Source of the DNA: Burkholderiaceae bacterium
GTDB taxonomy: Bacteria; Pseudomonadota; Gammaproteobacteria; Burkholderiales; Burkholderiaceae_E
NCBI GenBank assembly: GCA_021463505.1
Contig: JAJTYR010000035.1
Location: forward strand, 1 to 36,089
Length of the DNA stretch: 36,089 bases
Direction: 5' to 3'
Both the position numbers and the translations under genes were made by a program. Shown here piece after piece: positions 1 through 36,089 of the stretch. Each line of letters starts with the position of its first letter. Position 1 is the stretch's first letter. The notes under the pieces were generated by a model. That model had not been told where the DNA came from. It saw nothing but the letters and a program-made list of their open reading frames with translations, and ran no database searches.

Positions 1-573
1 GGGTGCGACCGTCGGGGTGGCCTGCGCGCTCGGACTGCGCGCCGCCGCAACGCTGGGTGTCACGATCTGCTGCGTCGCGGGTCCGCCGGCCACGGATTCG
101 CGGCCGATGCGCAGTTCCGGTGGATCGAGCAGGAAGGTGTACTCACGGACGAACTTGCCCGACGCCCAGTTCAACTCGACCATCAGGTCGACGAAGGGTT
201 CGTTGATCGGCTGTCCGGAACTGATGCGCACCACCGCGGAACGATCGGAGCGGCGATCGATCGCAAATCTCAACCCGGTGAGCGCCGGATTGAACTCGAG
301 ACCGGCCTGCCTGAACGCTTCGGGCGAGGCGAGCCGCGCGCTGAGACTACCGAGTTCGTCGCTGCCGACCGAAGTGATCTCGACTTCGGCCCGCAGTGGC
401 TGTCCCAATGCCGACTGGACCGTGAGGCGGCCCAGGCCCGCCGCGTCGGCCGCAGCGGGCAGCGTGCCCGCGAGCGCCGCCGTGATCGCCGCCGCGAGAA
501 TTGTCGGAGTGCCTTTTCGGCGCCGTCCGGCCGGCTTTACGTGCGTCGATTCCACGCTTGTCCCCACTGGCAT
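1..573 (-). CDS. fimV: FimV-like protein, N-terminal part (3' end outside window)
   Basis: The reading frame is open from an ATG at 573 to the left edge, so only about 191 N-terminal residues are visible. After a basic stretch (GRRRKG) comes a hydrophobic Ala-rich signal segment (residues about 23-45). It is followed by the conserved FimV opening, LGRLTVQSALGQPLRAEVEI, and later EPFVDLMVELNWASG and REYTFLLDPP. Family members are large inner-membrane or periplasmic proteins with a LysM domain and a TPR C-terminus that link peptidoglycan to polar type IV pilus and twitching functions. Those later domains lie off the window. The gene follows asd in the same direction, an order seen in many betaproteobacteria. 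An in-frame ATG at 597 is an alternative start; neither has a strong ribosome binding site. The identification rests on the N-terminal domain alone but that match is specific. Confidence 0.88.
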   Translation of the reverse strand, partial: MPVGTSVESTHVKPAGRRRKGTPTILAAAITAALAGTLPAAADAAGLGRLTVQSALGQPLRAEVEITSVGSDELGSLSARLASPEAFRQAGLEFNPALTGLRFAIDRRSDRSAVVRISSGQPINEPFVDLMVELNWASGKFVREYTFLLDPPELRIGRESVAGGPATQQIVTPSVAAARSPSAQATPTVAP

Positions 574-712
574 GAAGCGATTTTTCGAGGCTAACATCAG
601 CTACTTACCGGTGCAAGCTTAGGAAGTGGCCGAGGTTCGCCCCGTGGCTGCGACGTGACAAACGGCGCCTGCTGATCATCCAGCGGCGGCTCGCCACCAC
701 CCGGTGAGACGC

Positions 713-1834
713 TCAGGATGCCAACAGCCTCAACATGCGCCGTAACGGCTCGGCTGCGCCCCACAGCAATTGGTCGCCGACGGTGAACGCACTGAGATAA
801 CCGGTGCCCAGCGACAGTTTGCGCAGCCGCCCGATCGGCACCATAAGGCTGCCGTTGACTGCCACCGGCGAGAGGTCGCGAATGCTCGCCTCACGCGTGT
901 TCGGCACGAACTGCACCCATTGGTTACCCGAAGCCACGATCGACTCGATTTCGTCGAGCGGCGCGTCGCGGCGCAGCTTGATCGTGAGCGCCTGGCTGTG
1001 GCAGCGCATCGCGCCGATCCGCACGCACAAGCTCTCGATCGGGATATGGCCCGGCCCGGATGCCGGCAGCCCGAGGATCTTGTTGCACTCGGCGTCGCCC
1101 TTCCACTCTTCGCGCGAGGTGCCGTTGCCGAGATCCTTGTCGATCCACGGAATCAGGCTACCGGCCAGCGGCACGCCGAAATGCTCGGTCGGGAACGCCT
1201 GCGCGCGCATCGCCTGCGAAACCCTCGCGTCGATCTCGAGGATCGCCGAGCCCGGGTCGGCCAGCAGCGGCGCGACCGCCGCGTGCGCGGCGCCCATCTG
1301 CGCGAGCAGCTCGCGCATGTTCTGCGCGCCGGCGCCCGAAGCCGCCTGGTAGGTCATCGCGCTGATCCACTCGATCAGGTTCTCGCGGAACAGGCCGTTG
1401 AGGCCCATCATCATCAGGCTGACCGTGCAGTTGCCGCCGACGAAGGTGCGCCCGCTGCGCGACAGCGCGTCCTTGATCACGTGCAGGTTCAGGGGATCGA
1501 GGATGATGACCGCGTCGTCCTTCATTCGCAGCGCCGAGGCCGCGTCGATCCAGTAGCCGTTCCAGCCCGCCGCGCGCAGCTTCGGGTACACCTCGTTGGT
1601 CCAGTCGCCGCCCTGGCAGGTGAGCACGACGTCCATCTTCTTCAGCGTGTCGATGTCGCCGGCGCCTTGCAGTGTGCGCTCGCCGAGGTTAGCCACCTCG
1701 GGCGCAGCGCCCCCGGCATTCGAGGTGCTGAAGAACACCGTCTCGACGTGCGCGAAGTCGTTCTCCTCGCGCATGCGCTGCATCAGCACGGAACCGACCA
1801 TTCCGCGCCACCCGACCATTCCGACCTTCAACAT
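713..1834 (-). CDS. asd: Aspartate-semialdehyde dehydrogenase
   Basis: The 373-residue product has the usual length for the proteobacterial enzyme, which makes aspartate-4-semialdehyde from aspartyl-4-phosphate with NADPH, in the cytoplasm. It feeds lysine/diaminopimelate, threonine and methionine synthesis. The N-terminus carries the nucleotide-binding motif VGWRGMVGSVLMQRM (residues about 7-21). The catalytic cysteine is C136 in GGNCTVSLMMMG. It lies 46 bp downstream of leuB on the same strand and is followed by fimV, the arrangement commonly found in Burkholderiales. The ATG at 1834 is the first start in frame that gives a full nucleotide-binding fold. Nothing unusual is seen. Confidence 0.97.
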   Translation of the reverse strand: MLKVGMVGWRGMVGSVLMQRMREENDFAHVETVFFSTSNAGGAAPEVANLGERTLQGAGDIDTLKKMDVVLTCQGGDWTNEVYPKLRAAGWNGYWIDAASALRMKDDAVIILDPLNLHVIKDALSRSGRTFVGGNCTVSLMMMGLNGLFRENLIEWISAMTYQAASGAGAQNMRELLAQMGAAHAAVAPLLADPGSAILEIDARVSQAMRAQAFPTEHFGVPLAGSLIPWIDKDLGNGTSREEWKGDAECNKILGLPASGPGHIPIESLCVRIGAMRCHSQALTIKLRRDAPLDEIESIVASGNQWVQFVPNTREASIRDLSPVAVNGSLMVPIGRLRKLSLGTGYLSAFTVGDQLLWGAAEPLRRMLRLLAS

Positions 1835-1880
1835 GACATCACTCCCGGATCGCCGGCGCCCGCGGCCGGCTGCATCGTGC

Positions 1881-2945
1881 CTACAGCGCCGCGAGCACCG
1901 CGTCGCCCATCTCTTTCGTTCCCACCGTGCGCTTGCCGGTCTCGGCGATGTCCGCCGTGCGAAAGCCCTGGGCCAGCACCTTGCGCACCGCCGTCTCGAC
2001 GCGCTGCGCCGCCGCCTCCTGGTGCAGCGAATGCCGCAGCAGCATCGCCGCCGACAGGATCGTCGCCAGCGGGTTGGCGAGATTCCTGCCGGCGATGTCG
2101 GGCGCCGAACCGTGGATCGGCTCGTACAGTCCGAAGCCGCGCGCGTTGAGCGACGCCGACGGCAGCATGCCGATCGAGCCGGTCAGCATCGACGCCTCAT
2201 CCGACAGGATATCGCCGAACATGTTGCCGGTGACCATGACATCGAACTGCCTGGGGTTGCGCACCAGCTGCATCGCCGCGTTGTCGACGTACATGTGGGT
2301 GAGCTCGACGTCGCGGTACTGGCCGTGCACCTCGGTGACCACCTCGCGCCAGAACTGCGTGGTTTCCAGCACGTTGGCCTTGTCGACCGAGCACACCCGC
2401 CGCTGGCGCTTGCGCGCGGTCTCGAACGCCAGCTGCGCGATGCGCCGGATCTCGCTTTCGGTATAGCGCATCGTGTCGAAACCCTCGCGCTCGCCGTTCT
2501 CGTTGGTGCGCACCCCGCGCGGCTGGCCGAAGTAGATGTCGCTGGTCAGCTCGCGCAGGATCAGCAGGTCCAGCCCCGACACCACCTCCGGCTTGAGCGT
2601 CGACGCGTGCGCGAGCTCGGGGTAGACGATCGCCGGACGCAGGTTGGCGAACAGGTCGAAATGCTTGCGCAGCCGCAGCAGCCCCTGCTCGGGGCGCTTG
2701 GCGCGCGGCAGCGTGTCGTATTTCGGTCCGCCCACCGAGCCGAACAGGATCGCGTCGGCCTGTCCGGCCAGCTTCAGCGTGGCCTCGGGCAGCGGATCGC
2801 CGGCCGAGTCGTAGCCGGCGCCGCCCACCGGCGCGTACTCCAGCTCGACGGACAGGCCGTCGGCGGCCAGCGCCTGCAGCACGCGCACCGCCTGCGCGGT
2901 GATCTCCGGCCCGATGCCGTCGCCGGCCAGCACTGCAATCTTCAT
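1881..2945 (-). CDS. leuB: 3-isopropylmalate dehydrogenase
   Basis: A 354-residue protein of the isocitrate/isopropylmalate dehydrogenase family. It oxidatively decarboxylates 3-isopropylmalate with NAD+ in leucine biosynthesis, in the cytoplasm. It begins [15 protein letters not shown], the standard opening of the family. Later it has [22 protein letters not shown], the lysine region [19 protein letters not shown] and the nucleotide-binding part [13 protein letters not shown]. The length is full. It is 106 bp downstream of leuD and upstream of asd, in the same direction, so it probably belongs to the leuC-leuD-leuB transcript. The leuD-leuB spacer is GC-rich and can form stem-loops but has no T-run that would mark a terminator. 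Confidence 0.97.
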
Positions 2946-3051
2946 GTCGGAAAATCCTGTTCGATGTTCTGCACGAGAAACGGCCCGGCCCGGTTCCCCG
3001 GCCGAGCCGTCTCGGTCGATTCCTGCCAGACGTCCGCGGGCCCGGCGCGCG

Positions 3052-3705
3052 TCAATCGGCCAGCCTGTTGGCGAGCCAGGGCTGCTGGACCAGTCGCCGG
3101 CTCTCGTATTCGCGGATCGCGTCGGCGTGCTCGAGCGTGAGGCCGATCTCGTCGAGCCCGCCGAGCAGGCACTCCTTGCGGAACGGGTCGATGTCGAAAG
3201 CGAAGCTGCGCGCGCCGTCCACGGTGCGCACCTGCTGCGCCGGCAGGTCGATCACGAGTTCGAAGCCGCTGAACGCATTGACCTGGTCGAACAGCCAGCC
3301 GACGTCGGACTCGGACAGCCGGATCGGCAGCAGCCCGTTCTTGAAGCAGTTGACGAAGAAGATGTCGGCGAACGACGGCGCGATGATCGCCCGGAAACCG
3401 TAGTCTTCCAGCGCCCATGGCGCGTGCTCGCGCGACGAGCCGCAGCCGAAGTTCTTGCGCGCGAGCAGGATCGACGCCCCCTGGTAACGCGACTGGTTCA
3501 GCGCGAAGTCGGGGTTCAGCGGCCGGCGGCTGTTGTCCATGCCCGGCTCGCCGCGATCGAGATAGCGCCATTCGTCGAACAGGTTCGGCCCGAAGCCGCT
3601 GCGCTTGATCGACTTCAGGAACTGCTTCGGGATGATCGCGTCGGTGTCGACGTTCGCCCGATCGAGCGGCGCGACCAGGCCGCGGTGAACCGTGAAGCTT
3701 CGCAT
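3052..3705 (-). CDS. leuD: 3-isopropylmalate dehydratase, small subunit
   Basis: A 217-residue LeuD, the swivelling small subunit that pairs with LeuC to form isopropylmalate isomerase (2-isopropylmalate to 3-isopropylmalate). Recognisable parts are the opening [20 protein letters not shown] with [13 protein letters not shown], then [15 protein letters not shown], which is the signature that closes the active site, and [17 protein letters not shown]. The length is normal for the proteobacterial two-subunit enzyme. It lies 21 bp after the small lipoprotein gene and before leuB on the minus strand. Confidence 0.97.
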
Positions 3706-3726
3706 GACCGCTTTGCCCTCGCGCCG

Positions 3727-3858
3727 CTACTTCCTGGCCGCGCCCTGGATCGTCTCGCCGGCCTTCTCGATGTCCTTGCCGGCGCCGGCGATCGTGTTGC
3801 AGGCGCCCAGCGACAGCAGGAAAGCGCCGGCCAGCACGGCGGAGATGATTCGCTTCAT
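3727..3858 (-). CDS. Entericidin-like small lipoprotein
   Basis: A 43-residue protein starting MKRIISAVLAGAFLLSLG and ending at a TAG at 3727-3729. The hydrophobic signal is followed by a lipobox, LGAC, with the lipidated cysteine at residue 20. The mature part NTIAGAGKDIEKAGETIQG is the entericidin A/B signature. Family members are small lipoproteins of uncertain role; in enteric bacteria EcnA/EcnB form an antidote/toxin lipoprotein pair. Here there is only one copy. The gene sits between leuC (18 bp away) and leuD (21 bp away) and must share their transcript. A lipoprotein at this point of the leu operon is a recurring feature of Burkholderiales. The ATG at 3858 has a purine-rich AGAGGCAAC upstream. 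Confidence 0.9.
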   Translation of the reverse strand: MKRIISAVLAGAFLLSLGACNTIAGAGKDIEKAGETIQGAARK

Positions 3859-3876
3859 CGTTGCCTCTCGTTTCGA

Positions 3877-5286
3877 TCAGATGCGCCGCACGTCGACGAA
3901 ATGCCCGGCAATGGCTGCGGCAGCCGCCATCGCGGGACTGACCAGGTGGGTGCGTCCGCCCGCACCCTGCCTGCCCTCGAAGTTGCGGTTCGAGGTGGAG
4001 GCGCAGCGCTCGCCCGGCTCGAGCCGGTCGGCGTTCATCGCCAGGCACATCGAGCAGCCCGGCTCGCGCCACTCGAAGCCGGCGTCGCGGAAAATACGGT
4101 CGAGCCCCTCGGCCTCGGCCTGCCTCTTCACCAGGCCCGAACCTGGCACCACCATCACCAGTTTCACGTTCGAGGCCTTGTGTTTGCCGCGCACGATCGC
4201 GGCGGCCTCGCGCAGGTCTTCGATGCGCGAATTGGTGCACGAGCCGATGAACACCTTGTCGACGCGGATGTCGCCGATCGGCGTGTTCGGCTTCAGGCCC
4301 ATGTACTGCAGTGCGCGCTCCATGCCCTCGCGGCGGACCGCATCCCTTTCCCTGTCCGGATCGGGCACGCGCTCGTCGACCGCCACCACCATCTCGGGCG
4401 ACGTGCCCCAGGTGACGTGCGGCTTCAGTTGGCCCGCGTCGACGTCGATGACCAGGTCGAAGCGCGCGCCGGGATCGGAGCGCAGCGTGCGCCAGTACTC
4501 CTCGGCGCGATACCAGTCGGGGCCGGCCGGCGCCATCGGCCGACCGCGAAGATAGCTCAGCGTATTGTCGTCGACCGCCACCATGCCCGAACGCGCACCC
4601 GCTTCGATCGCCATGTTGCAGATCGTCATCCGGCCTTCCATCGACAGCGAGCGGATCGTCGAGCCGGCGAACTCGATCGCGTAGCCGGTGCCCCCGGCCG
4701 TGCCGATGCGGCCGATGACCGACAGGATCACGTCCTTCGCGGTGACGCCGCGCGGCAATGCGCCATCGACCTTCACCAGCATGTTCCTCATCTTCTTCGC
4801 CACCAGCGTCTGCGTGGCAAGCACGTGCTCGACCTCGGAAGTGCCGATGCCGAAGGCGAGGCAGGCGAACGCACCGTGGGTGCTGGTGTGCGAATCGCCG
4901 CAGACCACCGTCATGCCGGGCAAGGTCGCACCCTGCTCGGGGCCGATTACGTGGACGATGCCCTGGCGACGGTCGCGGATGTCGAAATACGGAATGTCGA
5001 ATTCGCGCGCGTTGGCGTCGAGCGTCTCGACCTGCAGCCGCGAGATCGGGTCGGCGATGCCCTGCGAGCGATCGGTGGTGGGCACGTTGTGATCGACCAC
5101 CGCCAGGTTGGCCGCGACCCGCCACGGCTTGCGCCCGGCGAGCTTCAGCCCCTCGAACGCCTGTGGACTGGTGACCTCGTGCACCAGGTGACGGTCGATG
5201 TAGATGAGCGTGGTGCCGTCGTCTTCCTGGTGGACGACGTGGGCATCCCAGAGCTTGTCGTAGAGGGTGCGGGGTGCGATCGACAT
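3877..5286 (-). CDS. leuC: 3-isopropylmalate dehydratase, large subunit
   Basis: The 469-residue large subunit of isopropylmalate isomerase, an aconitase-family enzyme holding a [4Fe-4S] cluster. Cluster ligands are visible in [14 protein letters not shown] and in [26 protein letters not shown] with [15 protein letters not shown], and the C-terminal [20 protein letters not shown], are standard. Full length; the start [14 protein letters not shown] is the usual N-terminus. It follows the M48 peptidase gene by 21 bp in the same direction and leads the cluster leuC-entericidin-leuD-leuB-asd. Confidence 0.97.
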
Positions 5287-5307
5287 GCAGAAATTATGCC
5301 ATGCGTG

Positions 5308-6135
5308 CTATCGGCGCCGCGCCTGCTCGTACAGCGGCATCACCCGCGCCGAATAGACCTCGAGATCCTTCAGTCGGGTGTCGGCCGAAGGGTGCGTGCT
5401 CAGGAACTCGGGGCCATCGGTGGCGCCCGAGGCCCGCGACATCTTCTGCCACAGCGTGATCGCCGCGCGCGGATCGTAGCCGGCGCGCGCTGCGATCTCC
5501 ACGCCGATCCGGTCGGCCTCGGTCTCGTGCAACCGGCTGTTGGGCAGCCCGAAGAAGGCCTTGTAGAACACGCCGCCCAGGTCGGCGCCCGCCTGTCCGG
5601 TACCCAGCAGGATCGATGCGCCGCTGATCAGCACCTGCGCGCCCATCTGCTCGGAGGCGCGCTCGCGCGCGTGCTCGCGCAGCGCGTGCGCGATCTCGTG
5701 GCCGACCACGGCGGCAATCTCGTCGTCGCTCAGGTTCAGCCTGGTGATCAGCCCGCTGTAGACCGCGATCTTGCCGCCCGGCATGCACCAGGCGTTCACC
5801 TGGTCGGAGCGGATCACGTTGACTTCCCACTTCCACTGCGCCGCTTCCGGACGGAACGCCGCGCTGGCCGGGATCAGCCGGTTGGTGATCGCGCGCACGC
5901 GCGCGGTGAGCGCCGGATCGGCGTTCAACGCACCCTTCTGGCGCTCCTTGGTGAGCGTCTCGCGGTATGCGAGCTCGGCCTGCTGGCGCATGTCGGCCTC
6001 GGAGACCATCGAAGACATCCGCTGCGTGCGCTCGATGCCCACCGCGCCGGGGCTGGTCGTCTTCACCGACTGGCAGCCCGACAGCAGCACGGCGCTGGCG
6101 GCCAGCGCGGCTGCGGCGATCCGGATTCCTCTCAT
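5308..6135 (-). CDS. M48-family metallopeptidase, lipoprotein
   Basis: A 275-residue protein with a lipoprotein signal ending LLSGC (cysteine at residue 21), so it is probably anchored in the outer membrane facing the periplasm. The zinc protease motif HEIAHALREH is at residues 146-155 and the third ligand region is ETEADRIGVEIAARAGYDP, as in M48 peptidases such as LoiP/YcaL and the BepA group. There is no TPR extension, so it is closer to the short LoiP/YcaL type. Such enzymes work in quality control of outer-membrane proteins; the exact substrate here is unknown. It is upstream of leuC and co-directional with a 21-bp gap. The 160-bp region before it (6136-6295) has no other gene and probably holds its promoter. 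Confidence 0.9.
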   Translation of the reverse strand: MRGIRIAAAALAASAVLLSGCQSVKTTSPGAVGIERTQRMSSMVSEADMRQQAELAYRETLTKERQKGALNADPALTARVRAITNRLIPASAAFRPEAAQWKWEVNVIRSDQVNAWCMPGGKIAVYSGLITRLNLSDDEIAAVVGHEIAHALREHARERASEQMGAQVLISGASILLGTGQAGADLGGVFYKAFFGLPNSRLHETEADRIGVEIAARAGYDPRAAITLWQKMSRASGATDGPEFLSTHPSADTRLKDLEVYSARVMPLYEQARRR

Positions 6136-6295
6136 GATCGTTCTCCCAGGGCTGGCGGCCGCTGCAGCCGCCTCTTCGATCCGCCCGATTCTCGCAAAGC
6201 GCGGCGCAAGGGGCCAATCCGGACACCCCGAGGTCGGGGGGACATGCCGCAGGTACGACCTGGCTGGAGGTACCGCAGGCCGGACGACCCGCAGC

Positions 6296-7468
6296 TCAGC
6301 CGTCGGCGCAGCCCGCTTCGCCCATCGGCTCGCGGCAGCGTCGGAACACCCAGCCGCCGAGCGCCGCGGCGGCTGCCGACACCATGAACGCGGCCGACGG
6401 CGACACCGCGGACCAGACTGCAGTCGCCACCAGCACGCCCAGTGCGCCGCCCAGCCCGTAACCCACGGTCACGTAGAGCGCCTGCGCGCGCGCGTGCTGC
6501 GCCGGCTCGAACCAGCGCTGCAGCGTGGCGACCGTGGCGCTGTGGTGAATGCCGAAAGTCACCGCGTGCAGCAACTGCGCGAGCACCAGCGCCGGCAGCC
6601 AGGTCGCTGCCAGGCCGATCAATGCGAAGCGCAGCGCCGCCACCCACAGGCTCGCGTGCAGCAGCCGGATCGCGCCGAAACGCTCGAACAGGCGACGCTG
6701 CACCCAGAAGATCGCGATCTCGGCGACGACGCCCACGGCCCAAAGCAGGCCGATCGCCGTCTTGCTGTAGCCGAGCAGCGCCAGATACAGCGACAGGAAC
6801 GCGTACAGCGCCGCGTGGGCGAACAGCATCAGGAACGCCGACGCAAGGAACGCCTGCACCCGCGGCTGGCGCAGCCGCTCGCGCACCCGCATCGCCGGCG
6901 GCCCGGCTCGCGGCGCGGGCACCGCGCCCATCGGCCAGGAACTGGCCACCAGCCCGAGCATGATCGCCGCCGTCCACCACGGCAGCGTGCGCATGCCCCA
7001 GGTGTCGAGCACCGGCCCCATCGCGACCACGCCGACGATGAAGCCCGCCGAGCCCCAGATGCGGATGCGCCCGTAGCGTCCCGCGTCGCCGCCGGACGCG
7101 TGCATCGCGATCGTCTCGCCGATCGGCATCTGCGCCGCGGTCATGAAGTACAGCAGCGCCAGCACCGGCAGCAGCGCCGCGAAGCGATCGCCCGCCAGCG
7201 GCAGCAGGAGCGCCCCCGCCAGCGCGCCCACCGCGCTGACCCGCAGCAACACGACCCGGCTGGCGCTGCGGTCGGCCATCCAGCCCCAGAACGGCGGCCC
7301 CACGATGCGCAGCACCTGCGGCACCGCCAGCAGCACGCCGATCTCGGCGATCGTCAGTCCGATCGCGGCCAGGTACAGGCTCAGGTACGGGGAGAAGAGC
7401 CCGACCCAGGTGAAGTAGGCAAGAAAGAGCGCCTTGATGCCGGCGGCGCCGATGCCGCCCGCGCTCAA
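6296..7468 (-). CDS. MFS transporter (MFS_1-like / HcaT-type)
   Basis: A 390-residue integral membrane protein with about 12 predicted hydrophobic helices. The N-terminal signature [20 protein letters not shown] followed by [10 protein letters not shown] matches the MFS_1-like group that includes the 3-phenylpropionate transporter HcaT and related nucleoside/sugar-type permeases. An ER-rich loop lies between the two six-helix halves (around residue 190). Its start overlaps the aroC stop by 4 bases (ATGA), so the two are translationally coupled; this says more about expression than about substrate, which cannot be told. It ends 160 bp before the M48 peptidase gene. Confidence 0.88.
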
Positions 7469-8577
7469 CGCGCGCCGTGCGGCGCCGGCCCCGCGATGCG
7501 CGGCGTGGCCACCGCCACTTCGGCGTTCTGCCCGCGGTCGCGCAGCGCATGGTCGATCAGCACCAGCGCCAGCATCGCCTCGGCGATCGGCGCCGCCCGG
7601 ATGCCTACGCAGGGATCGTGCCGTCCGAGCGTCTCCACCGTCGTAGGCGCCCCGTCGATGTCGATCGAGCGCCGGGGCACGCGGATGCTCGACGTGGGCT
7701 TGATCGCGAGTTCCACGACGATCGGCTGGCCCGTGGAGATGCCGCCGAGCACTCCGCCCGCGTGGTTCGTCGCGAAGCCTTCGGGCGTGAGCTCATCGCC
7801 GTGCTCGCTGCCCTTCTGCGTCACGCACGCCAAGCCCGAGCCGATCTCCACGCCCTTGACCGCGTTGATGCCCATCATCGCGTAGGCGATGTCGGCGTCG
7901 AGTTTGTCGTAGAGCGGCTCGCCCAGCCCCACCGGCACGTTGTCGGCCACCACGCGCACCCGCGCGCCACAGGAGTCGCCCGTGCGCCGCAGCGCGTCCA
8001 TGACCTCCTCGAGCTTCGGCACGACGCTCGCGTCGGCAGCGAAGAACGGGTTGTTCGGCACCTGCGACCAGTCGGTGACCGGAATGACCACCTCGCCCAA
8101 CTGCGTCATGCAGCCGCGGATCTGCGTGCCGAAGCGCTCGCGCAGCCATTTCCTCGCGATCGCGCCCGCGGCCACCGCCGGCGCCGTGAGCCGCGCCGAC
8201 GAGCGCCCGCCGCCGCGCGGGTCGCGCACGCCGTACTTGTGCCAGTAGGTGTAGTCGGCGTGGCCGGGACGGAAGGTTCGAGCGATCGAGGAATAGTCCT
8301 TGCTGCGCGCGTCCTGGTTGCGGATCAGCAGCGCGATCGGCGTGCCGGTGGTGCGCCCTTCGAAGACGCCCGAGAGGATCTCCACCGCATCGGGCTCCTG
8401 CCGCTGCGTGACGTGGCGCGAGGTGCCCGGGCGGCGGCGGTCGAGGTCGGGCTGGATGTCGGCCTCGGACAGCGCCATGCCGGGCGGGCAGCCGTCGACC
8501 ACGCAGCCGATCGCGGGCCCGTGCGATTCGCCGAACGTGGTGACGGTGAACAGGCGACCGAACGTGCTGCCGGACAT
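7465..8577 (-). CDS. aroC: Chorismate synthase
   Basis: Makes chorismate from 5-enolpyruvylshikimate-3-phosphate using reduced FMN; last step of the shikimate pathway, cytoplasmic. The ATG at 8577 gives [20 protein letters not shown], the usual N-terminus; an ATG at 8592 would add only [23 protein letters not shown]-like [29 protein letters not shown] and the C-terminal [20 protein letters not shown] are all family signatures. Length 370 residues is normal. The gene overlaps the following MFS transporter by 4 bases. Confidence 0.96.
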
Positions 8578-8607
8578 CGGGGAAGCCCTCATGCTGAAAC
8601 GGTGATT

Positions 8608-9006
8608 CTAACGGACCCAGTTCTCCAGCTTCAGCTTCCTCACGCGTCGAAACTCGCGCACGTTGTTCGTCACGAGCGTGGCGTCCAGCGCGCGCGCGTG
8701 CGCCGCGATCAGCAAGTCGTTGGCCCCGATCATTTCTCCGCGACGCCGAAGATCAGCCCGAATATCCGCGTAGTGATCTGCCGCATCGCCACCCCAGTCG
8801 AGAATGACGAGATGGCGCACGAATGCCTCGAACGCCGCCGACGCCTGATCCGGGCGCGACGACAGCCGCACGCCGAACTTCAATTCGGCGACGCTGATGA
8901 CCGAGATCGCCTGCTCCTCGATCGGAACTTCGCAGAGCCGATCCAGCAGCGCCGCGTTGGAACGCTTCATCACGTACGAACAGGTATCGGTGTCGAGCAG
9001 GTACAC
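8608..9006 (-). CDS. vapC: VapC-type PIN-domain toxin
   Basis: PIN-domain ribonuclease, the toxin of a VapBC pair. From the GTG at 9006 it starts MYLLDTDTCSYVMKR, the normal PIN N-terminus with the first catalytic Asp; a TTG at 9021 would add five residues (MRGPA) and is the alternative start. Further acidic residues are in VISVAELKFG (Glu) and GANDLLIAAHA (Asp), and the C-terminal LVTNNVREFRRV completes the fold. All four expected acidic positions seem present, so it is likely active. Known VapC toxins cut tRNA or rRNA; the target here is unknown. It lies just downstream of vapB and 30 bp before aroC. Confidence 0.93.
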   Translation of the reverse strand: MYLLDTDTCSYVMKRSNAALLDRLCEVPIEEQAISVISVAELKFGVRLSSRPDQASAAFEAFVRHLVILDWGGDAADHYADIRADLRRRGEMIGANDLLIAAHARALDATLVTNNVREFRRVRKLKLENWVR

Positions 9007-9023
9007 GGCTGGCCCACGCAACT

Positions 9024-9257
9024 TCAGAGCGCGCGTTCCTGCAGCGGCAGATCCTCGACGCCTTCCATGAAGTCATCCGGAGCCACCGGTCCCTCGGCGA
9101 GGTAGGCGTGCCAACTGCTCGGCCGGGGCGAAAGAACGATCTTTTCGCCTTCGCGATGGACGTAGACCTCGCTGACCGAGAACTCGAACTCCTTGGGCAG
9201 CCGGACCGCCTGGCTGCGGTTGTTCATGAAGAGCCTGGCAGTGCGTTCACGTTGCAT
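9024..9257 (-). CDS. vapB: VapB-type antitoxin
   Basis: A 77-residue antitoxin. The N-terminal half, TARLFMNNRSQAVRLPKEFE, is the AbrB-like swapped-hairpin DNA-binding domain typical of VapB partners of VapC. The C-terminal half (roughly residues 48-77, with HAYLAEGPVAPDDFMEGVED) is the likely toxin-binding tail. It directly precedes vapC on the minus strand. An inverted repeat 25 bp upstream of the ATG is a plausible autoregulatory operator. Nothing is missing. Confidence 0.93.
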   Translation of the reverse strand: MQRERTARLFMNNRSQAVRLPKEFEFSVSEVYVHREGEKIVLSPRPSSWHAYLAEGPVAPDDFMEGVEDLPLQERAL

Positions 9258-9281
9258 GCGTCACCCCCTGACTCCGATTGG

Positions 9282-9299
9282 CATATACAGATGCATATG
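9282..9299. promoter_or_regulatory. Probable vapBC operator (inverted repeat)
   Basis: The sequence CATATACAGATGCATATG has matching CATAT/ATATG arms around an 8-base centre in which CA/TG also pair, so 14 of 18 positions are symmetric. It is AT-rich in a very GC-rich context and sits 25 bp upstream of vapB. Known VapBC complexes repress their own promoter through such palindromes; function here is inferred from position. Confidence 0.55.
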
Positions 9300-9377
9300 T
9301 CATCAGAAAGTAGCCGTGCCGTCAATCGAACGAAAGGTCGATGACCCGTCGGGCGCAATGCCCTTGCCCACCCCCCC

Positions 9378-10772
9378 TTACGCGCGCAAGCGCGCAAGCA
9401 CCGTCTCCCGCGGCATGGCCGCCAGGACTGCATCGACCGACGGCGTCTGCGTCGTGCCGAACACCTTCAGCCGCATCGGGATCGCGAGCTGCGCCATCTT
9501 CAGCCCGTGCTCGGCGAGCGTTGCCTTCAGCGCCGCGGTGATCGCGTCCTTCGTCCAGTCGCCGCCGGCGAGCCGCGCGACGAGCGAGGCGAGCGCGGGC
9601 CCGAGTGCGGGCGGCGCCGCATCGAGGTGCTTCTCCCGGTCGGCCTGTGCGATCGACGGCTCGACGTAGAACATGTGCGCCATCTCGGCCAGCTCGTTCA
9701 GCGTCTGCGCGCGCTCCTTCAGCAGCCCGCAGACCGCGGCGAGGTCGGCCGCGCCCGGCGCAGGCTCGACTCCCGAGGCGCGCAGCCGCGGCAGCACCCG
9801 TGCCGCGAGATCAGCGTCGGCCGCCGCCTTGAGGTAGTGATGGTTCAGCCAGCGCAGCTTGTCGAAATCGAAGCGCGACGGCGAGCGGCTCACGTGCGAG
9901 CCGTCGAACCAGGCGACGAACTGCTCGCGCGAGAAGATCTCCTCGTCGCCGTGGCTCCAGCCGAGCCGCGCCAGGTAATTGACCACCGCCTCAGGCAGGT
10001 AGCCGTCCTCGTCGTACTGCATCACCGACACCGCGCCGTGGCGCTTCGACAGCTTCTGCCCGTCGGGCCCGTGGATCATCGGCAGGTGGCCGTACTGCGG
10101 CACCGGCGCGCCCAGCGCGCGCAGGATGTTGATCTGCCGCGGCGTGTTGTTCACGTGGTCGTCGCCGCGCAGCACGTGCGTGATCCGCATGTCCCAGTCG
10201 TCGACCACCACGCAGAAGTTGTAGGTGGGCGTGCCGTCGGAGCGCGCGATCACGAGATCGTCGAGTTCGCTGTTGTCGAACGCGATCGGGCCCTTGATGG
10301 TGTCGTTCCACGCGGTCGCGCCCTCGGCCGGGTTGCGAAAACGCACCACCGGCTCGACGCCCGCCGGCGGCGCCGGCAGCGTGCGCCCGGTCTCGGGCCG
10401 CCAGCGTCCGTCGTAGCGCGGTTTCAGGCCGAGCGCCTCCTGTTCGGCGCGCATCGTCTCGAGTTCATCCCGGCTGCACCAGCAGTGGTACGCACTGCCG
10501 TCGGCCAGCATCTTGCGGATCACTTCGCGGTAGCGCGGCATCCGCTGCATCTGGTAGAACGGACCCTCGTCGGCATCGAGGCCGAGCCAGCGCATGCCGT
10601 CGAGGATCGCCTGCACCGCCTCCGGAGTGGAGCGCTCGACGTCGGTGTCCTCGATGCGCAGGATGAAGGTACCCTCGTGGTGACGCGCGAACGCCCAGGC
10701 GAACAGTGCGGTGCGCGCGCCACCGATGTGCAGGAAGCCGGTCGGGCTGGGAGCGAAGCGCGTGCGAACCAT
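9378..10772 (-). CDS. gltX: Glutamyl-tRNA synthetase
   Basis: Class I aminoacyl-tRNA synthetase charging tRNA-Glu; 464 residues from the ATG at 10772. The frame is open further upstream to 11516 but [20 protein letters not shown] is the proper N-terminus. The HIGH-type motif is HIGG (residues about 15-18) and the KMSKS-type motif is [16 protein letters not shown] is the zinc/insert region of the proteobacterial enzyme. Full length, ends with ETVLARLRA. It is minus strand, 120 bp from vapB, and divergent from the MgtE-like gene with a 98-bp gap that probably holds both promoters. Confidence 0.97.
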
Positions 10773-10870
10773 GTCGCGGGTATCCGGAGGGCAGGAGAGA
10801 CGGCTGATTTTACGCGAGCGGTCCCGCGTGACGCCGCGCGCCGCCCTCGCCTGCATCGGAGGCATCGGCC

Positions 10871-11929
10871 GTGCCTGCACCTGACGCGCCAGGCAAGCCG
10901 CTGCCGCAGGGCGAGCCCTGGCCGCCTGCGCGCCAGGTCGAACCCCCGACCATTCGTCCGGACACTGCGGCCGGGCACCGGGTGCTGCAGGTGCTGCAAG
11001 CGTCGCCGCACGAGTTGGCGGGTGCGCTGCGCGAGCGGCTGGCCAGCGGCGCGCAGGTCGACTCGGCCGAGGCAGTCTACCTGCTCGACAGCAAGCGTCG
11101 CCTGGTCGGCCTGGTGACGCTCGCCCGACTGCTGCAGGCCCGTGCCGACCAGGCGCTGTCCGACATCGCGCTCGCGCCGGTGCCCACCGTGCGCCTCGGC
11201 ACCGATCAGGAGCACATCGCGTCGCTGGCGATCCAGCATGGCCTGACCTCGATGCCCGTGGTCGACCGGGACGGCCGCTTCGCCGGTGTCGTGCCGCCGC
11301 TCGCGCTGCTCGAAGTGCTGCGCCGCGAGCACGTCGAGGACCTGCACCGCCTCGCCGGCATCGGTCCCGAAGAGATGCGCGCGCGCGACATGCGAGCACG
11401 CGAAGCGGTCGAGGCCCCGCCCACCCGGCGCGCGCGCGACCGCCTGCCGTGGCTGCTGGTGGGGCTCGTGGGCAGCATGCTCGCCACCCTGATCGTCGCC
11501 AGCTTCGAGGCGACACTGCAGGCGCGCGTGGCCATCGCTTTTTTCGTCCCCGGCATCGTTTACCTGGCCGATGCGGTGGGCACGCAGAGCGAGGCCATCG
11601 CGGTGCGCGGCCTGTCGCTCAGCCGCCTGCCGCTCGCCCGCCTGCTGGCTGGCGAACTGCGCACCGGCCTGCTGATCGGCGTGACGCTCGCTTTGCTGGC
11701 GCTGGGCCCGGTCTGGTGGTGGTTCGGCGACGCCCACCTGGCGCTGGCCGTGGCCGTCGCCCTGCTCGCGGCCAGCGCCTGCGCCACGACGATCGGATTT
11801 GCGCTACCGTGGCTGCTCGCGCGCACCGGCCGCGACCCCGCGTTCGGCAGCGGCCCGATTGCCACGATCATCCAGGACGTGCTGAGCCTGTTGATCTACT
11901 TCTGGACCGTCCAGGCGCTATTGCTCTGA
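10871..11929 (+). CDS. Short MgtE-like divalent-cation transporter
   Basis: A 352-residue membrane protein with a GTG start preceded by GGAGG at 10858-10862 (8-base spacer). Residues about 45-165 form a CBS pair (for example [20 protein letters not shown] and [16 protein letters not shown]). Then come about five hydrophobic helices. Those helices carry MgtE-type signatures: [19 protein letters not shown], matching the family's P-x(n)-G-x-Q pore segment, and [20 protein letters not shown] with YFW. Canonical MgtE magnesium channels have a roughly 120-residue MgtE_N domain before the CBS pair; here only about 45 residues precede it, so that cytosolic gating domain is missing. Function as a Mg2+ or other divalent cation channel is inferred. 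It is followed by the DUF938 gene after 4 bp. Confidence 0.82.
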
Positions 11930-11933
11930 AGCC

Positions 11934-12524
11934 ATGGAGAAGCCGTTTTCGCCCGCCTGCGAGCGCAACCGCGAACCGATCCTCGCGGTGCTGCGCGACT
12001 GGTTCGCCGACCGCAGACAGGTGCTCGAGATCGGCAGCGGCACCGGCCAGCACGCCGTGCACTTCGCGCGCGCGCTGCCCGGACTGCGCTGGCAAACCTC
12101 CGACGTGGCCGAGAACCTTCCCGGAATCCGCCTGTGGCTGAAGGAGGCGGCGCTGGCCAACGTCCCGGCGCCGATCGTCTACGACGTGAACGGCCCGACC
12201 CCGGCGGGCGATTACGACGCGGTGTTCAGCGCCAACACGCTGCACATCATGGGCTGGAAGGAAGTGGAGCGCATGTTCGCCGCGCTGCCGAGGCTCACGA
12301 AGCGCGGCGCGCTGCTCGTGGTCTACGGACCCTTCAACTACGAAGGGCAATACACCAGCCAGAGCAACGCACAGTTCGACGAAGCGCTGCACAGTGCCAA
12401 CCCGAAGCGCGGCATCCGCGACTTCGAAGAAGTGGACGCGCTCGCGAACACCGCGGGCTTCGTGCTGAAGGACGACCGGGCGATGCCGGCGAACAACCGG
12501 TGCATCGTCTGGAAGCGGGGATGA
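11934..12524 (+). CDS. DUF938 family SAM-dependent methyltransferase-like protein
   Basis: A 196-residue cytoplasmic protein. The SAM-binding motif I is VLEIGSGTGQHAVHFARALP (residues about 30-49), with WQTSDVAENLPGI as motif II and YDAVFSANTLHIMGWKEVE as motif IV. FNYEGQYTSQSNAQFD and PANNRCIVWKR are hallmarks of the DUF938 group, whose substrate has not been established as far as I know. The gene begins 4 bp after the MgtE-like gene, so they are co-transcribed. Full length. Confidence 0.9.
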   Translation: MEKPFSPACERNREPILAVLRDWFADRRQVLEIGSGTGQHAVHFARALPGLRWQTSDVAENLPGIRLWLKEAALANVPAPIVYDVNGPTPAGDYDAVFSANTLHIMGWKEVERMFAALPRLTKRGALLVVYGPFNYEGQYTSQSNAQFDEALHSANPKRGIRDFEEVDALANTAGFVLKDDRAMPANNRCIVWKRG

Positions 12525-12546
12525 GAGGGACCGAAGGGCCTGAAGT

Positions 12547-12575
12547 TTGATCGGGGGGGCGGATTTGCCTACAAT
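12547..12575 (+). promoter_or_regulatory. Sigma70-type promoter of tRNA-Val
   Basis: TTGATC at 12547-12552 and TACAAT at 12570-12575 are separated by exactly 17 bases and lie 18 bases before the tRNA start. This is close to the sigma70 consensus and stands out in the GC-rich surroundings. Confidence 0.7.
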
Positions 12576-12593
12576 TGCGCCTCCCTCCTCCAG

Positions 12594-12668
12594 GGGCGGC
12601 TAGCTCAGCGGTAGAGCACTGCCTTCACACGGCAGGGGTCACAGGTTCGAACCCTGTGCCGCCCACCA
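12594..12668 (+). tRNA. tRNA-Val (anticodon CAC)
   Basis: Full cloverleaf of 75 bases with encoded CCA. Acceptor stem GGGCGGC pairs with GCCGCCC. The D arm is GCTC-AGCGGTA-GAGC. The anticodon stem CTGCC/GGCAG encloses TTCACAC, giving anticodon CAC for valine GUG codons. The T arm is ACAGG-TTCGAAC-CCTGT. A strong promoter lies just upstream. tRNA genes are frequent integration points, and disturbed DNA begins right after its 3' end, but no copy of the 3' end was seen further right. Confidence 0.96.
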
Positions 12669-12779
12669 GGATCCAGCGGACCTCCCGGCGTTCGCGCTCA
12701 CTGGCCTCAGGCGCCCGTGAGAGCGATCGTGAGCCCCGGCGGCCACCCGAACTCCTCCACTCACGCTACCCGGACTCCC

Positions 12780-12920
12780 CCACCTGAACGGGGATCGACG
12801 GCCGGCTGACGCATAGGCTCGTAGCGACCCCGACGCGACCAACATCCACCGGAACCGGTTGGCCTCGAACCGATGGCAGTTCGCGCGCGTGCCGAACCGA
12901 TCGATTTGTGCCCGACTCAT
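12780..12920 (-). pseudogene. Remnant of an IS1380-like DDE transposase C-terminus
   Basis: A minus-strand stretch reads FGTRANCHRFEANRFRWMLV followed by a weakly hydrophobic segment. This resembles the C-terminal helix region of IS1380-family transposases, where a motif like TSCHRFxANxFRLLL is conserved. No catalytic DDE domain, no inverted repeats and no complete reading frame are present, so at best it is a short relic. The whole stretch 12669-13169 between the tRNA and cytochrome b561 holds no intact gene; apart from this relic I see nothing in it. The match is from memory of the motif and could be chance. Confidence 0.45.
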
Positions 12921-13169
12921 CGTCGCTCTCCCCGGCGTGCAGCAATGGGCCGGCCGCAGGCGCACCGAGCCGCAGGCCCAGCACCACCAGGCGGCAACGA
13001 AGGGTCTTGCGCGCTGTCGTGGACGCGATTCCTGCGCGCGCTGAGGCGAACGGCAGCTGAACGCCCCTTTCAGCGTCGGTTCATGGCGGGCTTTGCAGAA
13101 TGCCTGCGAGCCTGGCATCAGGCCGGACCCTCCGCAACGACTCATCGCCACCGACTGCCAGAGGCACGC

Positions 13170-13763
13170 ATGAATACACGGGCACACCGCTATCACCCGC
13201 TGCTGATCGGCGCGCACTGGCTGACCCTGTTGCTGCTGGTCGCCGTATACGCGACGATCGAACTGCACGGTCTCTATCCCAAGGGCAGCGATGCGCGCGA
13301 GTGGATGAAGACGTGGCACTCGATGCTGGGTCTGACTGTGTTCGGGCTGGTCCTGGTGCGTCTGCCTCTGCGACTGGCGCTGCACGCGCCGCCCATCACC
13401 CCCGCGCCGCCGTCCTGGCAACGGCGATCGGCCCTGGCCATGGACGCGGCCCTCTATGCGCTGCTGCTGGTGCTGCCGCTGCTGGGCTGGCTCACGCTGA
13501 GCGCGGCAGGCAAGGAGATCACGTTCTTCGGCTTGCAGCTGCCCGCGCTGATCGCACCGGACAGGGCATTGGGCGGGAGCCTGGAAGACATCCATGAGTT
13601 CATCGGCGAACTCGGCTACTGGATGATCGGCCTGCACGCTGCCGCCGCGCTGTTTCACCACCACGTCATGCGCGATGACACCCTGCAACGCATGTGGCCT
13701 GCGCACATTGCCGCAGCGCGGCCGAGCTCTTCACCGCTTCCTCTGGAAAGGATCGACTCGTGA
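13170..13763 (+). CDS. Cytochrome b561 family protein
   Basis: A 197-residue inner-membrane protein with four hydrophobic segments (about residues 10-28, 45-65, 90-115 and 145-165). Histidines suited to bind two b hemes lie in LLIGAHWLTLLLL, TWHSMLGLTVFG, DIHEFIGELGY and IGLHAAAALFHHHVM. It matches bacterial cytochrome b561 (CybB/YodB type), which passes electrons between quinol and periplasmic partners; YceJ-like members act as superoxide:quinone oxidoreductases. The ATG at 13170 is preceded by AGAGGCACGC. The stop overlaps the GTG of the next gene (GTGA), so the two are coupled. Confidence 0.88.
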   Translation: MNTRAHRYHPLLIGAHWLTLLLLVAVYATIELHGLYPKGSDAREWMKTWHSMLGLTVFGLVLVRLPLRLALHAPPITPAPPSWQRRSALAMDAALYALLLVLPLLGWLTLSAAGKEITFFGLQLPALIAPDRALGGSLEDIHEFIGELGYWMIGLHAAAALFHHHVMRDDTLQRMWPAHIAAARPSSSPLPLERIDS

Positions 13764-14032
13764 TCAGAAACCACACCTGCCTCGCCGTCTACCTTGCCGA
13801 CGCGAAGGGCGGCTATGCCGGCACGTTGTGGGTAGCCGGCGGCAAGGCCAGGTACTACAGGAACCTGCCCGACGCTCTGATCGACGCCGGCTACGAGATC
13901 CGCGTCGACGCCGCAGTGGAGCACCTGCGCGACAGCCCGTCGGAAGTGCGCGTGCCGCTGGCGAGCGCCAACGCCGGCAAGCCGCAGCCCGGCAAGCAGT
14001 GCATCCGGGCGCTGACCTTCCAACTGCGGTAG
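13760..14032 (+). CDS. Small DUF2271-like protein
   Basis: A 90-residue product from a GTG that overlaps the cytochrome b561 stop. The part CLAVYLADAKGGYAGTLWVA followed by KARYYRNLPDALID resembles the start of DUF2271 proteins, in which a strand-rich domain begins with a similar 'V-x-D-x-x-G-x-Y-x-x-T-L-W-V' pattern. No signal peptide is visible. DUF2271 genes often stand beside a PepSY-TM reductase and a cytochrome b, which fits this context. The function is unknown. The assignment is tentative, and the gene may itself be altered, since its downstream partner is cut short. Confidence 0.55.
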   Translation: MIRNHTCLAVYLADAKGGYAGTLWVAGGKARYYRNLPDALIDAGYEIRVDAAVEHLRDSPSEVRVPLASANAGKPQPGKQCIRALTFQLR

Positions 14033-14048
14033 GCGAGCGGGAGGCCAG

Positions 14049-14363
14049 ATGGGCTGGCGGCAGATCCACCGCTGGCTCGCGCTGAGCACGGGCACGCTGG
14101 CGCTTGTGCTGGGTGTCTCCGGCGCGTCGCTCGCGCTCGACCCGATCGTGCAGGCGTGGCAGGCCAGGCCGCCAGCACCCGCCCTGGACCCGGCCATGCG
14201 CGAGGTGACGCACATCGCAGCCCAGGGAGACGCGGGCCACGGCTGGCGGTACTTCACGGACCCGGCGGCGCATCGGGCGGTGGTCATCAGCCCACGAGGC
14301 GATCAGTATCTCGGCCGCGGCAAGGGTCTGCGCCTGGCGTTCGAGGCGTCGAAAGCTGCCTGA
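14049..14363 (+). pseudogene. Truncated PepSY-associated TM protein
   Basis: A 104-residue frame starting MGWRQIHRWLALSTGTLALV, the conserved first helix of PepSY-TM proteins (iron/flavin reductase type), which normally run to 350-700 residues with several helices and often a flavodoxin/FAD reductase part. Here only helix 1 and about 60 periplasmic residues (with GWRYFTDPAAHRAVVISPRG) remain before a TGA at 14361. The sequence after the stop shows no continuation in any frame. It follows the DUF2271-like gene by 16 bp, as an intact third gene of this cluster would. I read it as a gene cut by an insertion or deletion to its right; a functional short protein cannot be excluded. Confidence 0.65.
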
Positions 14364-14486
14364 GCCCGCGCCGCGCAGGGGCGAAGCGCCAGGGTGAGTT
14401 ACACCGCGGCCTGCCCCCTCGGAGATGAACTTCCGAGAGCTTCGACCATTGCAGCGATCGCCGATGTCGGGCGCCAGCAACGTCGA

Positions 14487-14828
14487 TCACGGCAACAGAA
14501 GCTTCACTTTCGCACTCACGTCCAGAGCGCACTGTGTCGTGACCGACGCGAACTTCGACGCGCTTCGAGAACGCCAATCGAGACATCGCACCCGGTCAGC
14601 CAGGGCAACCCCGGTGACCTTGCCGGTCGAAGGCGTCACCGTCACTTCGAACGGATAGCCCTTCGCCTGGTTGGTGACCGGGCAACACAGTATCCATCCG
14701 CTCTTGCTGTTGTAGACCGCTGGCGAGAGCACGAGAGCCGGGCGGCGGCCCGCTTGCTCGTGGCCCGCCTGAGGCGTGAAATCGAGCCAGACGACGTCGC
14801 CGCGCTCGGGAACGCGCGCCGCCTTCAC
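14487..14828 (-). CDS. mazF: MazF/PemK-type mRNA interferase toxin
   Basis: A 113-residue toxin. The GTG at 14828 overlaps the mazE stop (GTGA). ERGDVVWLDFTPQAGHEQAG followed by RRPALVLSPAVYN is the MazF signature, including the conserved Arg of the catalytic site, and PVTNQAKGYPFEV and DRVRCLDWRSRSA complete the fold. MazF enzymes cut mRNA at short single-strand motifs; the one here is unknown. It is paired with mazE directly upstream. The 123 bases between it and the truncated PepSY gene (convergent) hold nothing else. Confidence 0.93.
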   Translation of the reverse strand: MKAARVPERGDVVWLDFTPQAGHEQAGRRPALVLSPAVYNSKSGWILCCPVTNQAKGYPFEVTVTPSTGKVTGVALADRVRCLDWRSRSASKFASVTTQCALDVSAKVKLLLP

Positions 14829-15070
14829 CACACCTCGGCTCCTCGGGCAGGCCCTTCGAGTGCCAATCCATGGCGGTTTTCCGCCGTGATCCTCGCCAGC
14901 AGGTCTTCGAGGCTTTCGGTTGCCGGTTCCAGAACCAGCTTGCCTCCTTCGACACGCAACCCGAGACTCTGGCCAACTCGAATGCCGGCATCCTTCAGCG
15001 CCGGCGCAGGGATACGCACGGCGGCGCTGTTGCCCCACTTCTGAACTTCGACGCGCACGACCGCCTCCAT
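14825..15070 (-). CDS. mazE: MazE-type antitoxin
   Basis: An 81-residue antitoxin starting MEAVVRVEVQKWGNSAAVRI, the AbrB-fold DNA-binding domain of MazE. The acidic C-terminal tail (from about residue 45) should bind MazF. The ATG at 15070 gives the usual length. An upstream ATG at 15085 has a better Shine-Dalgarno match (GAGAG) and would add MYLHS, but it would put the palindrome at 15073-15086 inside the coding sequence. It overlaps mazF by 4 bases. Confidence 0.92.
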   Translation of the reverse strand: MEAVVRVEVQKWGNSAAVRIPAPALKDAGIRVGQSLGLRVEGGKLVLEPATESLEDLLARITAENRHGLALEGPARGAEVW

Positions 15071-15072
15071 CG

Positions 15073-15086
15073 AATGTAGATACATT
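15073..15086. promoter_or_regulatory. Probable mazEF operator (palindrome)
   Basis: AATGTA-GA-TACATT is a perfect 6+6 inverted repeat directly before the mazE start, AT-rich in a GC-rich region. MazE/MazEF complexes bind palindromes in their own promoter, so an autoregulatory role is inferred from position. Confidence 0.5.
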
Positions 15087-15180
15087 GCAGATACTCTCGG
15101 TACCTGATGCAAGCCCGCGTCTTTTCAATATGAGATGAGTCCGAAGCGGTCGTCCGGGGTGGGTCGTCGATCATCGGGAG

Positions 15181-15400
15181 ATGGTGATCGACATGCAAGC
15201 AGCGCGGCTCGACGGCATCGAGGCTCTGGAACAGTTCCTGGCGTGCACAGCGGGGCTATCGCCGCGGGTGCCCGGTGACGAGGCGGCCCGCCAGGCGCAC
15301 GTGCAGCGCGTGATCGGGTGCCCTGCCTGGGCCGACCTGTCGTGCCGGCACAAGGACGGGGTGGTGCGCCTCACGACGCTGCGCCACGACCACACTTGCC
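15181..15400 (+). other. Unassigned stretch, possibly the N-terminus of an IS481-like integrase
   Basis: One plus-strand frame reads LDGIEALEQFLACTAGL and then HVQRVI and HKDGVVRLTTLRH. This spacing vaguely recalls the N-terminal region of IS481-type integrases (a 'FL-x-G' start, then a 'V-x-R-V-L' helix and 'KGVVLRYL'). There is no catalytic domain and the frame runs straight into the phosphatase fragment that follows. The resemblance is weak and I would not use it as an identification. No other gene is seen between the mazEF promoter and 15400. Confidence 0.25.
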
Positions 15401-15406
15401 CCACGA

Positions 15407-15607
15407 ACCAGCCAGACCGATCCGCTTCGCATCGCCGAGTTGCCCGTGGCTGCTGCCGGCGGGATGGCCGGCCTGACCTTGTGCCCCGGCAAGCGCGGCG
15501 ACAGCGTCTTCAGCCGCTCCTGGGCGCGCGACCTCGACGCGGACCTCGACGTCGTGCAGCGCTGGGGCGCACGGGCGGTACTGACGCTGATCGAGGAGCA
15601 TGAGATG
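15407..15607 (+). pseudogene. Fragment of a dual-specificity protein phosphatase-like gene
   Basis: About 67 codons read PLRIAELPVAAAGGMAGLTL, then CPGKRGDSVF, WARDLDADLDVVQRWGARAV and LTLIEEHEM. This is the N-terminal half of the bacterial cyclin-dependent-kinase-inhibitor-3-like / DSP phosphatase family. In that family the catalytic HCxxGxxR motif lies about 60-90 residues further on; here the similarity stops abruptly at EEHEM (about 15607), and the next bases belong to the higBA upstream region. There is no good start codon apart from a TTG at 15440. It is best seen as a gene cut off at its 3' side, so 15607 is a likely junction of the inserted higBA-Wadjet block. Confidence 0.65.
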
Positions 15608-15651
15608 AGACACCCCGGTGTGCCGAATCTCGGCCCACGCATCGCGATTCG

Positions 15652-15682
15652 TTGGTCACTGGTCCCATTTCGGGACTATACT
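15652..15682 (+). promoter_or_regulatory. Promoter and putative HigA operator of higBA-jetABCD
   Basis: TATACT at 15677-15682 is a good -10 box, 7 bases before the higB ATG, so transcription would start at or very near the ATG. Just before it lies an inverted repeat, GTCCC (15662-15666) and GGGAC (15672-15676) around ATTTC. TTGGTC at 15652-15657 could act as -35 but the 19-base spacer is long. An operator overlapping the promoter fits autoregulation by HigA or HigBA. This is the only evident promoter upstream of the Wadjet genes. Confidence 0.5.
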
Positions 15683-15689
15683 TCGGACC

Positions 15690-16049
15690 ATGCGAGTCAT
15701 CGCAGTCAGCCGTTTGCGATCCTTCTGGGCGAGGAACCCCGATGCCGAGCAATCGTTGAAATCGTGGACGGACGAGGTACGGAAGGCGATCTGGAATCAA
15801 CCTGCGGACGTCAGGAATCAGTACCGCAGTGCCAGCATCCTGAAGAACCGGCGAGTCGTCATCGACATCAAGGGCAACGACTGTCGCCTGGTGGTCTCGG
15901 TGGCGTATCGCTACCAGGCCGTCTACGTGGAATTCGTCGGCACGCACGCCGAATACGACGCGATCGACGCCGACCCCGTCGAACTGGAGCACGGAAGTGG
16001 AAATCCGTCCCATTCGCACCGATGTCGACTACAAGACTGCACTCCGTGA
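15690..16049 (+). CDS. higB: HigB-type mRNA interferase toxin
   Basis: A 119-residue toxin of the RelE superfamily (HigB_toxin family). It starts MRVIAVSRLRSFWARNPDAE and has LKSWTDEVRKAIWNQPADV, SASILKNRRVVIDIKGNDCR and a C-terminal YVEFVGTHAEYDAID, all signatures of HigB, a ribosome-dependent mRNA endonuclease. In its relatives the protein ends soon after the THAEYD motif; here about 25 more residues follow, and these are encoded in the 53-base overlap with higA. As in other hig operons the toxin gene comes first. It is followed by higA and then the Wadjet genes in the same direction. Confidence 0.93.
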   Translation: MRVIAVSRLRSFWARNPDAEQSLKSWTDEVRKAIWNQPADVRNQYRSASILKNRRVVIDIKGNDCRLVVSVAYRYQAVYVEFVGTHAEYDAIDADPVELEHGSGNPSHSHRCRLQDCTP

Positions 16050-16380
16050 GGTGTCGGCGTATTTCGACAACGAACCGGAACCCGACACGCCGGATGGGGA
16101 TCGCTTCGAGATCCTGCTGACACTGGTCGAGGCATACGAGGCCAGGCATTTCCCGATCGACCTCCGCGATCCCGTCGAGGCCATCAAGTTCCGCATGGAA
16201 CAGGCCGGACTGACGCCGAAAGACCTGGTGCCGGCCATCGGCCGCCTGAATCGAGTCTATGAAATCCTCGCCCGCAAGCGCCCTCTGACGCTCAACATGA
16301 TCTGGCGTCTGCATGAGCGCTTCGGCATTCCTGCCGAAAGCCTGATCCGCCCGCCCAGGCTGCCAGCGTCGGATCGATGA
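15997..16380 (+). CDS. higA: HigA-type HTH antitoxin
   Basis: A 127-residue antitoxin. The GTG at 15997 has GGAG seven bases upstream and gives MEIRPIRTDVDYKTALREV, the usual N-terminus of the HigA group. Residues 65-115 form an XRE-like helix-turn-helix: MEQAGLTPKDLVPAIGRLNR followed by VYEILARKRPLTLNMIWRLH. It neutralises HigB and probably represses the upstream promoter. It overlaps higB by 53 bases and lies only 7 bases before jetA, so jetA must be on the same transcript and may be translationally coupled to it. Confidence 0.93.
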   Translation: MEIRPIRTDVDYKTALREVSAYFDNEPEPDTPDGDRFEILLTLVEAYEARHFPIDLRDPVEAIKFRMEQAGLTPKDLVPAIGRLNRVYEILARKRPLTLNMIWRLHERFGIPAESLIRPPRLPASDR

Positions 16381-16387
16381 AATTCGC

Positions 16388-17920
16388 ATGCAGATCACAA
16401 CCGCATCGGCCGAACTGTTCCGGCACCTGAGCGCGGACAAGGCGGCGTTCTACCGCTGCATCCTCGACGTGTTCGCTGCCGCCAAGCGGCAATACCGGCT
16501 GCAGTTGCGCCCCGACGAAGTGCTCGCCGAGGCCCTCTGGCCCGACGGCCCGCCGCGCATCGAGGACGTGAACGCCGCGCTCGCCCAGCTCGCCGAATGG
16601 GGCAACCTCGAATCGCAGCACGATACGGCGCGCGTGGCGAGCCTCGCCGACTTCTACCGGGCGCGCTTCCTGTACCGGCTCTCGCACGGCGGCGAGGCGG
16701 TCGAGGCGGGGCTCGCCGTGTTCCTGCAGACGCTGCAGCGCCGCGCCGAACTGCAGACCGTGGCGCTCGAGGACATCGCCAGCCGGCTGCAGTCGCTGCA
16801 CCTGCTGCTGAAGGACGACGCGGCGGGCGACACGGTCGACGTGGCGAAAACCCACGAGATCCTGCGCGACCTCGTTCGGGTCTTCGAGAGCCTGGCCGAA
16901 AACGCGCAGGCATTCATGGCCGCGGTGGCGCGCAGCATCGAACTGCAGCAGGCCGAAGCGGGCGCCGTGCTCGACTACAAGCGCCGGCTGATCGACTACC
17001 TCGAGCGCTTCATGGGAGACCTCGTCCGCCGCTCCGACACCATTGCGCGAAACCTGCTGGCGCTGGCCCCGCGCATCGACGCGCCGCTGCAGCGGGTGGC
17101 GCAGCGCGAAGCGCGCGACGCGGCGCCAGGCGACAGCCGCGGGCTGCACGACGAGCAGCTTCGCCGCCATCACGCATGGCGCGAGCGCTGGCAGGGGCTG
17201 TGCCGCTGGTTCCTGCCCGCCGGTAACGAACCGCCGCAGGCCGAACTGCTGCGCGCCCGCGCGCGTGCAGCGATCCCGCAGCTGCTCGCGGCAATCGCGA
17301 CGCTGAACGAACGGCGCAGCGGACGCAGCGACCGCTCGGCCGACTTCCGCATCCTCGCCGGATGGTTCGCCGAATGCGTCGACGACGACGCAGCGCACCG
17401 CCTCGCCCGCGCCGCCTTCGCGCTGAACCCGGCACGGCATTTCTCCCTCGGCGCGCCCGACGACGAGAGCCTGCCGGCAAGCGCGTCCTGGACCGAGGCG
17501 CCACCGCTGCGGATCAACCCGCGCCTGCGCGAATACGGCGAGGCCGCGCCGCGCGGCCCGCTTGCACGCGTGCGCGACCGCAGCACCGAACGCGCGCTGA
17601 TGGCGAGCCAGATCGCCGAGGAGTCGCGCCAGGCCGACGAAGCGCGCCGGCGCCTCGCCACCGGTCGCACGCTGCGACTCTCGCAACTCGGCGCGCTCGA
17701 CGCACACGCCTTCGCCCTGTTCCTGACTCTGCTCGGCGAAGCGCTGGCCGAGCAATGCGGACCGGACACGCCCGTCGAGCGGCTGACCGGCGACGGGCTG
17801 CTGCGAATCACGCTCGAGCCGCTCGAAGCCGACAGCCACGCGCGCATCGAAACGCCGCTCGGCGTGTTCGCCGGGCGCGATCACCGGCTCACGATCACCC
17901 CGGCGGAGGATTTCGCATGA
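16388..17920 (+). CDS. jetA: Wadjet type II protein JetA (DUF2397/TIGR02677)
   Basis: A 510-residue cytoplasmic protein, the kleisin-like subunit of a type II Wadjet complex. It begins MQITTASAELFRHLSADKAA with FYRCILDVFAAAKRQY, the winged-helix start of the TIGR02677 family, followed by ALAQLAEWGNLESQHDTARV and the helical middle, then the C-terminal wing with VFAGRDHRLTI. The assignment rests on these signatures, the length (about 500 in the family) and the perfect context of jetB, jetC and jetD. In Wadjet the JetABC complex extrudes loops on small circular DNA, and JetD cuts it. No Shine-Dalgarno is evident; translation is probably coupled to higA. The stop overlaps jetB (ATGA). Confidence 0.93.
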   Translation: MQITTASAELFRHLSADKAAFYRCILDVFAAAKRQYRLQLRPDEVLAEALWPDGPPRIEDVNAALAQLAEWGNLESQHDTARVASLADFYRARFLYRLSHGGEAVEAGLAVFLQTLQRRAELQTVALEDIASRLQSLHLLLKDDAAGDTVDVAKTHEILRDLVRVFESLAENAQAFMAAVARSIELQQAEAGAVLDYKRRLIDYLERFMGDLVRRSDTIARNLLALAPRIDAPLQRVAQREARDAAPGDSRGLHDEQLRRHHAWRERWQGLCRWFLPAGNEPPQAELLRARARAAIPQLLAAIATLNERRSGRSDRSADFRILAGWFAECVDDDAAHRLARAAFALNPARHFSLGAPDDESLPASASWTEAPPLRINPRLREYGEAAPRGPLARVRDRSTERALMASQIAEESRQADEARRRLATGRTLRLSQLGALDAHAFALFLTLLGEALAEQCGPDTPVERLTGDGLLRITLEPLEADSHARIETPLGVFAGRDHRLTITPAEDFA

Positions 17921-19236
17921 CGCAGCGCGCGAAGACCGTTACGAGCCGATACCCCGGCGCGCCGCTGGCGAGCCGGCGCAGGAGCGAGCCCGTCGCGAGC
18001 CAGCGCATCGGAGAACTTCAGGCGCGCCAGCAACGCGAGGAGCAGCGCATGGCGTTGCGCGCGCTGCTGATGCAGCCGCTGATGAGCCCGGAACATGCCG
18101 AGTTCCCGGCGGTGCGGCGACACGCCGAGGCGCTGCGTGAATGGTTCGCGCGCGAGACCGGCTGGATGCTGCACGTGGCGCGCGACGGGGCACGGCTCTA
18201 CAAGCGGCCCGCCGACCTGGGCGACGCGACGCGCGGCCTGCCCGGCTACGACCGGCGCCGCTACATCCTCTTCTGTCTCGCCTGCGCGGTCCTCGAGCGC
18301 GCCGACCCGCAGATCACGCTGCAGCTGCTCGGCGAGCGCGTGATGCAGTGGGCCGCCGAACCTGCGCTGGCCGCGCGCGGCTTCGAGTTCACGCTGAAGA
18401 CCGCCGCGCAACGGCGCGAGCTGGTCGTGGTCTGCCGCACGCTGCTCGCGCTCGGCGTGCTTCGGCGGGTGGCGGGCGACGAGGACGGGTTCGTGAACGA
18501 GAACGGGGGCGCACGCGCCGATGCGCTCTACGACGTGCGGCGCCGCGCGTTGTCGGGCGTGCTCGCCGCCGTGCGTGGCCCGTCGACCTGGGCGCCCGGC
18601 GAAAGCCCGGCCTCGCTCGACGAGCGGCTGCACTCGCTCGCCGCCGAGCACCTTGCCGACAGCGACGAGGCCCGCCGCACCACACTGCGCCACCGACTCG
18701 CGCGGCGCCTGCTCGACGACCCGGTCGTCTACACCGATTCGCTCGATGCCGACGCCCAGGCCTATTTCGTCAATCAGCGCGGCCCCATGGCGGCGCGGCT
18801 GTGTGATGCGACCGGGCTTGCCGCCGAGCAGCGTGCCGAGGGCGTGGCGCTGACCGACGAAGCGGGCACGCTCAGCGACGTGGCGATGCCCGCCGAAGGC
18901 ACCGATGCGCATGCCACCCTGCTCGTCGCCGAGCACCTGGCGAGCCGCATGCGCGCGGGCGAACGCGGCGCGCTCACCGACGAGGCGATTGCGGCGTTCC
19001 TGCGCGACGCCACCGATCGCTACGGACGCTTCTGGCGCAAGACGGCTCGCGAGCCGGGCGCGGAACGCGAGCTCGCCCAGCTCGTGCTCGAGCGCCTGGG
19101 CAAGCTGCAGCTGGTCGCGCGCGAGGACGGCCGCGCGCGCCCACTGCCGGCGATCGCGCGCTTCGCGCTGGGCGAGGCCGAACTCGTGCAGCGCGTGCCG
19201 GCCGACGCGGCCGGCAGCACCGGGGCGCTGTTCTGA
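17917..19236 (+). CDS. jetB: Wadjet type II protein JetB (DUF2398/TIGR02678)
   Basis: A 439-residue protein of the TIGR02678/DUF2398 family, the KITE-like winged-helix subunit that joins JetA to the JetC motor. The ATG at 17917 overlaps the jetA stop by 4 bases; the reading frame is open further upstream, but that part is a shadow of jetA. Recognisable parts are RMALRALLMQPLMSPEHAEF near the N-terminus, GYDRRRYILFCLACAVLERA, and RRRALSGVLAAVRGPSTW. Then RHRLARRLLDDPVVYTDSLD and AYFVNQRGPMAARLCDATGL follow. Full length. The stop is 3 bases before the jetC start. Confidence 0.93.
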   Translation: MTQRAKTVTSRYPGAPLASRRRSEPVASQRIGELQARQQREEQRMALRALLMQPLMSPEHAEFPAVRRHAEALREWFARETGWMLHVARDGARLYKRPADLGDATRGLPGYDRRRYILFCLACAVLERADPQITLQLLGERVMQWAAEPALAARGFEFTLKTAAQRRELVVVCRTLLALGVLRRVAGDEDGFVNENGGARADALYDVRRRALSGVLAAVRGPSTWAPGESPASLDERLHSLAAEHLADSDEARRTTLRHRLARRLLDDPVVYTDSLDADAQAYFVNQRGPMAARLCDATGLAAEQRAEGVALTDEAGTLSDVAMPAEGTDAHATLLVAEHLASRMRAGERGALTDEAIAAFLRDATDRYGRFWRKTAREPGAERELAQLVLERLGKLQLVAREDGRARPLPAIARFALGEAELVQRVPADAAGSTGALF

Positions 19237-19239
19237 CCG

Positions 19240-22200
19240 ATGCGCGCCGACCCGATGCCTCGCAACGAACGCAGCGACGAGCTCGAGGGCATCGCCGGCA
19301 CCGCAGCCGCGCCTGCCCGCCCCGCCCTTCCCGGACCGCTGCGCGAACGCTGGCAGCCGCTGCGAATCGGCCTCGTCGAGCTGTTTCACTACGACAGCGA
19401 GGAGTTCTGGTTCCACGACGGCCACCTGCTGCTGCGCGGGAACAACGGAACCGGCAAGTCGAAGGTGCTGTCGCTGACGCTGCCGTTCCTGTTCGATGCG
19501 CAGCTGCGCTCGTCGCGCATCGAGCCCGACGGCGACAGCAGCAAGAAGATGTCGTGGAACCTTCTCCTCGACAGCTACCCGCGACGCACCGGCTACACGT
19601 GGATCGAGTTCGGGCGGCTCGCTGCCGACGGCTGCCCGCACTATCTCACGCTCGGCGCGGGGCTGTCGGCGGTCGCCGGGCGGGCGCAGGTCGAGAACTG
19701 GTTCTTCGTGATCGACGACGCGGCCGATCGCGCCGACGCAGTCGACGCCGCGATGCGCATCGGGCGTGACCTGTGGCTCGTCAACGAGCAGCGCGTCGTG
19801 CTCGCGCGCGAGCGGCTGCGCGAAGCGATCGAAGGCCGCGGGCAGGTCTTCGATAGCGCGGCAGCGTACCGGCGCGCCGTCGACGAACGCCTGTTTCACC
19901 TCGGTGCGCGCCGCTACGACGCACTGATGGACACGCTGATCCAGTTGCGCCAGCCGCAGCTCTCGCGCAAGCCGGACGAAGCCGGCCTGTCGCACGCGCT
20001 CACGGAAGCGCTGCCACCGATGCCGCAGGAACTCCTCACCGACGTCGCCGAAGCCCTCGATCGGCTCGAGGAAGACCGCCGGCAACTCGACGAGATCAGG
20101 GAACTGGCGCAGGCGGTCGAGCGCTTCGACCGGCGTTATCGCGTCTACGCCGGGATGCTCAGCCGCCGACAGGCGCGCGAGTTGCGCCAGGCGCAGACCG
20201 ACTTCGACAACGCGAGCCAGGAGCGCAATCGGGCACAGGCGAGCCTGCAGGCCGCGCAGGCTGCGCAGGTGCAGGCGCAGGCCGCGCACGACGAGGCCGA
20301 ACGCACCCTGGCGGCGCAGCGCAGTCGGCAGGAAACGCTGCAGTCCGATCCCGCGATGCAGGACGCCAACCGGCTCGAGGGCGCACAGCGCGACGCCGAA
20401 CTCCGCAGTGCTGCCGTGGAGCGCGAGCGCCAGTCCCGTGACGATGCAGGCGAGCGCCTGCAACGCGAGCGGGAGGCGACCGTCCATGCCGATCAGCGGG
20501 CGACGGGGGCCGAGCGCGCGCTGATCGGGCAACGTTGCGAGGGTGCGCGCGAAGCGGACGACGCAGGCGTCGGCGCCGAGTTCGCGGAGAACGCACTGTG
20601 CGTGCTTGCGCCCGGCGCGCTTGCGGAACTCGCTTCGCGCGAGTGCGACACGGCGGCCGCGGCGCTGCGCGCCAGCGCATCCGCGCGACGCGGGCAGATC
20701 GCGGTGCTGCAACGCCGTCACGACGAGCTGCGCCAGGCCACCTCGGTGCTCACGCTTCGCCGTCAGGCGCAGAGCGAGCGCCATGCCGAACTCGAAGGGA
20801 CGCTCGGGCGCCGGGATGCGGTCGACGCCGCGGTCGAGTGTGCAGCGCAGGCGCTCGTCGACGACTGGAGTTCGCATTGCGCCCGGCTGGTCGAACTGCG
20901 CTTCGACAGCGTCGAACCGCTCGGACTGCTCATCGAGTGGCTGCAGCGCCCGGAGGGCGAAAACCCTGCGCGGCACGCGCTCGCCGAAGCGCAGCGCGGC
21001 GTCGGCGAGCGTCACGCGGCGCGACAGATCGAGCTCGGGGTGCAACGCGACGCGTTGCGCGCCGAACGCGATGCGCTCGAAGCCGAGCGCGAGCGCCTGA
21101 GCGCCGGCGCCGACAGCGCTCCGCCCGCGCCGCACACGCGCGACCCCGACGCCCGTAGCGCAGTCGTCGGGGCGCCGCTGTGGCAGCTGATCGACTTTCG
21201 CGAGCACGTCGCTGCAAACGGGCGCGCCGGGATCGAAGCCGCCCTCGAAGCATCCGGCCTGCTCGACGCCTGGGTCACCCACGATGGCGCGCGGCTTTCG
21301 GTCGAGGGCGCGCCGGTGTGGCGCGACAGCCAGTGGGTTCGCCGCCCTGCGGCGCCTGGACCGTCGCTCGCCGACTGGTTGCGCGCGTCCGTTCCCGCCG
21401 ATTCGCCGGTACCGGCCGAGACGGTCGATGCGCTGCTCGCCGGCGTTGCCTGCGGCAGTGCAGACCCCGAGACTGCCGAAGCCTGGGTCTGCCCCGACGG
21501 GCGCTTCCGCATCGGCACGCTGGCGGGGGCATGGAGCAAGCCCGAGGCGAGTCATATCGGCCACGCTGCCCGCGCCGCGGCGCGCCGCCGGCGCCTCGGG
21601 GAAATCGGCCTGCGGCTGCGCGAGCTCGACACCGCCCAGCGCGAAATGGAATCCCTCTTCGGGGAGCTCGACGCGCAGCGCGCGCAGGCCCGCGACGAAT
21701 GGCGCACCGCGCCCGCGGAGCAGCCATGGCGCGAGGCGATGCTCGAAGCCGCTGCCTGCGCGCGCGAAGTGCAGGCGGCACGCGCGCGCCTGGACAGCGC
21801 CGAGTCCCAATGCCGCGAGGCCGAGCAGAAGCAGGAGACCGCGCGCGAGGCGCTCGATCGCGACGCGAAGGACCTGCGCCTGCCGACCGAAGCCGAAGCG
21901 TTGCCCGCGATCGAGCAGGCCCTGCAGCGCTTCGTCGATGCACAGTTCGCGCTCGTGCAGGCCGCGCACGAATGGCGCCGAGCGCACGCCGATCTTCTCG
22001 CGCAGCGCTCGCGCGAAGCCGACGCCCGAAGCCAGTGGCAACTGCGCGAGGAGTCGCTCGCCGCAGCGCGCATCGAAGCCGACGAGGCGCAAGCGCGGTT
22101 CGACGTGCTGCGCGAGACCGTCGGCGCGCAGGTCGAGACGCTGCTGCGGCAACTGGCCGACGCACGCGAGGCGGTTCGCGCCGCCGACGCGGCGCTGCGC

Positions 22201-23475
22201 ACCGCTATCGAAGCACGGCAAGCCGCCGGCGAGGCGCGCGCGAGCGCGAGCGCAAGGGCCGAGATCGCCGAGCACGCGCTCGACGAACGCTCGCGGCAGC
22301 GCGCGGCCGCCGTCGAACGCCTGAGGCACTTCACGCGAAGCAGCCTGCTGCACTCGGCGGTGCCTGGCATCGAAGTGCCCGATCCGGGCAGTGCGTGGAC
22401 CGTGGATCCCGCGTTGACCCTCGCCCGGCGCGTCGAGCAGGCGCTCTCCGATGTCGTCGACGACGAAGCGAACTGGAGCCGCGCGCAGCGCCAGGTCACC
22501 GAAGACCTGCAGGAGTTGCAGCGCGCGCTGAGTGCCCTCGGCCACCAGGCACCGGCCGAGGCCACCGACTGGGGCTTCGTCGTGCGCATCGTCTATCACC
22601 ATCGCGCCGAGCGTCCCGACCGCCTGGCGGCGCAACTGGCCGACGACGTCGCGCAGCGCAGCGAACTGCTCTCGGCCAGCGAGCGCGCGGTGCTGGAGAA
22701 TCACCTCCAGGCCGAGATCGCCTCCGAAGTGCAGCGCCTGTTGCGCTCCGCCGAGAAGCAGGTCGAGGCGATCAACCGCGAGCTGCACAAGCGGCCGACT
22801 TCCACCGGCGTGCGCTACCGGCTGCAATGGCAGCCGCTCGTCGAAGACGAAGGCGCGCCGGTGGGGCTCGAAGCCGCGCGAGCGAGGCTGCTGAACACCA
22901 GCGCCGACCTGTGGTCGGCCGAGGATCGGCGCGTGGTCGGCCACATGCTGCAGCAACGCATCGCCGCCGAGCGCGAACGTGCCGACGCCGAAACCGGGCG
23001 CAGCGAGCGTGGCGGCAGCCTCATCGAGCAGCTTGCGCGCGCGCTCGACTATCGCCGCTGGCATCGTTTTCGCGTGCAGCGCCTGCAGGACGGCCAGTGG
23101 CGCAAGCTCTCCGGCCCGGCGTCGAGCGGCGAGCGCGCGCTCGGCCTGACCGTGCCGCTGTTCGCCGCGATCGCGAGCTTCTACGGCCAGGGCGCCAACC
23201 CGCACACGCCGCGCCTGATGCTGCTCGACGAAGCCTTCGCCGGAATCGACGACGCGGCGCGCGCGCACTGCATGGGGTTGATTCACGAGTTCGACCTCGA
23301 CTTCGTCCTCACCAGCGAGCGCGAATGGGGCTGCTACGCCGAGTTGCCAGGCGTGTCGATCTGCCAGCTGCAGCGGCGCGAGGGCGTCGACGCGGTGTTC
23401 GTCTCGCGCTGGACCTGGGACGGCCGAGCGCGGCGGCGCGAGGCCGATCCGGATCGGCGGTTCGCCCCCGCATGA
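19240..23475 (+). CDS. jetC: Wadjet type II SMC-like ATPase JetC (TIGR02680)
   Basis: A 1411-residue SMC/MukB-like ATPase, the motor of the complex. The Walker A motif GNNGTGKS is at residues 67-74. Long Ala/Glu/Gln/Arg-rich stretches (about residues 290-470 and 780-1060) form the antiparallel coiled coil around a hinge-like centre. The ABC signature is in SGPASSGERALGLTVPLF near residue 1290, and the Walker B motif RLMLLDEAFAGIDD is near residue 1325. All ATPase motifs are intact. The ATG at 19240 gives the full N-terminus; a second ATG at 19255 is possible. It overlaps jetD by 4 bases. The open antisense frame across the gene is a GC artefact. Confidence 0.94.
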   Translation: MRADPMPRNERSDELEGIAGTAAAPARPALPGPLRERWQPLRIGLVELFHYDSEEFWFHDGHLLLRGNNGTGKSKVLSLTLPFLFDAQLRSSRIEPDGDSSKKMSWNLLLDSYPRRTGYTWIEFGRLAADGCPHYLTLGAGLSAVAGRAQVENWFFVIDDAADRADAVDAAMRIGRDLWLVNEQRVVLARERLREAIEGRGQVFDSAAAYRRAVDERLFHLGARRYDALMDTLIQLRQPQLSRKPDEAGLSHALTEALPPMPQELLTDVAEALDRLEEDRRQLDEIRELAQAVERFDRRYRVYAGMLSRRQARELRQAQTDFDNASQERNRAQASLQAAQAAQVQAQAAHDEAERTLAAQRSRQETLQSDPAMQDANRLEGAQRDAELRSAAVERERQSRDDAGERLQREREATVHADQRATGAERALIGQRCEGAREADDAGVGAEFAENALCVLAPGALAELASRECDTAAAALRASASARRGQIAVLQRRHDELRQATSVLTLRRQAQSERHAELEGTLGRRDAVDAAVECAAQALVDDWSSHCARLVELRFDSVEPLGLLIEWLQRPEGENPARHALAEAQRGVGERHAARQIELGVQRDALRAERDALEAERERLSAGADSAPPAPHTRDPDARSAVVGAPLWQLIDFREHVAANGRAGIEAALEASGLLDAWVTHDGARLSVEGAPVWRDSQWVRRPAAPGPSLADWLRASVPADSPVPAETVDALLAGVACGSADPETAEAWVCPDGRFRIGTLAGAWSKPEASHIGHAARAAARRRRLGEIGLRLRELDTAQREMESLFGELDAQRAQARDEWRTAPAEQPWREAMLEAAACAREVQAARARLDSAESQCREAEQKQETAREALDRDAKDLRLPTEAEALPAIEQALQRFVDAQFALVQAAHEWRRAHADLLAQRSREADARSQWQLREESLAAARIEADEAQARFDVLRETVGAQVETLLRQLADAREAVRAADAALRTAIEARQAAGEARASASARAEIAEHALDERSRQRAAAVERLRHFTRSSLLHSAVPGIEVPDPGSAWTVDPALTLARRVEQALSDVVDDEANWSRAQRQVTEDLQELQRALSALGHQAPAEATDWGFVVRIVYHHRAERPDRLAAQLADDVAQRSELLSASERAVLENHLQAEIASEVQRLLRSAEKQVEAINRELHKRPTSTGVRYRLQWQPLVEDEGAPVGLEAARARLLNTSADLWSAEDRRVVGHMLQQRIAAERERADAETGRSERGGSLIEQLARALDYRRWHRFRVQRLQDGQWRKLSGPASSGERALGLTVPLFAAIASFYGQGANPHTPRLMLLDEAFAGIDDAARAHCMGLIHEFDLDFVLTSEREWGCYAELPGVSICQLQRREGVDAVFVSRWTWDGRARRREADPDRRFAPA

Positions 23476-24722
23476 GCGACACGCCGGATCCGCGGCTGCA
23501 GGCGCTGCTGGGCGCCAACACGCTGGCGTCGCTGCGTGGGCGCCTGCGCGCACGCTTCGAGCGACTCGACCCGGACGAGTCGCCTGCCACGCTGCGCATT
23601 GCCGAACTGAGCGCCAGCGAATATGAAGCGCTTGCGCTGCTCACTGGTGCGCCGCCGCGCCCCGCGAAATCGATGCGCATCGACCTCGCGCGACTCGACG
23701 CGACGCTGCGCGAAGCCGGAGTGGCCGCGTCGCTGCGCGACGCGCTCGAGCGCCTCGACGGCCCGATCGTGCATCGGGCGGCGATGCGCGCCGCAGCGCA
23801 GGCGCGCTGGTCGACCATGCCGGGAAGATGTCGGCACAGTGGCCTTGGGGGCCTCCTGCAGGCACCGGCCGGACTCGGCCTGCTCAAGCGCCTGGCGCGG
23901 CAGGACGCCGATCACGCGATGCGTCTGATCGAACACACGGAGGCCGTGCTGCAACGGCTGCCGGCAAAAGGCTTGCCCCGCGCGCAGCTCGCCGCCGAGA
24001 CGCTGGGCGACGCGCACGCGCTCGACGCCGGGCAAGCGGTGGCCACGCTGGTGCTGGCCGCCTGGCGGCAGGCAGAGCCGGGCGCGATCCGGCGGGCGTC
24101 GGATCCGGACGACGAAGCGCCGGAAGAGCGCGCACGCGACACCTGGGCGCGCGCGGGGGTCATGGTCAATGAGCTCGCCCGGCCTGCGCTGTTCCTGAAC
24201 CTGCCGGTGCGACCCCCCGAACACCGGCTCGCCGCCGACGGCGAACCCGCTTACCTGTCGCTACGCAGGCTGCTGCGTTCGCCACCTGCGTTCGATGTGG
24301 CCGCGCGTGAGGTCTTCGTCTGCGAGAACCCGAATCTGGTCGCGATCGCGGCCGACCGACTCGGCGCACGCTGCGCTCCGCTGGTCTGCACCGACGGCAT
24401 GCCGGCGGCGGCGCAGCGCACGCTGCTCTCGCAGCTCGCCAGCGCAGGGGCCGGGCTGCGTTATCACGGCGATTTCGACTGGGCGGGCCTGCGAATCGCG
24501 AACTGGACGATCCGCAGCTTCGGCGCGCGTCCCTGGCGGCTGCGCGCCGGTGACTACGAGGCGGCAGCGAAAGGCGCGCCGCGGCTGCGCCGCGACCTCG
24601 ATGACGCACCAGCGGTGGCGGCGATCTGGGACGAAACGTTGGCCCCGGCGATGGCGCAGCACGGCGTGAGCATCGCCGAAGAAGCCGTCGCGGCGTCTCT
24701 GCTCGATGATCTTCGCCGGTAA
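23472..24722 (+). CDS. jetD: Wadjet type II Toprim-like nuclease subunit JetD (DUF2399/TIGR02679)
   Basis: A 416-residue protein, the nuclease subunit that cuts the DNA trapped by JetABC. The N-terminal part belongs to the DUF3323-like region (LAALLTGA-type EYEALALLTGAPPRPAKSM). The C-terminal DUF2399 part is Toprim-like: VFVCENPNLVAIAADRLG with the conserved Glu (about residue 284), then YHGDFDWAGLRIANW with the Asp-x-Asp pair (about residues 331-340). All three acidic positions are present, so it should be active. ATGA overlap with jetC. The gene closes the operon; the next gene is on the other strand with stops 34 bases apart, and no T-run terminator is visible in between. Confidence 0.93.
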   Translation: MSDTPDPRLQALLGANTLASLRGRLRARFERLDPDESPATLRIAELSASEYEALALLTGAPPRPAKSMRIDLARLDATLREAGVAASLRDALERLDGPIVHRAAMRAAAQARWSTMPGRCRHSGLGGLLQAPAGLGLLKRLARQDADHAMRLIEHTEAVLQRLPAKGLPRAQLAAETLGDAHALDAGQAVATLVLAAWRQAEPGAIRRASDPDDEAPEERARDTWARAGVMVNELARPALFLNLPVRPPEHRLAADGEPAYLSLRRLLRSPPAFDVAAREVFVCENPNLVAIAADRLGARCAPLVCTDGMPAAAQRTLLSQLASAGAGLRYHGDFDWAGLRIANWTIRSFGARPWRLRAGDYEAAAKGAPRLRRDLDDAPAVAAIWDETLAPAMAQHGVSIAEEAVAASLLDDLRR

Positions 24723-24756
24723 GAGCGGCGCCGTTGCGGCAGCGACGCGCGGCGCC

Positions 24757-25179
24757 CTACCCGTTCGTCTGCGTCGCCGGTGACCAGGTGCGGTGCCCGA
24801 CCCGGCGAACGGTCAGGCATCGCATCGTGCGAATGCGCCATGCAGCACGGAGCAGGAACTCGACCTTGACTGCTTCGCAGGGGAACACGATTCCTCCTCC
24901 TTCCGCGCGGTCGAGTACTGCGGCACCGAGCAGCGCCGTGACGTCGCCGTGAACCGCCTTGACGTCCCTGTCGACGCGGCGAGCAGCTTCGCGGATGGAG
25001 ACGGGACCCGCACCACAAAGCGCCTTCAGGAGTTCCCGGCGCCTGGCCGTGAGCACCTTCCACAGAAGCTCGGGCGTCGCGAAGCTGATTCGAGCAGACC
25101 GTTCCGGCCTGCTGGTGCGCGCGCGCTGGTCATCGCGCCCGGCGCATCGAACTGGCCAGCTCGTGGCAGCCACGCGCAT
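24757..25179 (-). CDS. HTH transcriptional regulator, HVO_A0114-like
   Basis: A 140-residue product if it starts at the ATG at 25179. The core reads ISFATPELLWKVLTARRREL, then SIREAARRVDRDVKAVHGDV with LLGAAVLDRAEGGGIVFPCE. This is the winged-helix family of predicted regulators (HVO_A0114 type), known for its 'IRE-x-A-R-x-x-x-R-D-x-K-x-V-H-x-D-V' helix. Such proteins are often the regulator or antitoxin half of two-gene modules, but no partner is seen here. The start lies inside the last 50 bases of paiB, so the two are overlapping and co-directional. The N-terminus is uncertain and may be replaced compared with relatives. Function beyond DNA binding is not known. Confidence 0.72.
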   Translation of the reverse strand: MRVAATSWPVRCAGRDDQRARTSRPERSARISFATPELLWKVLTARRRELLKALCGAGPVSIREAARRVDRDVKAVHGDVTALLGAAVLDRAEGGGIVFPCEAVKVEFLLRAAWRIRTMRCLTVRRVGHRTWSPATQTNG

Positions 25180-25753
25180 CGAGCCTGGCGGCAACCGCCA
25201 GACGATCGCGTGGTTCCTTGTTCTGGCTGAGCTTGGCCTTGCCAACCAGGGAGGTGACCGCGATCTCGATGCCCACGACGTTGCGAAGCAGGCTCTCGAC
25301 GTAAGCGGATTCGGAATCGTCCATCTTCCAGGGGACCGGCTCGGCGGCTTCGTGCCGGTTGACCTGTCGCGCAAGCAGGCGGCGAACGAACCTGTCGTCG
25401 TCGTGCACGACGATCGTGCCACTGGCGTGCACCACCTCGTAATTCCAGGTGGGAACCTGGCGGTGCGCCTCGTGCTGGGTGAGGTACCAGTTGGGCGAAA
25501 CGTAGGCGTGTGCACCGCGGAAGACGACCATGACCGGCGTGCCCGTGGGGCAACGCTGCCACAACGTATTCGCACGCGCGATGTGCGCCAGCAGCGTGCC
25601 GTGCGCGCCACGGTCGGCGTCGAACTCGAAGGGGATGTGATCCGCCTCGGGCCCTGCCTGTCCCTGTGCGATCAGCACACCGAGCGGATGTCCGCGGATG
25701 ATGCGATGCATTTCTTCGGGGCGGGTTTCGGCGAAGTGCGACGGGATGTACAT
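25130..25753 (-). CDS. PaiB-like FMN-binding protein
   Basis: A 207-residue protein from the ATG at 25753, giving MYIPSHFAETRPEEMHRIIR, the standard PaiB start; the frame is open another 75 bases upstream but that has no family match. PVMVVFRGAHAYVSPNWYLT and VPTWNYEVVHASGTI are PaiB signatures. The fold is a split-barrel like pyridoxamine-phosphate oxidases and should bind FMN. In Bacillus subtilis PaiB was described as a repressor of sporulation and protease genes, so the annotation 'negative transcriptional regulator' is inherited; here a flavin-dependent role is equally possible. Upstream is the H+-ATPase pseudogene, downstream the HTH regulator. Confidence 0.9.
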   Translation of the reverse strand: MYIPSHFAETRPEEMHRIIRGHPLGVLIAQGQAGPEADHIPFEFDADRGAHGTLLAHIARANTLWQRCPTGTPVMVVFRGAHAYVSPNWYLTQHEAHRQVPTWNYEVVHASGTIVVHDDDRFVRRLLARQVNRHEAAEPVPWKMDDSESAYVESLLRNVVGIEIAVTSLVGKAKLSQNKEPRDRLAVAARLDARGCHELASSMRRAR

Positions 25754-25790
25754 GACTGGATGAGTAGCGTCGGGACGATGCAGGAACCGC

Positions 25791-26320
25791 TCAGCGGCGC
25801 GCCAGCAAGAGCACTTCGAGGCGATCATTCAGCCCCAGCGAACACACGCCGGCAAAACCACGACGGTTGCGGTCATCCACAATGGTACCGGCCGCAGGTC
25901 TGCCAGACCGTGGATTCCGATCAGGGTACCGAAGCCGGCATCTGCGAGCATGGCGACCGTCAGCGGCCAGCCGGGCACCGATGCCCGGAAAGGGCGTCGT
26001 TCACGGATTGACGTCAGCGAAAACAGTGCAAAGCAAAGCAGCGTCTGGAATGCGAAAGCCTGTCGCATGCCGCTCATCCGCGTGCACTCTGCACGCCTCG
26101 GCGACGACGCGCCAGGCCCCCTTCATCACGGGCGTTGCGTCGATCTCGATGCGCGCTTCGGTTCGGCGCGTGTCGGGCGAGAACGGAACGAAGTCCAGCG
26201 TTCGCACCGCTGTCGCCAGCAATCCGCGTTCGCACGCCGCCTCGATGAACGCGAGGTCGATCGGATCCCGGTTCGCCTCCCTGGAGGCAAAACGCCTGAG
26301 CGGGTGCAACGCGCGTCATG
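25791..26320 (-). pseudogene. Broken P-type H+-ATPase gene (plasma-membrane type)
   Basis: Pieces of a PMA-type proton pump can be read in three frames. In one frame (about 26309-26090) there is FASREANRDPIDLAFIEAAC, then FVPFSPDTRRTEARIEIDAT and MKGAWRVVAEAC, the nucleotide-binding domain with its KGA motif. In another frame (26077-25829), AFAFQTLLCFALFSLTSIRE, RRPFRASVPGWPLTVAMLAD and PLWMTATVVVLPACV match the last membrane helices. A further frame shift leads into LNDRLEVLLLARR, the C-terminal tail, ending at 25791. The DKTGT and GDGVND segments and several hundred residues between the first two pieces are gone. A single short open frame (25829-26077) could still be translated but would not be a pump. 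The stretch 26321-26441 upstream shows nothing I recognise. Confidence 0.78.
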
Positions 26321-26441
26321 GACATTTCCGGGCCCCGGATGACAGGCTTGCGCAATCGATGACACTGCCGCGTTCGATGCACGACACCTCATCGTCATCG
26401 GCAAGCACGTGGCGCTCGTCGATGACGGTCAGGCGCTCGCA

Positions 26442-27092
26442 TCACCGGTTGAAGAAGTCCTCCCACTCGACTTCGGTCCACCACTCGGCCTCGAGTCCGT
26501 TGCAGGTCTCGCCGTAGGCGCGGCACATGAAACAACCGTCACCGCGTGCGAGCACCGGGTCCTCGAGCGGCGGATGGCGAACCAGCAGGTCCACGACGCG
26601 CTCGCGGGCGGCCGACTCTGCCTCGCTCATCGCCCGGTCCGGCAAATCGCGAATGCCGCTCCGGCGAAGCCGCTCCACGCCCTCCGGGTAGAGGACGGAG
26701 TTTTCCGCATCGATGTGGCGCCAGAGTGCGTGCGAGTAGCGTGTCGCCATGGCCCGAAGCCGGACGCGATCGTCCTCCGACTGCGGCCCGCCTTCGAGGA
26801 GCGGCGTCATCTCGTGCAACCACGCCTCCATCTCGGCGTGCTCGCGCGTGATCGCGTGCACCGGCCCCCGGTCTGCCGGAAGTTCGGTCTCCGTCACCAG
26901 CGCCGCGAACAACACCCGCTCCTCGCGATCGTGGTGGAAACGGCCGGCGAACTCGGTGAAGAACGCGGCGTACCGCCTGCCGTCATCGGGATCCGCGGTT
27001 CCATCGACGAGTCCGTCGACATACGCGCGCAGGGATCCGAGCACCTGATCGATCAGTACGTGTTCGTCCTGCAGTGTGTCGATCAGCTTCAT
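26442..27092 (-). CDS. Hemerythrin-like (HHE) domain protein
   Basis: A 216-residue cytoplasmic protein from the ATG at 27092 (MKLIDTLQDEHVLIDQVLGS); the frame extends 42 bases further without added similarity. It has a four-helix HHE pattern with likely di-iron ligands in DEHVLIDQ, RFHHDREERVLF, REHAEMEAW and WRHIDAENSVLYP. The C-terminal 50 residues carry GDGCFMCRAYGETCNGLEAE, with three cysteines, which is not part of the usual HHE domain and could bind another metal. Relatives act in oxygen, nitric-oxide or iron handling. It lies 38 bp downstream of the sulfatase, same strand, and after it comes the ATPase relic. The role is inferred from the domain only. Confidence 0.87.
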   Translation of the reverse strand: MKLIDTLQDEHVLIDQVLGSLRAYVDGLVDGTADPDDGRRYAAFFTEFAGRFHHDREERVLFAALVTETELPADRGPVHAITREHAEMEAWLHEMTPLLEGGPQSEDDRVRLRAMATRYSHALWRHIDAENSVLYPEGVERLRRSGIRDLPDRAMSEAESAARERVVDLLVRHPPLEDPVLARGDGCFMCRAYGETCNGLEAEWWTEVEWEDFFNR

Positions 27093-27130
27093 CGTCGATT
27101 CATCCAGGTCCGTTCGCCCAACGCTGCGGC

Positions 27131-28459
27131 TCAACGCTGCGGCATGTCCCTGTACGAGTATCCGACGCTCACCGTCGCATCCTCCGGGATGGCCGGAACG
27201 GTGGCGTCCCAGCGCAACCAGGCCTCGCGCAACGCGGCGAGACGCTCCGGATGCCGCTCGGCCAGGTTGGCGCGTTCGCGTGCATCGGCCGGGATCTCGA
27301 ACAGGTACTCGTGTTCGTCGACCTTCAGATACTTCCAGTCACCCAGGCGCAGCGCCCGCTGGCGACGATGATTCATGCGCCAGTACAACGGCCGCTCGAA
27401 GCCATGGTCAGGATCACGCAGCACCCGCGCCAGCGAAACGCCGTCGAGCGGGTAGTCCGGGTGCGCCCGGCCGCCGCCGAGTTCCAGCAGCGTGGCCGAC
27501 CAGTCCATCGTCATGCAGTGCTGGGCACTGGTGCTGCCGGGTGCAATCACGACTGGCCAGTGTGCGATCCAGGGCACGCGAATCCCGCCCTCGGTGAGGT
27601 CCATCTTGCCACCCACCAGCGGCCAGTTGTCCGAGAAACGCTCTCCCCCGTTGTCGCTGGTGAAGACGATGAGCGTGTTCTCCAGTTGGCCCGCGGTGCG
27701 CAGGGCTTCGACCAACCAGCCGATGCCCTCGTCCATGTGGTGGATCATGCGGCGGTAGGTGTGGATGTTTCCGCCGTGCAGGTGGAACAGGTTGTCCTTC
27801 ACGTCGCCGGCGACCGCCTCGTCGTCGCGCGTCTCCCAGGGCCAGTGCGGCGCGGTGTAGTGCAGGCTGAGGAAGAAGGGGCGACCGGCGCGGGCGGGCG
27901 CGGCCATGCGCTCGACGTAGCCCACGGCACGGCGCGACAGCACGTCGGTGAGATAGCCGACCTCGCGGTGTTCCTGCTCGCCGATGTAGAGGTCGTGGTC
28001 GCCGCGGCTCGAGCAGTGGGTGAAGTAGTCCACGCCGCCGGCCATGATGCCGAAGAACTCGTCGTAGCCCGAGCGCAGCGGCCCGAAAGCGGGTGGGTAG
28101 CCCAGGTGCCATTTTCCGATCAGCGCCGTGGCATAGCCGGCGTCACGCAGCAGCGAAGGCAGCGTCGGGATCTCCGCCGGCAGTCCCAGCGTCGTGCTGC
28201 CCCGGGTCCGGCTGTTGATGGGTTCTTCCATGCCGCCGCGCAGCCGGTACTGATAGCGCATCGTCATCAGCGCGAAGCGCGTCGGGGAACAGACGGGCGC
28301 GTTCGCATACCCGTCGGTGAGGCGCAGGCCACCGGCCGCCAGCGCGTCGATCCGCGGCGAAACGGGGCCGAACCCGGACGCACGCCCGCCATAGCAGCCG
28401 AGATCGGCAAAGCCGAGATCGTCGGCGACGATGTAGATGAGATTGGGTCGTTGCTGCAT
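27131..28459 (-). CDS. Type I sulfatase (arylsulfatase family)
   Basis: A 442-residue enzyme from the ATG at 28459 (MQQRPNLIYIVADDLGFADL); an ATG at 28468 adds three residues. Metal-binding residues are in IVADDLG (Asp pair). The formylglycine site is C57 in CSPTR of NAPVCSPTRFALMT, a type I sulfatase motif. Further markers are GKWHLGY, VFTSDNGGERF and SDNWPLVGGKMDLTEGGIRV. No signal peptide is seen, so it would be cytoplasmic. The cysteine must be converted to formylglycine by a maturation enzyme, for which no clear gene is in the window. Substrate unknown; alkyl- and sterol-sulfates are possibilities, not evidence-based. It is separated from the radical SAM gene by about 210 bp of apparently non-coding DNA, so it may have its own promoter. 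Confidence 0.9.
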   Translation of the reverse strand: MQQRPNLIYIVADDLGFADLGCYGGRASGFGPVSPRIDALAAGGLRLTDGYANAPVCSPTRFALMTMRYQYRLRGGMEEPINSRTRGSTTLGLPAEIPTLPSLLRDAGYATALIGKWHLGYPPAFGPLRSGYDEFFGIMAGGVDYFTHCSSRGDHDLYIGEQEHREVGYLTDVLSRRAVGYVERMAAPARAGRPFFLSLHYTAPHWPWETRDDEAVAGDVKDNLFHLHGGNIHTYRRMIHHMDEGIGWLVEALRTAGQLENTLIVFTSDNGGERFSDNWPLVGGKMDLTEGGIRVPWIAHWPVVIAPGSTSAQHCMTMDWSATLLELGGGRAHPDYPLDGVSLARVLRDPDHGFERPLYWRMNHRRQRALRLGDWKYLKVDEHEYLFEIPADARERANLAERHPERLAALREAWLRWDATVPAIPEDATVSVGYSYRDMPQR

Positions 28460-28671
28460 GCCTGCCATCGATTCGATCCCGCCCTGCTTCGATCGTCTTC
28501 CCGGCGCGACGGGACGCAGCGGTGAACGTCACCTCGTAGCTGCCGCGTCGCTGCACGCGCCGATGCAGGCCAAGTCTACTGGAGAAGCCCGGATGCCGGC
28601 GCCTGTGCGACGAGCCCGGTGCGTGCTTCGTGCAGTTCGTTCGCTACGGGACGCCTCTCCCGCACGGCGCG

Positions 28672-29982
28672 TCAGGCGCCCGGCTCGCGTGTGCCGACGC
28701 GAGTGCGCAGGCGGTCCAGGATCGCGGCCGGTGGACGGTGTCGGGCGACGAACTCGGCAGTGATCCGTGCCACCCCCTGGCTCGCGGCTCGTTCTTCGAG
28801 CAGCGCCTCGAGCTTGCCGCGCAGGAACGCCGGCACCCGCGCGAGGCGTGCGGTCGCCTCCGGCGCCCAGGCCACGCGCGGGCGCGCGGCAGTCGGCGGT
28901 GGTGCCTCCGGCACACGCCCCGGTGCAGGCACGTAGGCGCACTTCGGATCCTCGGCCAACAGATCACCGTGCTCTGCCAGCGCCCGTGCACGGCAGCCGC
29001 CGCAGCTCGAGCGGAAATCGCATCCGCCGCACTTGCCGCCCGGCAACCCGGTGCGCAGCGCACGCAACGTCGGATGATCGGCCCAGATCTGCTGCAGCGA
29101 TTGCACCCGCAGATCGCCGACCGGCGTCGGAACGTACGGGCACGGCGTCACCCGCCCTTGCGGGGTGATGCGGAAATAGCGCCGGCCTGCGAGGCACGCG
29201 CTCGACCAGTCGGCGTAGCCGCCGCCGCTTTCGCCCGCGTGCAGGCCCTGCAGCCGGCGCATCCAGGGCGCGCAGCGGGCACGGATCTTCAGACCGGGAT
29301 GCTGGTCCTGCAGCCGGACGATCTCACCGAGCGTCTCCTCGTAACTCCCGGGCGAGAGATCGGTCTGGGTCACGCCGCGCCCGGTGCATACGAGGAAGAA
29401 GACGTTGAACGCCATGGCGCCGGCCTGCGCCGCGAACGCCGCGAGCGCGGCGAGGTCGCCCCGGTTGTCCTCGAACACCGTGGTCTGTACCACGATCGCG
29501 AGCCCGGCCTCGCGCGCCGCTGCGATGCCGCGGTGCGCTCCGGCAAACGCACCCGGCACCCCTCGCAGCCGGTCGTGGAATGCCGGCGTCGACGAGTCCA
29601 GGCTGATCCCCACGCCCGCGGCCCCCGCGCGCTCCAGAGTCCGGGCGCGTGCCGCATCGAGGAGGGTGCCGTTGGTGCCGACGACGGGCATCAGTTCGAC
29701 GGCGGCGGCCTCGACCAGCTGCGCAAGATCCGGTCGCAGCAGCGGCTCGCCGCCGGTCAGCACCAGCATGGCGCCAGGCGCCATGCGCGAGAGCTGTTCG
29801 ATCACGGCGAGCGCGTCCTGCGTATCCAGCTCGTCGCGCACCTGCGTCTTGCGCTGCACCGCGTCGAGATAGCAATGCGCGCAGGCGAGATTGCACCGGC
29901 CCGTCAGGTTCCACGAGACGATGCAGGGAGGTTGCGGCGCAGGCTCTGGCGCAGGTGCTGGCGTAGCCAACGGCGCATCCAC
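28672..29982 (-). CDS. Radical SAM/SPASM protein with C-terminal PCP_red-like domain
   Basis: A 436-residue protein. An N-terminal Pro/Ala-rich tail precedes the radical SAM core, with the [4Fe-4S] motif in TGRCNLACAHCYLD (residues about 27-40), GGEPLLRPD and GISLDSSTPAFHDRL. A SPASM region follows: CLAGRRYFRITPQGRVTPCP, then GGKCGGCDFRSSCGGCRARA, and DPKCAYVP. Its layout is closest to NirJ and AhbC/AhbD, enzymes that modify heme-type tetrapyrroles. Residues about 370-415, starting WAPEATARLARVPAFLRGKL and ending ITAEFVARH, look like the PCP_red domain found at the end of light-independent protochlorophyllide reductase subunit B. The gene follows the gamma subunit by 33 bp in the molybdoenzyme operon. 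A role in modifying or inserting a tetrapyrrole is inferred; the substrate is unknown. Confidence 0.85.
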   Translation of the reverse strand: MDAPLATPAPAPEPAPQPPCIVSWNLTGRCNLACAHCYLDAVQRKTQVRDELDTQDALAVIEQLSRMAPGAMLVLTGGEPLLRPDLAQLVEAAAVELMPVVGTNGTLLDAARARTLERAGAAGVGISLDSSTPAFHDRLRGVPGAFAGAHRGIAAAREAGLAIVVQTTVFEDNRGDLAALAAFAAQAGAMAFNVFFLVCTGRGVTQTDLSPGSYEETLGEIVRLQDQHPGLKIRARCAPWMRRLQGLHAGESGGGYADWSSACLAGRRYFRITPQGRVTPCPYVPTPVGDLRVQSLQQIWADHPTLRALRTGLPGGKCGGCDFRSSCGGCRARALAEHGDLLAEDPKCAYVPAPGRVPEAPPPTAARPRVAWAPEATARLARVPAFLRGKLEALLEERAASQGVARITAEFVARHRPPAAILDRLRTRVGTREPGA

Positions 29983-30015
29983 GACGCGTGCCTCCCGCTT
30001 CGTCGCGGGCGGCGC

Positions 30016-31044
30016 TCAAGCGCCGCCAGTCTGGGCGCCGCGACGCGCGCGCAATCTGCGCAGACCCGCGAGTTCGACTGCGGCCACGCCGGCCACTGCC
30101 AGCAGCGGTGCTGCGTAGGTGACGACGCCGACCGGTTCCTCGAGGCTGAGGAAATACCAGGTGGAGATCGCCTTTTCTGCGCCGCGCTCACGCTGCGCGC
30201 CATCCCAGGCTGCAAACGCCACCGGGACGGTCTGTCCGCGCGCGAAAGTGAATTGCTCCTGGGCGCGCGGAATGCTGACGACCGCCATCCACGCGCCGTC
30301 CTTCCACACCGCCGTGGCTTCGCCGTCCTGCCGGTCCGGCGCCGCTGCGGCGATGGATCCGAACCCGCGCGCCTGCAGCTTTTCCACCGAGCGCTGCGCC
30401 TGCAGCGCTGGATCGGCGAGCGTGTTGCCGGCTGCCCAGGAGGTCAGGAACGCCTTGTCGCCGTCCTTGCTGGCGTAGTCCGACGGCTCGGCGATTTCGC
30501 CTGGACCACGCCCCGAGAACGGATACCAGTCGACCGTCATGTTCGGGTACCGCTCGTCGACGTCGTCGTTCGGCGCCGGCTGCCAGTCCGACTTCCACTG
30601 GTAAATGGTGACCGGGCGGTCGGGCTCTCCCATGCCGAAGAACGGGATGCCCGTCTTCGGATTCGAAGGGAACTCCAGCGCGAGCGCATCCCGGAACGCG
30701 CTCGTGCCGCCTTTCATCGCGTCGCTCGCAGCATCCCGCCATTCCAGCCGCAGCGCGAGCCGGTTCTCGTCGTACAGCGCGCGCACCGCCACGCCGGCGA
30801 TGGACGCCTTGTAGCGTCGCGGCTTGACCACCGCCTGCGGCGACAGCGGTACGTCGAGGGCATCCGCGCTCTGCCATGCCGGGTCCTCCGGCTCCGCCGG
30901 GACCCGCGTCACGACCCTGGCCAACAGCGTCGCCTTCTGTTGCGCGTGCGCACGACGCGCTGGCAGCAGCAGCGAGCCTGCAAGCGCGGCGAGGGGCGCC
31001 CCAAGCAGGCGCCGGCGTTGCTCCCGGGGCTCGCTCCTGTTCAT
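30016..31044 (-). CDS. Heme-b gamma subunit of a type II DMSO reductase-family enzyme (EB_dh family)
   Basis: A 342-residue protein with a Tat-like signal (QRRRLLG, then a hydrophobic stretch, with likely cleavage after AHA near residue 35). The mature domain matches the ethylbenzene-dehydrogenase gamma family (EbdC, DdhC, SerC, ClrC): YDENRLALRLEWRDAASDAM, FFGMGEPDRPVTIYQWKSDW, and WYFLSLEE. By analogy with EbdC, whose heme is held by Met and Lys, M138 and K222 are candidate ligands. Unlike the soluble EbdC/SerC, residues about 309-327 (YAAPLLAVAGVAAVELAG) form a hydrophobic helix followed by an Arg-rich tail, so the subunit seems anchored in the inner membrane. It overlaps the chaperone stop by 4 bases (ATGA). 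The heme would carry electrons to or from the membrane. Confidence 0.88.
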   Translation of the reverse strand: MNRSEPREQRRRLLGAPLAALAGSLLLPARRAHAQQKATLLARVVTRVPAEPEDPAWQSADALDVPLSPQAVVKPRRYKASIAGVAVRALYDENRLALRLEWRDAASDAMKGGTSAFRDALALEFPSNPKTGIPFFGMGEPDRPVTIYQWKSDWQPAPNDDVDERYPNMTVDWYPFSGRGPGEIAEPSDYASKDGDKAFLTSWAAGNTLADPALQAQRSVEKLQARGFGSIAAAAPDRQDGEATAVWKDGAWMAVVSIPRAQEQFTFARGQTVPVAFAAWDGAQRERGAEKAISTWYFLSLEEPVGVVTYAAPLLAVAGVAAVELAGLRRLRARRGAQTGGA

Positions 31045-31805
31045 CGCATTGCCTCACGGTCATGGCAGGACTGGCAGTTCCACCTGGGGTCGGCCCCGTT
31101 AGCGGTTTCCGTCTGCGCCCCCTCCTCGATCATGTCCGGGCCCGCCACGTCGTCGGGTCTCGAGCCCAGCGCCCGCAACTCCGCCTCGAGGAAGGTCGCG
31201 AGCAACCGGCCCACATCCTGATACACGGTGTCGCCCGCCCTGGCGCACAGGCGGCGCGCGAATCCGAAAGCCCAGCGGCAGACGTGCTCGCAGAGAAACT
31301 CGCGCTGTGCCTCACGGCACAACGCGAGTTGTTCCGCCGGATGTCCGTTCGCCAGCGCGTAGGCCTCCTTCAGACACAGGAAGTGCATGAACTCGAGCTC
31401 CACGCTGACGTGGTCCACGCGCTCGTGCGAGTCGGCAGCCAGGTCCAGTCCGAAAGCCCGGTAGAAGCCCGCGACGTCGGCGAGCGTGTGCGTCTTCTGG
31501 AAAATGTGCGCCTGACCGTACTCGGCCTCGTACGGCGGGCAATCCTTCGACATGGCATGACCGAAGCATCGCGTATGGCCGTCCGCGAGCGAAGCTGCGC
31601 TCAGCGCCACCATGGCCGGCCGCAGCGCCTCCACCGCTTCCCCGGTGGAGGCATCGCCGAGGATCGCCATGCCGTCCGGCAACGGATCGTAGCGCTCCCC
31701 GAGCGAGTCCGGATGCCGCTCGTCCGGATACGACAGCGCGAGCGCCAGAAACGCATACACCTGGCTGCGCGCGTTCGATCTGGCCATGATCCCGTTCGCG
31801 TCCAT
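31041..31805 (-). CDS. TorD-family molybdoenzyme chaperone (delta subunit)
   Basis: A 254-residue protein from the ATG at 31805, which has GGAGG ten bases upstream; the frame is open further but that part lies over the beta-subunit gene. MARSNARSQVYAFLALALSY is the family N-terminus, followed by PPYEAEYGQAHIFQKTHTLA, FYRAFGLD and ERVDHVSVELEFMHFLCLKE, the core of TorD/NarJ/DmsD chaperones that fold the catalytic subunit and guide molybdenum-cofactor insertion before Tat export. Odd is the end: WNCQSCHDREAMR includes CxxCH, a c-type heme-like motif, which is unexpected in a cytoplasmic chaperone with no signal peptide. It may bind zinc instead. Order alpha-beta-delta-gamma matches ser/clr/ddh operons. 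Confidence 0.88.
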   Translation of the reverse strand: MDANGIMARSNARSQVYAFLALALSYPDERHPDSLGERYDPLPDGMAILGDASTGEAVEALRPAMVALSAASLADGHTRCFGHAMSKDCPPYEAEYGQAHIFQKTHTLADVAGFYRAFGLDLAADSHERVDHVSVELEFMHFLCLKEAYALANGHPAEQLALCREAQREFLCEHVCRWAFGFARRLCARAGDTVYQDVGRLLATFLEAELRALGSRPDDVAGPDMIEEGAQTETANGADPRWNCQSCHDREAMR

Positions 31806-31819
31806 CGCGACTTCGCCTC

Positions 31820-33086
<1,267 letters not shown>

Positions 33087-33094
<8 letters not shown>

Positions 33095-33362
33095 CGAGCG
33101 ACTCCCCACGGCTGGCATCCCGCACCCACCGGGCGCGCACTTTCCGGATCAGTGCGTGTACGTATGCCTCGCCCTTTTCCAGGTAGATACGGTGGGTGAC
33201 GCGAAAACAGGGGCGCGTGAACAGCAGCATCAGTTGCCGCTCGTCCCAGCCCAGCAGCAGATACTCCTCCACCAGGCATTCGGCCATCGTGCACGGATCG
33301 CCACCCGGCACCGGCACGCCCACCAGTTCCATCGGATCTTCGATTCCAGCCGGCTTCGTCAT
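33087..33362 (-). CDS. Small conserved-looking protein between alpha and beta
   Basis: A 91-residue product from an ATG at 33362 that overlaps the alpha stop by 4 bases (ATGA), and whose own end overlaps the beta start by 8 bases. Such tight coupling implies that it is translated. It contains CTMAECLVEEYLLLGWDERQ, then LMLLFTRPCFRVTHRIYLEK and GEAYVHALIRKVRARW. The middle reads as amphipathic helices. I do not recognise the family with certainty; similar short proteins with 'EYLLMGW' and 'THxIYxxKGE' segments occur near Fe-S oxidoreductases as far as I recall, but no function is known to me. It has two cysteines and no signal. It is not part of the standard ebd/ser/ddh gene sets. Confidence 0.8.
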
Positions 33363-36089
33363 GCTTTGCCCCGCACCCGGGTCAGCCCGCCGGCGAGATA
33401 GCGGGCCATGACGTCACTCTCGTGCCCGGGGGTGTACCCCGTACCCACCGGTTCCCACGCCCCCTTGCCGTCGCGCCCACCGGGTTGCGCCTTCTCGATG
33501 CGCACCAGCGTCTCCTTCGGCACGGTATTGACAGCGTGGTTGTCGACGTCGAAGCCGAAGACGAACGACATGCTGCCCGCCTTCTTGTGGAACAGACTGT
33601 CCGTCTGGTGCATGGGCGGCGCCCAGCCGCGCGTCACGCTCTGGTGCGAGCCGTAGCGGAAGTTCGACTGGTAGCCGGTGTCGGCTGCCAGCGCCCGCCC
33701 GTCGGGCCGCGTCTCGTGGGCGAGCACGGTGCGCTCGGTGGCGATCCAGGCGCTGTGCTTGGTCATGACCACGCCGTACGGATAGGCGGGGTTGTACTTC
33801 ACCCGCGTGAGCAGGCGAAAGGCCTTGTAGCGCGGGTCCGATGACTGCCACCCGGCGTAGGGCCGGTCCGCCGGGTTCGCGTCGACGTAGATGTAGTCGC
33901 CATCCTCGATGCCGAGATCCTTTGCCGCCTGCGGGTTCATGTGAACGTGCCAGTCGCCGACGCCAGGCTGGCGCTTGTCCATCCGGTACGGGTCGCCGAA
34001 GTTGTTGCTCCAGATCCAGTTCCAGTCCACCGTCGCCCACGACGAGTGCGTGGTGTGGCGGCTCTTCGGCGTCATGCAGAAGAAGCGGAAGCCCTGCTCC
34101 CACAACGGGTTCGTGGTCTGCTTGACCTGCAGCCACGAAAGCTTGTTGTTGGCCACGGCGCGCAAGTCCGCATCGAGCAGTTTCTCCTGCAGCATCTTCG
34201 GGGTGATCCCGTAGTTCTTTGGCCGGATGTAGGGACTCGTCGAGACGATGACGCTCGGCAGGTAGGGCGTCGCTTCGGGGGCCTCGCGGTGCACCACCAG
34301 GTTCTCGCCGTACTCGATCGCCTCGGGAATGTCGGTGTAGGCATTGAGCCGGCCGGTATCGGTGTAGAACGGAATGCTGTCGTGCACCTGCTCGTAGAAC
34401 GGCACCCGGGGATAGGTGCGGAACAGCAACAGGGCGGCACCCGGCTCGCCGTACTTGCCGGCCATGATGTCCTCGACCGTGTAGCCCTTCGTGGTCGTGG
34501 AGTTGTCGAGCACCCGCTGGATGTAGACCTCCGGCTTGCCTTCGAGCATGAACTTCCAGTGGTCGCGGAAGCGCTTGTCGCCGGTGAGGGCGGAGAGCTT
34601 TTCCGCGACCATCGCGAAGATCATGCCGTCGTCCCGGGAATCGTAGACCGGCTTGATGCCGTCCCCGCCCCAGATCTGCAGGAACGGGTTGGAGCACGAG
34701 ACGCCGCACTCCAGGGTCTGGAATTCGAGCCAGGTGTTGGCCGGCAGGACGACGTCGGAGTACTCGGCGGAACCGGTCCATTCCACCTGCTGGTCGATGA
34801 TCAGGTCGATCTTCGGGTTGACGTTCACCAGCAGGTGGTAGATCCACTTCGCCTGGTTCAGCAGGTTCGCATTGTTGTACCACATCACCTTGGTGGGACT
34901 CGGCATGTGGCTCTTGCCGGTGAACACCTTGCGCCCCGCCTCCGGGGTGTCGACGATGAACGGGCGCTCGCCGAAGCCCCAGTAGCTCATCTCCTCGCCG
35001 TGCTCGAGTTCGCGGATGTTCTGCGGCCCGATCCTGCCGTGTGGGTCGAGCACCTGGTTGAAGGGATCCTCGCGCACGTAGGCGCCCCCCACACCGGGTC
35101 CGGACCAGGGGGATCCCTGGAACAGCGCGCCCTTGTAGTTGCCGGCCCAGGTGTGTGCCCCGGAGCCCGGGATGCCGATGCTGCCGACCAGCATGAGCGG
35201 CAGCATGACCGCGCGATTGTGCAGCGTGGCGTGGAAGTAGTGGTTGATGCCCTCGCCGTAGTGGATCGCGATCGGATAGGCCTCGCGCGGCTTGCCCTTG
35301 AAGTCCGGATCCCAGAAGCGGCGTGCGAAATCCTTCGCCAGTCGCTCGATCAGTTCCTTCGATGCGCCGCTGATGTCGCTCACCGTGTCGAGGTCGTAAT
35401 CGCGCAGGTGCACCTTGTACATCTGCCACACGGTCATGACCTCGACTTCGGCGCCGTTCGTCAGCTTCACCCTTCCCTGCCACGCGAGGTCGGGCCCGAC
35501 GCCGAGCGCCGCGAGTCTGCCGCCCACGTCGTCGCGCGAGATCGCCTTGAAGGTCTGTGTCTTCGCGTCACGCACGACGTAGTCGCCCAGGCGTTCGCGC
35601 TGTGCGGCAGTCAGGCCCTGGATGGTGAAGCTCGGACCACGCGAGATGTCCTTCGCGCGATAACCCGCGAGGAAGTCCTCCGGCTTGAGGCGCCCGAGCG
35701 TGTCGGTGCGCACCAGAAGCGGAAAATCGGTGAACTGCTCGACAAAGGCCTTGTCGTACCAGCCCTTCTCCATCAGGTACCGGGTGACGCCGAGGAAGAT
35801 CGCCGTGTCGGACAGGCCGGGGCGCACCGAGATCCAGTAGTCGGCCTTCGTCGCGGTGGGGTTGTATTCCGGTGCGATGACCGCAATGCGCCCGCCGCGC
35901 TCCATGATCTCGGTGAGCCAGTGGGCCTCCGGCATCTTGTTCTCGATCAGGTTCTTGCCCACCTGCACCGTGAACTTGGTGAAGCGCAGGTCGTTCAGAT
36001 CGATGTCGGAGGTCTGCAGCCCGTGCACGAACGGCTGGCCCGGCGCCTGGTCACCGCGCCAGGTGTACTCCGACCACTCGCGCCCGCCT
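33359..36089 (-). CDS. Molybdopterin oxidoreductase catalytic (alpha) subunit, NarG/EbdA-like, 5' end outside window
   Basis: About 909 residues of the C-terminal side are visible; the N-terminus with the Tat signal, the first Fe-S cluster and the molybdenum ligand lies beyond the right edge. Present parts include GGRIAVIAPEYNPTATKADY and ISVRPGLSDTAIFLGVTRYL, then GINHYFHATLHNRAVMLPLM and GSIGIPGSGAHTWAGNYKGA, QVEWTGSAEYSDVVLPANTW, and the C-terminal cofactor domain with MTPKSRHTTHSSWATVDW. The size and the pairing with a four-cluster beta subunit, TorD chaperone and heme-b gamma subunit place it in the type II DMSO reductase family (nitrate, selenate, chlorate reductases; DMS and ethylbenzene dehydrogenases; sterol C25 dehydrogenases). 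The substrate cannot be assigned. Its stop overlaps the small gene by 4 bases. Confidence 0.92.
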   Translation of the reverse strand, partial: GGREWSEYTWRGDQAPGQPFVHGLQTSDIDLNDLRFTKFTVQVGKNLIENKMPEAHWLTEIMERGGRIAVIAPEYNPTATKADYWISVRPGLSDTAIFLGVTRYLMEKGWYDKAFVEQFTDFPLLVRTDTLGRLKPEDFLAGYRAKDISRGPSFTIQGLTAAQRERLGDYVVRDAKTQTFKAISRDDVGGRLAALGVGPDLAWQGRVKLTNGAEVEVMTVWQMYKVHLRDYDLDTVSDISGASKELIERLAKDFARRFWDPDFKGKPREAYPIAIHYGEGINHYFHATLHNRAVMLPLMLVGSIGIPGSGAHTWAGNYKGALFQGSPWSGPGVGGAYVREDPFNQVLDPHGRIGPQNIRELEHGEEMSYWGFGERPFIVDTPEAGRKVFTGKSHMPSPTKVMWYNNANLLNQAKWIYHLLVNVNPKIDLIIDQQVEWTGSAEYSDVVLPANTWLEFQTLECGVSCSNPFLQIWGGDGIKPVYDSRDDGMIFAMVAEKLSALTGDKRFRDHWKFMLEGKPEVYIQRVLDNSTTTKGYTVEDIMAGKYGEPGAALLLFRTYPRVPFYEQVHDSIPFYTDTGRLNAYTDIPEAIEYGENLVVHREAPEATPYLPSVIVSTSPYIRPKNYGITPKMLQEKLLDADLRAVANNKLSWLQVKQTTNPLWEQGFRFFCMTPKSRHTTHSSWATVDWNWIWSNNFGDPYRMDKRQPGVGDWHVHMNPQAAKDLGIEDGDYIYVDANPADRPYAGWQSSDPRYKAFRLLTRVKYNPAYPYGVVMTKHSAWIATERTVLAHETRPDGRALAADTGYQSNFRYGSHQSVTRGWAPPMHQTDSLFHKKAGSMSFVFGFDVDNHAVNTVPKETLVRIEKAQPGGRDGKGAWEPVGTGYTPGHESDVMARYLAGGLTRVRGKA

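What the first reader, a model, noticed from the sequence alone, without database searches (positions are those of the whole stretch)
28672..36089. Type II molybdoenzyme operon extended with a NirJ/AhbC-like radical SAM-PCP_red fusion
The alpha-(small)-beta-chaperone-gamma order matches ser/clr/ddh operons, but a radical SAM/SPASM protein follows the heme-b gamma subunit by 33 bp. Its cysteine layout resembles tetrapyrrole enzymes (NirJ, AhbC/D), and its C-terminal domain resembles PCP_red, otherwise known from a chlorophyll-pathway reductase. Two tetrapyrrole-related hints next to a heme-carrying subunit suggest a modified heme or a dedicated maturation step for this oxidoreductase, which I do not know as a described system.
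Basis: partly seen in the sequence, partly recalled or inferred. Interest (0 to 1): 0.82.

Follow-up and report, generated by a model that had tools for sequence, protein, structure and literature searches.

The report
Heme-type radical enzyme in nitrite-oxidoreductase island
A bacterial gene island for a nitrite/nitrate enzyme carries its own small set of heme-chemistry genes, and in the genomes searched these genes go together with a poorly understood membrane cytochrome, which suggests that this cytochrome needs a specially made or specially delivered heme.

Summary
In detail: 28672-29982(-) encodes radical SAM, SPASM and PCP_red domains, 33 bp after the EB_dh heme-b gene of an alpha-small-beta-TorD-gamma operon. 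Two corrections. (1) The oxidoreductase is not ser/clr/ddh-like: four type II models fall below cut-off, and the alpha matches Kuenenia nitrite oxidoreductase NxrA (1261 bits; about 58% identity for a full-length relative). (2) The gene belongs to a larger island: a second contig of the genome holds protoporphyrinogen oxidase (PPO), a universal-stress/PCP_red protein, a cytochrome bd-like membrane protein, ActD-type and cytochrome c genes. The 49 family members tested all carry the eight-cysteine SPASM motif published for heme synthase AhbD; two NirJs do not. The gene does not simply follow the heme-b gamma subunit: of 22 genomes with a more distant NxrA/NarG-like alpha only 2 have it, on other contigs. 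It follows the bd-like protein: the same 6 of 399 genomes of the order hold both, and 75 of 80 radical-SAM genomes have a bd-like gene (5 do not). Around this core the respiratory enzyme varies: NXR, clade III N2O reductase, or an arsenite-oxidase-type enzyme. Best reading: an undescribed AhbD-like heme-maturation module for the enigmatic bd-like complex. Substrate, product and target are inferred.

The parts
28672..29982 (-). Radical SAM - SPASM - PCP_red protein, 436 aa, GTG start; cysteines C30/C34/C37 and C237, C263, C281, C318, C321, C327, C330, C348 in AhbD spacing
28744..28869 (-). PCP_red domain (residues 372-413) of the radical SAM protein
   Evidence: PF08369 38.9 bits, gathering score 32.5; coordinates computed
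30016..31044 (-). NxrC-like gamma subunit, EB_dh heme-b domain; Met138 and Lys291 align with Kuenenia NXR-C Met155/Lys305; hydrophobic C-terminal stretch
31041..31805 (-). TorD-like chaperone (ATG at 31805)
31820..33118 (-). NxrB-like iron-sulfur beta subunit (635.5 bits to Kuenenia NXR-B)
33087..33362 (-). 91-aa helical protein of unknown family, overlapping the end of alpha and the start of beta; matched in 12 of the 13 NXR-alpha loci (not in L004, whose alpha and beta frames look broken)
33359..36088 (-). NxrA-like molybdopterin alpha subunit, 909 aa, N-terminus cut by the contig end; holds the Mo-ligand Asp (YTWRGDQAPG)

Best explanation
The gene encodes an AhbD-like tetrapyrrole side-chain-modifying radical SAM enzyme. 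It acts with the island's protoporphyrinogen oxidase and the universal-stress/PCP_red protein in a dedicated heme-making and delivery module. The oxidase supplies an oxidised porphyrin, the radical SAM enzyme alters its propionates (decarboxylation or removal), and PCP_red domains hold and pass the tetrapyrrole. The client is most likely the cytochrome bd-like membrane protein (with ActD and cytochrome c) that links the periplasmic oxidoreductase (here NXR-type) to the respiratory chain. Shown: domains, cysteine pattern, island make-up, co-occurrence with the bd-like gene. Inferred: tetrapyrrole substrate, product, PCP_red role, the client.
For: All 49 rSAM-PCP_red sequences tested (window plus 48 of 80 loci) match the full AhbD motif CX20-33CX17CX36-37CX2CX5CX2CX17-35C; of nine outgroups only one (Paenibacillus) does, and both NirJs, the TIGR04053-group three, TIGR04347, MftC and one unnamed rSAM do not. 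For the window protein the three best NCBIfam models are NirJ2, AhbD and TIGR04053; over the 47 members of A1 the lowest E-values are again to NirJ2 and AhbD, and all 47 match them at 1e-30 (ranks per member are not shown there). PPO in the same island passes its cut-off. USP-PCP_red lies within the fetched loci in 67 of 80 and PPO in 44 of 80. rSAM and bd-like are each in exactly the same 6 of 399 genomes of the order. 43 of 80 rSAM loci show a bd-like gene, and 32 of the other 37 genomes carry one elsewhere, 2 of these by a shorter match only. All 6 genomes in which genome search found the closely related NXR have bd-like, ActD, cytc, PPO, USP-PCP_red and rSAM. Related rSAMs lie beside a nitrite reductase gene in Thermus and one gene away from a PPO gene in Halorussus.
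Against: No experiment. AhbD cut-off not reached (249.3 of 500). 5 of 37 genomes lack a bd-like hit (all MAGs); one of them, L077, is an NXR locus, so 12 of the 13 NXR-alpha loci's genomes have it. Co-occurrence can reflect one transferred island. PPO is not within reach in 36 of 80 loci and USP-PCP_red in 13 of 80, in part because contigs end. The bd-like protein keeps ordinary heme-ligand positions, so an unusual heme is not required. SPASM is also the mark of peptide maturases, and the best fold matches are peptide maturases, though no NirJ/Ahb structure is among the 50 rows listed. Tetrapyrrole binding by PCP_red is inferred from BchB only.
Confidence: 0.45

Rival explanations
1. A local supply route to ordinary heme b: the PPO acts as coproporphyrinogen oxidase and the radical SAM enzyme as an AhbD-type heme synthase, boosting heme b for heme-rich respiratory complexes; no new heme.
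For: Full AhbD cysteine motif; PPO family member in the same island.
Against: Hosts are expected to have the classical heme pathway already (established knowledge for Burkholderiales, not tested here); AhbD equivalog score not reached; does not explain the link to bd-like genes rather than to heme proteins at large.
Confidence: 0.22
2. One reading: a modified heme or maturation step for the heme-b gamma subunit of this molybdoenzyme.
For: Adjacent genes, 33 bp apart; EB_dh-domain proteins in 43 of 80 loci.
Against: Gamma ligands Met/Lys in 18 of 18 as in Kuenenia NXR-C, described as b-type heme; of 22 genomes with the distant alpha clade only 2 have the rSAM, on other contigs, and 7 of 7 such operons read carry EB_dh without the module.
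Confidence: 0.1
3. A SPASM peptide or protein maturase that modifies a residue or cross-link in a cytochrome, the bd-like protein or the 91-aa protein.
For: Most SPASM enzymes modify peptides (recalled from the field); best fold matches are SkfB, PqqE, SuiB; weaker hits to peptide maturase models, mycofactocin maturase in 42 of 47 members.
Against: The lowest E-values are to tetrapyrrole models. The 91-aa protein was matched only in NXR loci, 12 of 80, so it cannot be the general substrate. PPO and PCP_red stay unexplained. Precursor peptides and PqqD-like genes were not looked for systematically.
Confidence: 0.13
4. A passenger: the module was carried along with respiratory islands without a functional tie.
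For: Island is patchy: within the genus, 3 of 18 genomes have the NXR, and the window's NxrA groups with loci of unnamed Betaproteobacteria (L003, L009) rather than with the two same-genus copies. The rSAM reading frame is interrupted in both G005 and G009 copies.
Against: The module stays while the terminal enzyme changes; NXR-linked rSAMs fall in several separate parts of the rSAM tree (least 5 changes, 4 forced); the family spans Alpha-, Beta-, Gammaproteobacteria and Gemmatimonadota.
Confidence: 0.07

Closest known systems
AhbD heme synthase (siroheme-dependent pathway; PMC10452713, passages read)
   Same: CX3CX2C plus the complete eight-cysteine SPASM motif with the published spacing; TIGR04545 aligned over its whole length.
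   Different: Score 249 of a 500-bit cut-off; extra PCP_red domain(s); neighbours are respiratory genes plus PPO; the siroheme-pathway genes were not looked for; activity unknown.
NirJ / NirJ2 (heme d1 biosynthesis; PMC12505453, passages read)
   Same: Same wider family; NirJ2 model gives the best score (289.5 of 500).
   Different: Two NirJ sequences lack the full AhbD motif; a true NirJ in sister genome G004 scores 636 bits on TIGR04051 while the window protein scores 163; no cytochrome cd1 above cut-off among the neighbour clusters scanned with Pfam, but cd1 was not searched for as such.
NXR gene clusters with cytochrome bd-like oxidase of Nitrospira, Nitrospina and Kuenenia (PMC6606698 and PMC3578206, passages; PMC8387239, passages and part 1 of its main section)
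   Same: NxrA/B/C, TorD-like chaperone, cytochromes c and a bd-like protein of unknown role.
   Different: The first two papers never use the terms radical SAM, protoporphyrinogen or universal stress in their main text (counts 0); whether those organisms have the module could not be searched here.
DPOR subunit BchB/ChlB C-terminus (PCP_red)
   Same: PCP_red domain, PF08369.
   Different: Here it is fused to a radical SAM enzyme (1 or 3 copies in 81 of 83 cluster members) and to universal-stress domains (1 to 5 copies), without the nitrogenase-like part.

Membership tests
NXR of the Nitrospira/anammox type | Alpha closest to NxrA of known structure | tested here: met
   1260.8 bits to 7b04_B against 126.9 for the next chain, a type II (perchlorate-reductase-type) enzyme; full-length relative L003 1647 bits, 523 identities in about 900 alignment columns
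NXR of the Nitrospira/anammox type | Active-site Asp (Mo), Asn70 and Asp71 equivalents | tested here: met
   Mo-ligand Asp present in the window; Asn/Asp of CxPND seen only in L003 because the window alpha is cut (residues named)
NXR of the Nitrospira/anammox type | NxrC with Met/Lys heme-b ligands | tested here: met
   (18 of 18)
NXR of the Nitrospira/anammox type | Oxidises nitrite to nitrate | not testable with these tools
   related clades include nitrate reductases; direction is open; the genome also has a canonical NarG
ser/clr/ddh type II DMSO reductase operons | TIGR03477/03478/03479/03482 curated cut-offs | tested here: not met
   121.4 of 169.9, 253.7 of 480.7, 210.9 of 984.8 (cut alpha; 288.6 for full-length L093), 105.4 of 152.3
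AhbD (TIGR04545) | Equivalog score | tested here: not met
   249.3 of 500
AhbD (TIGR04545) | Radical SAM CX3CX2C and full eight-cysteine SPASM motif | tested here: met
   SPASM motif in 49 of 49 sequences; C30, C34, C37 invariant in 47 of 47
AhbD (TIGR04545) | Converts iron-coproporphyrin III to heme | not testable with these tools
   needs enzyme assay
NirJ (TIGR04051) | Equivalog score | tested here: not met
   163 of 515.5
PCP_red (PF08369) | Gathering score | tested here: met
   38.9 of 32.5 bits
Protoporphyrinogen oxidase (TIGR00562), island gene on contig C95 | Equivalog cut-off | tested here: met
   225.6 of 97.9 bits

The most novel reading that the evidence does not exclude
The radical SAM-PCP_red enzyme, the USP-PCP_red protein and the PPO make a previously undescribed heme (for example one with altered propionates) for the cytochrome bd-like membrane protein. 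That protein would be the shared electron gateway behind several unrelated periplasmic respiratory enzymes: nitrite oxidoreductase, clade III N2O reductase and arsenite-oxidase/iodate-reductase-type enzymes.
Probability: 0.25. Interest if true: 0.9.

Novelty: new variant of a known kind. Interest (0 to 1): 0.72.

Why it matters
The bd-like protein has been called enigmatic in nitrite oxidizers (Nitrospina paper). If its heme is specially made, its spectrum, redox potential and role can be tested directly. It would also add a branch to tetrapyrrole biosynthesis and give PCP_red a role outside chlorophyll synthesis. The module is a genome marker linking nitrite, N2O and arsenite/iodate-type respiration through one shared membrane component.

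Tried and rejected
Ser/clr/ddh filing: rejected (four curated cut-offs missed). NirJ/NirJ2 filing: rejected on score and, for NirJ, on the cysteine motif. Heme of the gamma subunit as the target: weakened by the distant-alpha operons, which keep EB_dh without the module. The second rSAM-like hit in the genome (29%) is MoaA, and the fourth rSAM genome among the relatives (G004, 36%) is a true NirJ, so both are outside the family. The 91-aa protein: no Pfam/NCBIfam hit, no PDB sequence match, and no fold match at E under 5; function open. Structure of the rSAM protein (mean pLDDT 84.9): generic SPASM fold matches, no discrimination. Paper searches for the combination found nothing (zero papers; three, none holding 'radical SAM').

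Full report
What is there. The window is a whole contig (C50, 36,089 bases) of a 3.58 Mb draft genome. On the minus strand, from the contig end, run an NxrA-like alpha (33359-36088, N-terminus cut off), a 91-aa protein, beta, a TorD-like chaperone, an EB_dh gamma and, 33 bp on, a 436-aa radical SAM-SPASM-PCP_red protein. PCP_red scores 38.9 bits against a gathering score of 32.5, and the same end of the protein matches BchB chains of known structure. No promoter-like site and one terminator-like site (0.7 expected by chance) were found at 28400-30100. The next gene downstream is a sulfatase on the same strand, 203 bp away.

The oxidoreductase. The alpha scores 1260.8 bits on Kuenenia NXR subunit A and 126.9 on the next chain, of the perchlorate-reductase type (the latter name is partly recalled, the entry says DMSO reductase family type II). 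Beta scores 635.5 on NXR-B and gamma 67 on NXR-C. A full-length relative, L003, scores 1647 bits with 523 identities in about 900 alignment columns, and keeps the Asn, Asp and Mo-ligand Asp named in the structure paper. The four type II (ser/clr/ddh) models are all below cut-off. In gamma, Met138 and Lys291 align with the heme ligands Met155 and Lys305 of NXR-C and are present in 18 of 18 sequences. Direction (nitrite oxidation or nitrate reduction) cannot be told. The genome also has a canonical NarG.

The island. A search of the host genome with a universal-stress/PCP_red protein from a same-genus genome found contig C95. C95 holds a sigma-54 regulator, a histidine kinase, a PPO (TIGR00562, 225.6 bits, cut-off 97.85) and the USP-PCP_red gene. 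Divergent from them, running into the contig end, are a cytochrome bd-like gene, an ActD-type gene and a cytochrome c gene; the last two by similarity to relatives, since Pfam on these long frames shows cytochrome c domains but not ActD. No other contig holds the missing 280 residues of alpha at the sensitivity used. In two same-genus genomes and three others of the order the same genes lie in one piece: kinase and regulator where seen, PPO, USP-PCP_red, bd-like, ActD, cytc, NXR alpha to gamma, rSAM. So I read C95 and C50 as the two halves of one island; this is inferred from gene order and not shown by sequence. In G005 and G009 the rSAM frame is interrupted at different places.

The radical SAM family. 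Neighbour profiles over the 80 loci (up to 10 kb each side, many cut by contig ends) gave USP-PCP_red 67, PPO 44, EB_dh 43, bd-like 43, ActD 40, cytochrome c 38, NXR alpha 13, caa3 oxidase 11, AioA-like 7, clade III NosZ 6. The last two names rest on one representative each: arsenite_ox_L 423.8 of 359 and L-NosZ 763.9 of 700. The 7 AioA-like loci also carry a Rieske subunit and MauG-like genes. That resembles iodate reductase IdrABP1P2, whose P1 and P2 are peroxidase-like (that IdrB is a Rieske protein is recalled), but IdrA itself was not tested. The rSAM protein has one or three PCP_red copies in 81 of 83 members of its cluster, and the 63 USP proteins one to five. In the tree of 49 family members and 9 outgroups, NXR-linked rSAMs need at least 5 changes of label, 4 forced by supported branches. 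L005, whose short contig shows only gamma and rSAM, was counted as not NXR, which adds to that number. Yet the NxrA proteins of the distant backgrounds L044, L074 and L077 are 78-84% identical to the window's, so NXR operons appear to have been fitted to different resident copies of the module.

Cysteines. The published full SPASM motif of AhbD from methanogens and sulfate reducers (passage) is present in 49 of 49 family members, with C237-X25-C263-X17-C281-X36-C318-X2-C321-X5-C327-X2-C330-X17-C348 in the window. Of nine outgroups only the Paenibacillus protein has it. For the window protein the best NCBIfam models are NirJ2, AhbD and TIGR04053. All 47 aligned members match these at 1e-30, and also TIGR04347, NirJ, GeoRSP, AhbC and NirJ1; peptide-maturase models are reached by 42 members or fewer. 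Two relatives stand, in annotated plasmids, beside a nitrite reductase gene (Thermus, TIGR04053) and one gene from a PPO gene with a NirK and oxidase genes near (Halorussus).

What the gene follows. Among 61 relatives a near-full-length NXR alpha is in 3 genomes, and the rSAM (E 1e-40) in the same 3 plus G004, whose copy is a true NirJ. Among 399 genomes of the order, alphas of at least 83% identity are in 4 (the window's own included), all with rSAM; more distant alphas (38-42%) are in 4, one with rSAM on other contigs. Among 398 genomes of the phylum 18 more distant alphas were found, one with a strong rSAM match, again on another contig; 13 of the other 17 have only weaker rSAM matches. Seven of these 22 distant operons were read: alpha, beta and EB_dh were there, but no rSAM, PPO, USP-PCP_red or bd-like gene (two of the seven stretches were under 13 kb). 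By contrast, over the 399 genomes of the order the bd-like profile (A2) hits exactly the six genomes that have the rSAM, in five families, and none of the other 393 (the draw is taken to be the same in both calls, as the listed genomes agree). For unrelated draws this would be about 2e-13, but the genomes share islands, so this is not a true probability. Of the 37 rSAM genomes whose locus showed no bd-like gene, 32 carry one elsewhere, two of them only by a shorter match; five have none, all MAGs, and one of these (L077) is an NXR locus. Of the 13 NXR-alpha loci, 7 show the bd-like gene and 5 more have it elsewhere in the genome. Distances were not worked out, so some may lie just beyond the fetched stretch.

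Mechanism proposed. The bd-like protein keeps His and Glu positions that align with those of solved bd oxidases (their ligand role is recalled), has further invariant His, and is described as enigmatic, with heme-b ligands conserved, in the Nitrospina paper. Its regular partners here are a porphyrinogen oxidase, an AhbD-like radical enzyme and PCP_red proteins. The simplest joint reading is a dedicated heme-making and delivery route for this membrane protein. Which porphyrin, which product, and whether the heme is new are open.

Literature. Searches for radical SAM with NXR, PCP_red, IdrA or protochlorophyllide reductase returned no paper. Six papers on nitrite oxidizers, iodate reducers and relatives were searched for 'radical SAM' in their main text, with no occurrence; only passages of them were seen. 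This covers only the open-licence library.

Noticed in passing
window 16388-24722 (+): A complete Wadjet type II defence operon, JetA2-JetB2-JetC2-JetD2, by PADLOC models.
   Followed up: partly
window 26442-28468 (-): A sulfatase and a hemerythrin-domain protein on the same strand downstream of the radical SAM gene.
   Followed up: no
L031, L032, L033, L035, L040, L056: Clade III lactonase-type N2O reductase (L-NosZ; L040 tested against NCBIfam, the others by a profile from the cluster) next to the same module; a pangenome paper reports no nosZ in Gallionellaceae (passage).
   Followed up: partly
L022, L024, L026, L060, L071, L076, L078: Arsenite-oxidase-type molybdoenzyme with Rieske and MauG-like genes beside the module; possibly iodate reductase, not tested.
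   Followed up: partly
L093 16707-17982 and L094 1856-3048: In both same-genus genomes G005 and G009 the radical SAM gene is split over two frames at different places; sequencing error or decay cannot be told.
   Followed up: no
L023 4925-5632 and similar ORFs in Gemmatimonadota loci: A third kind of PCP_red protein, with CxxC pairs, near a gene that looks like ParA/Mrp.
   Followed up: no
window 33087-33362 (-): The 91-aa protein with invariant Cys29 overlaps both neighbours and was matched in 12 of the 13 NXR-alpha loci; no known family.
   Followed up: partly
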